A stretch of DNA of 64,000 bases from Bacteroidia bacterium. GTDB lineage: Bacteria; Bacteroidota; Bacteroidia; B-17B0; Aurantibacillaceae. The stretch covers positions 248,001 to 312,000 of the forward strand of contig JAEUTO010000005.1 in NCBI GenBank assembly GCA_016787785.1, in the 5' to 3' direction. Below are positions 1 through 64,000 of the stretch, piece after piece. The notes below the pieces were generated by a model. It was not told the origin of the DNA. It saw only the letters and a program-made list of their open reading frames with translations, and ran no database searches. Made by a program: the position numbers and the translations under genes. Every line of letters starts with the position of its first letter. Positions within the stretch are counted from its first letter, which is position 1.

Positions 1-3000
1 CCGGATCAGGATCTAATCCAATTTCTGATGAATCTGTTACAAACACACTTGGGCTCGGACTTGCTAAACCAATAACAGAGTTATTGAATGGACCAAAGAA
101 ACCGTTAGTAAATATTCTAACTCCAAAAACAATTGTATCACTTTGTCCAAGATTTAATGTACTTGTCAAAGGATTGGTTAATGAAATATTAACACTTCCG
201 TCAAATGCAGGATCAAGTGTTAAGCTACTTCCTATTGATGTAATTAATGGAGCAGATACCACACTAAATGTCGTTGGCAACGGGAATGTGTTATTCAAAT
301 TCTCCGTTAAGGCAACATCATTCAATGGCAGCAAGCCATAGTTTTTAACCACTACTTTATATGTTATATCATAACTTCCATTGGCATTTAAAGTTGGCGT
401 GCTAACTGCTTTTGCCAAACCTAAGGAATTTACAGATAAACAATTTATAGGAATTAAAATTAACGTGGTGTCTTTAAAGCAACCTTCAGCATCAAATATC
501 CTTATTGTATATGCAACAGTGTTAGTTGGATTTGCTAAAGTATTTGTAATAATACCTGTTGTTGGAATATTTGTAGCGGTTAAATAAGTTGCAGTTCCCG
601 TATATGTAGTTCCAACAACAAGATCATATTTATCTGTAACAGTAAAGTTCGATACAGAAATTGTTCCATCATTATTAGTTACACTGCCCGAACATGTAGC
701 GGGTGTTATTGAAGCTGTAACAGCAACCTGTGTATGTATACCAACAGAAACAATTGCTGTTGTTGAACAGGTGCTTGAAAGGTCAGTAACAGTTACAGTA
801 TAAACACCGAATTGTATCGATGTAAATGTTTGTGCTGTACTTGTAAAGCTACCCGGACCTGTCCATGAATAAGACACGTTTGTAGAAGTTGTTGTAGCAT
901 TAATAGTCACACTAGGGTTTGCGCAAGTTATACTTCCACTTGTTGTTGCTGTTACAGATGGTATTGACGAATCTGTAGGTACGTTCAATGTTACGGAAGC
1001 AATACAACCTGTACTGTTATCAATAACGCTAAATGTATAAGTACCTTGCACGTTCACTGTTGGGCTTTGAGATGTTGATGTGAATGAGAACGGTCCAGCC
1101 CATGCGTAACTTACGTTAGTGGTGGTTGAACTACCCGTTAAAGTAACAGTTGGCGCAGTACATGTAATTGAGCCGCTTGTTGTAGCCGTTAAGTTAGCAG
1201 GTAATGGTGTTACAAAAACATCAACTGTAAATTGCGATGAACAAACACCGTTTGCACCAATTACAGTGTATGTTGTATTTACGGTAGGTGTTTCTACTGT
1301 CGCGGAAGTCGTATTACCACTTGGTAACCATGTATAGTTTGTTGCTCCTAAAGCAGTAAGTGTTGTAGCATAACCGCTACAAACAGTTACGTTTAATGGC
1401 GATACTGTTAAAGAAGGTACTGTGTTAACAACTACAGTAACGGTAGAAGTGCCAATACAACCAAATGAATTGCTGCTTGAAACTGTATAGGTTGTTGTGA
1501 TCGTTGGAGTGTCGGTTATTGTTGCCGTTGTTAAACCAGTTGGGTTCCATGTGTAAGTTCCGGAACCGTTAGCGGTTAAACTAACAGTTGTGCCGACACA
1601 AATTGAAGTTGCCGATGCGCTGGCAGTTAAAGTTGGGATCGGCGAAACTAATACGTTAACAGTTGTTTGTCCGATACAACCATTTAAGTCAGTTCCAACA
1701 ACGCTGTATGTTGTGGTAACGGTTGGAGTTGTTATAACAACAGAACCTGTTGCTGCAATTGGATTCCATGAATAGGTAGTTGCACCCGAAGCAGTTAAAG
1801 TTAAATTGCTTCCCGCACAAACTGTGGTTGGAGACGCGGTTGCACTTATGGTTGGATTTGCAACCGGAACCAGCGCAGCGGTACCTGATGATTGACAAAG
1901 CCCGTTAGATCCAATTAAGGTAAATGTTTGTGCAACTGGTAATGGCACAACTAATACAGTAGCGTTAGATCCACCCGGTAACCAGGTGTAACTTGTTGCG
2001 CCAATACCTACTAGCGTTGCAGTTGATCCTGCACAGATAGGTACTAATGGTATCCCAATAATTACTGTTGGATTTGGTGTGACCACTAAATTTACCGTGT
2101 TGGTTGTGGTACAGCCAAAAGCGTTAGAAGCAGTAACTGTGTATAATGTTGTGGCTGTAGGAGTAACTGCAATAGTTCCACCAATAACAGCACCAGGGTT
2201 CCATGTATAAGAGGCAGCACCTGAAGATGACAATGTTGCTGAGCTTCCTGCGCAAATATTAGTTGGAGAAGAAGTAGCAGTAATAGTTGGATTTGGGTTT
2301 ACCACAATAGTAACTGTTTTGGTATCGTTACATGCGCCGTTAGAACCCGTAACAGAATACGTGGTTGTAACAGTTGGGTTAACAGTTACTGTTCCACCAA
2401 TCAAGGCACCCGGATTCCATGTATAAGTTACAGCGCCACCGGCAGCTAAACTTGTTGTGCCACCAGCGCAAATAGTAAAGTTACTTGCGGTAGCAACAAT
2501 AGTTGGAGTAGTAGTAACATTGATAGAAATTGTTTTAGAATTAACACAACCAAAACTATTTGATACGCTCCATGTATAAACTGTATTAATAACAGGTGAA
2601 ACAACAGCAACCGGTCCAACGATCGCACCCGGGTTCCAAATAGAAGCAAATGGACCACCACCGGTTGCAGTTCCTGTTAACGTTGTTGAGTTCCCGCTAC
2701 AAATTGCAGTAGGGGTAGCTGTAACAGTTAAAGAAGGAATTGGATTAACAATTAAAGTAATAGTTTTAGTGTTGCTACAACCTAAAGAGCTCGTACCAAT
2801 AACGGTATAAGTTGTTGTAACAGTTGGATTAACGACTACGCTAGCACCCACTAAAGCGCCCGGCAGCCAATTGTATGCGGCAGCACCACTTGCAGTTAAG
2901 GTAGCAGAACCACCATTACAGATAGCGGTTGGTGTAGCAGTAATAGTTAAAGTTGGTAGAGGATTAACGATAACTGAAATTGTTTTAGTGTTAGAACAAG

Positions 3001-6000
3001 TTCCGTTAGAACCAGTAACGGTATATGTAGTGTTAATAGCAGGAGAAACAGAAACAGAAGTACCAATTAAAGCACCAGGGTTCCATGTATAAGAAGTAGC
3101 GCCGGTTGCGGTTAAAGTAGTTGATCCGCCAGCACAAATTGCAGTAGGTGAAGCAGTAGCATTAACAGTTGGAATTGGTGTAACAAGTAAGTTAACCGTT
3201 TTAGTTGTGGTACAGCCAAAAGCGTTAGCACCAGTAACAGTATAAAGTGTAGTTGCAGCTGGATTAACAGTAACAGTTCCACCAATTAAAGCGCCTGGAT
3301 TCCAGGTGTAAGATGTAGCGCCTGTAGATGTTAGCGTTGCAGAACTTCCTGCGCATATATTAGTAGGAGATGTAACAGCAGTGATAGTTGGAATAGGATT
3401 AACAATTAAAGTAATTGTGTTTGTATTACTGCAACCGGCAGCACTTGTACCAATAACAGTATAGGTAGTTGTCACAGTTGGATTAACAACAACGTTAGCG
3501 CCAACCAAAGCACCCGGCAACCAGTTGTAGGCTGCGGCACCTGAAGCTGTTAATGTAGCAGAACCACCATTACAAATTGCAGTTGGTGTAGCAGTAATAG
3601 TTAAAGTTGGAATTGGGTTAACAATAACAGTGATTGTTTTAGTATTAGAACAAGTTCCGTTAGAACCCGTAACAGTATAGGTAGTATTTACTAAAGGAGA
3701 AACCGAAACATTGCTTCCGGTTAATGAACCCGGCATCCATGTGTAGTTGGTTGCACCGTTTGCAATCAAACTGGTAGAACCTCCCGCGCAAATAGCAGTT
3801 GGCGAAGCAATAGCATTAACGGTTGGAATTGGTGTAACAATTAAGTTAACAGTGGCGGTTGTGGTACAGCCAAAAGCGTTAGCACCCGTAACGGTATAAA
3901 GTGTAGTTGCAGTTGGATTCACAGTAACAGTTCCACCTATAACAGCACCCGGATTCCAGGTATAAGATGTAGCGCCTGATGAAGATAATGTTGCCGTACT
4001 TCCTGCACAAATATTTGTAGGAGAAACAACAGCTGTAATTGTTGGATTTGGATTAACAATAATTGCCACCGTATTAGTAGTTGAGCAACCGCCGTTAGAT
4101 CCGGTAACCGTGTAAGTGGTATTTGTAGCAGGAGAAACAGTTACTGTACCTCCGGTTAAAGCACCGGGATTCCAAGTATAACTTGTAGCGCCTGTAGCTG
4201 TAAGTGTTGTTGAATTGCCTGCACAAATTGTTCCTGGTGAAGCGGCAACATTGATAGTTGGAATTGGTGTAACAATTAAATTAACAGTGTTGCTTGTACT
4301 ACAGCCAAAACCGTTAGCGCCTGTAACGGTGTAAAGTGTAGTTGCAGCCGGATTAACTGTAACTGTTCCGCCAATTAAAGCGCCTGGATTCCAGGTGTAA
4401 GATGTAGCACCAGATGACGATAAAGTTGCAGAACTTCCAACGCAAATATTTGTTGGCGAAACAACTGCCGTAATAGTTGGATTTGGATTAACAATTAAAT
4501 TCACTGTTTTTGTCGAAGTACAACTTCCGTTGCTTCCCGTAACAGTATATAAAGTTGTAACAAGTGGGTTAACAGTAACAGGATTTCCAACAATATTCCC
4601 AGGGTTCCATGTATACGTTAAAGCTCCCGATCCTGTGAGCGTTGCAGATGCTCCAGCACAAATAACCGTTGGTGAAACTGTTGCATTAACAGTGGGAATT
4701 GGATTTACTAATAACGAGATCGTTTTTGTATCGGTACAATTTGCAGTTGCTCCTGTAACAGTGTAAACCGTTGTTGATGCAGGAGAAACTGTAACACTTG
4801 CGCCACTTAAGTTACCTGGGTTCCATGTATAAGTAGTAGCACCACCTGTTGATAAAGTTGCTGTACCGCCTACACAAATAGATGTCGGTGTTGAAATTGG
4901 ATTAATTGTTGGTGTAATGTTTACAGAAACCTGACGTGTAGCAGAGTTTGTACAGCCCGCAGCATTACTACCCGTAACAGTGTAAACCGTTGTCGATCCC
5001 GGAGATACCGTTACCGTACCCCCTGGTAACGAGCCTGGTTGCCAAGTGTAAGTTAAAGCTCCAATTGCGGTTAATGTACTCGATCCTCCACTACAAATTA
5101 CTGTTGGATTAGCAGCAGTACTGACAGTTGGATTGGCATTTACAACTAAGGCAATTGTTTTTGTACTAATACAACTTCCGTTAGCACCAATAACCGTATA
5201 GGTTGTGTTGCTTGCCGGAGAAACTGTTACAGTGCCACCAATTAACGCACCAGGATTCCATGTATAAGAACCCGCACCTGTGGCGCTTAAAGTTGCCGAA
5301 CTTCCGGCGCAAATTGCAGTTGACGAAGAAGTAGTATTTAACGTTGGTGTTGGCGTTACGGAATAAGATAATGTATTTGTAGTTTGACAACCCAGTGCAT
5401 TGGCACCTGTTACCGAAAATGTAGAGGTAACGGTTGGCGTTATAACGATTGATGAAGAGAGAATTGCGCCCGGATTCCAGGTATAACTTACTGCACCACT
5501 AGCACTTAAAGTTGCTGAACCGCCGCTTGCACTACATATAGTAGTAGGCGAACTTACAACGGTCATGGTTGGCCCGTTGCTCACTGATATCTGAACAGTT
5601 TCTGTGTCCGTGCAAGAAAGCAATGTTCCTGTTACAGTAAAAATTGTTGTGGCAGCTGGTGATACAACCACATTTGATCCAACAAGATTACCAGGCTGCC
5701 ATGTATAGGTTAATGCGCCTCCGGCCAATAAACTCACAGTGCCTCCAGCGCAAATTGTATTTGTACTGCTAAAAGCAGAAACTGTAGGAGAGCCTATAAC
5801 ACTTATATTTACTGTAGCCTGACCTGTGCAACTTCCATTACCTCCTACAACCGTATAAGATGTAGTTATGGTTGGAGTTACAACTATCACTGAGGTTGTA
5901 GCGCCTGTGCTCCATGTATAATTGGTCGCACCTCCGGCTGTTAATGTAGCCGGGCTACCCGCACAAACAACGTTGGTACTGGTATTTGCCGTAATAACAG

Positions 6001-7072
6001 GTGCCGGACTGACCGTGACCTGAACAGTTTTAGAAGAGACGCAACTTATAGAGTTTGTTGCCGTGACCGTATAAATTTGAGTGACTGGTGGAGAGACGAC
6101 GACCGCACCCCCTGATAGTGAACCGGGTTGCCATGTATAGGTGACCCCGCCCGTGGCTGTTAATGTTGAAGATGTAGTTGGACAAATTGTAGCAGGTGAA
6201 GCAGCCACAACAATATTAGGAGCAGAAATAAATATTGTTGTCATCTGCGGCCAACCCCCACCCGGGAAACCACAGGAACTTTTCGGCGGACAGACACCAT
6301 TTCCACCACAGGAATCGACCCTGAAAACAGAATAGGTTGTTGTTGCTGTTACGTTCGGCAATGCTAAAGTTGGTGAAGTTGTTATACCTTGCAAGTTACC
6401 TCCATTATCATAGTATTTGTAATATACAGTGGATGTAACACAACTTGGCGCTAAAGCAGGACTGGCACAAGGTAATGGACAATTGGGATTATTAATGGTT
6501 AATGTTTTTGCACCCGGACAACTAGGTGTAAGTGCTGTTGTAAAAGGCGAATGGGTTAAAGAGGCGGAACAAGGGACAGGTGGAACGCCTGGTACCACAA
6601 AGGCATTGACTGCCGTCCAAGGCCCTGTACTAGTGGTGCCGTATACTGCTTCCCTTGCCCTAAAGTACATAGTAGTTCCCGGGCAAAAATAGGAGTAAGG
6701 TATGAGTATAGAATTATAGGGTTCCTGAACGCACTGGTCATTCCAACCAGTTACAGCGCTATAGCCAGGAATATTCAATAATGAGTTAAAGAAAGGGTAA
6801 CTAACATATGTAACACCAGGGCCAGTCCAGTTAGTAAGGGTGTTTATCAAACAAGTTGGCTGTACACCGAGGAATCCACTTGGAGAGCATGATACTTCTA
6901 TCTGCATCCAGTATGGTCCGCCGCCGCACGTAGCGCCATTTGAGGAGCCGTTTACCGTTATACCTGTTGGACCCGCAGTGAAATTATAATTGACAAGTGG
7001 GAACGCATGCGTAGCAAAAATAGATCTGCAAGCAAAAGTCAAGACAAAAAGAAGGACGTAATGAAACTTCAT
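1..7072 (-). CDS. Giant secreted repeat protein (adhesin-like), 3' end outside window
   Basis: An open frame runs without a stop from the ATG at 7072 to the left edge, giving 2,357 residues with the C-terminus missing. The first 20 or so residues (MKFHYVLLFVLTFA...) form a signal peptide. Residues of about 25-290 are Cys-rich and contain a fibronectin-like stretch. About 25 Ig/PKD-like repeats of 72-73 residues follow (about 290-2120), each with the pattern ICxG..ATLxAxGAxxYTWxPG....VxPxxTTxYTVxGxNxxxC. The last visible part (about 2210-2357) resembles a DUF11-type domain and ends in VFVTDSSEIGLDPDP, a common Bacteroidota surface-protein motif. By family logic it should be exported, probably through type IX secretion with the sorting signal beyond the window; that is inference. 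Likely roles are adhesion or gliding. Confidence 0.85.
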   Translation of the reverse strand, partial: MKFHYVLLFVLTFACRSIFATHAFPLVNYNFTAGPTGITVNGSSNGATCGGGPYWMQIEVSCSPSGFLGVQPTCLINTLTNWTGPGVTYVSYPFFNSLLNIPGYSAVTGWNDQCVQEPYNSILIPYSYFCPGTTMYFRAREAVYGTTSTGPWTAVNAFVVPGVPPVPCSASLTHSPFTTALTPSCPGAKTLTINNPNCPLPCASPALAPSCVTSTVYYKYYDNGGNLQGITTSPTLALPNVTATTTYSVFRVDSCGGNGVCPPKSSCGFPGGGWPQMTTIFISAPNIVVAASPATICPTTSSTLTATGGVTYTWQPGSLSGGAVVVSPPVTQIYTVTATNSISCVSSKTVQVTVSPAPVITANTSTNVVCAGSPATLTAGGATNYTWSTGATTSVIVVTPTITTSYTVVGGNGSCTGQATVNISVIGSPTVSAFSSTNTICAGGTVSLLAGGALTYTWQPGNLVGSNVVVSPAATTIFTVTGTLLSCTDTETVQISVSNGPTMTVVSSPTTICSASGGSATLSASGAVSYTWNPGAILSSSIVITPTVTSTFSVTGANALGCQTTNTLSYSVTPTPTLNTTSSSTAICAGSSATLSATGAGSYTWNPGALIGGTVTVSPASNTTYTVIGANGSCISTKTIALVVNANPTVSTAANPTVICSGGSSTLTAIGALTYTWQPGSLPGGTVTVSPGSTTVYTVTGSNAAGCTNSATRQVSVNITPTINPISTPTSICVGGTATLSTGGATTYTWNPGNLSGASVTVSPASTTVYTVTGATANCTDTKTISLLVNPIPTVNATVSPTVICAGASATLTGSGALTYTWNPGNIVGNPVTVNPLVTTLYTVTGSNGSCTSTKTVNLIVNPNPTITAVVSPTNICVGSSATLSSSGATSYTWNPGALIGGTVTVNPAATTLYTVTGANGFGCSTSNTVNLIVTPIPTINVAASPGTICAGNSTTLTATGATSYTWNPGALTGGTVTVSPATNTTYTVTGSNGGCSTTNTVAIIVNPNPTITAVVSPTNICAGSTATLSSSGATSYTWNPGAVIGGTVTVNPTATTLYTVTGANAFGCTTTATVNLIVTPIPTVNAIASPTAICAGGSTSLIANGATNYTWMPGSLTGSNVSVSPLVNTTYTVTGSNGTCSNTKTITVIVNPIPTLTITATPTAICNGGSATLTASGAAAYNWLPGALVGANVVVNPTVTTTYTVIGTSAAGCSNTNTITLIVNPIPTITAVTSPTNICAGSSATLTSTGATSYTWNPGALIGGTVTVNPAATTLYTVTGANAFGCTTTKTVNLLVTPIPTVNATASPTAICAGGSTTLTATGATSYTWNPGALIGTSVSVSPAINTTYTVTGSNGTCSNTKTISVIVNPLPTLTITATPTAICNGGSATLTASGAAAYNWLPGALVGASVVVNPTVTTTYTVIGTSSLGCSNTKTITLIVNPIPSLTVTATPTAICSGNSTTLTGTATGGGPFASIWNPGAIVGPVAVVSPVINTVYTWSVSNSFGCVNSKTISINVTTTPTIVATASNFTICAGGTTSLAAGGAVTYTWNPGALIGGTVTVNPTVTTTYSVTGSNGACNDTKTVTIVVNPNPTITATSSPTNICAGSSATLSSSGAASYTWNPGAVIGGTIAVTPTATTLYTVTASNAFGCTTTNTVNLVVTPNPTVIIGIPLVPICAGSTATLVGIGATSYTWLPGGSNATVLVVPLPVAQTFTLIGSNGLCQSSGTAALVPVANPTISATASPTTVCAGSNLTLTASGATTYSWNPIAATGSVVITTPTVTTTYSVVGTDLNGCIGQTTVNVLVSPIPTLTASASATSICVGTTVSLTANGSGTYTWNPTGLTTATITDTPTITTTYTVSSSNSFGCIGTSTVTVVVNTVPSLTVSPLNVTVCSGYATTLTALGATNYTWLPSGNTTSATVETPTVNTTYTVIGANGVCSSQFTVDVFVTPLPANLTATTSGSITCTAPTVTLTGSSTTTNVSYAWAGPFSFTSTSQSPTVNVQGTYTFSVIDNSTGCIASVTLNVPTDSSIPSVTATTSGSITCANPSVTINATTTSTNVSYSWTGPGSFTSTAQTFTSIQFGVYTVTVTDLSSTCSTTAIVSVGIHTQVAVTASITPATCSGSVTNNDGTISVSNFTVTDKYDLVVGTTYTGTATYLTATNIPTTGIITNTLANPTNTVAYTIRIFDAEGCFKDTTLILIPINCLSVNSLGLAKAVSTPTLNANGSYDITYKVVVKNYGLLPLNDVALTENLNNTFPLPTTFSVVSAPLITSIGSSLTLDPAFDGSVNISLTNPLTSTLNLGQSDTIVFGVRIFTNGFFGPFNNSVIGLASPSPSVFVTDSSEIGLDPDP
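850..6140 (-). repeat. About 25 tandem Ig/PKD-like coding repeats, period near 218 bp
   Basis: The Tyr-Thr-Trp-x-Pro-Gly signature recurs near 6127, 5910, 5695, 5475, 5253, 5037, 4818, 4601, 4388, 4170, 3952, 3733, 3515, 3299, 3079, 2863, 2633, 2413, 2199, 1979, 1763, 1546, 1326, 1097 and 863. The spacing is about 211-234 bp. Repeats are diverged in protein but some are nearly identical in DNA. A three-repeat block of 654 bp is visible as a duplication (from about 2744 and again from about 3398). Confidence 0.85.
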
Positions 7073-7300
7073 ATTTTTTAATTTAATTAGCTAACTTATT
7101 AAATATTTTTGAACAATTTTTTTAAAACTAGGGAACGAAAATCATAAAACTCACAATGTATTGATTTTGAAATAGTTAAAAACGACTTTAATAACAGCTA
7201 ATTGTTAATTATTTTTTTAACGTTTTGGTAAAAAAGTATTTTAGGAACTTTTGGTAAAAATATTTTAAAAAAAATAAAATTTTTAAAATTACAGAATCGT

Positions 7301-7308
7301 TACTTTTG
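7301..7308 (+). promoter_or_regulatory. Possible -7 box for mutL
   Basis: TACTTTTG fits the Bacteroidota TAnnTTTG -7 consensus exactly. It ends only 8 bases before the mutL ATG, so the transcript would be leaderless or nearly so. No clear TTTG -33 element lies at the normal distance, which lowers confidence. Confidence 0.35.
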
Positions 7309-7316
7309 AGAGATTT

Positions 7317-9149
7317 ATGCCAAATAATACAATAGCACTTTTGCCAGACCATGTAGCAAACCAGATCGCCGCAGGTGAGGTAGTGCAAAGGCCCGCAAGT
7401 GTTGTAAAAGAGCTGTTAGAAAATGCTATTGATGCCGGTGCCACGCAAATAAAACTGATCATAAAAGATGCAGGAAAATCGCTCATACAAGTGATCGATA
7501 ATGGAAAAGGCATGAATCCTTTTGATGCGAGAATGTGTTTTGAAAGGCACGCTACGTCTAAAATAAATTCGGCTGACGATCTTTTTGCCTTAACTACCAA
7601 AGGCTTTAGAGGCGAGGCTTTAGCGAGTATTGCCGCCATAGCACAGGTAGAATTAAAAACAAAAAAAGCCGACGATCTTGTGGGCCAACATATAGTTATT
7701 GAAGGCGGAAAATTTATTGAGCAAACCGAATGTCAATGTGCTACCGGAACAACTTTTATTGTAAAGAATTTATTTTTTAACGTGCCCGCCCGCCGTAATT
7801 TTTTAAAGAACGATCAGGTAGAACAAAAACATATTATTGATGAGATAGAACGTGTTGCAATTCCGCATACCGATATTCATTTTATTTTTCAAAGTAATGG
7901 TAACGAAGTTCTAAATCTTCCAGCCGGAAATTTAATGCAACGCATCAAATCTTTAATTGGAAGTTACATTCAAAAAGAACTTGTTCCAATTAGTGAGGAC
8001 ACCAATTTTGTAAAGATCCGCGGTTATGTTAGTCTTCCCGAAGCAGCAATAAAAACAAGAAAAGAACAGTATTTTTTTGTGAATAATCGCTTTGTAAAAA
8101 ACCCTTTTTTAAATCATGCAATTTACGAAGCGTATAAAGAATTGATCACATATCAATCCCATCCCCGTTATTTTTTGTTCTTAGAAATGGATCCAAAAAA
8201 TATCGATATCAATATTCATCCAACGAAGACAGAAGTGAAATTTACCGATGATAAAGCAGTTTATATGTTATTGGTAAGTTCTATCAAACGCGCACTGGGT
8301 AAGGCAAACGTAGGCCCATCACTAGATTTTGATTCTGAAATGAGCGTGAGTTTAGACGCGCAATCAGAGAACAGAATTATCACGCAACCAAAGGTTAGTT
8401 ATAATCAAAATTATAATCCGTTCAATTCTAATACATCTATTTCGCAGGATAATACGTTACAAAAAGCCAATAAACAACATTGGGAAACGATGTTCGAAGG
8501 CTTTAAGAATACGCAGGAAAACACTATCACAACTTCTGATAATCCCCAACAAAATGCCTTAGAAGAATTAAAAAATGAGGCCGTTAATTTTATTTTTTTT
8601 CAATTAAATCAAAAATATATTGTTACAACCTACAATAAAAATGTGCTTATTGTCGATCAGCAAAGAGCGCACGAACGCATTGTTTACGAACACTATTTAA
8701 GAACAAAAAAAGAAACAAAAATAGCATCACAACAAATGCTTTTCCCGGAACAAATAGAGTTGAGCGCGAATGATTTTACGCTTATAAAAGATCTTGGCGA
8801 TGAATTTAAATTGTTAGGTTTTGACTTTGAGGTATTTGGTAAAAACAGCATTGTTGTTAACGGTACACCAAGCGATCTGAAGGATTTTAAAACCGCGGAA
8901 ACTATTGAAAGCATCCTCGAAACTTTTAAATTAAATACCATTGATAGCAAGATAGAAAAGCACGATAACTTATGTCGGGCAATTGCCTACAATACCTGTA
9001 TCAAATACGGCAAATCACTTGATAATGAAGAGATGCGCCTGATATTAGAACATTTAATAAATTGTGAAGATCCGTTGCATACCGCATCGGGAAAATCAAT
9101 CATGATGGAAGTGGATTATACGGACATAGAAAAATTCTTTAAAAAATAA
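7317..9149 (+). CDS. mutL: DNA mismatch repair protein MutL
   Basis: MutL couples mismatch recognition by MutS to strand processing. The 610 residues begin with a GHKL ATPase domain: NQIAAGEVVQRP near residue 14, ELLENAIDAGA near 33, DNGKGM near 62, and TKGFRGEALASIAA near 93. A poorly conserved linker spans about 340-420, followed by the C-terminal dimerisation domain. That domain carries DQQRAHERIVYE near 447, close to but not identical with the DQHAxxERxxYE metal-binding motif of nuclease-type MutL proteins. The CPHGRP motif is replaced by CEDPLHTASGK near 582. It is directly abutted by a rhomboid gene and probably co-transcribed with it. Confidence 0.97.
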   Translation: MPNNTIALLPDHVANQIAAGEVVQRPASVVKELLENAIDAGATQIKLIIKDAGKSLIQVIDNGKGMNPFDARMCFERHATSKINSADDLFALTTKGFRGEALASIAAIAQVELKTKKADDLVGQHIVIEGGKFIEQTECQCATGTTFIVKNLFFNVPARRNFLKNDQVEQKHIIDEIERVAIPHTDIHFIFQSNGNEVLNLPAGNLMQRIKSLIGSYIQKELVPISEDTNFVKIRGYVSLPEAAIKTRKEQYFFVNNRFVKNPFLNHAIYEAYKELITYQSHPRYFLFLEMDPKNIDINIHPTKTEVKFTDDKAVYMLLVSSIKRALGKANVGPSLDFDSEMSVSLDAQSENRIITQPKVSYNQNYNPFNSNTSISQDNTLQKANKQHWETMFEGFKNTQENTITTSDNPQQNALEELKNEAVNFIFFQLNQKYIVTTYNKNVLIVDQQRAHERIVYEHYLRTKKETKIASQQMLFPEQIELSANDFTLIKDLGDEFKLLGFDFEVFGKNSIVVNGTPSDLKDFKTAETIESILETFKLNTIDSKIEKHDNLCRAIAYNTCIKYGKSLDNEEMRLILEHLINCEDPLHTASGKSIMMEVDYTDIEKFFKK

Positions 9150-10007
9150 ATGAACTTCAATAATCAATATCGGCCTAATAGTTTTGGTGGTTTGCCAGTT
9201 GTAACCAAGAACATATTAATTATTAATGTGGTTTTTTTTCTTTTAACTGTTGCCCTGCAAAGTACTCAAAACATTGACCTTGCAAAGTATTTAGGCCTGC
9301 ACTACCCAACGGCGCCAGACTTTAAGCCACACCAGTTTATTACCTATATTTTTATGCATGGCAGTTTTTCTCATATTTTATTTAATATGCTGGCCGTATA
9401 TATTTTTGGGCAGGTACTTGAACAGGTTTGGGGCCCTAAACGTTATTTGATCTTTTATATTTTAACGGGTTTAGGAGCTGCACTGGCTCAATATATAGTT
9501 ACTTATTTTTCGGTCACCCCTTTAATAGATTCCATCCAGGCCGTTCAAAATAATTTATCGCCAACAACTTTTGAAGAATTATTTGCTAGCCCAAGATTTC
9601 AAAGAAGTGTATCGGACGACTTCGTGTTTGAATTTAACAATTTTATTAAGCAGTATAATCAAGCAATGCACGAAAGCCAGGGCCGGGCAATGAGTTTAGC
9701 CTCACAATTTTTGTTAGACTATAAAAATCAATACCTTAACTCTCATGTTGTGGTTGGAGCCTCGGGCTCATTATTTGGCTTACTGGGCGCCTTTGGTATG
9801 ATATTTCCTAACAGAATGCTGTATCTTTATTTTCTTTTTCCCGTAAAAGCAAAGTGGCTTGTTATAGGTTATGGGGCTCTTGAGCTGTTCTCGGGTTTAA
9901 GGAGTAACCCAGAAGATAACGTAGCTCATTTTGCGCATATTGGCGGTTTAATAGTTGGTATTATTATTGTTTTAATATGGCGTAAAGACAAACAACATTT
10001 TTATTGA
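9150..10007 (+). CDS. Rhomboid family intramembrane serine protease
   Basis: This membrane protease cleaves transmembrane segments of other proteins. The 285-residue protein has at least six hydrophobic segments. The catalytic elements are visible: HILFNM near residue 74 (oxyanion Asn region), GASGSLFG near 202 with the nucleophile Ser, and HFAHIGG near 258 with the catalytic His. An insert of about 75 mostly polar residues (roughly 118-197) lies between membrane segments. The ATG follows the mutL stop with no gap. Its substrate is unknown. Confidence 0.93.
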   Translation: MNFNNQYRPNSFGGLPVVTKNILIINVVFFLLTVALQSTQNIDLAKYLGLHYPTAPDFKPHQFITYIFMHGSFSHILFNMLAVYIFGQVLEQVWGPKRYLIFYILTGLGAALAQYIVTYFSVTPLIDSIQAVQNNLSPTTFEELFASPRFQRSVSDDFVFEFNNFIKQYNQAMHESQGRAMSLASQFLLDYKNQYLNSHVVVGASGSLFGLLGAFGMIFPNRMLYLYFLFPVKAKWLVIGYGALELFSGLRSNPEDNVAHFAHIGGLIVGIIIVLIWRKDKQHFY

Positions 10008-10009
10008 GT

Positions 10010-10813
10010 ATGAACTTTTTTCAAAAAATTAAATATAATTTCCAGCAGCAAGGTGTACTTACACAGATAATTATAATAAATGTTGCCATTTTTTTAACAC
10101 TAAATTTAGTTGGTAACCTTTCTCATTTAAATTTAACACCTTACGTGGCAATGACCATTGGCGTTGATTTTATCTATAAATTCTGGACCATTTTTACCTA
10201 CATGTTTGCCCACGAAAACCTTGGCCATATTTTTTGGAACATGGTATTATTTTATTTTACAGCTCAAATATTCTTTACTATTCTTGGTCAGAAAAAGATG
10301 CTGTATGTATATGTAATGAGTGGTTTGTGCGGTGGCGGCCTGGTTTTAATATTGGGTCTGATATTCCCGGAGTCGTTTGGCAACTCTTTACTATTAGGGG
10401 CATCAGCCGCTGTGCTTGGTGTTGGCGCTGTAATGGCCGTTTACTCGCCCAATTATAAGGTATATCTATTTGGTGTAGTTGAGCTACCGTATAAATATTT
10501 TTTCCTGATAACCTTTGGAGTAAGCACTATTATTGACCTTTCGGTAAATACAGGGGGTAAAATATCCCATATTGGTGGCGCTTTATTTGGCGTTTTATAT
10601 GGATATAATCTAAGAAAAGGGGTTGATCTTTTTAACTTAGACATCTTTTCGAGGAAAAAGCAGAAATTAAAAATTGTAAGCAAAAGCCAACCAAGATCTT
10701 ATAACTCCGAACAGGTTATGAATGAATTACTTGATAAAATTTCGAAAAGTGGCTATGACAGCCTGACAAAAAAAGAAAAAGACGAGCTTTTTAAATTGTC
10801 ACAAAAAAAATGA
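10010..10813 (+). CDS. Second rhomboid family intramembrane serine protease
   Basis: A second rhomboid of 267 residues follows the first. I chose the ATG at 10010; an in-frame TTG at 10004 overlaps the upstream stop and would add two residues. HENLGHIFWNM near residue 68, GASAAVLG near 130 and HIGG near 187 supply the catalytic Asn region, Ser and His. The usual GxSG is GASA here, but the Ser is retained. After the last membrane segment comes a basic linker and a soluble C-terminal tail of about 60 residues ending in LTKKEKDELFKLSQKK. A pair of linked rhomboids after mutL suggests one transcription unit. Confidence 0.92.
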   Translation: MNFFQKIKYNFQQQGVLTQIIIINVAIFLTLNLVGNLSHLNLTPYVAMTIGVDFIYKFWTIFTYMFAHENLGHIFWNMVLFYFTAQIFFTILGQKKMLYVYVMSGLCGGGLVLILGLIFPESFGNSLLLGASAAVLGVGAVMAVYSPNYKVYLFGVVELPYKYFFLITFGVSTIIDLSVNTGGKISHIGGALFGVLYGYNLRKGVDLFNLDIFSRKKQKLKIVSKSQPRSYNSEQVMNELLDKISKSGYDSLTKKEKDELFKLSQKK

Positions 10814-10850
10814 GGTTTATATAATATTTTATTATATTAGTCCTCCCAAA

Positions 10851-12503
10851 ATGAACCAAAGATTCTCTGTCATACTAATTATTTTGTGTTTAAGCCTTGG
10901 TCTTTTTTCGCAAACAAAAAGCGGAAGCAAGAAACAAGACATTTACGATGCCGATGAGCATTTTAAACATAAGAACTATTTAATGGCTATTCCTATTTAC
11001 AAAGCCGAATTAAAAAAAGACAAGAACAATAAAAAAATTAAATACAATCTTGGTATCTGTTACCTTAATACAAAGATCAACCGCGAAGAATCTATTAAAT
11101 ATTTTGAAGATTACTCAAAAGAAGATAAAGGTGAGGAAGAAGTTTGGATCAATCTTGGAAGAGCTTATTTATTGAATAACCGCATTGAAGATGCTAAAAC
11201 TGCATTCGAAAAATTTAAAAGCTTAAAACCAAAAGAAGCAAAAAAAGTTCAACGTTATCTCGAAAATTGCGATAATGCCGAAAAGTTCATCGATGCACCC
11301 TCAAACGTAACTTTTCAAAACTTGGGAAAAGAGATCAATAGTGATGAGCCGGATTATTATCCATTTGTTAGCGCAGATGAAACTGTTCTTGCTTTTACAT
11401 CAAGAAGAAAAGAGAACGTTGGTGGAAAAAAAGTGGAAATGGATGGATATCACAGTAGCGATGTTTATTATAGCAAGATCGAAAACAATAACTGGACAAA
11501 AGCGGCTAACGCGGGAAAAACAATTAATACAGGTTTAGATGAGCAGGTAGTTGGTTTACGTCCGGATGGTTTAGAACTTTATGTTTATCTTGATCACATC
11601 GATAAATTTGGTGACCTGTATGTTTCAGCAAGAAAAGATGTTCTAACTGAATTTCCAAAACCAAAATTGTGCGATCCATTAATTAACGCTAAAGTTGAAA
11701 CAAGCGGATGCTTGAATGAGGATGGAAGCATAATGGTTTTTGCAAGAAGGGATAAAATTACTTCAAACAGCGATCTGTATGTTTGTAAAAAATTACCAAA
11801 CGGTAAATGGGGTATGGCCCAAAAATTACCACCTGTTATTAATACAGAGTACAACGAAGATTTCCCTTACCTGTCTAACGATTGTGCAACCCTTTATTTT
11901 GCGAGTGAAGGACATAATAGTATGGGTGGATACGATCTGTTTAAAACAGAATGGAATGTAATGGAAAATACTTTTAGCGAACCTCAAAATTTAGGTTACC
12001 CAATTAACTCTACCGATGATGACAGAAATATTTGTGTAACACCTGATGACAGGGTTGCTTACATTAGCGCTTTTCGTCCGGGTGGCTTTGGCGATCTTGA
12101 TCTTTACAGGATAAAATTTAACGAGAACGATCAGATCAGTAAGATCTTTGTTGGGCAAATTTATTTGGGTGATACAACTGCAAAAAGTAAACCAAAAAAT
12201 TACACCGTTTCGATGATCGTAACTAACGCACAAAATAAAATTGAATATAACTTTACACCACATTCCAAAACAGGACGATTTGTAATGAGCCTGCCCGCAG
12301 GATTCTACAAGCTTTCAATTGTATCTGCCGGTTACATAGATTACAAAGAAGAAATTACTATTTCCGACTTTGGTAAAGTAGATATTGAAAAGAACAGAAA
12401 TTTTATATTAAAACCGAAACCGGGTTATGTTGCACCCACCAACATCGAGAAGGTGGAAAATAATAAAAAGCCCAAGCCTAAGCCTAAGGCAGGTGTAAAA
12501 TAA
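10851..12503 (+). CDS. TPR and PD40 beta-propeller surface protein
   Basis: The protein has 550 residues with an N-terminal signal peptide ending near LGLFSQ. Residues of about 30-150 contain TPR repeats (DADEHFKHKNYLMAIPIYKA and following). Residues of about 165-430 are WD40-like PD40 repeats, seen as recurring YPFVSADETVLAF, CLNEDGSIMVFA and FPYLSNDCATLYFASEG blocks. A carboxypeptidase-regulatory-like beta domain follows, and the tail is Lys/Pro-rich. The order TPR-PD40-regulatory domain matches PorE-type periplasmic proteins of type IX secretion, but the C-terminal OmpA peptidoglycan-binding domain of that family is absent. I therefore do not name it PorE. It converges on hisIE with 2 bp between the genes. 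Confidence 0.8.
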   Translation: MNQRFSVILIILCLSLGLFSQTKSGSKKQDIYDADEHFKHKNYLMAIPIYKAELKKDKNNKKIKYNLGICYLNTKINREESIKYFEDYSKEDKGEEEVWINLGRAYLLNNRIEDAKTAFEKFKSLKPKEAKKVQRYLENCDNAEKFIDAPSNVTFQNLGKEINSDEPDYYPFVSADETVLAFTSRRKENVGGKKVEMDGYHSSDVYYSKIENNNWTKAANAGKTINTGLDEQVVGLRPDGLELYVYLDHIDKFGDLYVSARKDVLTEFPKPKLCDPLINAKVETSGCLNEDGSIMVFARRDKITSNSDLYVCKKLPNGKWGMAQKLPPVINTEYNEDFPYLSNDCATLYFASEGHNSMGGYDLFKTEWNVMENTFSEPQNLGYPINSTDDDRNICVTPDDRVAYISAFRPGGFGDLDLYRIKFNENDQISKIFVGQIYLGDTTAKSKPKNYTVSMIVTNAQNKIEYNFTPHSKTGRFVMSLPAGFYKLSIVSAGYIDYKEEITISDFGKVDIEKNRNFILKPKPGYVAPTNIEKVENNKKPKPKPKAGVK

Positions 12504-12505
12504 TT

Positions 12506-13102
12506 TTACTTGCTATTTCTTCCTTCAAGAACTGCAGTAATATCTTTTAAATAAACATCTTTAGCCCTTAGCAAAATTAGGTAGTGAAAGAGCAGATCTG
12601 CTGCTTCGTTCAAAAAAAGCGCTTTATTATCGTCTTTAGATTCTATTACCAACTCAATGGCTTCCTCACCAACTTTTTGCGCTATTTTATTTATTCCCTT
12701 TTTAAAGAGCGATGAGGTATAAGAATCACTTTGCGGATCTTCTTTTCTTTTACTTATTATATTTTCTAACTCACTTAAAAAATTACCTGACTTATTTTTC
12801 TCATTAAAGCAGGTATCAGTTCCGGTATGACAAACGGGTCCTTGAGGAGTGGCTTTGATTAAAAGCGTGTCTTCGTCGCAATCCAATAAAATAGAGTTCA
12901 CATTTAAAAAATTTCCACTCTCTTCTCCTTTTGTCCACAAACGTTTTTTTGAACGCGAAAAAAAAGTAACACGTTTTTCTTTTTGTGTTTTCTCAAACGC
13001 TTCCTGGTTCATATAACCTAACATTAAAATTACATTGCTGTTATTATCTTGTATTATTGCTGGAATTAATCCATCAGCAGCTTTACTAAAATTTGGTTTC
13101 AT
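12506..13102 (-). CDS. hisIE: Bifunctional phosphoribosyl-AMP cyclohydrolase / phosphoribosyl-ATP pyrophosphatase
   Basis: HisIE carries out steps 2 and 3 of histidine synthesis, hydrolysing PR-ATP to PR-AMP and opening its purine ring. Of 198 residues, about 1-105 form the HisI domain with [26 protein letters not shown] and [12 protein letters not shown], whose Asp and Cys residues bind metal. Residues of about 110-198 form the HisE helical domain with [13 protein letters not shown] and [14 protein letters not shown]. It is the last gene of the operon and overlaps hisF by 4 bp. Confidence 0.96.
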
Positions 13103-13854
13103 ATTCTTATTTCTAAATTATTATTTTTTAAATATTTTTTTAACTCTAATACTTCTATCTCTTTATAATGGAAGATGCTGGCCGCTAATGCCGCATCTGC
13201 TTTGCCACTTATAAATATTTCCTTAAAATGTTGCATTGTTCCGGCACCGCCGCTTGCGATAACTGGAATATTTACTGCTTCTGAAATTTGCTTGGTAATA
13301 TTAACCGCAAAGCCTTTTTTGGTGCCGTCGTTATTCATCGACGTTAAGAGAATTTCACCTGCACCGAGTTCAGTTATTTTTTTTGCCCAGTCTACTGCCT
13401 TTATACCTGTATTTATTTGGCCACCATTTATATATACCCACCAATCGTTGTTCTCAAATTTTGTATCAATTGCTACAACTATACATTGACTACCAAATTG
13501 CCCGGCCATTTTTTTTAGTAATCCGGGATCTTTTACCGCTGCAGAATTTATAGAAACTTTATCGGCACCGGAATTTAAAAGAACTGAAACATCTTCAACG
13601 GAAGAAATGCCTCCACCAACAGTGAACGGAATATTTACCTGTCTCGAAATGCGGCTAACAAGGTCAACTAAGATCTTTCGTTTCTCGTTGCTGGCAGTAA
13701 TATCTAAAAAAACCAATTCATCAATGCCCTGTTGTGCATAGGCAATAGCCAGCTCAACCGGATCGCCGGCATCAATAATATTTTCAAAGTTCACACCTTT
13801 AACCGTGCGCCCATCTTTAATGTCTAAACAACTTATAATTCGTTTTGAAAGCAT
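13099..13854 (-). CDS. hisF: Imidazole glycerol phosphate synthase, cyclase subunit
   Basis: HisF forms the heterodimer with HisH that makes IGP and AICAR from PRFAR and glutamine-derived ammonia. The 251 residues make a beta/alpha barrel. It has [18 protein letters not shown] at the start (catalytic Asp near 11), VAIDTKF near 130 with the second Asp, and the phosphate-binding VGGGIS and ASGGAG loops. It overlaps hisA by one base and hisIE by four, so the genes are translationally coupled. Confidence 0.97.
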
Positions 13855-14570
13855 TACAATAATTTTTTTAATTCGTTAAGAGTAATTGATCCCTCATAAA
13901 TTGCTTTGCCAATAATTATTCCAGAGCATCCAATTTCTTTGAGTAAAAGCACATCTTCTCTGTTAGAAACTCCGCCGCTGCCAATTAAATTTAGTTCTGG
14001 GAATTTATTTTTTATTTTTTTATACAGTTCTATCGAAGGGCCCTCCATTAAACCATCTTTTGAAACATCTGTGCAAAAAATGCTTGTCACTCCTTTGTCT
14101 ATATTATCCCTAATAAAATCAAAAAGTAAAATATCTGTGGTTTGCAGCCAGCCATTTATTGCAATTTTTTCGTGCTTTACATCCGCACCCAGAAGTATTT
14201 TAGCGGCGCCGTATTTTTGTAACCATGAACTAAATAGCTCTTTATTTTTTACAGCTATGCTGCCTATGCTTGCAATGTCAGCTCCACAAGAAAACACCTG
14301 TTCAATGGCTTCGTCTGTACTTATTCCTCCACTATAATCTATCTTCAAGTTTGTTTTAGAAGAAATTTTTTCAAGTATATCGATATTCACTAACTTTCCC
14401 TGCCTTGCACCGTCCAGGTCAACAAGGTGTAAGCGCTTTATGCCGATAGATTCGAACTGCAACGCAACTTCTAAAGGACTTTCGTTGTATATTGTTTTTT
14501 GAGAATAATCACCTTGTGTTAAGCGAATGCACTTTCCATCAATAATATCTATTGCCGGTATAATTTCCAT
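13854..14570 (-). CDS. hisA: ProFAR isomerase HisA
   Basis: HisA isomerises ProFAR to PRFAR. The 238-residue barrel has [19 protein letters not shown] at the N-terminus with the catalytic Asp, and [13 protein letters not shown] near 167 with the second catalytic Asp. Phosphate-binding glycine loops are DYSGGIS near 78 and IGSGGVS near 195. It lies 2 bp downstream of hisH and overlaps hisF by one base. The length is normal for the family. Confidence 0.96.
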
Positions 14571-14572
14571 AT

Positions 14573-15157
14573 TTATAATTTTATAAAGTTCTCTAATATT
14601 TTTTGCCCTGCAGCACCCGATCTTTCGGGGTGAAACTGAACGCCATAAAAATTATTTTTATTTAAAGCAGAACTAAAGCTAATACCATAATTTGTTTGTG
14701 CAATAGTGTATGCGCTTAGCTCTACATAATAGCTATGTACCAGGTATTGATATTCGTTTTCAATAATACCGCTAAATAAATTTGTTTTAAGATCTGTGAT
14801 CGTATTCCAACCAACCTGCGGTACTTTTAGTTCGCTCAAAGGAAATAGTTTTACATTCTGATCAAAGATCCCAAGACAATTGGTTTTTCCTTCTTCAGAA
14901 TAATTGCACATCAACTGCATGCCCAAACAAATTCCAAGTATGGGCTGAGTAAGTGAATGAATTACTTCATCTAATTTATTTTGTCGCAAATAGTTCATAG
15001 CGCTGCCAGCTTCGCCAACTCCCGGAAAAATGATTTTATCTGCAGATTTTATTTCTTCTGCATTTTCACTTATCAAAGCGTTAATGCCAATTCGTTCCAA
15101 AGCAAAAGACACAGAGCTCACATTACCTGCATTGTATTTAATAATTACTGTTTTCAT
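14573..15157 (-). CDS. hisH: Imidazole glycerol phosphate synthase, glutaminase subunit
   Basis: HisH is a class I glutamine amidotransferase that feeds ammonia to HisF. The 194 residues contain the nucleophile in GICLGMQLM near residue 77, the oxyanion-strand PGVGEAG near 45, and the His/Glu pair in YGVQFHPERSG near 175. It abuts hisB without a gap. The length is normal and all three triad residues are present. Confidence 0.96.
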   Translation of the reverse strand: MKTVIIKYNAGNVSSVSFALERIGINALISENAEEIKSADKIIFPGVGEAGSAMNYLRQNKLDEVIHSLTQPILGICLGMQLMCNYSEEGKTNCLGIFDQNVKLFPLSELKVPQVGWNTITDLKTNLFSGIIENEYQYLVHSYYVELSAYTIAQTNYGISFSSALNKNNFYGVQFHPERSGAAGQKILENFIKL

Positions 15158-16261
15158 CTATAGTATTCCTTTTGTGGACGGTAAGCTCATATTATTTTTA
15201 TCGCGTTTAACCGCTATTTTTATTGCTTTTGCAAATGCTTTAAAAATTGCTTCAATTTTGTGGTGTTCATTTTGCCCTTCCGCCTTTATATTTAAATTGC
15301 ATTTTGCGGTGTCGCTAAAAGATTTAAAAAAGTGGAAGAACATTTCTGTAGGCATTTCGCCAATTTTTTCACGTTTAAATTCCGTTTCCCAAACTAACCA
15401 ATTCCTTCCACCAAAATCTAAAGCAACCTGCGCAAGACAATCATCCATAGGCAGGCAAAAACCATAACGTTCCATCCCGATCTTATCTCCAAGGGCTTTT
15501 AAAAAAGCTTCGCCTAAACTTAAACCAACATCTTCGATCGTGTGGTGCTCATCAATATGAAGATCGCCTTTTGCGTTAATGGTCAGATCAATATTTCCGT
15601 GTTTGGCAATTTGTTCCAGCATATGATCAAAAAAGGCAATGCCGGTAGAAATAGAAGAGTTTCCTTTTCCATCCAGATTTAATTCGATTTTAATATCTGT
15701 TTCTTTTGTTTTTCGTGAGAATGTAACTTTTCTTTCGGGTAATTTTAAAAGATCATATATTTCTTTCCAATTGTTTACTTGAAATACTGTTACGTCTTCA
15801 GGAAGTTTAAAATCATTATTTTTTATAAAGACCGCTTTTGCACCTAAATTTTTTGCCAATTGCACATCGGTTGGTCTGTCACCGATCACAAACGAATTAA
15901 CAAGTTCATAGTTGTCTCCTAAATATTTTTTAAGCAATCCTGTATTTGGTTTGCGTGTTGACGCATTATCTTTTTCGAAAGTTCTGTCGATACATATTTC
16001 GGAGAACACAATACCTTCTTCTTTAAGTGTATTAATGACGAAATTATGAACCGGCCAGAACGTATCTTCCGAAAAGGAATCGGTTCCCAGGCCATCCTGG
16101 TTGGTTACCATAACTAATTCGAAATCTAGTTCCTGCGCAATTTTACCTAACCAGGTAAACACACCGGGTAAAAAAGCTAATTTTTCAAAGCTATCAATTT
16201 GAAAATCTTTGGGCTCTTTTATAAGCGTACCATCGCGATCGATAAATAGTATTTTTTTCAT
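15158..16261 (-). CDS. hisB: Bifunctional histidinol-phosphatase / imidazoleglycerol-phosphate dehydratase
   Basis: HisB performs two steps of the pathway. The N-terminal 165 or so residues are a HAD phosphatase with [12 protein letters not shown] (nucleophile Asp) and [17 protein letters not shown]. Residues of about 175-367 are the dehydratase domain with the metal-binding [13 protein letters not shown] and [16 protein letters not shown] motifs and a second [16 protein letters not shown] His pair. The bifunctional form is the one known from enterobacteria and Bacteroidota. It overlaps hisC by 4 bp. Confidence 0.96.
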
Positions 16262-17331
16262 GTCTTGTATTCTTTTAAAATGTTCAATAAAATTTCATTT
16301 TCTTTTTTTGTGCCAATAGTAATTCTTAAGCAGTCGTCGCATAAAATAATGGTATTTCTTTTGCGTACAATGATCTTATTTTTGATTAAATACGCGTATA
16401 CATTATTAGCGTTAGTTGTTTTCACTAATAAAAAATTAGCTTCGGAAGGATAGACCTTTAAAACGAATTTTAATTTTGAAAGTGCTTCGCTCAATCTCTT
16501 TCTTTCTGAAATAATTTCAATTACAGAGCTACTTACCTGAACGGAGTTATTTAAAATGTCTATTACAAGTTTTTGCGAAACTGCATTAATGTTGTATGGT
16601 GGTTTTATTTTATTAAATATTTCAATGATCTCTTCCGAGGCAAACGCCATACCTAATCTCAGTCCTGCTAAACCCCATGCTTTTGAAAAGGTTTGAAGAA
16701 TGACCATATTTGGGTAATTTGCCAGTTCCGGAATTAAACTTCGGTAACCTGCAAAATCAATGTATGCCTCGTCAATAACAACAATTCCATTAAAATTATC
16801 TAATATCTGTTTGATCGCTAGCCATTTTACGCCATTGCCGGTTGGATTATTTGGACAGCAAATAAAGATCAATTTGGTGTTTTGTGTAATCGATTTTAAA
16901 ATTGCATCAGTATCCAATTGAAATGTTTCAGCTATCAAAGACACTTTAATTACTTCTACATTATTAATGTTTGCCGATACTTCGTACATGCCATATGTTG
17001 GTGGGCAAATGAGTGTATTATCTTTTCCCGGTTCGCAAAAGGCTCTGTATAGAATATCAATTGCCTCATCGCTGCCATTGCCTAAAAAAATATTTTTTGC
17101 AGGAATAAATTTTATCTTCGAAATTTCTTCCTTCAGAGAAAATTGCATAGGATCAGGGTAACGATTGAGGGCGGTGCCTATGATTTCTTTTTGAGAAACA
17201 TTTGGACAAAACGAATTTTCATTCGCGTCTAAAAATATACCTTCTGTTCCCTTATATTCTGAACGTGCAGAAGAATAGGGGACCAGCTTTTTTATATTTT
17301 CTCTTACTAAATTATTTAAGTCGAATTTCAT
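16258..17331 (-). CDS. hisC: Histidinol-phosphate aminotransferase
   Basis: HisC is a PLP-dependent aminotransferase that converts imidazole-acetol phosphate to histidinol phosphate. The 357-residue class I/II fold shows [14 protein letters not shown] (cofactor phosphate loop), [18 protein letters not shown], and the PLP lysine in [16 protein letters not shown] near residue 215. It lies 3 bp downstream of hisD and overlaps hisB by 4 bp. All key residues are present. Confidence 0.96.
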
Positions 17332-17334
17332 TTT

Positions 17335-18612
17335 TTATTTTTTTAATCTTAATGTAACTGCATTTTTGTGAGCTTGTAGCCCCTCTGCATCTGCCATTAC
17401 CTCAATCGCAGGGCCAATATTGTAAATACCTTCTTTTGTTATTTTTTGATAGGTGATCTTTTTCACAAAGCTATCCAAAGAAACGCCACTATATGATCTG
17501 GCATAGCCATTAGTGGGCAGCGTATGGTTTGTACCGGAAGCATAATCACCGGCGCTTTCGCAAGAATAATTTCCAAGGAAGACGGAACCGGCATTAACTA
17601 TTTTTTCTGCAACTATTTCGTCGTTTTTACAAACAATTATTAAATGCTCCGGAGCGTATTCATTAACGAGTTCAATTCCTTCCGAAATATTTTTTACCAA
17701 AATTATTTTGCTGTTCTCCAAAGCCTTTGCGGCAATTTCTTTTCTTGGCAAAAGCGATAATTGTTTTTTAATTTCAGAAAATATGGATGTTATTACTTTT
17801 TCGTTATCGGCAACTAATATCACCTGAGAATCCTCTCCATGTTCCGCCTGCGATAAAAGGTCGGCTGCCACAAAAGTGGGATCACAACTTTCATCTGCAA
17901 GCACAGCTAACTCAGACGGTCCCGCCGGCATATCTATAGCTGTGCCACTTTTATTTATTAATTGTTTGGCGCATGTTACATATTGGTTACCCGGACCAAA
18001 AATTTTAAATACTTTTGGAATGCTTTCTGTTCCATAAGCCATCGCTGCAATAGCTTGCGCGCCACCAATTTTAAAGACTTTAGTAATACCAATTAGTTTT
18101 GCTGTATATAAAATAGCAGGGTTTAATTTTCCTTCACTATTTGCAGGACTACACATGATAATTTCTTCGCAACCTGCTATTTTTGCAGGAACAGCTAACA
18201 TTAAAATTGTAGAGAATAACGGAGCAGAACCGCCCGGAATGTACAGACCAACTTTTTCTATTCCTACAGAGCGTCTCCAACATTTCACACCCGAAGCCGT
18301 TTCAATAAAGTTGACCTCTTCCTTTTGTGCACTGTGAAACTTCTCGATATTATTTTTTGCTAATTGAATAGCTCCTTTCAATTCAGGACTACACAATTTT
18401 TCTCCTTCGTTAAACTCAGTTTCCGTTACGAAGAAATTACTTAGTGTAGCTTTATCAAATTGTAAGCTATACTTTTTAATAGCCGCATCACCGTTTTGCT
18501 TAACATCTAAAAGGATGCCACCAACAATTTTATCAAGAAATTGAGTGTCAAAAGCGGGACGTTTTAATATTTCAGGCCAATCAGTCTTGGCTGGATATTT
18601 TATTGTTTTCAT
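17335..18612 (-). CDS. hisD: Histidinol dehydrogenase
   Basis: HisD oxidises histidinol to histidine in two NAD-dependent steps and needs zinc. The 425-residue protein has PGGSAPLFSTILMLAVPA, FGPGNQYVTCAKQLI, DMPAGPSELAVLAD, the zinc/catalytic segment LLSQAEHGEDSQVILVA, and SAGDYASGTNHTLPTNGYAR. Its start shares one base with the hisG stop, so translation is coupled. The length is normal. Confidence 0.97.
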   Translation of the reverse strand: MKTIKYPAKTDWPEILKRPAFDTQFLDKIVGGILLDVKQNGDAAIKKYSLQFDKATLSNFFVTETEFNEGEKLCSPELKGAIQLAKNNIEKFHSAQKEEVNFIETASGVKCWRRSVGIEKVGLYIPGGSAPLFSTILMLAVPAKIAGCEEIIMCSPANSEGKLNPAILYTAKLIGITKVFKIGGAQAIAAMAYGTESIPKVFKIFGPGNQYVTCAKQLINKSGTAIDMPAGPSELAVLADESCDPTFVAADLLSQAEHGEDSQVILVADNEKVITSIFSEIKKQLSLLPRKEIAAKALENSKIILVKNISEGIELVNEYAPEHLIIVCKNDEIVAEKIVNAGSVFLGNYSCESAGDYASGTNHTLPTNGYARSYSGVSLDSFVKKITYQKITKEGIYNIGPAIEVMADAEGLQAHKNAVTLRLKK

Positions 18613-19472
18613 TATAGTATCATTTTTTCTATTGGCACCACTAAAATTCCCTGGGCCCCATTTATTTTTAGTTTTTCGATTATCTCCCAGAATTGATCTT
18701 CTTGTACTACCGAGTGAACTGAGCTCCAGTTCTTTTCTGCCAGAGGTAAAATGGTCGGGCTTTTCATGCCGGGAAGTATTTTACAGATCTTTTCAAGAGA
18801 TTTGTTAGGTGCATTCAGTAAAATGTACTTTGTTTTTTTTGCTTTCCGTACGGCATTAATACGAAACAGTAGTTTATTTAAAATTGCTTGCTGTGGTTTT
18901 TTTAATGATTTATTTGCGATCAAAACTGCTTCAGAATTTAGCACAACATCAATTTCTTTTAATCCATTAGTGAAAAGTGTACTACCCGAACTTACGAGAT
19001 CGCAAATTGCGTCTGCCAGGCCTATTCCAGGAGCGATCTCCACAGAGCCACTGATTTCCTGGATCTCGGCTTTAATTTTATTTTTTGATAAGTAGGTAGA
19101 AAGAATATTAGGATAAGAGGTAGCAAAACGTTTTCCGTTGAGGTCTTTTAAAGAAGTATATTTTTGATCCTTTGGAATAGCAATAGACAAACGGCATTTT
19201 CCGAAGCCAAGTTTATCAATCAATTTAACTGACTTGTTTTTCTCTAATTCTACATTCTCACCCACTATCCCAATATCTGCAACGCCATCTTCAACATACT
19301 GAGGAATATCATCATCTCTTAAGAAAAAAACTTCTAAAGGAAAATTGAAGGCCTCTGCTTTTAATTTATTCAAGCCATTATCAAATTCTATTCCGCATTC
19401 TTTTAGGAGCTTAAGCGAGCTTTCGCTTAACCTGCCTGACTTCTGTATTGCTATTTTTAGTTTTGTTTGCAT
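18612..19472 (-). CDS. hisG: ATP phosphoribosyltransferase, long form
   Basis: HisG catalyses the first, feedback-controlled step, joining ATP and PRPP. The 286 residues are the long, hexameric form. The N-terminal catalytic domain has QKSGRLSESSLKLLKECGI, FLRDDDIPQYVEDGVADIGI and the PRPP-binding EISGSVEIAPGIGLADAICD. The extra C-terminal 75 residues (LPGMKSPTILPLAEKNWSSV and on) are the histidine-binding ACT-like domain. It is the first gene of the operon, preceded by 29 bp after the attenuator terminator. Confidence 0.96.
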   Translation of the reverse strand: MQTKLKIAIQKSGRLSESSLKLLKECGIEFDNGLNKLKAEAFNFPLEVFFLRDDDIPQYVEDGVADIGIVGENVELEKNKSVKLIDKLGFGKCRLSIAIPKDQKYTSLKDLNGKRFATSYPNILSTYLSKNKIKAEIQEISGSVEIAPGIGLADAICDLVSSGSTLFTNGLKEIDVVLNSEAVLIANKSLKKPQQAILNKLLFRINAVRKAKKTKYILLNAPNKSLEKICKILPGMKSPTILPLAEKNWSSVHSVVQEDQFWEIIEKLKINGAQGILVVPIEKMIL

Positions 19473-19493
19473 GTTATTTTATTTTTTTGGACA

Positions 19494-19524
19494 TAAAAAA
19501 AGGCCTACCGCATTGGTAAGCCTT
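19494..19524 (-). terminator. Attenuator terminator of the his operon
   Basis: In the RNA direction AAGGCTTACC (19524-19515) pairs with GGTAGGCCTT (19509-19500), with one G-U pair and a short loop. A run of seven T follows. This intrinsic terminator stands between the leader peptide and hisG. The upstream GGTAGGCT at 19580-19573, inside the leader ORF, can pair with GGCTTACC of its 5' arm and so serve as antiterminator. Confidence 0.8.
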
Positions 19525-19552
19525 ATAATATATTATGGAGTAATTTCTTATT

Positions 19553-19624
19553 CTAAAACACAATACTATCATAGCCTACCGGAAGTAAGTTATGATGAAG
19601 ATGTATTTGTGTATTGTTTTTCAC
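19553..19624 (-). CDS. hisL: Histidine operon leader peptide
   Basis: A 23-residue ORF starts with GTG at 19624 and ends with TAG at 19555-19553. Its centre reads Ile-His-Leu-His-His-Asn, with three CAT codons among four at 19603-19592. It stops 28 bp before the attenuator hairpin. The position, the His codons and the mutually exclusive hairpins match classic ribosome-mediated attenuation of his operons. When charged His-tRNA is scarce, a stalled ribosome should favour the antiterminator. I choose GTG because an in-frame TAA lies four codons upstream and there is no ATG between. Confidence 0.75.
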   Translation of the reverse strand: MKNNTQIHLHHNLLPVGYDSIVF

Positions 19625-19629
19625 TGGAG

Positions 19630-19661
19630 CAAATTAAAGTATTATTTATTATATATCCAAA
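19630..19661 (-). promoter_or_regulatory. Possible promoter of the his operon
   Basis: TTTG at 19661-19658 and TAATTTG at 19636-19630 are 21 bp apart. This resembles the Bacteroidota -33/-7 pair, but the -7 box has one spacer base instead of two. Transcription would begin close to the leader GTG. Read-through from cysN is an alternative source of transcription. Confidence 0.35.
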
Positions 19662-19665
19662 TTTT

Positions 19666-20910
19666 TTAATTTATCGTTCCAGCAGCTATAGTATTATTAG
19701 TGTTCTCATTGATCAGTATAAAGGCCCCTGTGCCCCTGTTTACCGAGTAAGTGTCAAAACTTACAGCGTCAGCGGTTTTTATTAAAACCTTGCAAATATC
19801 GTTCAATTTCATACTGCCATCACTTTGTAGTTCCAAAAATGAGTGGATATCCACTTTACTTATAACTTCTTTAACAATAGCTTTTGTGCGGAAACTATTT
19901 TGTTGAAGCAATATTTTTTGGCCAGGAATAAAGGCAGCATTGTCCATCCAGCAAATTGTTGCCGTTATTTCTTTTTCGGTTTTTGGCAGATGTTCAGCAG
20001 ATACGATCGAATTGCCGCGACTAACATCTACATCATCTTTTAAGTGAATAACCACAGGCTGATCTGTTTCGGCAACGTCAACTTCTTTTTGATGGAGCTC
20101 AATTTTTTCAATTTCAGTTTCGATACCGGATGGTAATACTATAACACGTTGGCCTTTTTTATATGTACCGCTTACTATTTTTCCGGCAAACCCCCGATAA
20201 TCGTGTAGTTCATCTGTTTGCGGGCGAATAACATATTGTACCTGGAAGCGAGCGGCTTCTATTTTTTTTGTTTCTGCAATCTCGATAGTTTCCAAAAAAT
20301 CCAATAGTGTTGGGCCATGGTACCAGTTCATTTTATCAGACTTGGTAACAACATTATCACCTGCCAATGCACTTGCCGGAATAAACGAAATATTTTTTAA
20401 GGCTAATTGTTGAGCAAAAATTAAGTAATCAGTTTCAATTTCTTTGTAACGTGCTTCTGAATAATTTATGAGGTCCATTTTATTAATACAAACCAAAACA
20501 TGTGGTATTCCCAATATTGCCGACAAAATAGAGTGGCGTTTTGTTTGATCGGTAATTCCATTTCTTGCATCTACTAAAATAATGGCAAGGTCTGCGTTGG
20601 AGGCGCCGGTAAACATATTACGCGTATATTGAATATGGCCGGGAGTATCTGCAATAATAAATTTACGTTTATCGGTTGTAAAATATTTATAAGCCACATC
20701 AATGGTAATTCCTTGCTCACGTTCAGCTCTTAATCCGTCAGTCAATAATGCCAGGTCAATTTCAGAATTAGTGCCCGTAGTTTTACTTTGTCGTGTTAAT
20801 GTTTCAATTATATCCGTTGAAATAGAGTTGCTATCGTATAATAAACGTCCGATGAGTGTGCTTTTGCCATCATCTACGTTTCCGGCTGTAAAAAATCTTA
20901 ATAAGTCCAT
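19666..20910 (-). CDS. cysN: Sulfate adenylyltransferase subunit 1 (GTPase)
   Basis: CysN is the GTPase partner of CysD; together they make adenosine 5'-phosphosulfate from sulfate and ATP. The 414-residue protein has an EF-Tu-like G domain: TAGNVDDGKSTLIGRLLYDS with the P-loop, REQGITIDVAYKYF (switch), DTPGHIQYTRNMFTGAS, and NKMDL. Beta-barrel domains II and III follow. There is no fused APS kinase domain, and no cysC is nearby, which fits the APS-type reductase encoded by cysH. It is the last gene of the sulfur block, just upstream of the his leader. Confidence 0.96.
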   Translation of the reverse strand: MDLLRFFTAGNVDDGKSTLIGRLLYDSNSISTDIIETLTRQSKTTGTNSEIDLALLTDGLRAEREQGITIDVAYKYFTTDKRKFIIADTPGHIQYTRNMFTGASNADLAIILVDARNGITDQTKRHSILSAILGIPHVLVCINKMDLINYSEARYKEIETDYLIFAQQLALKNISFIPASALAGDNVVTKSDKMNWYHGPTLLDFLETIEIAETKKIEAARFQVQYVIRPQTDELHDYRGFAGKIVSGTYKKGQRVIVLPSGIETEIEKIELHQKEVDVAETDQPVVIHLKDDVDVSRGNSIVSAEHLPKTEKEITATICWMDNAAFIPGQKILLQQNSFRTKAIVKEVISKVDIHSFLELQSDGSMKLNDICKVLIKTADAVSFDTYSVNRGTGAFILINENTNNTIAAGTIN

Positions 20911-20967
20911 TGTTGTAATTTTAAATTTTAAATATCTGATGTTGGATGAAAAAATAATTTTTCACTT

Positions 20968-21876
20968 CTAGAAGTACCCACTTTTTTTGCGATCTTCCAT
21001 AGCAGCTTCGCTTACCCTATCATCCATTCTCGTAGCGCCGCGTTCACTGATCTTTGCTTCTTTTATTTCGTTGATGATGTCCTCAATTTTATAAGCCTCG
21101 CTTTCAACGGCGGCAGTACAGGTCATATCGCCAACTGTTCTGTATCGTACTTTTTTTATTACTACCTCTTCGTTGCCGTCTAGCTGTAAAAATTTATTTG
21201 TACACATTAACTGACCGTGTTCGGTAACCACACATTCGCGTTCGTGTGTAAAATAAATGGATGGTAATTCTATTTTTTCGCGTTTAATATAATTCCAAAC
21301 GTCTAACTCTGTCCAGTTGCTAATAGGAAACACGCGCACGTTTTCTCCTTTATTTATTTTTCCATTATAGATATTCCACAATTCAGGGCGTTGCATTTTT
21401 GGGTCCCATTGTCCGAATTCATCTCGTACAGAAAAAATACGTTCTTTGGCTCTAGCTTTTTCCTCATCCCTGCGGGCACCACCAATACAAGCATCAAATT
21501 CAAATTCTTCTATCACATCCAAAAGTGTGTAGGTTTGTAAACCATTTCTACTTGGAAATTTTCCTTTAGCGTCTTGCAATTTTTTAGTTTTGATGGTATC
21601 TTCTACTTTGCGAACAATTAATTTCTCGCCAATTGCTTTCGCTAAATTATCTCTATAATCTAATGCTTCCTGAAAATTATGTCCGGTGTCGACATGCACT
21701 AAGGGAAATGGAAATTTACCCGGGCGAAAAGCTTTTAAAGCCAGATGCACTAAACAAATGCTGTCTTTACCTCCACTAAATAACAATGCAGGACGGTCGA
21801 ATTGGCCTGCCACTTCGCGCAGAATGTAAATTGCTTCTGCTTCCAACGCATCTAAATAATCTAATTTTTTGCTCAT
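20968..21876 (-). CDS. cysD: Sulfate adenylyltransferase subunit 2
   Basis: CysD is the catalytic ATP sulfurylase subunit of the PAPS-reductase superfamily. The 302 residues contain the PP-loop LLFSGGKDSICLVHLALKAF, FPLVHVDTGHNFQEALDYRD, GGARRDEEKARAKERIFS, and PISNWTELDVWNYI. The C-terminal GDMTCTAAVESEA and ERGATRMDDRVSEAAMEDRK segments are typical. A 57-bp AT-rich gap with a weak AT-only hairpin separates it from cysN, and 31 bp separate it from cysH. Confidence 0.97.
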   Translation of the reverse strand: MSKKLDYLDALEAEAIYILREVAGQFDRPALLFSGGKDSICLVHLALKAFRPGKFPFPLVHVDTGHNFQEALDYRDNLAKAIGEKLIVRKVEDTIKTKKLQDAKGKFPSRNGLQTYTLLDVIEEFEFDACIGGARRDEEKARAKERIFSVRDEFGQWDPKMQRPELWNIYNGKINKGENVRVFPISNWTELDVWNYIKREKIELPSIYFTHERECVVTEHGQLMCTNKFLQLDGNEEVVIKKVRYRTVGDMTCTAAVESEAYKIEDIINEIKEAKISERGATRMDDRVSEAAMEDRKKSGYF

Positions 21877-21907
21877 TTTTTATTTCTTAAATCTCATTTT
21901 TTAAATC

Positions 21908-22612
21908 TTACTTCATACTATGTAAGCCACATTCTTTTTTATCGTTCTGTTCCCACCACCATCTACCTGCGCGAAAATCTTCGCCTTCTTTTATTGCTCT
22001 CGTGCAAGGAGCGCAACCTATACTAACAAAACCTTTATCGTGTAAACTATTGTAAGGAATATTATGGTTAGCGATATAATTTTTTACGTCTTCTAATGTC
22101 CAGTTAATAATAGGATGAAATTTTATGATCTGATTTCCTTCATCCCATTCCAGTGCTGGCATATCTTTTCGGTTACCTGATTGTTCTGCTCTTATGCCGG
22201 TGATCCAGATCTTGTTTCCTTTTAAAGCACGTTTTAAAGGTTCTACTTTTCTGATGTAACAACATTCTTTTCTGTTTTCCAGCGATTCATAAAAGCTATT
22301 GGGGCCTTTTTGAGAAACCAGTTTTTCTATCTGTTCAGTTTGAGGATAATATGTTTTAATAGATTTTTTATAACGTTGTAAAGTACTTTCAAAAACAGAA
22401 TAGGTTTCAGAAAACAAACGACCGGTGTCTAAAGTAAAAATTTCTATTGGCAAATTATTTGAGAAAATAAAATGTGTAATTACCTGGTCTTCGTAACCCA
22501 GGCTTGTTGAAAAGACAACCTTGCCCGAAAATTCTTTAGCCAGAATGGCCAGTGCATTTTCCGGAGAAAGACCAGTTATTGTTTCTTCTATTTTATTAAT
22601 TTCTTGTTTCAC
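21908..22612 (-). CDS. cysH: Adenylyl-sulfate (APS) reductase
   Basis: This enzyme reduces activated sulfate to sulfite with thioredoxin. The 234 residues hold the FSTSLGYEDQVITHFIF P-loop region and the two Cys pairs KECCYIRKVEPLKRAL (near 118) and GCAPCTRAI (near 200), then the catalytic ECGLH at the C-terminus. The CC...CxxC set binds the 4Fe-4S cluster and marks the APS-reducing rather than PAPS-reducing class. The absence of cysC supports this. Its start overlaps the stop of the upstream sulfhydrylase gene by one base. Confidence 0.93.
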   Translation of the reverse strand: MKQEINKIEETITGLSPENALAILAKEFSGKVVFSTSLGYEDQVITHFIFSNNLPIEIFTLDTGRLFSETYSVFESTLQRYKKSIKTYYPQTEQIEKLVSQKGPNSFYESLENRKECCYIRKVEPLKRALKGNKIWITGIRAEQSGNRKDMPALEWDEGNQIIKFHPIINWTLEDVKNYIANHNIPYNSLHDKGFVSIGCAPCTRAIKEGEDFRAGRWWWEQNDKKECGLHSMK

Positions 22613-23778
22613 TAGTTTAAGGCTTGTAAAATGTCATTTAAAATATCTTCCTTATTTTCTAATCCTATTGAGATGCGAATTAAGCCCGGTGTTATACCAA
22701 CCGTTTTTCGTTCTTCCTCAGAAAGTTTGCAGTGTGTGGACGAAGCCGGATGTGTTGCAATAGATCTTGCGTCTCCAAGATTTGGGGATATCTTGATCAT
22801 TTGTAATTTGTCTAAAAATTGTTTGGCAGCTTCGTAACCACCTTTAACGGTAATGGTAATAATACCACCGCCGGCTTTCATTTGTTTTTTTGCAATATTA
22901 TAATTTGGATGAGAAGGTAAAAATGGATATGAAACGTTCTCTAGTTTTGAATTCCCCTCTAAAGCTTTTGCAATATGTAACGCATTTTCACAATGGCGGT
23001 CCATTCTCAAGGCCAGAGTTTCTAAGCTCTTACTTAAGTTCCAGGCATTAAAAGGGCTTAACGATGGCCCGGTTAATCTGCCAAATAAATAGATGTCGTT
23101 TATCAATTCCTTTTTGCCTACTGTAATGCCACCCAAAACACGGCCTTGTCCATCCATATATTTTGTAGCCGAATGAACAACAAGATCGGCCCCGTATTTA
23201 ATGGGCTGTTGCAAATACGGCGTAGCAAAACAATTGTCTACAATAAAGAGTAGTTTGTGTTTTTTAGCGATCGTGTTTACCAATTCAAGGTCAATTAATT
23301 CAATGGCCGGATTAGTTGGCGTTTCTAAATAGATAAAACGTGTTTCTGGTTTTATTAATTTTTCTATCTCAGAAACATTGTTTGTATTGAAATAAGAATG
23401 CGAAATATTTAGTTTGGGAAAGTACTTTGTAAAAAGAGCATGCGTTGCACCAAAAACGGATGAGCAGGAAATAATATGATCACCCGATTTTAATAAAGCC
23501 ATGAATGTAGTATAAATAGCGGCCATGCCAGATGCGTATGCAACCCCTGCTTCTGCATGTTCGAGGATAGAAACTTTATTTACGAATTCGTTAACGTTTG
23601 GATTGGAGTAACGCGAATAAATAAAATCATCTGACTCATCATTAAATGCAGCGCGCATTTCTTCTGCAGTATCAAATACAAAGCTTGATGTTAAATAGAG
23701 TGGGGCAGAGTGCTCGTTATTCTGGCTACGTTCCATTTGTGCTCTTATGGCCTGGGTTTCAAATTTTTTATTTTCCAT
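22612..23778 (-). CDS. metZ: PLP-dependent O-acyl-homoserine sulfhydrylase
   Basis: The 388-residue protein belongs to the Cys/Met metabolism PLP family. It has YSRYSNPNVNEFVNKVS, EAGVAYASGMAAIYTTFMAL, YLETPTNPAIELIDLELV, and the PLP lysine in VHSATKYMDGQGRVLGG near residue 206. The Gly-rich GDARSIATHPASSTH and GLIRISIGLENKEDI segments are also present. Within a cluster with metX and the sulfide-producing genes it most likely makes homocysteine directly from sulfide and acylhomoserine. A cystathionine gamma-synthase role cannot be excluded. The gene symbol is assigned by context and is less sure than the family. Confidence 0.85.
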   Translation of the reverse strand: MENKKFETQAIRAQMERSQNNEHSAPLYLTSSFVFDTAEEMRAAFNDESDDFIYSRYSNPNVNEFVNKVSILEHAEAGVAYASGMAAIYTTFMALLKSGDHIISCSSVFGATHALFTKYFPKLNISHSYFNTNNVSEIEKLIKPETRFIYLETPTNPAIELIDLELVNTIAKKHKLLFIVDNCFATPYLQQPIKYGADLVVHSATKYMDGQGRVLGGITVGKKELINDIYLFGRLTGPSLSPFNAWNLSKSLETLALRMDRHCENALHIAKALEGNSKLENVSYPFLPSHPNYNIAKKQMKAGGGIITITVKGGYEAAKQFLDKLQMIKISPNLGDARSIATHPASSTHCKLSEEERKTVGITPGLIRISIGLENKEDILNDILQALN

Positions 23779-23779
23779 A

Positions 23780-24193
23780 TTAATTTACAGTCACTTTATA
23801 CGTTATTTTTGCTGTGGCCTCTAGTGTTTTTGCAACCGAACAATATTTATCTACAGATAATTGTACCGCGCGCTCCGCTTTGTCTTTGTCCACTTTTCCT
23901 TTTATTTTGAAATGCAGAGCGATGTTTTTAAACAAAGAAACGTCCTCTGTTTTTTCGCGATCTCCATCCACTTCAATTTCAAAAGACTCTATTTCCTGCT
24001 TTTGTTTTTTTAAGATCAATATTATGTCGATAGCGCTGCAACCTCCCAAAGCGGAAAGTAACAATTGCATGGGGCGCATTCCTTTTCCGTGCCCCCCAAT
24101 ATCCGGTGAAGCATCCATTAACAAAGAATTACCATCTTCATTAACGGCTTCCATTTTAAAATCGTCGTCGGTTCGTTTTATATTTATTCTCAT
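23780..24193 (-). CDS. OsmC family peroxide-related protein
   Basis: OsmC/Ohr proteins are small thiol peroxidases acting on organic hydroperoxides or other reactive sulfur species. The 137-residue protein has MQLLLSALGGCSAIDIILIL (first Cys near 55) and KYCSVAKTLEATAKI (second Cys near 117), the expected redox pair. It ends 1 bp from the sulfhydrylase gene and lies 30 bp below the ferredoxin-NADP reductase gene. A role in protecting the sulfur pathway is inferred only from location. Confidence 0.88.
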   Translation of the reverse strand: MRINIKRTDDDFKMEAVNEDGNSLLMDASPDIGGHGKGMRPMQLLLSALGGCSAIDIILILKKQKQEIESFEIEVDGDREKTEDVSLFKNIALHFKIKGKVDKDKAERAVQLSVDKYCSVAKTLEATAKITYKVTVN

Positions 24194-24223
24194 TTTGGTT
24201 TTTTACTCTAAATATAGTTTATT

Positions 24224-25234
24224 TTAGAATGCATTTACACCATTTACTGTTGTATATTTCATAGTATATTTTACGCCCGGATTCATATACTTGTAGGCGC
24301 TATGTGCCATTAGAGCTGCCTCGTGGAAACCACACAAGATCAATTTTAATTTGTTCTTATACGTATTAATATCTCCTATTGCATAAATGCCAGGGATATT
24401 GGTCGAATAATCTTCTGTATTTACTTCAATAGCATTTTTATCAATGTTTAGCCCCCAATGCTCTATCGGCCCTAATTTCGGGCTCAACCCAAATAGAGGA
24501 ATCAAATGATCTGTGTTAATAATGGTATGTTCATTTGTTTTACTATTTGTTATTGCCACGCTATTTAATTTGCCGTTGCCAGTTACATAGTTTAGGTTGG
24601 TGTTAAGGTGTAATTTTATCTTACCTTCTTCGGCCAACTTAAAAACTTTATTCACGTTATCCGGAGCTCCTCTGAATGATTCGCTTCTATGAACCAGTGT
24701 TAATTCAGAGCATACCTCACTTAAAAATATCGTCCAATCCAATGCGCTATCGCCACCACCGGCAATTACCATTTTTTTATTTCGGTATTTTTCCGGATCA
24801 AGGATCATGTAATTGATACCTTTTCCGTTCTCAAATTTTTCTAATCCTTCAACTTCCGGTTTGCGGGGTTCAAAGCAACCCAAGCCTCCGGCTATCACAA
24901 TTACTTTCGCCTGGATCTGTGTTCCCAAATTGGTTGTCAACAAAAAATCTTTTTCACTGCGTTTTTCTAAAGTTTCAATGCGTTCACCTAATGTGTAACC
25001 CGGATTAAATGGCTCGGCTTGCTTTACTAAATTATCTACTAACTCCTGCGCTAAAACACTAGGAAAACCTGGAATATCGTAAATAGGTTTTTTTGGATAG
25101 ATCTCTGAAAGTTGCCCCCCAACCTGAGGTAAGTAATCAATTAAATGACAGCGCATTTTTAAAAGCCCTGCTTCAAAAATGGCAAATAATGCTACCGGTC
25201 CTGCGCCTACTATGGCTATATCTGTTGTTATCAT
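24224..25234 (-). CDS. Ferredoxin-NADP reductase, thioredoxin-reductase type
   Basis: This flavoenzyme moves electrons between NADPH and ferredoxin. The 336 residues show an FAD-binding GAGPVALFAIFEAGLL, VGGQLSEIYPKKPIYDIPG, an NADP-binding GGGDSALDWTIFLSEV, and the C-terminal FAD motif IYAIGDINTY. The CxxC redox pair of thioredoxin reductase is absent, which places it with YumC-type ferredoxin reductases. In this cluster it probably supplies electrons to the ferredoxin-type sulfite reductase at 31394-33526. Confidence 0.9.
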   Translation of the reverse strand: MITTDIAIVGAGPVALFAIFEAGLLKMRCHLIDYLPQVGGQLSEIYPKKPIYDIPGFPSVLAQELVDNLVKQAEPFNPGYTLGERIETLEKRSEKDFLLTTNLGTQIQAKVIVIAGGLGCFEPRKPEVEGLEKFENGKGINYMILDPEKYRNKKMVIAGGGDSALDWTIFLSEVCSELTLVHRSESFRGAPDNVNKVFKLAEEGKIKLHLNTNLNYVTGNGKLNSVAITNSKTNEHTIINTDHLIPLFGLSPKLGPIEHWGLNIDKNAIEVNTEDYSTNIPGIYAIGDINTYKNKLKLILCGFHEAALMAHSAYKYMNPGVKYTMKYTTVNGVNAF

Positions 25235-25241
25235 ATTTTAT

Positions 25242-26705
25242 TTAGAAAAAAATTCTTTTTAAACTTATTATTATTACTACTAAGCCAACCAAGATCATTA
25301 TGGTTTTAGTTGGGATTTTATTGGCAATGAGCGCTCCAATGGGCGCAGCAATAACGCCCCCAATTATTAATCCTGCAATGATCATCCAATGCGTTAAACC
25401 AATTAAGGTTATAAATGTTAATGAACTTGCAAGTGCCACAAAAAATTCTGCAAGATTTACAGAACCAATTGTGTAACGGGCGTTTCTTCCACCTGCTATC
25501 AATGTAGAAGAAACAATTGGGCCCCAGCCACCACCGCCAATAGAATCTAATAAGCCGCCAAATAGTGCCAGCGGAAAAATTCGTTTTGTTTTTTTGCGGG
25601 CAGTATTTTTTTTAATTGCTTTATAAATTATGATCCCACCTAAAATTAAAGTATAAAGCGAAACCACTGGTTTAATAATGTAATTAAAATTTGAAAGGGA
25701 CGTTAAAATATACGCCCCTAAAATTGCACCTATAACTCCCGGAATCAATAAATTCTTGAATAATTTTTTATTCACGTTCCCGAATTTTAAATGCATTAAA
25801 CCAGAAACGCCACTTGTAAAAACTTCGGACGTGTGAACGCTAGCGCTTGACGCGGCCGGCGATATGCCAAAGGATAATAAAAAAGTTGTTGCCGTAATGC
25901 CGTAAGCCATGCCCAGCGCGCCATCTATTAATTGAGCTATAAATCCTGCAAGAATATAATATAAAATGGAAGAATCGAGAGACTGTGCAATTAAATACGA
26001 ATAACCACCAATAATATCCGGCGGCAAATAATAGCAAAGTAAATAACCAAAAATGATTAAAGCAGGAACAGAAAAGCCATAAATGAGCAAACGTTTTCTA
26101 CTTACCTTATTTAATTTTTCCGGGTTGTTTGATAATATTGAAGTTATTGCGTTTAACTTTTTTACTTTTGCCGAGAAATCGCCACTTAAATGTTTGCGAA
26201 CGTTTGTTAAGTTATCAATTGATTCGTTGATCTCTAAGGGGAAAGAATCTTCAAGTGTTTCGCGTATACGTTTTGCCATTGTTGGCGATTTACCGTTGGT
26301 AGAAACAGCAATTTTTACATTTCCTTTTTGAACGATGGAGCCTAAATAAAAATCACATTGCTCAGGCGTATCGGCTACATTTGCCAGGATATTCCTTTTC
26401 TGTGCTTCTTCTTTTATATGAATGCTGGTTTCTTTATTGTTAACAGCCACAATAACCAGGTCAATATTCTCAAGGTCCTCATTGTTAAAGATGCGCTCTT
26501 TGATAATTAAATTAGTATGTGCTTCAGCGAATTGTTTTATATCTTCACTAACAGTTGTTGCAATTAATGTAACTTTTGTAGCGGGACTATTATTTAATAC
26601 CGCAGTTACTTTTTCCAGACCAACTTTTCCTCCGCCAACTATAAGCACGCGAAAATTTTCCAATTTAAGGAATACAGGAAATAAATTATTTTTGACAGTT
26701 GTCAT
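25242..26705 (-). CDS. Fusion of precorrin-2 dehydrogenase (siroheme synthase N-domain) and TauE/SafE permease
   Basis: The 487 residues join two activities. Residues 1 to about 195 are a Met8/CysG-N type NAD-dependent dehydrogenase and ferrochelatase with LIVGGGKVGLEKVTAVLNN, VIVAVNNKETS, and AVSTNGKSPTMAKRIRETLE. Residues of about 205-487 form a TauE/SafE transporter with about eight membrane segments and two family repeats (ALGMAYGITATTFLLSFGIS and GGLLDSIGGGGWGPIVSSTL). With cobA this supplies siroheme for sulfite reductase. The membrane half may move sulfate, sulfite or another sulfur anion; direction and substrate are not visible. It overlaps no neighbour and lies 3 bp from the DUF2490 gene. 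Confidence 0.88.
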   Translation of the reverse strand: MTTVKNNLFPVFLKLENFRVLIVGGGKVGLEKVTAVLNNSPATKVTLIATTVSEDIKQFAEAHTNLIIKERIFNNEDLENIDLVIVAVNNKETSIHIKEEAQKRNILANVADTPEQCDFYLGSIVQKGNVKIAVSTNGKSPTMAKRIRETLEDSFPLEINESIDNLTNVRKHLSGDFSAKVKKLNAITSILSNNPEKLNKVSRKRLLIYGFSVPALIIFGYLLCYYLPPDIIGGYSYLIAQSLDSSILYYILAGFIAQLIDGALGMAYGITATTFLLSFGISPAASSASVHTSEVFTSGVSGLMHLKFGNVNKKLFKNLLIPGVIGAILGAYILTSLSNFNYIIKPVVSLYTLILGGIIIYKAIKKNTARKKTKRIFPLALFGGLLDSIGGGGWGPIVSSTLIAGGRNARYTIGSVNLAEFFVALASSLTFITLIGLTHWMIIAGLIIGGVIAAPIGALIANKIPTKTIMILVGLVVIIISLKRIFF

Positions 26706-26708
26706 TAA

Positions 26709-27455
26709 TTAGCTTTTTTCTTTTCTAAAATCAAGGTTGTGGTAGTAAAAGGCCCTTATGCAATTGCTGTTTATGAATTTACTTCCACTAGATGTTTGTT
26801 GAAAAACATTCATATAACCCAAGTGTATTGAATTGTGTTTGTTGATCTGGTAACCGATTCCGGCAAAGAACCTATTTTGATCGAAAACATTATAAGTGAT
26901 GGTTTTTCCAAAATTAAAAAACACTTCGTTGTTAAGAACCGCAAATATTTTTTTTGGAACTATCCCCGTTTTTGAAAATGGAATCAGTAACAGATAACTA
27001 TAACGTAAACGATTGGTGTAGCTATATTCATTTCTTGCTACATCATTAACAACAACCTGAATATAGCGTTGTTCAAGCCTTAATAATTGAATGCTTTGAA
27101 CACCATTATATTCTTGTTTTAAAAATAGTTGTTGCCACGGGCGATGTTCAATTTTGCCAGATCTTAAACCGCTTTCAGGAAAGTTATACGCTAAACAATA
27201 GCCGGCCATTATCCTGAAATTATCTGTTAAATATAAACTTAAAGCAACACGCCCTAAATCCTGTAACGGCCTGTTTGTAAATCTATCTGTCTGCCGGTAA
27301 TGTACGTCAGACCACACGCCAAAGCGTTTTGTAATTCGCGTTTGATTAAAATAGCCTAAAAAAATTCTTTCCTCATTTATTATCTGTTTTTGAGATGAGA
27401 TTTTTAAATAAACTAACGTTATAAGCGTTAAAAATATGTATAAACGTTTGTTCAT
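26709..27455 (-). CDS. DUF2490 family outer-membrane beta-barrel protein
   Basis: The protein has 248 residues with an N-terminal signal peptide and alternating hydrophobic strands (FGVWSDVHYRQTDRF, LRLEQRYIQ, YSYTNRLRYSYLLLIPF). The end carries an aromatic residue and short strands typical of outer-membrane barrels. DUF2490 proteins have no settled function. Its ATG shares one base with the stop codon of the TonB receptor gene, so the two are coupled and probably act together at the outer membrane. Confidence 0.75.
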   Translation of the reverse strand: MNKRLYIFLTLITLVYLKISSQKQIINEERIFLGYFNQTRITKRFGVWSDVHYRQTDRFTNRPLQDLGRVALSLYLTDNFRIMAGYCLAYNFPESGLRSGKIEHRPWQQLFLKQEYNGVQSIQLLRLEQRYIQVVVNDVARNEYSYTNRLRYSYLLLIPFSKTGIVPKKIFAVLNNEVFFNFGKTITYNVFDQNRFFAGIGYQINKHNSIHLGYMNVFQQTSSGSKFINSNCIRAFYYHNLDFRKEKS

Positions 27456-30331
27456 TATTTTATTTCCGAAGCTTGCTTGGTTTTAAATTTAAGATCGTAT
27501 GTTAAACTAAAATAATACAACGCGCCAATGGTTGGCCCCGCCGCATATTGCACATAACGCTTGTTTAAAATATTTGTACCGCCTAATTTTAAAGAGGTGT
27601 TGGCTTTGGTAAGTTTGTAGGATACTTGCGCATCAAATGTATTAAATGAAGGCACGTTACCGGTTGCCAATGGACTTTCCCATTTATAATTTTCCTGCCA
27701 TTTCCAGATCAGATTAAATCCAAAATTCTTAAACAGGTTACGGTTACCAAATTGAATGTTGGCAGCCCATTTAGGAGTATTAAAACCCGTGATGAAAATA
27801 TCATTCGCTTGTTGGGTTTTTAAGTCGTTGTAATTTACGTTTCCTGAGATCGTATAGGACTTGTAAAAATTATAACTTAATCTTATAGCAGAGCCATAAC
27901 TATAGTAAGTATTTCTTGCATTTGTAAATACCCGGTAACGTGTTTGTCTCGATTTTGTGTAAGCGTCAAATGCCGCGCTATCACTACCAACCGGACCAGT
28001 TGTGGGAACAGATACTTCTACTTGACCTAAGAAACCTTGCTCGATATTAAAATAAAGATCCCAATCTACAACAACCGTATTACCAAACAATACCGCTTTA
28101 TAACCTGCATCAAATGCCTGAATATGTTCTGGTTGCAACTGTGGTAAATTTGCAACAACCAAAGCGGATTTATTTTTAATGATCGCATTTGATTTTGTTG
28201 AACCATTTGCAATATCTGTATTTACCAAACTTGTAAAATCATTTATGGAAGCTTGTGTATACGAGTTCTCTAAAAAGCCCAAACCTTCGTTTACTTTTGG
28301 TAAGCCGCCAACCCTGCGTACACCTCCATTATTTACGAATGATAGTGCTTCAAATAATGCAGGAAAGCGATAACCGTTTTGATAAGAGATCCTGAAATTA
28401 TGTTGGTTTTTTAAAGTGTAAACAATTGCTGCCCGGGGATTTACCTTTCCATCAAAATCAAAATTCTTATCATAGCGTAACGACCCAACTAATTTTAATT
28501 TATCGTTGAATAATTTTTTTGTTACCTGCACAAAACCACCAACTTTGCCATAATAAACATCGTTACCTCCTGGTTGATTTCTTTCTGTTAGTGGTTTACT
28601 AAAATCTACGAAATTATTTCCATCGGGAATTACTTGATTTAAGCGGCCATCTGCGCCAATTAGAACATCAAATATCTTTGAAGTGTATTTACTAAGATCA
28701 TACAGAACATCACTATGGTACAATTTACTTTTTTGTATCAAAGCGGCACCACCAGTTAAGGGAGCATCCTTAATTAAGGAGGCGTGATCCCAGTTGTTAA
28801 TTGTAGTGATGGTATTTTTTGCATCATTAAATTCCTGGCTATCGCTTGTATATCTTCCTTCGTCCGCCTTTTCACGTGCTAATTGATTAGCGGTTACAAG
28901 GTCGGTACCGGAGCTCACCAAAGTTTGTAGAGTGGACTTGTATGTATTACCCCATGTTTTGTTATCTTTAAATGTAAGGTCTAAATTATCTGCTAAAGGT
29001 TTTAAATTATATGAATCACCGGTATTTTCAATAGATGTGTAAGCTCTGAATACCAGGGCGTCATTTTTTATTTCAACGGCATGATTTTGAAGCGAGGCGT
29101 TTTTTAACTGAATTTTGTTTCCGCGCTGGAAGATCCCGTCCATTTGCCCAAAACGATACTTATAACTTACTTCAGTTTTATCGGTCAATTTATAGTGAAG
29201 GGCACCGTCAAGCTTTATGTTTTTTACATTGGGATCAACCAGATCTTTTTCTTGAAAACCGGTACGACGAACATTGAAAGTTTGATTTTTTCCCTGATAT
29301 ACAATCGTAACCGGAACGTTGTTGTTACTTTCGTTTCCATAAATATTGTAAGCATCATAAGCCGGATTAGTTTCTCCGCTCCCGAATTGAGGAAAATTCG
29401 GATTTGAAGACGTGAGATTGTAAGGATTTTGATCTGTATGGTCACTTGATACCCAATCAACTCCCTGAAAATAACTTGCATTTACTTTATAGCCCCAACG
29501 ATCATTTTTTCCGGCCGTATTTGCAAAACGAAAAGCGGATTCTGACATGAAACTTAAAGCGTGATCAATATTATCGACATGGTTAGCACCTGTTCTTTGA
29601 TATACACTTAGACCTTTGTAATTGTAAGGATCTTTTGTAAATGAATTAGATAGACCGTTAATGGAGTTTACACCATATAATGCAGATGAGGAGCCAGGAA
29701 TGATCTCAACACTTTTAATATCTAATTCGTTTGGTCCAATTGTATTTCCTAATGACATGCCTAATGTTGGCGATTGAATATCAATCCCATCAACTAACTG
29801 CGTAAACCGGAAGTTATTGGGAGAATTAAACCCGCGCGTATTGGGAACCTTAAAGGTTAAGCTGCCTGTTGTCATTTGCACACCTTTTACATTTTCTAAC
29901 GCATCAAAAAATGTAGGCGCCGGCGTTTCGCGAATGGAAATAATATCCAACTTATCAATAGCAACAGGTGATTTTAAAATACTTTCTTCAGTACGTGAAG
30001 CAGATACAACTACTTCGTTTACCATTAGCACTTGCTGATTGAGTTGAAAATTTGTTTTTTGATTTTCATTTTCGATTAAAAACTCTTGTTGCTCAAATCC
30101 TATGTACGAAACAACAACGGTAAGAGGAAATTTAAGCGCAGTTTTTAAAATAAATTTACCTTCGCCGTCAGTTTGTGTAGCTGTCTGTGTTCCTTTTATC
30201 TGAATTACAGCGCCTGCTAACACTTCACCATTTGTTTTATCATGGATGATGCCGGATAATTGAATCAAATTATTTTGAGAAAAAAGTGATATAGAAAAGA
30301 GAAGTGCCAAAGCACTTAAAATTGTTTTCAT
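27455..30331 (-). CDS. TonB-dependent receptor in the sulfur cluster
   Basis: The 958-residue outer-membrane receptor has a signal peptide (MKTILSALALLFSISLFSQ), a carboxypeptidase-like beta domain at about 22-105, a plug domain (EEIxxS-like VVVSASRTEESILKSPVAI, FDALENVKGVQ, RGFNSPNNFRFTQLVDGI), and a long beta-barrel ending in YYFSLTYDLKFK. The substrate is unknown. Its place between cobA and the siroheme/TauE fusion suggests uptake of a sulfur-containing compound or of something needed by the sulfur pathway; that is inference. The 138 bp upstream hold two small hairpins but no riboswitch I recognise, so it may be co-transcribed with cobA. Confidence 0.88.
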   Translation of the reverse strand: MKTILSALALLFSISLFSQNNLIQLSGIIHDKTNGEVLAGAVIQIKGTQTATQTDGEGKFILKTALKFPLTVVVSYIGFEQQEFLIENENQKTNFQLNQQVLMVNEVVVSASRTEESILKSPVAIDKLDIISIRETPAPTFFDALENVKGVQMTTGSLTFKVPNTRGFNSPNNFRFTQLVDGIDIQSPTLGMSLGNTIGPNELDIKSVEIIPGSSSALYGVNSINGLSNSFTKDPYNYKGLSVYQRTGANHVDNIDHALSFMSESAFRFANTAGKNDRWGYKVNASYFQGVDWVSSDHTDQNPYNLTSSNPNFPQFGSGETNPAYDAYNIYGNESNNNVPVTIVYQGKNQTFNVRRTGFQEKDLVDPNVKNIKLDGALHYKLTDKTEVSYKYRFGQMDGIFQRGNKIQLKNASLQNHAVEIKNDALVFRAYTSIENTGDSYNLKPLADNLDLTFKDNKTWGNTYKSTLQTLVSSGTDLVTANQLAREKADEGRYTSDSQEFNDAKNTITTINNWDHASLIKDAPLTGGAALIQKSKLYHSDVLYDLSKYTSKIFDVLIGADGRLNQVIPDGNNFVDFSKPLTERNQPGGNDVYYGKVGGFVQVTKKLFNDKLKLVGSLRYDKNFDFDGKVNPRAAIVYTLKNQHNFRISYQNGYRFPALFEALSFVNNGGVRRVGGLPKVNEGLGFLENSYTQASINDFTSLVNTDIANGSTKSNAIIKNKSALVVANLPQLQPEHIQAFDAGYKAVLFGNTVVVDWDLYFNIEQGFLGQVEVSVPTTGPVGSDSAAFDAYTKSRQTRYRVFTNARNTYYSYGSAIRLSYNFYKSYTISGNVNYNDLKTQQANDIFITGFNTPKWAANIQFGNRNLFKNFGFNLIWKWQENYKWESPLATGNVPSFNTFDAQVSYKLTKANTSLKLGGTNILNKRYVQYAAGPTIGALYYFSLTYDLKFKTKQASEIK

Positions 30332-30469
30332 AAGTTTGTTTAAAAAATTTATTTTGTTAATATTTTAGAAATTTGTACGTGATGGGTAACATCAAGTTTA
30401 ACCTTAATGAAAAGTTAAGACAACATCGTTCAAAATAAACCAAAGTAAATATTTTATATTTTGTACTCA

Positions 30470-31240
30470 TCAGTTAAAAAGATATCTGGAATTAACGCGC
30501 GCTAATGAAAATGCCCTATGCTGTTTTACTACTTCTCCAATAATGATAACTGCAGGCGCCTGTATGTTTTCTTTTTTAGAAATACCCACTATTGTATCAA
30601 TGGTTCCTAATGCAATTGCCTGATTTGGCAATGAACCATTTTGAATTAATGCAACCGCTGTATTTCCTTTGTTTTCTTTTTTAAACACTTCTGTAATTTC
30701 TTCCAATTTGGAAAGGCCCATTAAGATCACCACGGTTGCCTTTGTTTTTGCGGCTAATAACACATCTTGTGATAATTTATTTTCACGGGTTGTTCCGGTA
30801 ATTACCCAAAAGCTCTCGCTAGCGCCACGATGAGTGACAGGGATCCCACTTAAGGCGGGAACGCCGATTGAGCTTGAAATTCCGGGTACAACCTGCGTTT
30901 CAATATTAAAGGCATAGGCGTAATCAATTTCTTCCTGGCCACGTCCAAAAACAAAAGAATCGCCACCTTTTAAACGCACAACGTGGCCGTGAGTAAAAGC
31001 AAGATCAATTATTAAAGAATTTATTTGTTCTTGTGTGTATGCATGTTGATGATTGCGCTTACCAACATAAATTTTTAATGAATTAGCGGGGGCGAATTTT
31101 AATAACTCTTTGTTTACAAGGGCATCATATAAAACAACATCTGCCGCTTTTAGTGCGTTTAAACCTTTAAGGGTTATTAATTCAACATCGCCTGGACCGG
31201 CGCCTACAAGGGTTAGTTTTGGATTTATTGTTTGTGACAT
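30470..31240 (-). CDS. cobA: Uroporphyrinogen-III C-methyltransferase
   Basis: The enzyme methylates uroporphyrinogen III twice with SAM to give precorrin-2, the siroheme precursor. From the ATG at 31240 it has 256 residues: LVGAGPGDVELITLKG at the N-terminus, VVRLKGGDSFVFGRG, VPGISSSIGVPALSGIPVTHRG, and ATVVILMGLSKLEEI. An upstream TTG would add 24 residues but would lie inside the leader hairpin, so I reject it. The dehydrogenase/ferrochelatase steps are in the fusion gene at 25242. The 153-bp leader contains a poly-Cys ORF and a possible RNA switch. Confidence 0.95.
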   Translation of the reverse strand: MSQTINPKLTLVGAGPGDVELITLKGLNALKAADVVLYDALVNKELLKFAPANSLKIYVGKRNHQHAYTQEQINSLIIDLAFTHGHVVRLKGGDSFVFGRGQEEIDYAYAFNIETQVVPGISSSIGVPALSGIPVTHRGASESFWVITGTTRENKLSQDVLLAAKTKATVVILMGLSKLEEITEVFKKENKGNTAVALIQNGSLPNQAIALGTIDTIVGISKKENIQAPAVIIIGEVVKQHRAFSLARVNSRYLFN

Positions 31241-31249
31241 GTTTTTTTT

Positions 31250-31324
31250 ATTTAACTGTTTATGATTTGAATTTTTCGGTTTTATATTTAACTGAGGCGC
31301 CGAAAATTTCAAACTCAGTTAAAT
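31250..31324 (-). promoter_or_regulatory. Three-element pairing switch in the cobA leader
   Basis: In the RNA direction, element I is ATTTAACTGAG (31324-31314), starting at the last base of the poly-Cys ORF stop codon. Element II is CTCAGTTAAAT (31296-31286), a perfect 11-bp partner of I. Element III is CAGTTAAAT (31258-31250), a perfect 9-bp partner of the same element I, ending nine bases before the cobA ATG. I:II pairing leaves the A-rich ribosome site free; I:III pairing would bury it. No T-run follows, so control of translation is likelier than termination. The sequence elements are seen; the mechanism is inference. Confidence 0.6.
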
Positions 31325-31392
31325 TAGTGTATTGGTTGGCAACAACAACAACAGCAACAACACATTTTGTTTTTATACATCCGCATGTTCAT
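31324..31392 (-). CDS. Poly-cysteine short ORF (candidate leader peptide)
   Basis: A 22-codon ORF starts 1 bp after the sulfite reductase stop (TAA-T-ATG). It has four in-frame ATG codons (31392, 31386, 31380, 31365), then eight consecutive Cys codons (TGT/TGC, 31362-31339), then Gln-Pro-Ile-His-stop. It is followed at once by the hairpin elements before cobA. Poly-Cys short ORFs acting as cysteine-responsive attenuators are known in mycobacteria; a similar role here is inference. Alternatives are a metal-binding micropeptide or a chance GTT trinucleotide run. The position inside a cysteine-pathway operon argues for a sensor. Confidence 0.6.
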   Translation of the reverse strand: MNMRMYKNKMCCCCCCCCQPIH

Positions 31393-31393
31393 A

Positions 31394-33526
31394 TTACGAC
31401 GTTTTTTCCAGTTCAGTTTCTTTGATATACTTTGCTCTTAATTGTTTCACTTCTTTAACAAAGCGATCTGCTTGCGAAAAATAGTCTTCTGCAAAGTATT
31501 CCGAAGGTTCATGTTTATTTATTTGTAAAACCAATTCTTTAAAAGAAGTGTCATAGCTAAATGGTTTGTCTGTTTCAAATAATTTATCGAAATCAGAGAT
31601 TACCCCCTGTTGCGTATTTACATGAATTGATCTGTCGAGTAATAATGCTTTAGCAGCGTTTATAAAAGCAGCGTATGAATAATAAATACTATCGCCGAAA
31701 TATTTTTCTTCAAATGCTTCTGCTGCAAAGGCTAATTTTTCTTCAGCTTCATAAAACAACGTAGCAACAAGATCAATTACCACGCCGGCGCATTCGCCAA
31801 CACCAATGGCAGTTGCAAATTTTTCATCTTGTCCCCAATCAATAAGATCTTCTGGCTTTAACGTTGAATTATCTGCTAACGGTTTTAATAGTTGATAAAA
31901 ATAGTCTTTACCTTTTTTATCATAATACGAATTAAAGTACTCGCCTTCTACAGCGTTTTTTTCGAAATCACTAAGTAACGAACGTAAAACATCGGGCCCG
32001 CGTTTACTGGCTACTTTAATTATTTTATCAGAGATCCTTCCTTTGCCGTTTCCAACAGTGCCCCCGCCCAACAGAACCTGTAGGGCAGGAACAACAGTTG
32101 TACCAACTTTAAAAGAACTACCGTGAAAACCTATTTGCGCTAAGCCGTGTTGCCCGCAAGCATTCATACAGCCGCTAATTTTAATTTTTATATCATGATT
32201 GTAAAGTAGATCGGGAAACTCGCTGTAAATAACCTCCTCAAGCGCAACAGAAATATGTGTACTGTTTGAAATTGCTAAATTACACGTGTCGGTTCCCGGG
32301 CAAGCAGTAATATCGCCAACAGAATCAAATCCGGGACTTGCTAAGTTAATTTTTTCAAGTTCGTTAAATAAGAATGGTAATTCACTTTGTGTTACATTGC
32401 GTAATAAAAATCCTTGATTAATGGTAATACGTACATCTTCATCATCAGCATATTTTTTTACAACATTTACAAATTTTCGTACTGCTTCACTTGAAATATT
32501 TCCAAGTTGTATTTTTATGTAAACGCCAGCAAGGTTTTTTTGTTTTTGTTTAAAGGTATTTGTGTTTAACCATCTGTTAAAGTCCACCTCATTAATTGCC
32601 GGCTTTTCTTTTAAAAGAGAAAAGCGAGAAGTTGTACTTACGCTATTATTTTCGGTAGCGATCTTAAATTCTTTAACCAACAACGCTTTTTCTTCCTCTC
32701 TTGTTAATGCTAAGAAGGTTTCCAAGCCAATTTTATTGATCAGGTATTTTAACCGTGCTTTATGACGGCTGGCCCTTTCACCATTTCTATCAAATACACG
32801 TAAGGTTGCTTCAACAAATGGAATAAGTTTATCTTCATGCAGGAATTCAAAAGCTGTTTGCGCTAAAAAAGGCTGCGCGCCAAGTCCGCCGCCTATTAAG
32901 ACTTTAAAGCCTCTTTGGCCATTCTTTATTTTTGGAATAAAACCGAGATCGTGTATATATGTAAAAGCTGTATCTTTTTCATTGTTGGAAAAGGCCATTT
33001 TTATTTTCCTGCCCATTTCCTGGCAAAAGGGTTTGCGCAGGAAATAAGCAAACAATGCATGAGCGTATGGCGAAACGTCGAACAATTCGTTTGGGTCAAT
33101 TCCTGCTTCAGGCGAAGCGGTAATATTTCTAACGGTATTGCCACATGCTTCGCGTAAGGTAATATCGTCTTGTTCTAATTTCGCCCAAAGTTCTGGTGTG
33201 CGATCTAAACTTACATGATGGATCTGTATATCCTGTCTTGTAGTCAAATGTAAATTGCCGTTTGAATATTCATCACTTATATCAGCAATACGCAATAATT
33301 GTTTTACACTTAATTTGCCAAACGGCAGTTTAATGCGGATCATTTGTACACCTTGCTGACGCTGGCCATAAACGCCACGGGCCAGGCGCAAACTCCTGAA
33401 TTTTTCTTCATCGATCTTTCCTTCTTTAAAAGCACGGATCTTTTTATCAAGATCGATTATATCTTTTTCGATCAGTGCCTTTGAAGAGGAGTTAATATTT
33501 TCTAATTCTGTTCTAAAACTTTGCAT
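31394..33526 (-). CDS. Ferredoxin-type sulfite reductase with C-terminal extension
   Basis: The enzyme reduces sulfite to sulfide with siroheme and a 4Fe-4S cluster. The 710 residues show RLARGVYGQRQQGVQMIRIK, LHLTTRQDIQIHHV, GNTVRNITASPEAG and two half-repeats. The cluster cysteines are in TACPGTDTCNLAIS (near 410) and SGCMNACGQHGLAQIGFHG (near 453). Residues of about 560-710 form an extra helical domain (GECAGVVIDLVATLFYEAEE, YSYAAFINAAKALLLDR) that looks HEPN-like and is absent from plain sulfite reductases. Nitrite as substrate cannot be excluded by sequence, but siroheme, ferredoxin reductase and cys/met neighbours point to sulfite. Confidence 0.9.
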   Translation of the reverse strand: MQSFRTELENINSSSKALIEKDIIDLDKKIRAFKEGKIDEEKFRSLRLARGVYGQRQQGVQMIRIKLPFGKLSVKQLLRIADISDEYSNGNLHLTTRQDIQIHHVSLDRTPELWAKLEQDDITLREACGNTVRNITASPEAGIDPNELFDVSPYAHALFAYFLRKPFCQEMGRKIKMAFSNNEKDTAFTYIHDLGFIPKIKNGQRGFKVLIGGGLGAQPFLAQTAFEFLHEDKLIPFVEATLRVFDRNGERASRHKARLKYLINKIGLETFLALTREEEKALLVKEFKIATENNSVSTTSRFSLLKEKPAINEVDFNRWLNTNTFKQKQKNLAGVYIKIQLGNISSEAVRKFVNVVKKYADDEDVRITINQGFLLRNVTQSELPFLFNELEKINLASPGFDSVGDITACPGTDTCNLAISNSTHISVALEEVIYSEFPDLLYNHDIKIKISGCMNACGQHGLAQIGFHGSSFKVGTTVVPALQVLLGGGTVGNGKGRISDKIIKVASKRGPDVLRSLLSDFEKNAVEGEYFNSYYDKKGKDYFYQLLKPLADNSTLKPEDLIDWGQDEKFATAIGVGECAGVVIDLVATLFYEAEEKLAFAAEAFEEKYFGDSIYYSYAAFINAAKALLLDRSIHVNTQQGVISDFDKLFETDKPFSYDTSFKELVLQINKHEPSEYFAEDYFSQADRFVKEVKQLRAKYIKETELEKTS

Positions 33527-33531
33527 GGCAA

Positions 33532-34410
33532 TTATTTTGTAGCATTATATAAATGATACCAATCTTCGTTACTTAATTTTACAGCATAAGCCGTTGCTGC
33601 GTTCTTAATACGTTTTTTATCGGGGCTACCAATTATCGGTAAAGCGCCCAATTTATGCAACCAGGCTACTGCAGCCTGTTCAATATTAATATTGTGTTTT
33701 CTAGCTACTTCAGTTAAGGCTTTTCTAACTTTAACAGCTTTTTTATCTTTTCCGCTTAATATTCTTCCACCCGCTAATGGCGCATAAGCCATTGGTTTGC
33801 TATATTGTTCCTTAATAAAATCCAAACGACCATCATCGATAGCGTTAGTTTGCAAAAGATTTAATTCAAGATGGTTTGTTATGATGGGCTGCGATAAATG
33901 AGAGGCTAACAAACGATGCTGAAATACATTAAAATTGGAAACACCGATGAATTTTATTTTCCCGTTTATTAAAAGTTTGGTTAAAGCCGAAGCGGTTTCT
34001 TCAGCATTGTACAAAGGATCATAATGCTCCAGTAAAAAGATATCAATATAATCTGTGTTTAACTTTTTTAGCGAATCATTTACACTTTTAGTAATGTGCT
34101 CTGCGCTCAAATCGTAATATTCTGCCTTTTTATTTTTTCCGGAAAATTTTCTGATACCTGCTTTTGTAGAAATAATTACATCTTCGCGCTTTATAGAACT
34201 TGAAGAAATGGCTTTACCAAAAAGCTCTTCTATTTTACCATCGGAATAATTATCACTGTGGTCAAATGTATTTACACCTAACTCCAAATTATAATTAACA
34301 ATTTCTTCTACCTTTTTTTGATTGGCCAATGCGGCCGTGCTGTATCTCCAGAAACTATAAATAGCTGCCGATACTTCCGGACCAGATTCGCTTATATAAA
34401 TTTTTTCCAT
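33532..34410 (-). CDS. Aldo/keto reductase family oxidoreductase
   Basis: The 292-residue TIM-barrel protein belongs to the NADPH-dependent aldo/keto reductases. LGVNTFDHSDNYSDGKIEEL carries the Asp and Tyr of the active site, VIISTKAGIRKF the Lys, and IDIFLLEHYDPL a His in the usual place. IKFIGVSNFNVFQHRLL and LGALPIIGSPDKKRIKNA line the cofactor site. Substrate is unknown. It lies 5 bp upstream of sulfite reductase and 3 bp downstream of the peroxiredoxin gene, clearly in the same operon. Confidence 0.88.
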   Translation of the reverse strand: MEKIYISESGPEVSAAIYSFWRYSTAALANQKKVEEIVNYNLELGVNTFDHSDNYSDGKIEELFGKAISSSSIKREDVIISTKAGIRKFSGKNKKAEYYDLSAEHITKSVNDSLKKLNTDYIDIFLLEHYDPLYNAEETASALTKLLINGKIKFIGVSNFNVFQHRLLASHLSQPIITNHLELNLLQTNAIDDGRLDFIKEQYSKPMAYAPLAGGRILSGKDKKAVKVRKALTEVARKHNINIEQAAVAWLHKLGALPIIGSPDKKRIKNAATAYAVKLSNEDWYHLYNATK

Positions 34411-34413
34411 GGC

Positions 34414-35049
34414 TTAAATGTTTGGTTGAGGCGTTGTTCTTAAATACGGTTTTACTTCTTTAAATCCTTTTGGAAATTTTGCCGGAATATCTTCGGTTTT
34501 AATCGAAGGTATTACAACAACATCCTCCCCATGTTTCCAGTTTGCAGGTGTTGCTACGCTGTAATTGGCCGTTAATTGTAAAGAATCTATTACACGTAAT
34601 ATCTCATCAAAATTTCTTCCGGTTGATGCCGGGTAAGTAATTAATAATTTTACCTTTTTAGCCGGATCAATTATTACAACTGATCTAACAGTAAATTTAT
34701 CGGACGCATTTGGATGAACAAAACCATATAATTTTGACACTTCAAAGATCGGGTCGGCAATGATGGGATAATTTACTTTTGTATTTTGCGTTTCGTTGAT
34801 ATCATTTATCCATTTTAAATGCGACTCTACGGGGTCGACACTTAATGCAATTACTTTTACGTTGCGTTTATCGAATTCTGATTTAAGCTTTGCCACTGTT
34901 CCTAGTTCGGTGGTGCAAACCGGCGTAAAATCTGCCGGATGAGAAAATAGGATTCCCCAGCTATTTCCTAAAAATTCGTAAAAATTTATTTTTCCTTCGC
35001 TTGACTCTGCTACAAAGTCGGGTGCGCTATCTCCTAATCTAATTGACAT
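34414..35049 (-). CDS. Peroxiredoxin, 1-Cys (Prx6) type
   Basis: The 211-residue protein reduces peroxides through a single reactive Cys. The N-terminal thioredoxin-like domain holds LFSHPADFTPVCTTELGTVA with the peroxidatic Cys near residue 45, followed by KVIALSVDPVESHLKWI. The C-terminal extension (TPANWKHGEDVVVIPSI) is typical of the Prx6 group and there is no clear resolving Cys. It sits between homoserine dehydrogenase and an aldo/keto reductase, probably protecting against oxidants when sulfide chemistry is active. Confidence 0.93.
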   Translation of the reverse strand: MSIRLGDSAPDFVAESSEGKINFYEFLGNSWGILFSHPADFTPVCTTELGTVAKLKSEFDKRNVKVIALSVDPVESHLKWINDINETQNTKVNYPIIADPIFEVSKLYGFVHPNASDKFTVRSVVIIDPAKKVKLLITYPASTGRNFDEILRVIDSLQLTANYSVATPANWKHGEDVVVIPSIKTEDIPAKFPKGFKEVKPYLRTTPQPNI

Positions 35050-35062
35050 GATTCTTTATTTT

Positions 35063-36316
35063 TTAATTTGTAATCAATTGTTTTTCTTTATTTAAAATAG
35101 AACTTTTCTTTTTTTCTTTTAAGGTTACTGTATCGTTTACCAGCGAAATGAATAAATTATTTTTTAAAATATAATCGCGGTTTTTTAATAAGGTTTGCAG
35201 ATTAACCTTGCCGATAATATAATTATAATCTGTTCCGTTATATTTTTCAGTGATCTCATCAAATTCAAATTTATTAAGATCAATAATGGAGTTGTAGCGG
35301 AAGTAAACATTTACCAAAACATCGTTTGTAAAATTAGAAGCATGTTTTTGAACATGTTTTTTGTATTCATACTTGTATCCATGTGATAAGGCAGATATAT
35401 CAGATAGTACCGCAGCACCCGTTGGGTAGCTGCCCGCACCTTTGCCTTGTAAAAATTGCTCTCCGGAGAATTTGCCCTCTACAATTACTCCATTAAATTC
35501 ATTCTCAACATTAAATAATTGATTTGTGTCCTTTACAAAACGGGGCGCCACTAAAACGCTAACTTTATCACCTTCCAGGCGTTGAATGACCGGAGTTAAT
35601 TTTATTTTATAGCCCTTTTCTGAAGCATATTTGATATCATTATTGTGTAATGTAGTAATGCCAATATTCAAAACATCATCCGGTTTAATAATTAATCCAA
35701 AAGCATGAAGTGCAATTATCACCGCTTTATATTTCGGATCAAATCCCTCTACATCGCTTGTTGGATCTGTTTCTGCAAAACCTTGTTCCTGCGCTTGTTT
35801 TAACGCGGTAGCATACGATAATTTTTCGTTAATGGTTTTGGATAGAATATAATTGGTTGTACCATTAAAGATTCCTGAAACTTTTTCCAGTTCTTCGTTA
35901 TCAAAATACTCTTCTAAAGTTCTGATAATTGGAATGCTTCCACCTGCCGATGCTTCGTACAATAATGATACATTATTTTCCTGCTGCAACTTATATAATT
36001 CTTCGAGGTGAAGTGCCAATAATTTTTTATTGGCTGTAACAACATGTTTTCCTTTTTTTAAGGCTTCGCTTACAATATTAAAAGCTTCCTCAGCATCGTC
36101 AATTAATTCAACGATCACATCGATCTCCGGATTGTTTAAGATCTCGTATTTATCAAAAGTGATAAGGTTTTTTGAAACACTGCGTTCTTTGGTTTTATCC
36201 TTAACTGCAATTTTTACAATGTCTGCTTTAAAGCCGGTGCTATTATTTAATACATAGTATAAACCCTGGCCAACACAGCCAAATCCGAATAAACCTATTT
36301 TTAATTTCTTTGCCAT
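35063..36316 (-). CDS. hom: Homoserine dehydrogenase
   Basis: The enzyme reduces aspartate semialdehyde to homoserine, supplying the carbon skeleton for methionine. The 417 residues begin with the NAD site LKIGLFGFGCVGQGLYYVLN. They continue with GKHVVTANKKLLA, the catalytic segment SGIFNGTTNYILSKT, EADPTSDVEG-like ETDPTSDVEGFDPKYKAVI and PTGAAVLSDISAL. The last 80 residues do not look like a standard ACT domain to me. It lies 5 bp downstream of metX, so this copy is likely dedicated to methionine synthesis under the SAM riboswitch. Confidence 0.94.
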   Translation of the reverse strand: MAKKLKIGLFGFGCVGQGLYYVLNNSTGFKADIVKIAVKDKTKERSVSKNLITFDKYEILNNPEIDVIVELIDDAEEAFNIVSEALKKGKHVVTANKKLLALHLEELYKLQQENNVSLLYEASAGGSIPIIRTLEEYFDNEELEKVSGIFNGTTNYILSKTINEKLSYATALKQAQEQGFAETDPTSDVEGFDPKYKAVIIALHAFGLIIKPDDVLNIGITTLHNNDIKYASEKGYKIKLTPVIQRLEGDKVSVLVAPRFVKDTNQLFNVENEFNGVIVEGKFSGEQFLQGKGAGSYPTGAAVLSDISALSHGYKYEYKKHVQKHASNFTNDVLVNVYFRYNSIIDLNKFEFDEITEKYNGTDYNYIIGKVNLQTLLKNRDYILKNNLFISLVNDTVTLKEKKKSSILNKEKQLITN

Positions 36317-36321
36317 AGTTT

Positions 36322-37386
36322 CTAGTTATTTGTTTTTTGTAAATTAAGTTTGTCTTTTTTTATTTTTTCGTTTGCGTAAAAACCCGATATTACTTTGGTC
36401 AATTTTTCAGTTTCAATTAAAAAGCCATCGTGACCATAAGCTGAATCGATTTCAGAGTAAACAGCGTTTTTTATATTTTTTGCCAGAAATTTTTGTTCGT
36501 TCAATGGGAATAAAATATCAGTAGTTAATCCAATCACAAGCGTGGTCGCTTTAATTTGTTTTAAGGCCTGCTCTTTTGTTTCGGTTCTGTTGCGCGCTAC
36601 GTTGTGGCTGTCCATTGCGTCTAACAATCTTACATAGGAGTATGCGTTAAAGCGGTTTACCAGCTTTTCGCCTTGGTAGCGTTGGTAAGAAGCCGACGCA
36701 TAATTATTAGTTTTATTATAGTTTTCATCTTTTTGTGTTTCATCATAGGTTGCATAGCCCCTGTAGCTTAAAAGGGCAATGCTTCTGGCAGCAGATAGTC
36801 CTTTTTTAGCGGCGTCAATTGTATTTGAATAATAAGTTCTGTCAGCTTTTATTGCCAGACGTTGCGATTCGTTAAAGGCAATACCCCATGGCGAATGTTG
36901 CGCGTTGGTAGCTATAAGAATTAAATTCTCGACAAGCTCTTTGTTTTGCAAGGCCCACTCCATTGCTATTTGACCACCTTGTGAGCCGCCAATTAACGTA
37001 TGGATCTTGTCAATTCGTAAATGATCCTTTAAAAGTTCGAACGAAGCAACAATGTCTTTGATAGTTATTTGAGGGAAATAATTGAACCAGGCCTCTTTAG
37101 TTTCGTTATTGATACTTAAAGGACCGGTGGTGCCATAGCAAGAACCTAAATTATTTGCGCACACAATAAAATAGTCTTTTGGATTGTAAAGGTCGTTCTC
37201 GCCGAATAAACCTTTCCACCAATCAAACACATTACTGTTTGCTGTAAGAGCATGTGCAACCCAAATAACATTGTTGCGCTCTTTATTTAAGGTTCCAAAT
37301 GTTTGGTAAGCAATGTCAATTCCCGGAAGTGATTGCCCGTTTTCTAACTGGAATCGTTTTGAATATGTAAACGTTGATAAGCTCAT
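36322..37386 (-). CDS. metX: Homoserine O-acetyltransferase
   Basis: MetX transfers an acyl group (normally acetyl) from acyl-CoA to homoserine, the first committed step to methionine. The 354-residue alpha/beta hydrolase has NVIWVAHALTANSNVFDWW, the nucleophile in LIGGSQGGQIAMEWALQ near residue 135, GLTTDILFPLNEQ with the Asp, and SAYGHDGFLIE with the His. It is the second full-length gene after the SAM-I riboswitch and is followed closely by hom. Confidence 0.96.
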   Translation of the reverse strand: MSLSTFTYSKRFQLENGQSLPGIDIAYQTFGTLNKERNNVIWVAHALTANSNVFDWWKGLFGENDLYNPKDYFIVCANNLGSCYGTTGPLSINNETKEAWFNYFPQITIKDIVASFELLKDHLRIDKIHTLIGGSQGGQIAMEWALQNKELVENLILIATNAQHSPWGIAFNESQRLAIKADRTYYSNTIDAAKKGLSAARSIALLSYRGYATYDETQKDENYNKTNNYASASYQRYQGEKLVNRFNAYSYVRLLDAMDSHNVARNRTETKEQALKQIKATTLVIGLTTDILFPLNEQKFLAKNIKNAVYSEIDSAYGHDGFLIETEKLTKVISGFYANEKIKKDKLNLQKTNN

Positions 37387-37401
37387 TTTTCCTGGATAGT
37401 T

Positions 37402-37641
37402 TTAGTTATTAAATATGTTGCCGGAAAAGATCAATTGCTTTTTCTCCAGAGAGGTTAAAAAATTAACTTCATTAGCTAAACGATTTACATGCGAAGGAAT
37501 GATGTTTAAAGGGTACGCACCACCGCGTTGTTCAATTCCAAATTCGGCCTGCACCGCTAAAAAATTTATGTGTTCTTCGTCGCCCAGTAAATTAACACTG
37601 TTTAGTACACTTATATATTTTGGTTTATTGTTGTTATTCAT
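37402..37641 (-). CDS. Small unknown protein in the methionine operon
   Basis: I do not recognise this 79-residue protein. It starts with a short Asn-rich stretch and has a hydrophilic, mixed-charge body with two Ile/Leu/Phe-rich segments. No Cys, no signal peptide and no membrane segment are visible. It lies 15 bp upstream of metX and 134 bp downstream of the Met/Cys-rich short ORF, so it must share the riboswitch transcript. A small regulator or partner of MetX is possible but not shown by sequence. Confidence 0.65.
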   Translation of the reverse strand: MNNNNKPKYISVLNSVNLLGDEEHINFLAVQAEFGIEQRGGAYPLNIIPSHVNRLANEVNFLTSLEKKQLIFSGNIFNN

Positions 37642-37714
37642 GATTTCTTGTTTTTAATGATTAGTAAATTTGTAATTGAAGAATGATGTGAAATTCTAAA
37701 TAGCAGAATACATC

Positions 37715-37747
37715 AAAATTTGCCTTGGGTTGCCAAGGTTAAATTTT
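37715..37747 (-). other. Hairpin between the Met/Cys-rich short ORF and the met genes
   Basis: AAAATTT-AA-CCTTGG-CAAC-CCAAGG-C-AAATTTT folds into 13 base pairs with one small internal loop. Only four T end the 3' arm and they are paired, so it is a poor intrinsic terminator. A second weaker hairpin (GATGTATTC with GAATTTCACATC) follows. The layout of short ORF, hairpin, gene parallels that in front of cobA. Confidence 0.5.
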
Positions 37748-37775
37748 CCAATAAAATTTTTTGAGGAAAATTAGC

Positions 37776-37895
37776 TTAGCACATGCAGCAACAGCAGCAC
37801 ATACAACAAGCCATCATTAAAAATGAAGAAAGGAGATTAGAGTTAAATCCTTTTGACTGAGAGTCGTTTTGTTTTTTTGATTTTGTGTGTTTCAT
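37776..37895 (-). CDS. Met/Cys-rich short ORF under SAM riboswitch
   Basis: A 39-codon ORF starts with ATG at 37895, nine bases beyond the P1 stem of the SAM-I riboswitch, behind an A-rich ribosome site. The first 26 residues are basic and polar (MKHTKSKKQNDSQSKGFNSN and on). The last 13 are MMACCMCCCCCMC: eight Cys, four Met and one Ala. This enrichment in just the two sulfur amino acids, next to a SAM sensor, suggests a leader peptide whose translation reports Cys-tRNA and Met-tRNA supply. A metal-binding micropeptide is the main alternative. Confidence 0.6.
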   Translation of the reverse strand: MKHTKSKKQNDSQSKGFNSNLLSSFLMMACCMCCCCCMC

Positions 37896-37904
37896 TTTTT
37901 CTTT

Positions 37905-38040
37905 TTTTAATTTATTTTTCTCCGTTTTTCATCGGAGTAGGAGTTGGCACCTGTTTTCCAATCCCGATAAATCGGGACTTTTAGTTGGTTGCCAGTGGGT
38001 CAATGAGCCTATTCTCTCGCCACTTCTTAATAAATTAAAA
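37905..38040 (-). promoter_or_regulatory. SAM-I (S-box) riboswitch
   Basis: All conserved S-box parts are visible on the minus strand. P1 is a 12-bp stem (38040-38029 with 37916-37905). P2 is AGTGG/CCACT with the GAGAGAATAGG bulge region, followed by GGCAACC (37993-37987). P3 is TCCCGAT/ATCGGGA (37977-37962). GGTGCCAACTCC begins at 37951. P4 is CTCCG/CGGAG (37937-37920). There is no terminator with a T-run. The 3' strand of P1 adjoins the A-rich ribosome site of the short ORF at 37895, so SAM binding probably blocks translation initiation. Confidence 0.9.
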
Positions 38041-38067
38041 CACACATTGGGTGGTTTTAATCTTCGA

Positions 38068-38100
38068 CAAATTTAAGACATTTATTTTTATACTTCCAAA
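38068..38100 (-). promoter_or_regulatory. Promoter of the SAM-regulated met/sulfur operon
   Basis: TTTG at 38100-38097 and TAAATTTG at 38075-38068 are separated by 21 bp, an exact fit to the Bacteroidota -33/-7 consensus. Transcription would begin near 38062, about 20 bases before the riboswitch P1 stem. Confidence 0.75.
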
Positions 38101-38246
38101 TAAATTTTAAAGAAAATTACTTTTTGTAGAATTAACGGGCATCTTAGGGGATAAAATTTAAGGCCAATACCCAACCTTTTGTACCTTTTTTCGATGAAAA
38201 AGGTATTTTAATTTTTTAGCCTGCTCAAAATTTTGTAAATTGAAAA

Positions 38247-38618
38247 ATAAAGAATTTATACATATTTATCTTTTTTAGCTTTTTTGTAAATGGCTTTTCG
38301 CAAATAGATTCGTCCAAAACAGAGACGGGAACGGCCAGTTTTTACGCTAAAAAGTTTGAAGGCAGGAAATGTAGCAGCGGGCAAAGATTTCGCCACGATA
38401 GTTTAACCGCGGCACATAAGAGCCTAAAATTTGGCACAAAGGTTAAAGTGACCAATTTAAAAAATGATAGTGTAGTGATTGTTACGGTAAATGATCGTTT
38501 GCCAAGATCGTCCAGGCGTAAAATTGATGTTACCATGCGTGCGGCGAAACAATTAAATTTTGTAAAAAGCGGGTTAACTAAAGTAAGAATTGAAGTTTTA
38601 AAAGATTCATTACCTTAG
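38247..38618 (+). CDS. RlpA-like double-psi beta-barrel protein, non-canonical start
   Basis: The frame encodes a signal peptide-like KNLYIFIFFSFFVNGFSQ followed by a RlpA domain: TGTASFYAKKFEGRKCSSG, LTAAHKSLKFGTKVKVTN, and VIVTVNDRLPRSSRRKIDV. The conserved GxAS(F/Y)Y and ND-R motifs are present. These proteins act on peptidoglycan or support septal wall processing. The frame has no ATG, GTG or TTG before the domain. After the in-frame TGA at 38241 the only sensible start is ATA at 38247, exactly where an ATG-Lys would be expected. It is either an AUA start, a lost start (pseudogene) or a base error. The downstream lipoprotein gene begins 4 bp after its stop. Confidence 0.75.
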   Translation: MKNLYIFIFFSFFVNGFSQIDSSKTETGTASFYAKKFEGRKCSSGQRFRHDSLTAAHKSLKFGTKVKVTNLKNDSVVIVTVNDRLPRSSRRKIDVTMRAAKQLNFVKSGLTKVRIEVLKDSLP

Positions 38619-38622
38619 CCTT

Positions 38623-39393
38623 ATGAAAAATTATATTTATCTTTTCTGTGTTTTGGTTTTTGCTTCATGTGGTAACGATGAGCAAAAGAGCTTAGAAAGT
38701 ATTACTAAAACAGATAGTAATACAGTATCATCAACTTTTCCTTTATCGGAAGAGGGTTTTAGGTTGTTGCCTTTACCTTTAAGGATAGATACACTATTTG
38801 TTCAAACATTGGATACCAACAAAAGAATAACGTACCAACAGGTAAGACAATTAGGTGTTAACTTTTTAAAAGGAGAGCTAGGCGACGGATTAGTTTACGA
38901 TATAAATGAATTTGCACAAATAGATTCTTTAAAACAAAGTGGTGCGTACAAGGCCTATTTAGAAAAGCTAGATATTGGCATGACAAAAACCTGCATTGCA
39001 TATAAAGTTGCGCTAATTAATTTACCTGATAATAATAAATTATTTGTTTGGGGAATTACAAACGCAAGTTATGAAGCCTGCCCTTTCTTTTCGGGAACGC
39101 TATTAGTAGGAACATTTGTAAATAAAAATAACGAGGCTACACTTTTTAATATTGCCGAGATATCAGGTGGCGGCGATCCGCCATCCATGATGAATACGCA
39201 AACCGAAGCTAAAATAGCGGCGGACGGAAAAATAGAGATCACTTCCATTGTTACAAGTGATGATATGGATACACCAGGTGTAGGAATAGAAAAAGCAACT
39301 TTTAAATTAGAAGCAACTGCAGGTTTGATTAAGATCGTGGATACAAAAAAAGAGGTTTTAAGTAAGGAAGATGAACCCAAGCAAGATCAATGA
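38623..39393 (+). CDS. Unknown lipoprotein
   Basis: The 256-residue protein has a lipoprotein signal peptide with lipobox VFASCGND near residue 16. The mature part is acidic and soluble, with no domain I recognise. FPLSEEGFRLLPLPLRIDT near 40 is followed by mixed alpha/beta sequence. It lies 4 bp downstream of the RlpA-like gene and is probably co-transcribed, suggesting a cell-envelope role. It overlaps the convergent miaA by 7 bp at their 3' ends. Confidence 0.75.
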   Translation: MKNYIYLFCVLVFASCGNDEQKSLESITKTDSNTVSSTFPLSEEGFRLLPLPLRIDTLFVQTLDTNKRITYQQVRQLGVNFLKGELGDGLVYDINEFAQIDSLKQSGAYKAYLEKLDIGMTKTCIAYKVALINLPDNNKLFVWGITNASYEACPFFSGTLLVGTFVNKNNEATLFNIAEISGGGDPPSMMNTQTEAKIAADGKIEITSIVTSDDMDTPGVGIEKATFKLEATAGLIKIVDTKKEVLSKEDEPKQDQ

Positions 39394-40307
39394 TCAAATT
39401 TTTGATCTAGTTCTTCCAGGATTTTTTTAATATCTGCGTTTCTATCTACCCAATTAATTTTTACACCCTCTTTTTCCATTTTACGAAACCATGTCATTTG
39501 CCTTTTAGAGAATTGATTGATGGCGGTGCTTAACAGAATAATTAGTTCTTCTTTTGAAATTTTTTCTTGCAAATAATTTGAAACGAATTTGTATTCGAGA
39601 CCTAAAAATTGCAAGCGCTCGTGGTTCATGCCTTTTTTTAGTAACCCTTCAACTTCTTCAATCAAGCCATTGTTTAGACGATGAATAAGCCTTTTGTAAA
39701 TACTTTCTTTTCGTTCTTCAGCAGCTATTGTTATACCTACGTAATAAGGTTTATAAGGCAGTTCGGTCGTAATTAGTTCGGTTTCATTATTTTTTAAATG
39801 GCTGGCAATTTCAATAGCCCGAATTAATCTTTTTTTAGAGTCCAGATCAACCTTATCTAGTTTTTCGATTTTAAAGGATTTTAGTTTTTTTTGTAATTCT
39901 TCTTTTGAAAATGGTTCCAATTCTTTTCTTAAAATTTCATTCTCTTTTATTTGCGTAAAGCTGAAATCTTTTTGCAATGCATCCAAATATAAACCTGTAC
40001 CGCCGCAGATAATTGGTAATTTGTTTTTTGAAATTACCTCGTTAAAAGCAATTTTTAACTCACGCACAAAGTCATGTAAATAAAATTGGTCGCCGGGCTC
40101 TGCAATATCTATTAAATGATAATTTATTTTTTTATCGTTAACGATATATTCATCAAGATCTTTACCGGTGCCAATAGTTAAATGTTTATATACCTGACGA
40201 GCGTCAGCACTAATTATCTCGCCATTTAAATGGTAAGCCAATTGGCAGGCCAGTTTGGTTTTGCCGCTGGCGGTTGGACCTATTATAACCAGGCAATTAT
40301 TTTTCAT
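39387..40307 (-). CDS. miaA: tRNA dimethylallyltransferase
   Basis: MiaA adds a dimethylallyl group to N6 of adenosine 37 in tRNAs that read codons starting with U. The 306-residue P-loop protein has VIIGPTASGKTKLACQLA, GEIISADARQVYKHLTIGTG, YHLIDIAEPGDQFYLHDF, PIICGGTGLYLDAL, and the C-terminal RQMTWFRK. Length and motif order are standard. It overlaps the upstream unknown gene by 11 bp. Confidence 0.96.
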   Translation of the reverse strand: MKNNCLVIIGPTASGKTKLACQLAYHLNGEIISADARQVYKHLTIGTGKDLDEYIVNDKKINYHLIDIAEPGDQFYLHDFVRELKIAFNEVISKNKLPIICGGTGLYLDALQKDFSFTQIKENEILRKELEPFSKEELQKKLKSFKIEKLDKVDLDSKKRLIRAIEIASHLKNNETELITTELPYKPYYVGITIAAEERKESIYKRLIHRLNNGLIEEVEGLLKKGMNHERLQFLGLEYKFVSNYLQEKISKEELIILLSTAINQFSKRQMTWFRKMEKEGVKINWVDRNADIKKILEELDQKFDH

Positions 40308-41019
40308 TGGGATGATAGATCATTTTAATGTTACCTGAATTTTGCACTTTATAAAATAAATCCGCATCAAATTTTTCATTTTCTTTTAAAGGTGCGCGCT
40401 CAAACGTTTTTTTATTTACAATAAAATTGAGTGGGGGCGTCTCGCTGTGTATCTTAAATCCTGCTTTTATGAATGAACCACCGTTAGAGAATTGCTTATC
40501 AACATAGGTCATAATATCACCGGCTTTTTTTTCAAGGTAAAAATGTTTCATCAATTTTGATAAACCACCGGTAACTGTGATACCATTTTTACAACAAAAA
40601 CGAATTAACTCGAATGATTGTTTGCCTTTTGGTAAACGGTTCATGTTTCTGCCCTTGGAAAAAGACGCAGCGCCAATTAACTCGTCTTTATAAAATAAGC
40701 CGTAATTATATGCGCTGGTGGTTGCACCATGAAAATGAAATTTATTAAAAAAATTTGCGGCTGTATTCTTTTCTATTTTTTCTACGTTGCAATTTCTCGC
40801 AAAAATAGTTTTGTTTAAATTTAATTTAGATAAGATGATCGGAACAAGTTTATTGTGTTGGCGAATCACAAAATCAACCGGAACAGTGATGCTATTTTTG
40901 TTTTCGTTAGCAATAGAACTGTCAAAATAAATACTAATGGTATTTTCTTTTGATGAAACGATAAGGCTTTCATTTTCATAGATACATCCTACTGAAAATT
41001 CTTTCAGATCTTTGATCAA
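40297..41019 (-). CDS. Unknown protein, possible Mom/GNAT-like acyltransferase fold
   Basis: The 240-residue protein has a variable N-terminal third and a C-terminal domain with FHFHGATTSAYNYGLFYKDE, LIGAASFSKGR, FELIRFCCKNGITVTGGLSK, LMKHF, and TYVDKQFSNGGSFIKAGF. This order (substrate-facing His/Gly, GLY strand, ELxRFC, GGxSKL, YxDxxxSNGxxxxxxGF) resembles a GNAT-like domain found alone or after homing-nuclease modules in phages, and distantly the Mom DNA modification enzyme. I infer this from memory of the pattern. It is coupled to miaA by an 11-bp overlap. No phage genes are near. Confidence 0.5.
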   Translation of the reverse strand: MIKDLKEFSVGCIYENESLIVSSKENTISIYFDSSIANENKNSITVPVDFVIRQHNKLVPIILSKLNLNKTIFARNCNVEKIEKNTAANFFNKFHFHGATTSAYNYGLFYKDELIGAASFSKGRNMNRLPKGKQSFELIRFCCKNGITVTGGLSKLMKHFYLEKKAGDIMTYVDKQFSNGGSFIKAGFKIHSETPPLNFIVNKKTFERAPLKENEKFDADLFYKVQNSGNIKMIYHPNEK

Positions 41020-41068
41020 AGAAGCTAAGTATTTTTTATTAGTTGGCAGAGTGTAAATTTAAGCAAAT

Positions 41069-41101
41069 AAAAAATCCATCTGTTAGTTGAAACAGATGGA
41101 T
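41069..41101 (-). terminator. Intrinsic terminator after the DegT-type aminotransferase gene
   Basis: On the minus strand ATCCATCTGTT pairs with AACAGATGGAT (11 bp, 6-base loop), followed by six T. It lies 20 bp past the stop of the gene at 41121-42329 and ends that transcript before the miaA pair. Confidence 0.85.
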
Positions 41102-41120
41102 CTTGAAGTATTAATTGTGA

Positions 41121-42329
41121 TTAAACTTTTTCGGTTTGCATTGCTTTAACAACACATTCCGAAATTTTAGTTGCTAATGTTCTAACTTCTTCCTCTGTCC
41201 ATGTGCAACGAATGCCAAAAGAAATTAATCTGCCCACAACATCTTGCGTTTTAGGAATGTTTAAATTGTTGTAGTCTTGTGGGGCACCTAAAACCTGAAT
41301 GGCCAGTTTAGAAGCAGTTTTTAATTGCTTAATATGATCCCACTGATTGATAAAGTGATACATATTTGTAAACCAGTAGTTAAAACCACCAACGCCGGCC
41401 TTATTCATTTCATCTACGGTGCGTTTTGCAATCTCTGTACTTGGCATTAAAATATTTAAAAAAGTGCCTGAATCGCCATTTTCATCGCCCAGTTTAGAGA
41501 AACTAATACCAGCTGTTTTAGATAGCTGGGTTTGAAGTGCTTTTTTGATCTTTAAATTTGATTCACGAATAAAAGGCACTTTACGTGTTTGAGCCGCACC
41601 AACAGCGGCATGTAACTCGCTAATTCTAAAATTAAAGCCAATTACCGGATGATTTTCCATTCCTCGGTTATTGCCAACATGGTCATGACCGTGATCGCAG
41701 TAATTATCGGCTAATTTAAAGGTGGTTTCGTCGTTGGTCACCAAAATTCCACCTTCCCCGGCAGTAGCGATCTTAAAAAAGTCGAAAGAGTAAGCTCCGG
41801 CTGTTCCAAAACAACCGGTAGCAGTGCCTTTATATGAAGCCGCAAATGCCTGTCCGGCATCTTCAACCAAAATAAGTTTATGTTCTTTAATAACAGCCAT
41901 TATCTCGTCCATATTAGCGTTGCCACCGCACATATGTACCAAACAAACGGCTTTTGTTTTTGGCGTAATGGCCGCTTTGATGCCAGAGGCACTTAAACAA
42001 AGCGTTTCATCAATTTCCGCAAAAACGGGTAAGGCACCCAGCAATAAAACGGCTTCAATTGTAGCAATGTACGTAAATGGCGGGCAAATAACCTCGTCGC
42101 CTGTGCCTATGCCCGAAGCCGCAAGGGCAGCCATTATAGCAGCCGAACCGTTTGAAACGGCGAGCGCATATTTTGCTTTGGTTATTTTTTTAGCTTCTTC
42201 TTCAAAATCTTTAGCTTTCCAGATGTTATTACGTTGCGCGTCATGGTTAAAACGGAACATGATTCCGGTAGATAAAACATCTTCAATTTCTTTACGCTCT
42301 TCGGCGCCAAATAATTCTGTTCCAGGCAT
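41121..42329 (-). CDS. DegT/DnrJ/EryC1/StrS family PLP aminotransferase
   Basis: The 402-residue protein is a sugar-type aminotransferase. It has NGSAAIMAALAASGIGTGDE, VICPPFTYIATIEAVLLLGA, VEDAGQAFAASYKGTATGCF, and the PLP lysine in AYSFDFFKIATAGEGGILVT near residue 190. PVIGFNFRISELHAAVGAAQ is the usual substrate loop. These enzymes aminate keto sugars for surface polysaccharide or natural products. It is a single gene with its own terminator and the substrate cannot be read from the neighbours. Confidence 0.88.
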   Translation of the reverse strand: MPGTELFGAEERKEIEDVLSTGIMFRFNHDAQRNNIWKAKDFEEEAKKITKAKYALAVSNGSAAIMAALAASGIGTGDEVICPPFTYIATIEAVLLLGALPVFAEIDETLCLSASGIKAAITPKTKAVCLVHMCGGNANMDEIMAVIKEHKLILVEDAGQAFAASYKGTATGCFGTAGAYSFDFFKIATAGEGGILVTNDETTFKLADNYCDHGHDHVGNNRGMENHPVIGFNFRISELHAAVGAAQTRKVPFIRESNLKIKKALQTQLSKTAGISFSKLGDENGDSGTFLNILMPSTEIAKRTVDEMNKAGVGGFNYWFTNMYHFINQWDHIKQLKTASKLAIQVLGAPQDYNNLNIPKTQDVVGRLISFGIRCTWTEEEVRTLATKISECVVKAMQTEKV

Positions 42330-42448
42330 TCGATTAAGTTTTTATAGGGTTAAAGTTACGATTTATTGATGTTTTCTCAAAAACGGATATTTACGGCTTT
42401 TATTGCTCTTTTATAAATGGGGTGTCTTGATGCCCGGGTTTATGAACC

Positions 42449-42910
42449 TTAATTCGGAAAATAATAAAAATTATTTTCGGCATCTACCACACCAAAGTTG
42501 GCAGAAACCAATTTATGGTTTTCGTAATAGCAGTCCAATCCAGCGCTGTCAAAGCTTATACGTTTTTCGCCCCATTCGTGGGTCTCGGTATCTGTTAAGG
42601 CAAAGCCATTAGCTTTCATTAACTCAATTAGTTCTTTTTCTTTCAATGAAAACAATTTTACATCAAAGAGCAATGTGTCTTTATTGTCAATTTCTACACT
42701 AGAAAACGTTTGGTTCTTGTTATTATCAAAAAACAAAGAAAAGCCCAGATCCCAGTAATGATAGACCAGTGACGATGTGTTTAGAATATCATCTGTGAGT
42801 GTTTGTGTCTCCTCGGGTTCGCCAAAAATAGCTTTAATATTCTCTCTTGTTTCGCCAAAAGAAACAGAACAAAAACCTTTGAGAAGTTTAATTATAGGGG
42901 GTTCGGGCAT
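42449..42910 (-). CDS. Unknown small cytosolic protein
   Basis: I do not recognise this 153-residue protein. It has no signal peptide or membrane segment. The sequence is acidic, with FGETRENIKAIFGEPEETQT near 18, YHYWDLGFSLFFDNNKNQTF near 50 and WGEKRISFDSAGLDCYYENH near 117. This beta-rich pattern of short strands resembles immunity-like or small stand-alone proteins in Bacteroidota. It stands alone between tRNA-Lys and the aminotransferase gene. Confidence 0.65.
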   Translation of the reverse strand: MPEPPIIKLLKGFCSVSFGETRENIKAIFGEPEETQTLTDDILNTSSLVYHYWDLGFSLFFDNNKNQTFSSVEIDNKDTLLFDVKLFSLKEKELIELMKANGFALTDTETHEWGEKRISFDSAGLDCYYENHKLVSANFGVVDAENNFYYFPN

Positions 42911-42979
42911 AACAAGGCTAATGTATAAAAACTGTTGAAAACAATGAAAAAAGAAATATTAAATATTTACAAAAATTAT

Positions 42980-43010
42980 TTTGGAAATGATTAAAATGAA
43001 AGTATATTTG
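42980..43010 (+). promoter_or_regulatory. Promoter of tRNA-Lys
   Basis: TTTG at 42980-42983 and TATATTTG at 43003-43010 are 19 bp apart, an exact Bacteroidota promoter. Transcription should begin near 43016, giving a leader of about 80 bases before the tRNA. Confidence 0.75.
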
Positions 43011-43097
43011 CACTCCGATTTTGAAAATTTTAGTAAGAATCGGGCCCGCACACGAAATGCTTCTTTATAGAGGCGGTTCCTGCGAAAAGGTTGTAAT

Positions 43098-43170
43098 GAT
43101 TCCGTAGCTCAGCTGGTAGAGCATTACACTTTTAATGTAGGGGTCCTGGGTTCGAATCCCAGCGGGATCA
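43098..43170 (+). tRNA. tRNA-Lys (anticodon TTT)
   Basis: The 73-base cloverleaf has acceptor arms GATTCCG and CGGGATC (one G-U pair) with discriminator A. The D-arm is AGCTCAGCTGGTAGAGC, the anticodon loop is CTTTTAA with anticodon TTT, and the T-loop is GGTTCGAATCC. CCA is not encoded. A promoter lies upstream and a terminator downstream, so it is a single-gene unit. Confidence 0.97.
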
Positions 43171-43180
43171 CAACAAATGC

Positions 43181-43208
43181 AAAAGGCCAACGAAAGTTGG
43201 CCTTTTTT
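43181..43208 (+). terminator. Intrinsic terminator of tRNA-Lys
   Basis: AAAAGGCCAAC, a GAAA tetraloop and GTTGGCCTTTT form an 11-bp hairpin ending in a six-T run. It begins 11 bp after the tRNA. Confidence 0.9.
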
Positions 43209-43336
43209 GTTTTGCGCACATCCGTAAAAAGCTTGCTTTCTTAAAAGTAAGTGCAAAACAAAAAATGACCTCTTTGGGAATATGCTTTTGTATTTGCAGG
43301 CTTAAGCCTGTGGGCTAAGGGTAGTTAATCCCAATT

Positions 43337-43429
43337 TTAATCCATTACCAACAATGTAAAGCCGTAGGCCAACAAAAGAAGAAAAGCAACACTAAGGTAG
43401 GTACCTGCATCTATTAATATCTGTTTCAT
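43337..43429 (-). CDS. Putative 30-residue single-span membrane peptide
   Basis: A short ORF runs from ATG at 43429 to TAA. After a polar start (MKQILIDAGTYLS) comes a hydrophobic stretch VAFLLLLAYGFTLLVM able to span the membrane. It lies 34 bp beyond a strong terminator and 133 bp after the stop of an eight-codon hydrophobic leader ORF. I know of no homologue; the coding status rests on its position and composition only. Confidence 0.4.
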   Translation of the reverse strand: MKQILIDAGTYLSVAFLLLLAYGFTLLVMD

Positions 43430-43462
43430 GATTATTATAATTTAAAAATGAAAAATGGTTAC

Positions 43463-43493
43463 AAAAAAAGCCGGATCTTTTAACCCGGCTTTT
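43463..43493 (-). terminator. Intrinsic terminator in an orphan attenuator-like leader
   Basis: On the minus strand AAAAGCCGG pairs with CCGGCTTTT (9 bp, 10-base loop), followed by T for a run of seven. No annotated gene ends upstream of it on this strand. It follows an eight-codon Val/Met/Leu/Ile ORF and precedes the 30-residue ORF. Confidence 0.8.
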
Positions 43494-43561
43494 AATAAGC
43501 ATTAGAAATTTTTTGAACCGTATCCCACCATTACTAGAGTTTTGGTGTCGGTTTCTTGGAA

Positions 43562-43588
43562 TTATATTAGAACAACCATAACCATCAT
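43562..43588 (-). CDS. Possible branched-chain-type leader peptide (8 codons)
   Basis: ATG ATG GTT ATG GTT GTT CTA ATA TAA encodes MMVMVVLI, made only of Met, Val, Leu and Ile. A CACCA/TGGTG hairpin and a strong terminator follow. This is how leader peptides of ilv/leu attenuators look, but no ilv or leu gene follows here. The rest of 43210-43798 shows nothing else that I can support. Confidence 0.35.
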   Translation of the reverse strand: MMVMVVLI

Positions 43589-43798
43589 AAAAGTAAAACT
43601 ACTTTGTTACCCTAACCTGTTTTTTGTGTAAACCCAATGTTGCCAAACTACTTTTGTCAAAATTAATTTAAACAGGTAATTAACAATTTGAAGTAGGTTG
43701 ACCTTCGCTTTTTTTAGATCATCATTTTCATATGTTTATTATAAGTTTAAAGCGGCATCCGTTTTATTTATTTTAATTTCATTTTCTTTGTATCATTC

Positions 43799-44629
43799 AT
43801 GTCGCTTTTTATCACATCCTTAAATTCGGGCAGTAATGGCAATTGCTATTACGTTGGTACTAATGATGAAGCAGTATTAATAGACGCCGGCATCTCATGT
43901 CGTGAAACAGAAAAACGCATGAAGCGTTTAGGACTTACAATGGATAAAGTAAAGGCCATTTTTATTTCGCACGAACACAGCGATCATATACGTGGGGTAG
44001 AGGTTCTTTCAAGAAAATTTAATTTACCGGTTTACATTACGCCTGTAACTTTAAAACATAGTGGTATGTTTCTTTTACCCGAGCTAAATAGAACTTTTAA
44101 AGCTTACGAAGAAATTATCATTGGTGGACTTACGATCAAATCGTTCCCTAAATTTCACGACGCTTCCGACCCTTACAGTTTTATTGTTTCAGGAAAAGGA
44201 ATTAATATAGGGGTTTTAACCGACATTGGAACTGCTTGCGAACACGTTATGCAAAACTTTAAACTATGCCATGCCGCTTTCCTGGAAGCAAATTATGATG
44301 AGCACATGTTGCAAAACGGACACTATCCTTATCACTTGAAACAGCGCGTTAGTAGCGATAAAGGACATTTATCCAATACACAGTCACTTGAAATTTTTTT
44401 GAACCACAGATCAGAATTTTTGACCCATATTTTTCTATCTCATCTTTCAAGAGATAACAATGACCCTAAGTTGGTAAAAGATCTGTTTTTAAAACATGCG
44501 GGAAAAACAAATGTTATTATTGCCTCACGTGATAATGAAACAGATGTCTACGAAATTACAGGCACTCACAGTTCTGTAGAAAAAGTAAAACGCCAGCAAA
44601 GCCAAATTATTCAAACTTCTTTATTTTAA
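43799..44629 (+). CDS. MBL-fold metallo-hydrolase, YycJ/WalJ-like
   Basis: The 276-residue metallo-beta-lactamase fold has the metal motif FISHEHSDHIRGVEVLS (HxHxDH), SFPKFHDASDPYSFIVS, GVLTDIGTACEHVMQ, AAFLEANYDEHML, and IFLSHLSRDNNDPKLV. The family (YycJ/WalJ) is thought to act as a nuclease or hydrolase linked to DNA or cell-wall stress. Start at ATG 43799 places GSNGNCYYV near the N-terminus, as in homologues. It stands alone. Confidence 0.88.
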   Translation: MSLFITSLNSGSNGNCYYVGTNDEAVLIDAGISCRETEKRMKRLGLTMDKVKAIFISHEHSDHIRGVEVLSRKFNLPVYITPVTLKHSGMFLLPELNRTFKAYEEIIIGGLTIKSFPKFHDASDPYSFIVSGKGINIGVLTDIGTACEHVMQNFKLCHAAFLEANYDEHMLQNGHYPYHLKQRVSSDKGHLSNTQSLEIFLNHRSEFLTHIFLSHLSRDNNDPKLVKDLFLKHAGKTNVIIASRDNETDVYEITGTHSSVEKVKRQQSQIIQTSLF

Positions 44630-44754
44630 TCTTTTTTAATGTAAATTAAAAAGTACAATAAGTGTTTTGAGATATAATTTGATTTTAACCAATGATTTGA
44701 ATACGGTCAACCGTTGTGCATTTAAACTTTAGACACGAATGATCGCGTTTTGGT

Positions 44755-44910
44755 TTATATCGGTTTTTTTCCTTGAATAAGTCTTAATAAAACTGCTATT
44801 ACAGCAATAATTAAAAGTATGTGTATAATGCCTGTTGCGTGAAAGCCTAAAAAGCCAATTGCCCAAACTATTACTAAAATTACTGCTACTGTGTAAAGTA
44901 TGTTTCCCAT
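44755..44910 (-). CDS. Small two-span membrane protein, lmo0937/DUF5670-like
   Basis: A 51-residue ORF from ATG 44910 begins MGNILYTVAVILVIVWAIGF and continues through a Gly-His-Thr turn into a second hydrophobic span IIHILLIIAVIAVLL with a basic tail. This matches the short lmo0937-type membrane protein family, whose role is unknown. It lies just downstream of the DUF1003 gene and may share its transcript. Confidence 0.75.
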   Translation of the reverse strand: MGNILYTVAVILVIVWAIGFLGFHATGIIHILLIIAVIAVLLRLIQGKKPI

Positions 44911-44998
44911 GTTTTCTGTTTTTTTATTTACTATTTATATGCAAATTCAATGCCAATAGAAATAAATTTACAGGTGCCTTTAAAATAAGCCGAAGCAG

Positions 44999-45556
44999 TT
45001 ATTTATTAATTTTATCCATTTTAGCGTGAAGATCATTTAAGAGCTTTATCTCTATGGTTTGTGTCTCTATTAATTTTTTGATCTGTTCTTCCATTAATAA
45101 GTTTATTTTTTGGTGCAGATTGCGAATTTCAATCTCTGCTTTTAAATTAATGAGATAATCGTTTTCAGCTCGTTTCCTGTCTTTTTCTTCTTTCCTGTTT
45201 TGACTCATCATTATAATTGGCGCCTGTAGCGCGGCAATACAGGATAGTACCAGGTTCATCAATATAAACGGATATGGATCAAAGGCTGCATCTTTTTTAA
45301 CGCTACTGTTATAGATGATCCAAAGGGTTAGAATAACTCCAAAGAAAATAATAAATTTCCAACTGCCACCAAACACCGCTACTTTATCCGATAATTTTTG
45401 ACCTGATGAAAGTAATTCAGCCGGGGGGTGTTGTAGGTTATCAATAATTAATTCTTCTTCTTTAATGGCAGCTTCAACAATTTGATGCAGTTTTTTTATT
45501 TGCTCATCTTGTGCCTTGTTAAGCGCGTCGATACTTTCAATGGTTGAGTTTTTCAT
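44999..45556 (-). CDS. DUF1003 family membrane protein
   Basis: The 185-residue protein has an N-terminal helical segment, two membrane spans (KFIIFFGVILTLWIIYNS and FILMNLVLSCIAALQAPIIM), and a C-terminal coiled coil (RKEEKDRKRAENDYLINLKA onward). The core FDPYPFILMNLVLS...QAPIIMMSQNR is the DUF1003 signature. The function is unknown. It lies 23 bp downstream of the DUF748 gene. Confidence 0.88.
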   Translation of the reverse strand: MKNSTIESIDALNKAQDEQIKKLHQIVEAAIKEEELIIDNLQHPPAELLSSGQKLSDKVAVFGGSWKFIIFFGVILTLWIIYNSSVKKDAAFDPYPFILMNLVLSCIAALQAPIIMMSQNRKEEKDRKRAENDYLINLKAEIEIRNLHQKINLLMEEQIKKLIETQTIEIKLLNDLHAKMDKINK

Positions 45557-45579
45557 TTTATAAACAGGTTAGGATAATT

Positions 45580-47940
45580 TTATTTTTTAGTGGGTTTCGC
45601 AAACATTTTTTTGATCTTTTTGCGGAAATCCAAATATTTATTTCTTGGTTTTTCTTCATTTAACTCATCAAGATCCTCGTAAGCTTCGACCAACGGTTCG
45701 GGCATTTCGCCATTATACATTATTTTATAAAATGAAAAGCCGTTGTACGGAATGGAGTTTTCATTAGCATGCATTTTAACACGGTTAACTGTACCATTTT
45801 CTTTAAAAGGCTCTAAAAAAACTTTTTTTCGTTTAGCTAACAATTGGTTGAACCGCTTATTAACAAGAGATTTGCCAATATAAGCCATGCATTTATCCTG
45901 TATGGTAAATAACATTGGGTCATTAAGATGTTTGGTTATGTAATGAAAAAAAACCGAATCTTTTATAAACATATTAGCTACAAACAGAGAATCATCTTCA
46001 TCATATTCTTTTTCTTTTTTCTTAGTGTTTTGTAAGTAAAATTTTTTCTTCGCTTCATAAAATAATATCTGTTCTTTTTCTTTTTCCTCAAAAGTTTCAG
46101 GGTACACCGAAATTGAAGCACCCGGATTCATTTCAAGAAAATTGGCAACTTTATCTAAGAATTTTGCCTGCGAACGATATATTTCTGTTTGCTGCATTTG
46201 CCATTTAACATAAAGTATTTTTTCTATTGTTTTTTCGCTTTGTTTTACTTTAACACTATACGGCACAGTAACCGGCTTTACAAAAACATTTTTTAATGCA
46301 TCATACAATATGTCTTTCCAATGTATCTTTGGTTTTTTTAAATTACCGGTTATGGGAATAGTGTAATCTATAACGTTGGCATTTTCTCTTACAATTGCCA
46401 TTACAATTGGTAACGGTATCCATTTAATATCTTCTCTATGAACACGTTTTGCAACACGTGGATCGATCACTAACAAGCGGTTACTACTTTGTATATCGCC
46501 ACTACGAACGCGCCAATGCCCTTTTATTTCTATAGTGCCCCTGTTTAGCGGAAATGAGGTATAAGAAATAAGATACGGGTTAAAAAGTGTTGCTGGAATT
46601 TTTTGAAAATGATAATCCATGTCAAAATCCGAGCTGTCTTTTGGATTTATGCTTAAATGTATAGCAAGATCGCCGTAAGGATTCATTCCTGATCTAAAGT
46701 CTAGCTTTACTCTTGAGTTATTTTTATTTACCGAGTCGGCTAAAATATCAAAAGGTCTTAAACCGATAGAAAATTTTTCACTTAATTTATAATCATTAAA
46801 TAGTAAATTGCCTTTATAAATGGCAAGCCTGTTTACTTTATAGTCACTTTTTAAAAAGTTCTTTGATAGCTTAACGATATAATCTGCTAATTCAAAGATC
46901 AGATTAAATTTTCTTGAATTTTTTGCAGATGAAACCTTTGTACCTTTTTTACCAAAAATAGTTTGCACATTATCCAAATGATCATACAGTTCATATTTAA
47001 CGAACGGATGATCGAGAGAAACAGAATCGATAACATATTTTTTATTCTTTGGGCTTAATTCATAGATCTTAATAGCGAATTTTTTAAACGAAGCATAATC
47101 TTCACTTTTGTCTTTGCCAAAATGAAAATCATTAATGGCTAAAAACCCTTTTGCAAAAAGGTCTTCTGCTTTTCTAAAATTCCCTGTAGCTTCAATATCC
47201 GCGTCCATGTTTGCATAAAAGGTTCCGTAATTAATAAGGTCTTTTAAATATTGTTCAATAAATTTTAGATCGTATTTATTAAAAACTGCAGCTAATTTAT
47301 AATCAAGATTTTTAGTATTGATCTTAAAATTCCCTTTTACATTACCTTTTCCGATGCCTGCAATAAATGAGAATTTTGCCGCAGTACTGTCAGAACCCCA
47401 TCTAAAACCGGTACTTTCAATATTTACTTTTTTAATGGGATAGTTTACAGGTATTAACAAGTCGCGATAAATGAACTCACCGTTAACAATGGTTATGCTG
47501 GTTAAGCTAAAACGCAGCCCTCCTTCTTTAAGTTTACTTCCGTCTTTTGGTGAAAAGCGTTTAATGATATCTGTAAAATTTAATTTTTTTGCCGTGTCTT
47601 GTGCAATTACACCATAGGGCTTTTCTAGTATAAGGTTGTTTATTTCTAATTTTTTTGAAAATAATTTATGTAGAGAGAAGTTAGCACTTATACCATTTGC
47701 TGAAAAAAAGAGTGTATCACCATTTGGTTCATATACTTTTGCATTATTTAAATAAACATAACCCGTAAAAGGATTCACATAAGCCCAGTCTAAAGTTACC
47801 TTTCGTCCTAAGAATTTTTCATCGTATTTTTCTACCAGGTACTTTGTAAGCGGAGAGATAAATATAATTATGAGAACTATCGCAATAACAATTACGCCCG
47901 CGGTAGATAGAATTACTTTTTTTAGTTTTTTTTTGGCCAT
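45580..47940 (-). CDS. DUF748/AsmA-like envelope protein
   Basis: The 786-residue protein has one N-terminal membrane anchor (VILSTAGVIVIAIVLIIIFI) and a long periplasmic part. GRKVTLDWAYVNPFTGYVYL and SANGISANFSLHKLF are DUF748-like. The middle has the AsmA-like repeat of short beta strands (GNVKGNFKINTKNLDYKLAA, LFNPYLISYTSFPLNRGTIE). The last 200 residues are charged and may be helical. AsmA-like proteins bridge membranes and move phospholipids in other bacteria; the same role here is inference. Paired with DUF1003. Confidence 0.75.
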   Translation of the reverse strand: MAKKKLKKVILSTAGVIVIAIVLIIIFISPLTKYLVEKYDEKFLGRKVTLDWAYVNPFTGYVYLNNAKVYEPNGDTLFFSANGISANFSLHKLFSKKLEINNLILEKPYGVIAQDTAKKLNFTDIIKRFSPKDGSKLKEGGLRFSLTSITIVNGEFIYRDLLIPVNYPIKKVNIESTGFRWGSDSTAAKFSFIAGIGKGNVKGNFKINTKNLDYKLAAVFNKYDLKFIEQYLKDLINYGTFYANMDADIEATGNFRKAEDLFAKGFLAINDFHFGKDKSEDYASFKKFAIKIYELSPKNKKYVIDSVSLDHPFVKYELYDHLDNVQTIFGKKGTKVSSAKNSRKFNLIFELADYIVKLSKNFLKSDYKVNRLAIYKGNLLFNDYKLSEKFSIGLRPFDILADSVNKNNSRVKLDFRSGMNPYGDLAIHLSINPKDSSDFDMDYHFQKIPATLFNPYLISYTSFPLNRGTIEIKGHWRVRSGDIQSSNRLLVIDPRVAKRVHREDIKWIPLPIVMAIVRENANVIDYTIPITGNLKKPKIHWKDILYDALKNVFVKPVTVPYSVKVKQSEKTIEKILYVKWQMQQTEIYRSQAKFLDKVANFLEMNPGASISVYPETFEEKEKEQILFYEAKKKFYLQNTKKKEKEYDEDDSLFVANMFIKDSVFFHYITKHLNDPMLFTIQDKCMAYIGKSLVNKRFNQLLAKRKKVFLEPFKENGTVNRVKMHANENSIPYNGFSFYKIMYNGEMPEPLVEAYEDLDELNEEKPRNKYLDFRKKIKKMFAKPTKK

Positions 47941-47982
47941 TTATTATTGCACAATAGTGGATATTTCCAACGTATTCAATTT

Positions 47983-48018
47983 TTGGGTAAAAAATAACCC
48001 AAGGGCAAAAAATTGCCC
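47983..48018. repeat. Two adjacent hairpins upstream of the DUF748 gene
   Basis: TTGGGT/ACCCAA (47983-48002) and GGGCAA/TTGCCC (48003-48018) are back-to-back inverted repeats with A-rich loops. They lie 42-78 bp before the DUF748 ATG. They could be an RNA leader structure or an operator pair. The rest of the 365-bp gap 47941-48305 shows only the plus-strand promoter at 48232-48264. Confidence 0.4.
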
Positions 48019-48231
48019 ACAACGGGAATGATTAATTGATTTAAAATTTGTGGTCTCATAGCGCTTAGCCTTTAATTGGGCTGTATCATATCAAGGCCTT
48101 ACTTACCATATAGGAATTTGATACCGCGCAAGGATACATTATTAAAAAATGGTTTTTAGCTATTTTTTTAGATAAATTTAACCTGCACGACCAATTAATT
48201 TATTGCTTTGCGGCCTCTGTTAGCCTTATTT

Positions 48232-48264
48232 TTTGGACCAAGTCAAAAAAACCCCTTAATTTCG
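48232..48264 (+). promoter_or_regulatory. Promoter of the WG-repeat protein and gapA
   Basis: TTTG at 48232-48235 and TAATTTCG at 48257-48264 are 21 bp apart; the second box differs from TAnnTTTG at one base. Transcription would start near 48270, about 35 bases before the TTG start at 48306. Confidence 0.5.
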
Positions 48265-48305
48265 CTTATAACTTAAATTTTAATTACTTTTAATGTTCAA
48301 TTAAG

Positions 48306-49196
48306 TTGAGGTTAATAGTTTGCATAATTGTTTCATGTATAGTGGTTTTTTCACAAGAACTTAACTGCCAAACAATGCCCTTTAAAGAAAATTTAAAGTG
48401 GGGAATTAAAGAAAACGATAAAGTGATCATAAAACCAGTTTATGATACGGTCTTTAATTTTGATAATTCGGGTAAAGTTTGTCTGGCTTGTTTTAAAGCA
48501 AAAGCACCATCGGCAAATAAATTTATTAAAACCGTTACTGTTACATATTCGTGCAATTATTTAAATAAACAAGGCGATCGTTTGAAGATAAAAACAGACG
48601 AAGCAGATACCTGTACCACTTTTGCACTTGGAAAAACAACTCTAAAACAGTATACTGAAAATCCGAATTATTTTATAGTAGCAACTAAAAATAAAAAATA
48701 TTTGATCGCCAGAGATTTTAGTCAAACTATTAGCAAAGGGTATAATGAAATTTATTTTACTGCTGAACCCGAGTTCATTGTTACAGAAATTAAGGACGAG
48801 GCAAACATAGTTTACACCGGGTTAATAGATCTTAAAGGAACAGAAATTATTCCTTTTAAATATTCAGGAGTAAAGGTTAATAATAAAGATTCCATAATTG
48901 TTGGGTGCAGCGCCGGAATTGGGGTAAATGGCGATGACGATATTTATAATTATAGTGGTAAAAAACTGGCAAGCTATAAACGCCATATTGATATGGCAAC
49001 AAAGAGTTTTGTTATATATAAGATCTTTGAGCCAAAGGAGTACTATATACTTTTAAATTTAAAGAATAAAGAAGAAACAATTTTTAATGCCGACGAAGTT
49101 ACGCCTTTTGAAAAGGACGAAGTTTTATTGCGTACAAAAAATGAGTGGTATGTTTTTAATTTAACTTCCAAGCAAAGAAAACCCTATAAAAAATAA
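48306..49196 (+). CDS. WG-repeat-like exported protein
   Basis: The 296-residue ORF begins with TTG at 48306; this start gives a signal peptide (RLIVCIIVSCIVVFSQ), while the nearest upstream ATG is out of frame. The mature part has WG-repeat-like blocks such as LKWGIKENDKVIIKPVYDTV near 34 and GLIDLKGTEIIPFKYSGV near 180. These are beta-rich repeats of unknown function common in Bacteroidota. It lies 21 bp upstream of gapA and is probably co-transcribed. Confidence 0.7.
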   Translation: MRLIVCIIVSCIVVFSQELNCQTMPFKENLKWGIKENDKVIIKPVYDTVFNFDNSGKVCLACFKAKAPSANKFIKTVTVTYSCNYLNKQGDRLKIKTDEADTCTTFALGKTTLKQYTENPNYFIVATKNKKYLIARDFSQTISKGYNEIYFTAEPEFIVTEIKDEANIVYTGLIDLKGTEIIPFKYSGVKVNNKDSIIVGCSAGIGVNGDDDIYNYSGKKLASYKRHIDMATKSFVIYKIFEPKEYYILLNLKNKEETIFNADEVTPFEKDEVLLRTKNEWYVFNLTSKQRKPYKK

Positions 49197-49217
49197 TGTA
49201 TTATATTCCGTTATAAA

Positions 49218-50213
49218 ATGAAAAAAATAAGAGTTGCAATAAATGGTTTCGGAAGAATTGGCAGAATGTACCTTCGCAATTGCATCAATAACCCTGGTAT
49301 AGAAATAGTTGTTATTAATGATCTAACCGATGCGAAAACACTTGCGCATTTATTAAAGTACGATTCTGTTCACCGAAAATTTGACGGAGAAATTAAAGTA
49401 GATGGGAATAACTTAATTGTTAATGGTAAAACAATAAAAATAGTTTCGCATAAAGATCCGGCCCAGTTACCCTGGAAAGAAAATAATATAGAAATAGTTG
49501 TTGAATGTACCGGACATTTTTTGGATAAAGTAAGCGCCAATAAACATATTGAAGCAGGCGCAAAAAAAGTAATTCTTTCTGCGCCGGCGAAAGATGATGA
49601 TATCCGTTCGGTTGTGTTAGGCGTAAATGATGGTGTTTTGTTAAGTACCGATACCATCGTTTCTAACGCAAGCTGCACAACTAACTGCGCTGCGCCCATG
49701 CTAAAAGTGTTAGATCAGTTTGGTATTGAAGAAGCGTACATTACAACAGTGCATTCATACACTAGCGACCAACGCATCCACGACGCGCCACACAAAGATC
49801 TTCGTAGGGCAAGAGCGGCTGCTATGAGCATTATTCCAACTTCCACAGGAGCAGCTAAAGCGATCACAAAAATATTTCCGCATTTGGATGGAAAGATAGG
49901 AGGCTGTGGTATGAGAGTTCCTGTGCCCGATGGATCACTAACAGATATTACTTGTGTGCTTACTAAGATCCCAACTGCACAGGAAATTAATGATGCTTTT
50001 AAGTTGGCCAGCCAAACCCATTTAAAAGGAATTTTGGAATATACCGAAGATCCAATTGTAAGTATTGATGTTATAGGCAACGCACATAGCGTATTGTATG
50101 ATGCTGAATTTACAAGTATAGTAGGTAACCTTGTAAAAATAATAGGGTGGTATGATAACGAATGGGGCTACTGCAATCGTTTGGTTGAACTAACTTTAAA
50201 AATGGGAAAGTAA
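49218..50213 (+). CDS. gapA: Glyceraldehyde-3-phosphate dehydrogenase, type I
   Basis: The glycolytic enzyme oxidises glyceraldehyde-3-phosphate with NAD and phosphate. The 331 residues have INGFGRIGRMYLRNC at the N-terminus, the catalytic Cys in VSNASCTTNCAAP near 152, HSYTSDQRIHDAPHKDLRRA with the catalytic His, and the C-terminal WYDNEWGYCNR. Residue 33 region ends in VINDLTD, with an acidic residue in the nucleotide site that favours NAD. The length is normal. Confidence 0.97.
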   Translation: MKKIRVAINGFGRIGRMYLRNCINNPGIEIVVINDLTDAKTLAHLLKYDSVHRKFDGEIKVDGNNLIVNGKTIKIVSHKDPAQLPWKENNIEIVVECTGHFLDKVSANKHIEAGAKKVILSAPAKDDDIRSVVLGVNDGVLLSTDTIVSNASCTTNCAAPMLKVLDQFGIEEAYITTVHSYTSDQRIHDAPHKDLRRARAAAMSIIPTSTGAAKAITKIFPHLDGKIGGCGMRVPVPDGSLTDITCVLTKIPTAQEINDAFKLASQTHLKGILEYTEDPIVSIDVIGNAHSVLYDAEFTSIVGNLVKIIGWYDNEWGYCNRLVELTLKMGK

Positions 50214-50232
50214 GTCTTACATTAAACAAAAT

Positions 50233-50598
50233 TTATTTCAACTTACAATTGTAGTGTTTATCGCCTTTGTTTGTAACAATAACCGATAAGTTAAACGATG
50301 ATGCCGGAACCGAAGTGAGCGTTGTTTCATTGTAAGGTTCAGTATAGCTTAAGCAATTATTTTTGGCTGTTCGTTTACTCACCATTTCAATTTTTTTATC
50401 AACTATTTGTGTCTCGTTTACACTGGTTACAAACGATGTATCTGCAAGCGTTGTTGGAAAGCCGGGGAAAAGTTCAAGATCCGCTTTTCCTGTGGTAGTT
50501 GATGTACCGGTTTTTGTGATCGTACAGGTACATGTTCTGTCTTTCTTACATGAAAAAGAAAGTAATGCAACAACACTAAGGAAGAAGTAGGTTTTCAT
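50233..50598 (-). CDS. Small unknown lipoprotein
   Basis: The 121-residue protein has a lipoprotein signal (MKTYFFLSVVALLSFSCKKD, lipobox LSFSC). The mature part is Thr-rich with a Cys pair (RTCTCTITKTG) and two later Cys (NNCLS, HYNCKLK) that may form disulfides. I see no known domain. It follows the DUF4249/TonB pair on the same strand by 44 bp and converges on gapA. Confidence 0.65.
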   Translation of the reverse strand: MKTYFFLSVVALLSFSCKKDRTCTCTITKTGTSTTTGKADLELFPGFPTTLADTSFVTSVNETQIVDKKIEMVSKRTAKNNCLSYTEPYNETTLTSVPASSFNLSVIVTNKGDKHYNCKLK

Positions 50599-50642
50599 AT
50601 TTTAAAAAAATGGTTTAACCAAAGATAAAAAAAATGAGCGAT

Positions 50643-51524
50643 CTAAGGTATAACTTTGGTTTTACTTACCACCGTTGCCATGTTAAACCAGCCAACTGCT
50701 TTGGTCTTAGCGCCTTCTGGCGTTAAAATATTCGTTCTTACATTTTCGGGTGTGGTTGCAAATAAGCCGCCATTTTGAATTTGTGTTACTGCCTGAAACA
50801 AAAAATTATTCGTTTCACGCGAAATGGAATGTATTTCTACTTTACATTTATCGCCCGAACGGTAACTTTGAAATCCTAAAAATATAGCAGGCGGTGTAAA
50901 ATCAAGAGTGTCTACTCCTGCATTTGTAACTACTCCACCGGTGCCGTCAATAGCGGTATTTAAGTCTCCGGGCTTATCAAATAAGGTATCGTTTCTTGAT
51001 GTTTTTATCCAGTAATAATCCGGATTGTCGTCTGCTTTATCCCTTGCCCATAAAAAACAATTATAAAAAGGAGATGACGGACCAAAGCCACCTGTTCCTT
51101 CGTTGTAAATTGCACTAATGCTATCTAAAACAGCGGTACGTTTTTGCAAACTTAAAGCACGATAAACATTACCGTCAATTGTAACATTTAATTCGTATTG
51201 ATGATTAACACGCGCAATTGTATCATTAGTTGTTATTGGAAAAACATAATTGCCATTTGAAGTATATGCAAAATTATATTGTACGTTTGCTGTTAGATCT
51301 TTTAAAACAACCTGCGCATTGGTTACAGGGGGCGCTTCGCGGTTGCTAAAATAATTATCGCTTGTTACCACGCGAATAGTTTGGTTTGTTCTAAGATCAT
51401 TTACAAAGGCATCAATAACATACAATTTGGCTCCTTCATCGAGTTTTATTTGAATAACATCTTCGCAAGATGCTAAAAAGAATAGAGCGGAAGTAAAAAC
51501 TAAAAACCTGAATATATTTTTCAT
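50643..51524 (-). CDS. DUF4249 lipoprotein, partner of a TonB receptor
   Basis: The 293-residue protein has lipobox FLASCEDVIQI and the DUF4249 start (KLYVIDAFVNDLRTNQTIRV), with an Ig-like beta domain (APPVTNAQVVLKDLTANVQY). It is found in Bacteroidota next to TonB receptors, and here begins 5 bp after the receptor stop. It probably forms a surface-side accessory subunit of that receptor. The ligand is unknown. Confidence 0.85.
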   Translation of the reverse strand: MKNIFRFLVFTSALFFLASCEDVIQIKLDEGAKLYVIDAFVNDLRTNQTIRVVTSDNYFSNREAPPVTNAQVVLKDLTANVQYNFAYTSNGNYVFPITTNDTIARVNHQYELNVTIDGNVYRALSLQKRTAVLDSISAIYNEGTGGFGPSSPFYNCFLWARDKADDNPDYYWIKTSRNDTLFDKPGDLNTAIDGTGGVVTNAGVDTLDFTPPAIFLGFQSYRSGDKCKVEIHSISRETNNFLFQAVTQIQNGGLFATTPENVRTNILTPEGAKTKAVGWFNMATVVSKTKVIP

Positions 51525-51529
51525 GATAA

Positions 51530-53887
51530 TTAAAAATTGAAGTTATAAGTTAATGCAGGTACAATAGATCCAATCACAGAAAAACGAACAGCCTCCGTTT
51601 CAAAAGTAGAGCCTTGTTTTGTTCTAAAATATACACTGTAGGCATTACGGCGGTTATAGGCGTTATAAACGCTAATAACAATGTTTTGTTTAAACTTGCG
51701 CGTTTCATTCTTCTTAAAATTGTAGGTTGCACCCAGGTCTAAGCGGTGGTATGCCGGAATGCGATAATTATTTCGTGTGCCAGTGGTATTGTAGGGAATG
51801 TTAAAATTTTGAACACTGATCTTTGAATTAGGAAAGGTTGCAGGCGTACCACTTAATAAAACAAAATTGGTTGATACACTCCAGCGATTGGTTAGCTCAT
51901 AGGTAAGTACGGTATTTAAACAATGCGTTCTATCGTAACGGCTTAAAAACCATTTGTCGTTACTAATACCATTTACCAGGCGTTCGGTTTTACTTAACGT
52001 GTAACTGATCCAGCCGGTAAGTTTGCCTTTATTTTTTTTCACATAAAACTCTGCTCCATAGGCCCTGCCTAAACCTTGTACTAATTGATTTTCAACTGTA
52101 GGGTTAATAAAGAGGTTGGCATTATCTATATAATCCAATTGATTTTGTAAATATTTGTAATACAATTCTACCGAGGTTTCAAACATATTGTCTTTAAAAT
52201 TCCTAAAATAACCAACACTTCCCTGGTCGGCCAATAAAGGTTTTAAATTGTTTGTTGCTAGCGTATAAACATCTAACGGTGTGCTGGCTGCCGTATTACT
52301 TATTAATTGTAAATACTGAGCCATACGATTATAACTTGCTTTAATTGAACTGAAACTATTAATTACGTAGTTAACAGATAAACGCGGCTCAGGATTTACA
52401 TAGGCTTGCATAATTTGCCCATTCTCATATTTTTTGGAGCTTTTAAGCGGAAGTTCTTCATTTGCCAGTGTATCGCCAAACGTATAGGCTGTACCTTTAC
52501 CAATATAATTATAAACACTCACGCGTACGCCGTACTCCATTGTTAAACGTGGCCTTATTTTATGTTCGTTACCAACATATGCTGAGTACTCTATGCCGTA
52601 ACGCTTGTCGGCCTTAAATTTAATAGTGGTATTCTCAAATTTGCCTGTAGCATTATACGGTAAAAAGTCGTAAAATAAAGCCTGTGCACCAAAGCGAATC
52701 GTATTCTTACTATTGGCATAATATGAAAAATCATTTTTTAAACTGTAGTTAATGATCTGGCTTGTCCAATTAAATTGTTGGTTATTGCTTTCTTGTTTAA
52801 AATCCAAGAGGTAATCATAATTACTATAAATAGCAGTTGTATTCATAAATAATTTATTATTAAAAATATGATTCCATCTCAAAGTGCCCGTGGTGTTTCC
52901 CCAATTAAATTTAAAGCCCGGCGCACCAAAGGCATCACGACCTAAGTATCCACTTGCAAAAACTGTATTTTTATCATCTATACGCCAGTTAACTTTTGCA
53001 GTAAGATCATAAAAATAAAAGATGGCGTTTTTAATAGGGCTTGTAGATTTTACAAATGGTTTTACCAATGCGTCAATATAACTTCTTCTTCCTGCAATAA
53101 TAAAACTGGCTTTATCCTTTGCAATCGGACCTTCGATTGATAGTCGGCTAAAAACAGGTAACCCAATACCACCATTTACCGAAAGTTTTTTACTATTACC
53201 TTCTTTCATCCTAACATCCAATATCGAAGAAACCCTGCCGCCGTATTGTGATGGGATGCCGCCCTTAATTAATTTTACATCTTTAACAGCATCAGGATTG
53301 AATACCGAGAAAAAACCAAACAAATGCGAAGAGCTGTAAACCGGCGCCTCATCTAATAAAATTAAATTCTGATCAATATTTCCACCACGCACGTTAAAAC
53401 CACTTGCGCCTTCACCAACTGTTGTAACACCGGGTAGCATTTGAATGGCGCGTACCACATCTACTTCACCAAACAAAGCCGGAATTTTATTTATTTGTTT
53501 TATATCCAGTTTGGTTGTACCCATTTCGGTACTTTTAATATTCTTATCTTCCGCCTCTCCGGTAACAACAATTTCATCCAGTTGTTTACTCTCTTCAGCC
53601 AACTCATAATTCTTAGTTATATTTTTATTAAGATTTACCGAAAGAGTAAATGTTTTGTATCCAATTAGGGAAACGGCAATTACATGCTCGCCTTTTGGAA
53701 GTGTGAGCGAGAAAAAACCATATTCATTTGCTGCAGCACCAACATTAGAGCCCAGTTTAAAAACGGTTGCGCCAATTAAAGATTCGCCATTCTTGCTATC
53801 CTTAACATAACCACTAATGCTAAATTTTTCCTGGCTAAAGGATTTTAAAACAAAAAAACTTAAAAAAATCAGTAAACGGAGTTTCAT
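51530..53887 (-). CDS. TonB-dependent receptor (DUF4249-linked)
   Basis: The 785-residue receptor starts at the ATG at 53887, where a signal peptide begins (MKLRLLIFLSFFVLKSFSQ); an upstream TTG or GTG adds an unlikely leader. A carboxypeptidase-like domain (ISGYVKDSKNGESLIGATVF), a plug (LPGVTTVGEGASGFNVRGGN, IDQNLILLDEAPVY) and a barrel follow. Its plug begins PALFGEVDVVRAIQMLPGV, typical of receptors paired with DUF4249 proteins. The substrate is unknown. The 281-bp gap upstream holds the divergent promoter for the DUF4349 gene. Confidence 0.88.
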   Translation of the reverse strand: MKLRLLIFLSFFVLKSFSQEKFSISGYVKDSKNGESLIGATVFKLGSNVGAAANEYGFFSLTLPKGEHVIAVSLIGYKTFTLSVNLNKNITKNYELAEESKQLDEIVVTGEAEDKNIKSTEMGTTKLDIKQINKIPALFGEVDVVRAIQMLPGVTTVGEGASGFNVRGGNIDQNLILLDEAPVYSSSHLFGFFSVFNPDAVKDVKLIKGGIPSQYGGRVSSILDVRMKEGNSKKLSVNGGIGLPVFSRLSIEGPIAKDKASFIIAGRRSYIDALVKPFVKSTSPIKNAIFYFYDLTAKVNWRIDDKNTVFASGYLGRDAFGAPGFKFNWGNTTGTLRWNHIFNNKLFMNTTAIYSNYDYLLDFKQESNNQQFNWTSQIINYSLKNDFSYYANSKNTIRFGAQALFYDFLPYNATGKFENTTIKFKADKRYGIEYSAYVGNEHKIRPRLTMEYGVRVSVYNYIGKGTAYTFGDTLANEELPLKSSKKYENGQIMQAYVNPEPRLSVNYVINSFSSIKASYNRMAQYLQLISNTAASTPLDVYTLATNNLKPLLADQGSVGYFRNFKDNMFETSVELYYKYLQNQLDYIDNANLFINPTVENQLVQGLGRAYGAEFYVKKNKGKLTGWISYTLSKTERLVNGISNDKWFLSRYDRTHCLNTVLTYELTNRWSVSTNFVLLSGTPATFPNSKISVQNFNIPYNTTGTRNNYRIPAYHRLDLGATYNFKKNETRKFKQNIVISVYNAYNRRNAYSVYFRTKQGSTFETEAVRFSVIGSIVPALTYNFNF

Positions 53888-54097
53888 ATATCTTGTATTA
53901 ATTTGAGCTAATAACTTATAATTTTTAAAAATGTTGTATTCCGGGCACAAAACTATGGAAACTTAAATTGTCCCACAAGTTTCCATACGAAAAAAATGCC
54001 TTTTATGTAAAAAATAACCAGCCAAACTGTTTTTAGAAGCGGCCAACTAACACTTACCGGAGGTAAGACGTATGAAATAGGATTTACCCCTACACTA

Positions 54098-54132
54098 TTT
54101 GTGCAAAAAAGCCTACTTTTTGATTAAGTTTG
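54098..54132 (+). promoter_or_regulatory. Probable promoter of the DUF4349 lipoprotein gene
   Basis: TTTG at 54098-54101 and TAAGTTTG at 54125-54132 match the Bacteroidota boxes, though the 23-bp spacing is slightly long. A perfect inverted repeat CTTACC-GGA-GGTAAG lies just upstream at 54053-54067 and could be an operator. Confidence 0.5.
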
Positions 54133-54168
54133 TATAAAGGCCTAAGTATCAACCTAAATTAAATAATT

Positions 54169-55017
54169 ATGAGATCTAAAATTATTATACTTTTATTTTT
54201 CGCTGCCGTATTCACATCTTCTTGTGGTGGAGCGCGTAAGACAGAAGATATGGAGGCCGGTATGGCAATGAATATGACGCCCCCGCCGCCGCCGCCTCCG
54301 CCTCCTGGAACTGAAGAAGCAGGAGCTTTAGCAAACGACGCGCTTCCAAAACCTATAGAGCAAAAATTAATTAAGAATGGCGAAGTGTCTTTTAAAGTAA
54401 AAAGCTTACAGGATACCAAACAAAATGTGCAAAAAACACTTGCTTTGTTTAACGGTTATATTGCTAAAGAAAATAATTATGGTGGCAACGAGAACCCTTC
54501 GGAGAGTTTAATAGTTAGGATCCCGAGTAAAAATTTTGATAAATTTTTGGAGCAGGTTTTAATTGGTGCCGAAGAAATTGATTCAAAAAACATAAATATT
54601 GATGATGTAACGGAACAATTTGTTGATATTGAAGCGCGCTTAAAAAATAAAAAGCAACTGGAGGCCAAATACCAGGAGATATTGGCAAAAGCAGACAAGA
54701 TCGAAGACATACTAAAGATCGAAAAGGAAATTTCTATCATACGAGAAGATGTAGAGGCCAGCGAGGGCCGATTAAAATACTTAAACAATCAGGTAGCATA
54801 CAGCACAATTTCTTTAAGTTATTACGAGAAAAGAACCAGTGGTTTTAATTTCGGCGGCAAATTAGGAAACGCTTTAAGCAATGGCAGTTACGGGTTCTTA
54901 AGTTTTTTAATTATAATGGTAAACCTTTGGCCTTTATGGTTAATTGGCGCTATTACATGGTATTTAATTGTAAGAGCTATAAGAAAGAACAGGAAAAAGA
55001 AAGCGCAGGGCGTATAA
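54169..55017 (+). CDS. DUF4349 lipoprotein
   Basis: The 282-residue protein has lipobox FTSSCGGA, a run of nine prolines at about residues 38-46, and the DUF4349 domain (LIKNGEVSFKVKSLQDTKQN to STISLSYYEK). A central coiled coil (ARLKNKKQLEAKYQEILAKA and on) and a C-terminal membrane span (FLIIMVNLWPLWLIGAITWY) are present. DUF4349 proteins are anchored envelope proteins of unknown role. The Pro run should need EF-P for efficient translation. Confidence 0.85.
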   Translation: MRSKIIILLFFAAVFTSSCGGARKTEDMEAGMAMNMTPPPPPPPPPGTEEAGALANDALPKPIEQKLIKNGEVSFKVKSLQDTKQNVQKTLALFNGYIAKENNYGGNENPSESLIVRIPSKNFDKFLEQVLIGAEEIDSKNINIDDVTEQFVDIEARLKNKKQLEAKYQEILAKADKIEDILKIEKEISIIREDVEASEGRLKYLNNQVAYSTISLSYYEKRTSGFNFGGKLGNALSNGSYGFLSFLIIMVNLWPLWLIGAITWYLIVRAIRKNRKKKAQGV

Positions 55018-55027
55018 TAAACTCTGC

Positions 55028-55735
55028 ATGAGAAAAGGCCACTTAAAAGCAATTTACTTTTTACCAATAATAATATGGTTGTTATTATCTTGCTGTTCTG
55101 TCCAAAAAAGGCATTACCAAAGGGGTTGGTATATATCTGAAAGCCATAAAAAACATGCAGTTGTAAAAACAGAAATAATAAGTCACTCAAGTCTTACAAA
55201 TAATTCAAATCTAGTAAAGGATAACCAACTTTTTATTAAAAATAATAGGGAAGGCGAGGATAAAGAATTGTTACAGGTAAGTAATACGAGTAATAGATTA
55301 TTTATTGGTCCTATAAAAATAAAAGCACTAAATGATACACTCAAACGGAAAAAGAAAAAAATATTTGGAATAATTAATTTAAGATATGATCCAAACGAAG
55401 TAAAAGGAACAGATGAGGCGAAAGAAAAAGATCATGAATTTAAATTTCCGCTGTTACCGTTACTTTTATTTGGACTTGGGATTGTACTAATTTCCATTTC
55501 TATTTTCGCTCTAACCTTAATATTAAAAGATCTGTTTATGATAGCCATGCTTTATGGAGCAGGGTTTTTGATAGTTTCGCTATTTCTAAGCATAGAATTC
55601 AAAAAACGAATAATTAAGTATCAATTACCACATAAGTTGTGGCCTTATAATCTTGTAATTGGGATTTCGGCAACGATAGCTATAATTCTTGTATTATCTG
55701 CGGTTATTTTGGCTGGCGCATTACTTTTCCTTTAA
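55028..55735 (+). CDS. Unknown lipoprotein with C-terminal membrane spans
   Basis: The 235-residue protein starts with a hydrophobic segment ending in WLLLSCCSVQ, a plausible lipobox. A basic, Lys/His/Ser-rich stretch (about 30-140) follows, then three hydrophobic spans (LLPLLLFGLGIVLISISIFA, DLFMIAMLYGAGFLIVSLFL, LVIGISATIAIILVLSAVIL). No known domain. It is 10 bp downstream of the DUF4349 gene. Confidence 0.6.
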   Translation: MRKGHLKAIYFLPIIIWLLLSCCSVQKRHYQRGWYISESHKKHAVVKTEIISHSSLTNNSNLVKDNQLFIKNNREGEDKELLQVSNTSNRLFIGPIKIKALNDTLKRKKKKIFGIINLRYDPNEVKGTDEAKEKDHEFKFPLLPLLLFGLGIVLISISIFALTLILKDLFMIAMLYGAGFLIVSLFLSIEFKKRIIKYQLPHKLWPYNLVIGISATIAIILVLSAVILAGALLFL

Positions 55736-55769
55736 GAATATTACTAAATTTACGAGATATTTTTACTGA

Positions 55770-57161
55770 ATGAAACCATCAATTCCTAAAGGAACACGCG
55801 ATTTTGGCCCCGCCGAAATGCAGAAAAGACAATATATCTTAGATATTATCCGTAATAATTTTGAATTGTTTGGCTACCAGCCAATAGAAACACCGTCTAT
55901 GGAAAACATCACTACCCTTACGGGTAAATATGGTGATGAAGGTGATCAGTTGATTTTTAAAATTCTAAACTCACGCATTCACGAAAGCAAAAATAAAGAG
56001 CTCCTAAAAAAAGAGTTCGATCTTTCTTTAGAATCATCCCGCAATTCAGAAGAGCTTACTGAAAAAGCATTGCGCTACGACCTAACGGTTCCATTTGCGC
56101 GTTATGTGGTAATGAACCAACACAATCTTACTTTTCCGTTTAAGCGTTATCAAATACAGCCTGTTTGGCGCGCAGACAGGCCGCAAAAAGGCCGTTACCG
56201 TGAATTTTATCAATGTGATGCCGATGTAATAGGTTCAGATTCTTTAATAAATGAGCTGGATCTTATTTCTTTAATGGATAAATCGTTCAGAGAATTAAGT
56301 GTGCCCGTAATAATAAAATTCAACAACCGTAAAATTCTTTCGGCACTCGCTGATGTTATTAATGAGCCCTCAAAAATTATTGACATCACAGTTGCAATAG
56401 ATAAGTTAGATAAAGTTGGAAAGGATGGGGTGAATAAAGAACTTTCTGAAAAAGGAATTTCTGCGAAAGCCATAGAAACGCTGCAACCACTTTTAGATTT
56501 TAAAGGCAACAACGAACAAAAAGTTGAAGTGCTAAGAAAATTAGTTGGCAATAATGAAGACGGAAAAAAAGGTATTGAAGAAATTGAGTACCTTTTATCT
56601 AATTGCAATCTTTCGTTTGCAAAAGTTGAATTAGATATAACACTTGCCCGCGGCTTAAATTATTACACAGGAACTATTTTTGAAGTAAAAGCAAATGCGG
56701 GAAGCTTTACACCGAGCATTTTGGGCGGTGGTCGCTACGATGATCTTACAGGTATTTTTGGATTAAAGAATATGAGCGGGGTAGGGATCTCTTTTGGTAT
56801 CGATCGTATTTATGATGTGATGGAAGAACTAAATTTGTTTCCCGATCATGTAAGCAAAGTTTCGAGTACAAAATTATTATTTACTCATTTTGATATTGAC
56901 ACTCAAAAGCATTGTTTAAAATTAGCAGCAAGATTAAGAGAAAATAATATATCCTGCGAGATCTATCCTGACATAACAAAAAAATTAGGAAAACAATTTG
57001 AATATGCCGATAAAAAGAACATTCCTTTTGTTTGCACTGTAGGAGGAGATGAAATTGCCAGTCAAACATATTCTTTTAAAAATATGGCAAGCGGCGAACA
57101 AAAGAAACTTAGTTTGAACGAATTAATTGACGAATTAAATAAGAATAGAGATGACATTTAA
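55770..57161 (+). CDS. hisS: Histidyl-tRNA synthetase
   Basis: The class II synthetase charges tRNA-His. The 463 residues have PKGTRDFGPAEMQKRQYILD at the start, motif 2 in FKRYQIQPVWRADRPQKGRY, the histidine-specific LDITLARGLNYYTGTIFEV, motif 3 in GVGISFGIDRIYDVME, and a C-terminal anticodon-binding domain from about residue 370. It is longer than E. coli HisS (about 424) because of inserts. hutH starts 11 bp before its stop. Confidence 0.96.
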   Translation: MKPSIPKGTRDFGPAEMQKRQYILDIIRNNFELFGYQPIETPSMENITTLTGKYGDEGDQLIFKILNSRIHESKNKELLKKEFDLSLESSRNSEELTEKALRYDLTVPFARYVVMNQHNLTFPFKRYQIQPVWRADRPQKGRYREFYQCDADVIGSDSLINELDLISLMDKSFRELSVPVIIKFNNRKILSALADVINEPSKIIDITVAIDKLDKVGKDGVNKELSEKGISAKAIETLQPLLDFKGNNEQKVEVLRKLVGNNEDGKKGIEEIEYLLSNCNLSFAKVELDITLARGLNYYTGTIFEVKANAGSFTPSILGGGRYDDLTGIFGLKNMSGVGISFGIDRIYDVMEELNLFPDHVSKVSSTKLLFTHFDIDTQKHCLKLAARLRENNISCEIYPDITKKLGKQFEYADKKNIPFVCTVGGDEIASQTYSFKNMASGEQKKLSLNELIDELNKNRDDI

Positions 57162-58641
57162 TATTGACCATACAAAAAAATTAACTTTAACTGAACTTAA
57201 AAATTTTCTGGGCGATAAGGATGCTAAAGTTGTTTTAACCGAGGCAACTAAAAATTCTATTTTAAAATGCAGAAATTATCTGGATGAAAAATTAAAGAAC
57301 AATACTAAGCCAATTTATGGCATCAACACGGGGTTTGGTTCCTTGTGCAACGTAATTATTCCCGATAAAGACATTGAACAATTGCAGGAAAATTTAGTAA
57401 AAAGCCACGCTTGTGGCATGGGACAAGAAGTACCACAGGAGATAGTGAAACTGATGTTGTTATTAAAGATCCAATCATTAAGTTATGGCAAAAGTGGTGT
57501 GCAGTTACAAACTGTTGAACGTTTATGCGATCTTATAAATAACCAGATCTATCCTGTAGTTTACCAACAAGGCTCATTAGGCGCCAGTGGCGATCTTGCA
57601 CCACTGGCACATTTAAGTTTACCGTTGTTGGGTCTGGGTAAAGTAAATTATAAAGGCAAACAAGTAAATGCTTCAGAAGCTTTAATCGAAAAGAATATCA
57701 ACCCAATAAAATTAAAGTCAAAAGAAGGCCTGGCGTTATTAAATGGTACACAATTTATGAGTGCTTACGGTTGTTATTGTTTAATTAAATCTGACCAATT
57801 AAATAAGGCCGCCGATCTTATCGCTTCAGTTTCGCTAGATGCCTTTGATGGGCGAATGGATCCGTTTAAGGATAATTTACATACTATTCGCGCGCATGCT
57901 GGGCAATTGCAAACAGCGCGTGCTATCAGAAATTATTTAGAAGGAAGTGAAATTGGAAAGCTGGAAAAGAAGCAGGTGCAGGATCCGTATTCGTTTCGTT
58001 GTGCACCGCAGGTGCATGGCGCCACCAAGGATACTGTAGCTTACGTGAATTCAGTTTTTGAAACTGAAATAAATTCGGTAACGGATAATCCAACTATTTT
58101 TCCTGATGAAGATGAGATCTTAAGTGGTGGTAATTTTCATGGCCAGCCATTAGCTTTAGCTCTGGATTTTTTATGCATTGCTATGGCCGAGTTAGCAAGC
58201 ATCTCGGAACGCAGAACTTATTTATTGATATCCGGTCAAAGAGGGTTACCGCCCTTTTTAGCGGCCAACGCAGGATTAAATTCAGGCTTTATGATACCGC
58301 AATACACTGCGGCAAGTATAGTAAGTCAAAGTAAACAATTGTGTACGCCCGCAAGTGTAGATAGTATCGTTTCTAGTAACGGCCAGGAAGACCACGTGAG
58401 CATGGGCGCTAATGCCGCAACAAAATGTTTTTTAGTTATTGAAAATACCGAAAAGGTTTTAGCCATTGAATTATTAAATGCAGCACAAGCTTTAGAATTA
58501 AAACGCCCGTTAAAATCATCTGCAAAAATAGAAACTGTAATTTCTTCGTATAGAAAAAATGTACCTTTCATGCAAAACGATGAGGTTGTGTATGAATTAA
58601 TGAAAGCTTCGCAGGAATTTCTAAAAAACAATTCGTTTTAA
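57151..58641 (+). CDS. hutH: Histidine ammonia-lyase
   Basis: HutH deaminates histidine to urocanate, the first step of histidine use. The 496-residue protein has the MIO cofactor triad Ala-Ser-Gly in QQGSLGASGDLAPLAHLSLP near residue 145, YGINTGFGSLCNV near 50, and QDPYSFRCAPQVHGA with the usual substrate residues. No hutU, hutI or hutG is nearby. Its ATG overlaps hisS by 11 bp, placing a histidine-using enzyme under the same transcript as the histidine-charging one. A tyrosine/phenylalanine lyase is less likely given the histidine-type residues. Confidence 0.88.
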   Translation: MTFNIDHTKKLTLTELKNFLGDKDAKVVLTEATKNSILKCRNYLDEKLKNNTKPIYGINTGFGSLCNVIIPDKDIEQLQENLVKSHACGMGQEVPQEIVKLMLLLKIQSLSYGKSGVQLQTVERLCDLINNQIYPVVYQQGSLGASGDLAPLAHLSLPLLGLGKVNYKGKQVNASEALIEKNINPIKLKSKEGLALLNGTQFMSAYGCYCLIKSDQLNKAADLIASVSLDAFDGRMDPFKDNLHTIRAHAGQLQTARAIRNYLEGSEIGKLEKKQVQDPYSFRCAPQVHGATKDTVAYVNSVFETEINSVTDNPTIFPDEDEILSGGNFHGQPLALALDFLCIAMAELASISERRTYLLISGQRGLPPFLAANAGLNSGFMIPQYTAASIVSQSKQLCTPASVDSIVSSNGQEDHVSMGANAATKCFLVIENTEKVLAIELLNAAQALELKRPLKSSAKIETVISSYRKNVPFMQNDEVVYELMKASQEFLKNNSF

Positions 58642-59228
58642 TGAGAGGTTTTATAAAATTATTTCTTGTTTCTCTGTTTTTTTTAAACAGTTTTAGCACT
58701 CTTGCCTGTCAATGTCCATTAACTACTCTTGGTATAGAAGAATGTAATAAGTACGAAATTATATTTAAAGGAAAAGTTGTTTCGGTAACAACTTGCAACA
58801 GCAATTTTGGTGTTGCTGTTTTTGAGTTAGAAGAATTATATAAGGGCAATGCTACCAAACAATTTAAAGTGTTGTTCGAATGCGGGGTTGAGTGCGCCAT
58901 GGATTTTAGCGAAGGCGAGGAGTGGATCATTTATAGTAATTACAAGCAGGTAGATAAAGCAATGATGAATTGGTGCAGCAGGAGCCGGAAGTTTTTTAAG
59001 AATGAAAAAGAAGATTTTTATACTTCTACATACGGAAACGATTATTATGATGAGTTGAAGTTTTTAAGACAAACTTTGGGCTTACACCGCTTTTTAGTTC
59101 TTAAAAATACTACTACAGAGAACAGGAATGAGAAACCAACTACTAATCAAACTATTTTAATGTTAGTGATCTCTTTATCGGCCATAATTTTATTTTATTG
59201 GTTATTTAAAAAATATTTTAAATTTTAA
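58641..59228 (+). CDS. Exported Cys-rich protein with C-terminal anchor
   Basis: The 195-residue protein has a signal peptide (FIKLFLVSLFFLNSFSTLA) followed by CQCPLTTLGIEECNKYEIIF and several further Cys (CNSNFG, FECGVECAMDF, NWCSRS). The pattern of an N-terminal CxC and beta strands (FKGKVVSVTT, VAVFELEELYKG) resembles netrin/TIMP-like domains. A C-terminal span (QTILMLVISLSAIILFYWLF) anchors it. Its ATG overlaps the hutH stop by one base. Function is unknown. Confidence 0.6.
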   Translation: MRGFIKLFLVSLFFLNSFSTLACQCPLTTLGIEECNKYEIIFKGKVVSVTTCNSNFGVAVFELEELYKGNATKQFKVLFECGVECAMDFSEGEEWIIYSNYKQVDKAMMNWCSRSRKFFKNEKEDFYTSTYGNDYYDELKFLRQTLGLHRFLVLKNTTTENRNEKPTTNQTILMLVISLSAIILFYWLFKKYFKF

Positions 59229-59230
59229 CT

Positions 59231-59866
59231 ATGAATGTTCAATTATTTAAACCCCATCCATGGCATGGTATTCCTATTGGAGAAGGTTGCCCAAATGTTG
59301 TAACCGCATATATCGAGATGGTGCCAAGCGATACGGTTAAATACGAAATTGATAAATTAACCGGTTATAGAAAAGTAGACCGTCCCCAAAAATTTTCTAA
59401 TTATGTGCCCGCGCTTTATGGTTTCGTACCTCAAACCTATTGTGATGAAAAAGTAAGAGAGTTTGCAGAAATAAGATCCGGACTAAACGTTACTAAAGGC
59501 GATGGTGATCCATTAGATATTTGTGTTTTAACAGAAAGGAATATTACAAGTGGCGATATTATTTTAGAAGCAATTCCTATTGGCGGATTTAGAATGATTG
59601 ACAAGGGCGAAGCCGATGATAAAATTATTGCTGTATTAAAACAGGATGAGATCTACGGAAAACTAAAAGACGTTAGTGAGTGCCCGGTAACGCTAATTGA
59701 TAGGCTGAAACATTATTTTTTAACGTACAAGAATATGCCCGGGCAGGAGAATAAGGCTGTAGAAATTACACATACCTATGGAGCGGACGAGGCACGAGAA
59801 GTTATTCTAAGAAGTATAATTGATTACAACACAAAATTCAGGTCGCATTTAGAAATTGGAGTTTGA
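59231..59866 (+). CDS. ppa: Soluble inorganic pyrophosphatase
   Basis: The enzyme hydrolyses pyrophosphate, pulling reactions such as tRNA charging and sulfate activation. The 211 residues include YVPALYGFVPQTYCDEKVRE, the metal-binding DGDPLDICVL with three Asp near 92-98, and DDKIIAVLKQDEIYGKLKDV. The family I fold is clear, though an N-terminal HPWHGIPIG is followed by a longer insertion than in E. coli. It lies 2 bp after the Cys-rich protein gene. Confidence 0.93.
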   Translation: MNVQLFKPHPWHGIPIGEGCPNVVTAYIEMVPSDTVKYEIDKLTGYRKVDRPQKFSNYVPALYGFVPQTYCDEKVREFAEIRSGLNVTKGDGDPLDICVLTERNITSGDIILEAIPIGGFRMIDKGEADDKIIAVLKQDEIYGKLKDVSECPVTLIDRLKHYFLTYKNMPGQENKAVEITHTYGADEAREVILRSIIDYNTKFRSHLEIGV

Positions 59867-59890
59867 TCCTTTTAATTTGTTGAGTTTTTT

Positions 59891-60916
59891 TTATTTTTCT
59901 GCTTCTAAATTTTGTTGCCATTTCCAGGCGCTGCCCATCATATCATCTAAAGAAAATTTTGGGATCCAGTTCAATTCTGTTTTTGCTAAATTATTATTAG
60001 CATAAATGGCTACAACATCACCATCGCGTCTACTACCAATAGTATAGTTTAGTTTTTTACCAGAAACCTTTTCAAAAGATCTAATAGCCTCTAAAACGCT
60101 TACGCCATTACCAGTGCCTAAATTAAAAACTGTACTTTTCTTTTTGTTCTTATTCTCAATTAAATAATTTAACGCTTTAACATGTGCATCGGCTATATCG
60201 CTTACGTGAATATAGTCGCGAATGCAAGATCCGTCACGTGTATCAAAATCATTTCCAAAAACAGTTAAAGAATTTTTACCTACCGCTGTTTGCGTAATAA
60301 TGGGTACCAGATTGTTGGGTCTGTTTAAGGGAAACTCACCTATTTTTCCACTTGGATGCGCGCCAACAGGATTAAAATAACGCAATAAAACCGCATTAAG
60401 CTCTGGAAATGCTTTACACATAAAATTAATAATTTCCTCGCCAATTTGTTTAGTGTGGCCATAAGGACTTTCGGCAGCTTTTAGTGGTGTATTTTCTGTA
60501 ACAGGTAATTCATCGGCATTACCGTAAACCGAGCAGGAAGAAGAAAAAATGAAATTCTTTATTTTTTTCTCTTTAGCAAAATTTAAAATGTTAGTTAACG
60601 AATTTAAGTTATTGTTATAATATAATAATGGGTCGGCAACACTTTCGGGCACAGATTTAAACGCTGCAAAGTGAATGATGCCGACAATATCTGTAATTTT
60701 TGAGAGCTGAGCATTTAGTTCTTTGTTATTGCATAAGTCAAGCTCCAGGCTGTCAAAAGATTTGCCTGAAATGTCCTTTATCCGTTGGTAAGATCTTGAG
60801 GTTGAATTGGAAAAATTATCAATAGAAACCACCGTAAAATCAGTGCTGGTAAGCAATTCAATGATCGTGTGTGACCCAATATATCCGGCACCACCAGTAA
60901 CTATTATTGTTGCCAT
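59891..60916 (-). CDS. galE: UDP-glucose 4-epimerase
   Basis: GalE interconverts UDP-glucose and UDP-galactose. The 341-residue short-chain dehydrogenase fold has VTGGAGYIGSHTIIELL (NAD site), FSSSCSVYGNADE, the catalytic Tyr/Lys in SPYGHTKQIGEEI, LRYFNPVGAHPSGKIGE, and NLGTGNGVSVLEAI. It converges on ppa (24 bp) and diverges from the amidotransferase gene, marking the start of a surface sugar region. Confidence 0.94.
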   Translation of the reverse strand: MATIIVTGGAGYIGSHTIIELLTSTDFTVVSIDNFSNSTSRSYQRIKDISGKSFDSLELDLCNNKELNAQLSKITDIVGIIHFAAFKSVPESVADPLLYYNNNLNSLTNILNFAKEKKIKNFIFSSSCSVYGNADELPVTENTPLKAAESPYGHTKQIGEEIINFMCKAFPELNAVLLRYFNPVGAHPSGKIGEFPLNRPNNLVPIITQTAVGKNSLTVFGNDFDTRDGSCIRDYIHVSDIADAHVKALNYLIENKNKKKSTVFNLGTGNGVSVLEAIRSFEKVSGKKLNYTIGSRRDGDVVAIYANNNLAKTELNWIPKFSLDDMMGSAWKWQQNLEAEK

Positions 60917-61002
60917 AATCTAATAAAATTTTGATAAATATACTCAATTTAGATGCAAAGATGGGATTGAATTATTATATTTATAGTTTGCTCTGCAATT
61001 TT

Positions 61003-62139
61003 ATGTCAAATAATAATTCGTTAGACGTTCCTCTGAATTACAAACAATGCCGGCGCTGTGTTATGGATACATCAGATAGTGAAATACTATTTGACAGCCA
61101 AATGTACTGTAACCATTGCAATTCTTATTTATCACAAAAGGCAAAATTATCATCTCAAATTGACAGTCTTTCTAACTTATTGAATACTAAAATTCTTCAA
61201 ATTAAAAAAAGCGGACGGAATAAGAAGTACGATTGTGTAATAGGGGTAAGTGGGGGCGCAGATGGTTGCTATAGTGCTTATCTGTCCAAAAAAATGGGAT
61301 TACGGCCGTTATTGGTTCATATGGATAATGGATGGAATTCGACTACATCGGTTGAAAATATTAAAGTTATAGCTGATAAACTGCAATTAGATTACGAAAG
61401 TTATGTATTAGACTGGGAGGAATTCAAAGATTTGCAATTATCATTTTTAAAAGCATCTGTTCCTGAAATTGAAACACCCACAGATATTGCAATATTAGGT
61501 AGTTTGCATAAAATAGCTGGAAAATATGGCGTAAAGCACATAATAATGGGATGTAATTTTAGTACTGAAGGAATACTTCCAAAAAGCTGGCACTATGATG
61601 CAAAAGACAAAAAATTTGTAACGGGCATTCAATCCATTTTTGGAAAAGTTAGATTGAAGAGCTTTCCGTTTTTTGATTTTTGGACCGAGGCATATTATAA
61701 GCTTATAAAAAGGACTAAAATATTTTATTTACTTAATTATGTGAATTATGACAGAACAAAAGCTGTAGAGCTTTTGAAAGGTTTTGGTTGGAAAGATTAT
61801 ATGGAAAAGCATCATGAAAGTCACTATACAAAACTTGTACAAACTTATATTTTGCCTGTTAAATTTCATATTGATTACCGTAAAGTGTTTTTGTCTGTTT
61901 CAATATGTAACGGTGATATACGACGAGAAGACGCATTGAAAATCTTAGAACGACCCTACTATAATACCAATACTGTTGGCGACGAAATCGGTTATGTTTG
62001 CAAAAAACTGCAAATAACCGCTTCAGAGTTTGAACAGATCATGCGTGCGCCAATAAAAAGCTATAAGGATTATCCAAATAACCAAAGAATAATTTCTCTA
62101 GTTTATATGGCATACCACAATCTGGTCACAAAAAATTAA
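61003..62139 (+). CDS. N-acetyl sugar amidotransferase (WbpG/PseA-like)
   Basis: These enzymes make an amidino group on a sugar of the O-antigen with ammonia from a HisH-like partner. From the ATG at 61003 (in-frame TTG 60931 and ATG 60961 also exist) it has 378 residues, normal for the family. CRRCVMDTSD and CNHC form a zinc site, VIGVSGGADGCYSAYLSKKM is the PP-loop near 80, and LRPLLVHMDNGWNS and MGCNFSTEGILP follow. No partner glutaminase is visible here; it may lie beyond the right edge. Confidence 0.85.
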   Translation: MSNNNSLDVPLNYKQCRRCVMDTSDSEILFDSQMYCNHCNSYLSQKAKLSSQIDSLSNLLNTKILQIKKSGRNKKYDCVIGVSGGADGCYSAYLSKKMGLRPLLVHMDNGWNSTTSVENIKVIADKLQLDYESYVLDWEEFKDLQLSFLKASVPEIETPTDIAILGSLHKIAGKYGVKHIIMGCNFSTEGILPKSWHYDAKDKKFVTGIQSIFGKVRLKSFPFFDFWTEAYYKLIKRTKIFYLLNYVNYDRTKAVELLKGFGWKDYMEKHHESHYTKLVQTYILPVKFHIDYRKVFLSVSICNGDIRREDALKILERPYYNTNTVGDEIGYVCKKLQITASEFEQIMRAPIKSYKDYPNNQRIISLVYMAYHNLVTKN

Positions 62140-62280
62140 CTAAAAAAGGAAATATTTTCGCAGGCTTAAATATTTTTTTTACACAATATATAGCCCAAAT
62201 TTTTATAAATTTATACTATCGAAGCTCAATGGATTGATATTTATGATTTATTATTAGCACCATTTTATATTGCTATAGTT

Positions 62281-63570
62281 TTGTTTATAGCGTATTATTT
62301 TAAAAAAAGGAATAAATACCTTTATAAAAAAGATTATTACGATTATTTTATACCAGCTTTAGTTTGCAAACTAATAGGCGGAATTGGCGTGTGCATAATT
62401 TACAGCTTTTACTATACTGAGGGAGGAGATGTAAGTAATTATTTTTTATCGGCAAAAACCATGGTTAACATATTATATTCCGGTAAGTTCGAATTGTTTT
62501 TTGAGATGCTGAATTTTTATAATATTAATATCGGTCAGTTATCCTATGAGTATTTTAATTATGGCGGTTTGTATTTTAGTACCACAGACATGTATGCCTT
62601 ATTTACAGTTGCTTTAACGGTACCGTTGTGTTTGTTAGGCTGTTCCACTTTTGTTCCTACCACTATTATCCTGTCAAGCTTAAGCTTTGTTGGTTTATGG
62701 AAATTGTATGAACTATTTGTATATCACTTTCCACACCTCAAAAAACAGTTTGCCATTGCTATTTTTTTTATGCCATCAGTTTTTTTTTGGGGATCTAGCA
62801 TTCTAAAAGATACTTATACGTTAAGCTGCATTGGTTTTTTTACCTATGGAATATTTAAGTTTTTTATTTTAAAAAACAGAAAAGCGAAGTATTTAATTTT
62901 ATTAATACTTTCCAGTTTAATTATTTTATTGATTAAGCCTTACATATTGTTTGCATTATTACCAGGCACAATTATTTGGTTAAATTTCGCCAAAGTTGAA
63001 AGAATCCAAAATAATTTGCTAAAAACATTAGTTATTCCGCTGGCAATGGTTTCTATAATTATAATTTTGACAATTTCATATAATATATTAGGCCAATACC
63101 TCGGAGAATACAGTTTGGATAATATTTTGAACAAAGCCGTAAAAACGCAGCAAGATTTAGTGAGAGGGCAATACGGAACAAATAGTTATGATATTGGAGC
63201 TTATGAGCCAACTTTAGCAGGAATTTCATCAAAAATTCCGGCAGCTTTAAACATGGCTTTATTTAGACCATTTATTTGGGATGCCAGAAATCCGGTAATG
63301 GTTCTATCTGGTTTAGAAAATTTATTTATGCTTTTGTTTACTATTTATATTGTAATAAGAGTAAAAATAACCACCCTCATAAAATCACTTTTTAGTAATC
63401 CATTACTAATTTTTTCATTTTTGTTTGCCATTTTCTTTGCATTTTCTGTCGGACTAACTACCTCAAATTACGGTGCGTTAGTTCGGTTAAAAATACCATG
63501 CATGCCTTTTTATTTAATATCCCTGTTTATTTTATTTGATCTAAATAAAGTGCGATTTATGCGTAAATAG
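62281..63570 (+). CDS. Polytopic membrane protein in the polysaccharide region
   Basis: At least eight to ten membrane spans are visible in 429 residues from the TTG at 62281. FMPSVFFWGSSILKDTYTL near 163 is typical of Bacteroidota membrane proteins in O-antigen/exopolysaccharide loci, possibly polymerase- or flippase-like. The open frame extends upstream to 62209 and encodes a sensible start (EAQWIDIYDLLLAPFYIAIV) without ATG, GTG or TTG, so the true start may be a non-canonical ATT or ATC near 62209-62218. It overlaps the convergent glycosyltransferase by 14 bp. Confidence 0.65.
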   Translation: MFIAYYFKKRNKYLYKKDYYDYFIPALVCKLIGGIGVCIIYSFYYTEGGDVSNYFLSAKTMVNILYSGKFELFFEMLNFYNINIGQLSYEYFNYGGLYFSTTDMYALFTVALTVPLCLLGCSTFVPTTIILSSLSFVGLWKLYELFVYHFPHLKKQFAIAIFFMPSVFFWGSSILKDTYTLSCIGFFTYGIFKFFILKNRKAKYLILLILSSLIILLIKPYILFALLPGTIIWLNFAKVERIQNNLLKTLVIPLAMVSIIIILTISYNILGQYLGEYSLDNILNKAVKTQQDLVRGQYGTNSYDIGAYEPTLAGISSKIPAALNMALFRPFIWDARNPVMVLSGLENLFMLLFTIYIVIRVKITTLIKSLFSNPLLIFSFLFAIFFAFSVGLTTSNYGALVRLKIPCMPFYLISLFILFDLNKVRFMRK

Positions 63571-64000
63571 ATTTATAAATTTTCTCGGCTATCGAAAACG
63601 AACGGTATTTTTTAGCTACTTCAACTATTTTCAATTTCAATTTTTCTTTGTTAAGTAAAAGCGATTCTATTTTAATGATCGCTTTTAAGTACTCTTCCTC
63701 ATTAAGTGCATTTAATACATAACCAATATCATTTGTTTGTATAATATCAGAATCTTCAGAAATGTTTTTTGTAATAACTACCGGCAATCCCATAGCCCAG
63801 TATTCACCATTTTTAATGGGGGTGCAAAACTGTTTTGTAGGTACCGGTTTTACAGGACAGATGCCAAAGTCACTTAATGCCATGTATTTCGGAACGTCAG
63901 AATGCGGTACAAATTTTAATGTAATAATACTAGAATTTAAATTTGAATTAAGGCAATAGTGATCTATTTTTTCTTTGCTTTCATTTGTTAACAATACTAC
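63557..64000 (-). CDS. Glycosyltransferase C-terminal part, 5' end outside window
   Basis: The frame is open to the right edge, so the start lies outside. The visible 147 residues resemble the C-terminal half of GT-B glycosyltransferases. They show TLKFVPHSDVPKYMALSDFG, the donor-site Pro/Glu pattern FCTPIKNGEYWAMGLPVVIT, and a helical tail. It should be part of the surface polysaccharide cluster. Donor sugar and acceptor cannot be told. Confidence 0.75.
   Translation of the reverse strand, partial: VVLLTNESKEKIDHYCLNSNLNSSIITLKFVPHSDVPKYMALSDFGICPVKPVPTKQFCTPIKNGEYWAMGLPVVITKNISEDSDIIQTNDIGYVLNALNEEEYLKAIIKIESLLLNKEKLKLKIVEVAKKYRSFSIAEKIYKSIYA

Follow-up and report, generated by a model that had tools for sequence, protein, structure and literature searches.

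Does a SAM-I riboswitch (S-box) that is followed directly by a short Cys/Met-rich ORF act on that ORF, such that one transcript would sense SAM by RNA and Cys/Met by translation? A sequence-only reading raised this question for a stretch of 64,000 nt (hereafter the window), and we addressed it by gathering the S-boxes of the genus (40 genomes) and of the GTDB family (87 genomes) and comparing their loci. Little is understood of how Bacteroidota control methionine and cysteine, and the locus offers a concrete candidate for a two-input switch at the head of a sulfur assimilation operon.

Aptamer, leader ORF and operon

The locus was described as a complete S-box with the 3' strand of P1 next to the start of a 39-codon ORF, and both statements hold. 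The Rfam search returns a full-length aptamer (71.3 bits against the RF00162 gathering score of 44.4, model positions 1-108), and its P1 helix, formed by AATTTATT (38036-38029) and AATAAATT (37916-37909), ends 13 nt 5' of the leader ATG (see Table 1 for all features). The genomic context is the one expected for RF00162, with the aptamer 5' of metX and a met/cys cluster. The motif TAnnTTTG, which we take to be the Bacteroidota promoter element (its consensus is from general knowledge), precedes the aptamer by 35-45 nt in 46 of the 48 loci that have a leader (see below), so the stretch from the promoter to P1 is probably transcribed.

Table 1. Features of the locus, in minus-strand order
Feature	Coordinates	Strand	Basis or remark
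Bacteroidota-type promoter: TTTG (38100-38097), 21 nt, TAAATTTG (38075-38068)	38068..38100	-	sequence
5' hairpin ATTAAAAC (38061-38054) : GTTTTAAT (38041-38034)	38034..38061	-	candidate anti-P1; overlaps first 3 nt of P1
P1 extension (P0), 5' strand TGTGTGTTTT	38037..38046	-	partner is leader codons 2-5
SAM-I (S-box) riboswitch aptamer	37909..38036	-	RF00162, full model
Leader ORF, 39 codons, MKHTKSKKQNDSQSKGFNSNLLSSFLMMACCMCCCCCMC	37776..37895	-	kept at 48/50 metX/metY S-box loci of the family
P0, 3' strand (leader codons AAA CAC ACA)	37884..37892	-	compensatory variants and permutation
Putative sensor tail, last 13 leader codons (8 Cys, 4 Met)	37779..37817	-	family-wide composition
Candidate anti-TIR segment ATGATGGCTTGTT, start of Cys run	37805..37817	-	partner 37652-37640
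Three hairpins: AATTTTCC:GGAAAATT (37772-37742), CCTTGG:CCAAGG (37738-37723), 37714-37685	37685..37772	-	RNAfold
Translation initiation region (TIR) of next gene, AACAAGAAATCAT, running into ATG at 37641	37640..37652	-	predicted to be masked by leader
79-aa protein, first gene 3' of leader	37402..37641	-	32-member alignment, six invariant residues
metX, homoserine O-acetyltransferase	36322..37386	-	TIGR01392 2.4e-103, below curated cut-off
Rest of co-directional Met/Cys cluster	19666..36316	-	NCBIfam for most genes
Second leader ORF MNMRMYKNKMCCCCCCCCQPIH, between sulfite reductase and cobA	31324..31392	-	counterparts in G003, G009, G023
RNA elements of cobA leader	31240..31323	-	helices and repeated segment

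The leader ORF ends in MMACCMCCCCCMC, and the eight Cys and four Met that had been counted among its last 13 residues are correct. The window has 937 ORFs of 15-60 codons, and at least six Cys in the last 13 residues are found only in this leader and in the poly-Cys ORF before cobA; the other runs of five Cys codons in the genome all lie within larger ORFs. A chance ORF is ruled out by this count (2/937) together with the conservation described below.

On the minus strand the aptamer is followed by the leader, the 79-aa ORF, metX and a series of methionine and sulfate-assimilation genes that share one direction over 18 kb, including homoserine dehydrogenase, peroxiredoxin, aldo-keto reductase, sulfite/nitrite reductase, cobA, a TonB receptor, cysG-N/permease, an O-succinylhomoserine-sulfhydrylase-like enzyme, cysH, cysD and a cysN-like GTPase (the TonB receptor and the GTPase were named from sequence, not by NCBIfam). 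Judged from gene order and strand only, the cluster would form a single transcript. The 79-aa protein has no NCBIfam match and no Pfam match above cut-off, and its AlphaFold model is weak (mean pLDDT 71, pTM 0.43; three helices). We note that a family of 68-81 aa (NLIG..FL..QA.YG.AQRGG...RLVSDVN.L.S.E.K.LIFS..IF.N) is usually found between the leader and metX/metY.

Distribution of the leader

A single fixed criterion was used for all S-boxes of the family (start codon at most 60 nt away, fewer than 70 codons, at least three Cys in the last 14 residues). By this criterion a leader is present family-wide at 48 of the 50 S-boxes 5' of metX/metY and at 0 of 55 other S-boxes, mostly those of metH; two late-start metY loci were assigned by eye, and most of nine unassigned other loci were read as metH. 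One of the two metX/metY S-boxes that lack a leader lies in a run of N, and the other is followed by a degenerate tail (CMWCGM...). Neither of the two things named beforehand as counting against the proposal, absence of such an ORF in close relatives or frame-disrupting changes in its tail, was seen: in the 48 loci the tail is open and Cys-rich in all of them, and length changes are in-frame.

Leaders range from 29 to 54 codons. Across the family Cys makes up 50% and Met 23% of the last 13 residues, as compared to 0.6% Cys and 0.5% Met in the body. Cys is the dominant tail residue, and tails vary between loci (e.g. CMCCCCCMC, CCCDSTCCPLC and CCCCCCC). Both TGT and TGC are used for the tail Cys, which argues against a tail kept only as RNA; a hairpin within the tail can be drawn in many loci, only slightly better than in synonymous permutations (mean z -0.53). 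The distance from aptamer to ATG is 3-15 nt in 48/48 loci, leaving no room for an intrinsic terminator directly 3' of the aptamer. The locus therefore has what is expected of an amino-acid leader attenuator, i.e. a conserved short ORF rich in codons for the pathway product and located 5' of the biosynthetic genes.

The tail DNA pattern was found in 7 of 395 genomes of the class (the reversed control gave 0 matches), and among named GTDB contigs the combination of S-box, leader and metX is also present in a Crocinitomicaceae MAG (L102), which belongs to another Bacteroidota family. The 29 best-scoring S-boxes of other Bacteroidia families have no leader; nearly all of them are 5' of metH, metB/C etc., and the sole metY case among them also has none, so the leader is not a general S-box feature. 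In other Bacteroidota, leaders without a detectable S-box are located 5' of metY (L085, L104), of a homoserine dehydrogenase gene (L123) and of a porin-like gene. Because it is found without an S-box 5' of other genes, the leader appears to be a stand-alone sensor module, and because S-boxes and leaders also occur apart, it appears to have been joined, as a separate module, to a particular S-box lineage.

Several minor observations were made on these sets. The S-box-less leaders 5' of homoserine dehydrogenase or the porin-like gene (L123/L199 and L200) have a CCCC-M-C tail and a common upstream stretch, GGTAGATTATATATATTTGC, possibly a regulator site together with a promoter. In the genomes that we compared, the aptamer of metH S-boxes (L002 etc.) is longer, at about 170 nt, and no leader follows it; some of these genomes have a gene for a methyltransferase-like or an ATP-binding protein between the S-box and metH.

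Pairings at the two start codons

Two structures can be drawn for the sequence around P1. The first is a candidate anti-P1 hairpin, which is found in co-varying forms (ATTAAAAC:GTTTTAAT, ATTAATTAC:GTAATTAAT and ATTAGTTGC:GTAACTAAT); when partners were permuted among loci, the real pairs averaged -5.35 kcal/mol as compared to -3.76 kcal/mol, and 0/20000 permutations equalled the real value (1/20000 on 19 non-redundant loci). The second is an extension of P1, in which the adjoining sequence GTGTGTTTT pairs with leader codons 2-5 (AAACACAC). Compensatory variants of the extension include GTGCGTTTT:AAAACGCAC (G012) and GTGTAGTT:AACTACAC (G019), and in other genera CGTAATT pairs instead with AATTACG of the leader 5'UTR; partner permutation gave 0/20000 equal to the real set, and 19/20000 on 19 non-redundant loci.

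With P1 formed, the A-rich initiation region and the AUG of the window RNA are predicted to lie in a bulge between two helices, and across sub-clade g1a the leader AUG is likewise unpaired in a bulge. Since the helix can continue beyond P1 into codons 2-5 or, in other genera, the 5'UTR, a SAM-stabilised P1 would bracket the leader start codon. Through its extension, the aptamer helix thus overlaps or masks the initiation region of the ORF, the arrangement that defines a riboswitch-controlled uORF, and we infer from these pairings that SAM lowers leader initiation.

The other end of the leader is complementary to the next gene. The codons that lead into the Cys run, and those that open it, can pair with the start region of that gene, about 130 nt away, with a mean duplex energy over 48 loci of -11.67 as compared to -10.43 (sd 0.30) in permutations, 0/10000 of which were equal. 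Within the leader, only the stretch from about -78 to -12 relative to its stop codon gives a signal (best z -7.7, at -54..-30). Among windows set by the next ATG the signal is strongest at -26..+6 (z -5.8) and drops to about -2.1 in the overlapping next one and about -2 in one distant window, and windows set by the leader stop gave nothing beyond z -2.0. Examples include CTTTTTCATG:CATGAAAAAG (G057), TTTTTGCATG:CATGCAAAAA (G019) and CCATCTGTT:AACAGATGG (G030), and in G082 the pair TTCATGAT:ATCATGAA is changed on both sides to TTCATAAT:ATTATGAA. Such compensated changes carry more weight than the p-values, because permutations do not remove shared ancestry.

The pairing is clear in genera g10, g5, g4 and g7 and in the window's own sub-clade, g1a; the signal is weak in sub-clade g1b and was not detected in g3, g6, g8 or the tested loci outside the family. 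In the window itself two short helices, ATGAT:ATCAT and CTTGTT:AACAAG, flank an internal loop (z about -2.2). When a ribosome footprint was set on the first Cys of the tail, the start region was predicted to become more accessible, by over 0.1, in 24/48 loci, and in no locus less accessible; with the footprint at the leader stop codon, a gain of this size was predicted in 9/48 loci. RNA structures that a stalled ribosome would change, as expected of an attenuator, are therefore predicted in five clades including that of the window.

The two kinds of Met codons in the tail have to be read differently. The FMMA part lies just 5' of the Cys run, and its Met codons pair with the CAT at the next start; their conservation may be owed partly to this RNA pairing and is ambiguous as a sign of Met sensing. 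The Met codons of CMCCCCCMC fit Met sensing.

A candidate mechanism and its alternatives

Comparison among loci establishes the parts, their order, their conservation and their co-varying pairings, and on these grounds we lean, with modest confidence, towards reading the locus as a riboswitch-gated translational attenuator. At high SAM the aptamer would be folded, P1 and its extension would bracket the leader start codon, and the leader would be poorly translated; the codons before the Cys run of the untranslated leader would then pair with the start region of the 79-aa ORF, and the operon would be off. At low SAM the 5' hairpin would displace P1, the A-rich leader start would be free and ribosomes would enter the leader. 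If Cys-tRNA (possibly also Met-tRNA) were short at the same time, ribosomes would stall in the tail and cover the masking strand, releasing the downstream start, and if Cys-tRNA were charged, they would run through the leader and the mask would re-form. Operon expression would therefore require low SAM and low Cys together. What we infer from sequence is that SAM binds the aptamer, that this blocks leader initiation and that ribosomes stall, as well as the direction of the output and any part played by Met. Several observations weigh against this reading: the clades with a weak or undetected leader-to-start pairing, the unpaired leader AUG of g1a, and the terminator-like hairpins of some loci (see below).

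The dual sensing that had been suggested for this transcript gains comparative support from the P1 extension and from the pairing of the leader tail with the next start. The complete AND gate, in which initiation of a leader with a Cys/Met tail is the expression platform of a SAM-I aptamer and the output is stall-dependent unmasking of the next start, is held tentatively, at slightly below an even chance; on this reading one operon would respond to SAM itself and to Cys/Met through the charging of their tRNAs. The apparent expression platform of the riboswitch would then be a leader peptide, and the family provides about 50 natural variants with swappable pairings.

The stall could instead act on transcription: hairpins 3' of the leader stop (CCTTGG:CCAAGG and its neighbours) or Rho would terminate unless ribosomes stall at Cys codons, and the S-box would decide leader translation. 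Terminator-like hairpins between the leader and the next gene are found in 9/48 loci (0.7 expected), which makes such attenuation possible in some loci; the post-stop hairpin of the window shares bases with the extended form of the next hairpin, and leader-peptide attenuation has been proposed in Flavobacterium psychrophilum (PMC9723704). We nevertheless consider this explanation unlikely, since a consensus scan identified no minus-strand intrinsic terminator in the window, and co-variation links the leader to the start region downstream, not to the intervening hairpins.

Two independent controls in series, the S-box acting on the whole transcript and the leader sensing Cys with no gating by the aptamer, would agree with the leaders that have no S-box and with the metH S-boxes that have no leader. 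This arrangement is quite improbable given the short aptamer-to-ATG spacing kept in every leader locus, the reach of the P1 extension into leader codons or 5'UTR (with compensatory variants) and the lack of space for a terminator between aptamer and leader. It is hardly credible that the product of the ORF is itself a functional small protein under SAM control, such as a Cys-rich carrier of metal or thiols: the ORF is conserved and its dense Cys could bind metal, but its body varies in sequence and length and is nearly free of Cys and Met, its tails differ between loci, it has no Pfam or NCBIfam match above cut-off, and it is always first, adjoining Met/Cys genes.

The riboswitch-gated attenuator shares features with several known systems. 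Like other members of RF00162, this aptamer scores in full above the gathering score and lies 5' of methionine biosynthesis genes; here the leader start codon comes first on its 3' side, not a terminator or the ribosome-binding site of a structural gene. In Mycobacterium tuberculosis ppe2, a B12 riboswitch controls a uORF, which in turn controls the next gene (PMC11260477). The first target is again translation of a short upstream ORF, but the ligand differs, the uORF overlaps the following gene and acts through termination-reinitiation, and it has no amino-acid-sensing tail. The mgtL leader of the enterobacterial mgtA 5' region, a Pro-codon-rich peptide within a regulatory RNA (PMC11552253), is similar in being rich in particular codons inside such an RNA, so two inputs may be combined there as well; it has no classical metabolite aptamer, its output is via Rho, and Mg2+ sensing may act through translation itself. 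In erm, a ribosome that stalls in the leader exposes the otherwise masked start of the gene behind it (PMC11264731), and a leader stall would likewise unmask the next start here; the trigger of erm/cat-type translational attenuators is an antibiotic, whereas here it would be a shortage of charged Cys/Met tRNA, and a riboswitch precedes the leader.

For the cys operons of mycobacteria, poly-Cys leaders have been predicted (PMC1262725), and PMC13236596 cites them as cysteine-responsive attenuators (Canestrari et al. 2020). They too are short ORFs with Cys codons near the stop, 5' of Cys genes. The present leaders differ in phylum, in having Met in the tail and in the explicit pairing of the codons before the Cys run with the next start. 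Mycobacterial ones start leaderless, whereas here the 5'UTR bears an S-box: a promoter-like motif lies about 170 nt 5' of the ATG, with the aptamer between. Poly-Cys leader attenuation has been described in Actinobacteria, and the present loci would add another phylum. Riboswitches that control a uORF are known, and so are poly-Cys attenuators, each on its own; no report of an S-box/SAM-I aptamer combined with a Cys/Met leader was found among open-access papers.

The sequence-only reading had also pointed to a poly-Cys ORF before cobA, as a second leader in the same regulon. That ORF is present and conserved in three relatives, and these counterparts, together with the RNA elements around it, support two leaders in one regulon. 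Helix 1, 3' of its stop codon, pairs TTTAACTGAG (31323-31314) with CTCAGTTAAA (31296-31287) and is changed on both sides to AGTGTTTG:CAAACACTT in G023; helix 2, which interlocks with helix 1, pairs GAAATTTTCGG (31310-31300) with CCGAAAAATTC (31279-31269). The segment CAGTTAAAT (31258-31250) is a repeat of the third segment and lies just 5' of the likely cobA ATG (31240), and the Cys codons of this leader can pair near the cobA start. The TTG listed as the cobA start (31312) is probably too far upstream, the ATG at 31240 being the likelier start.
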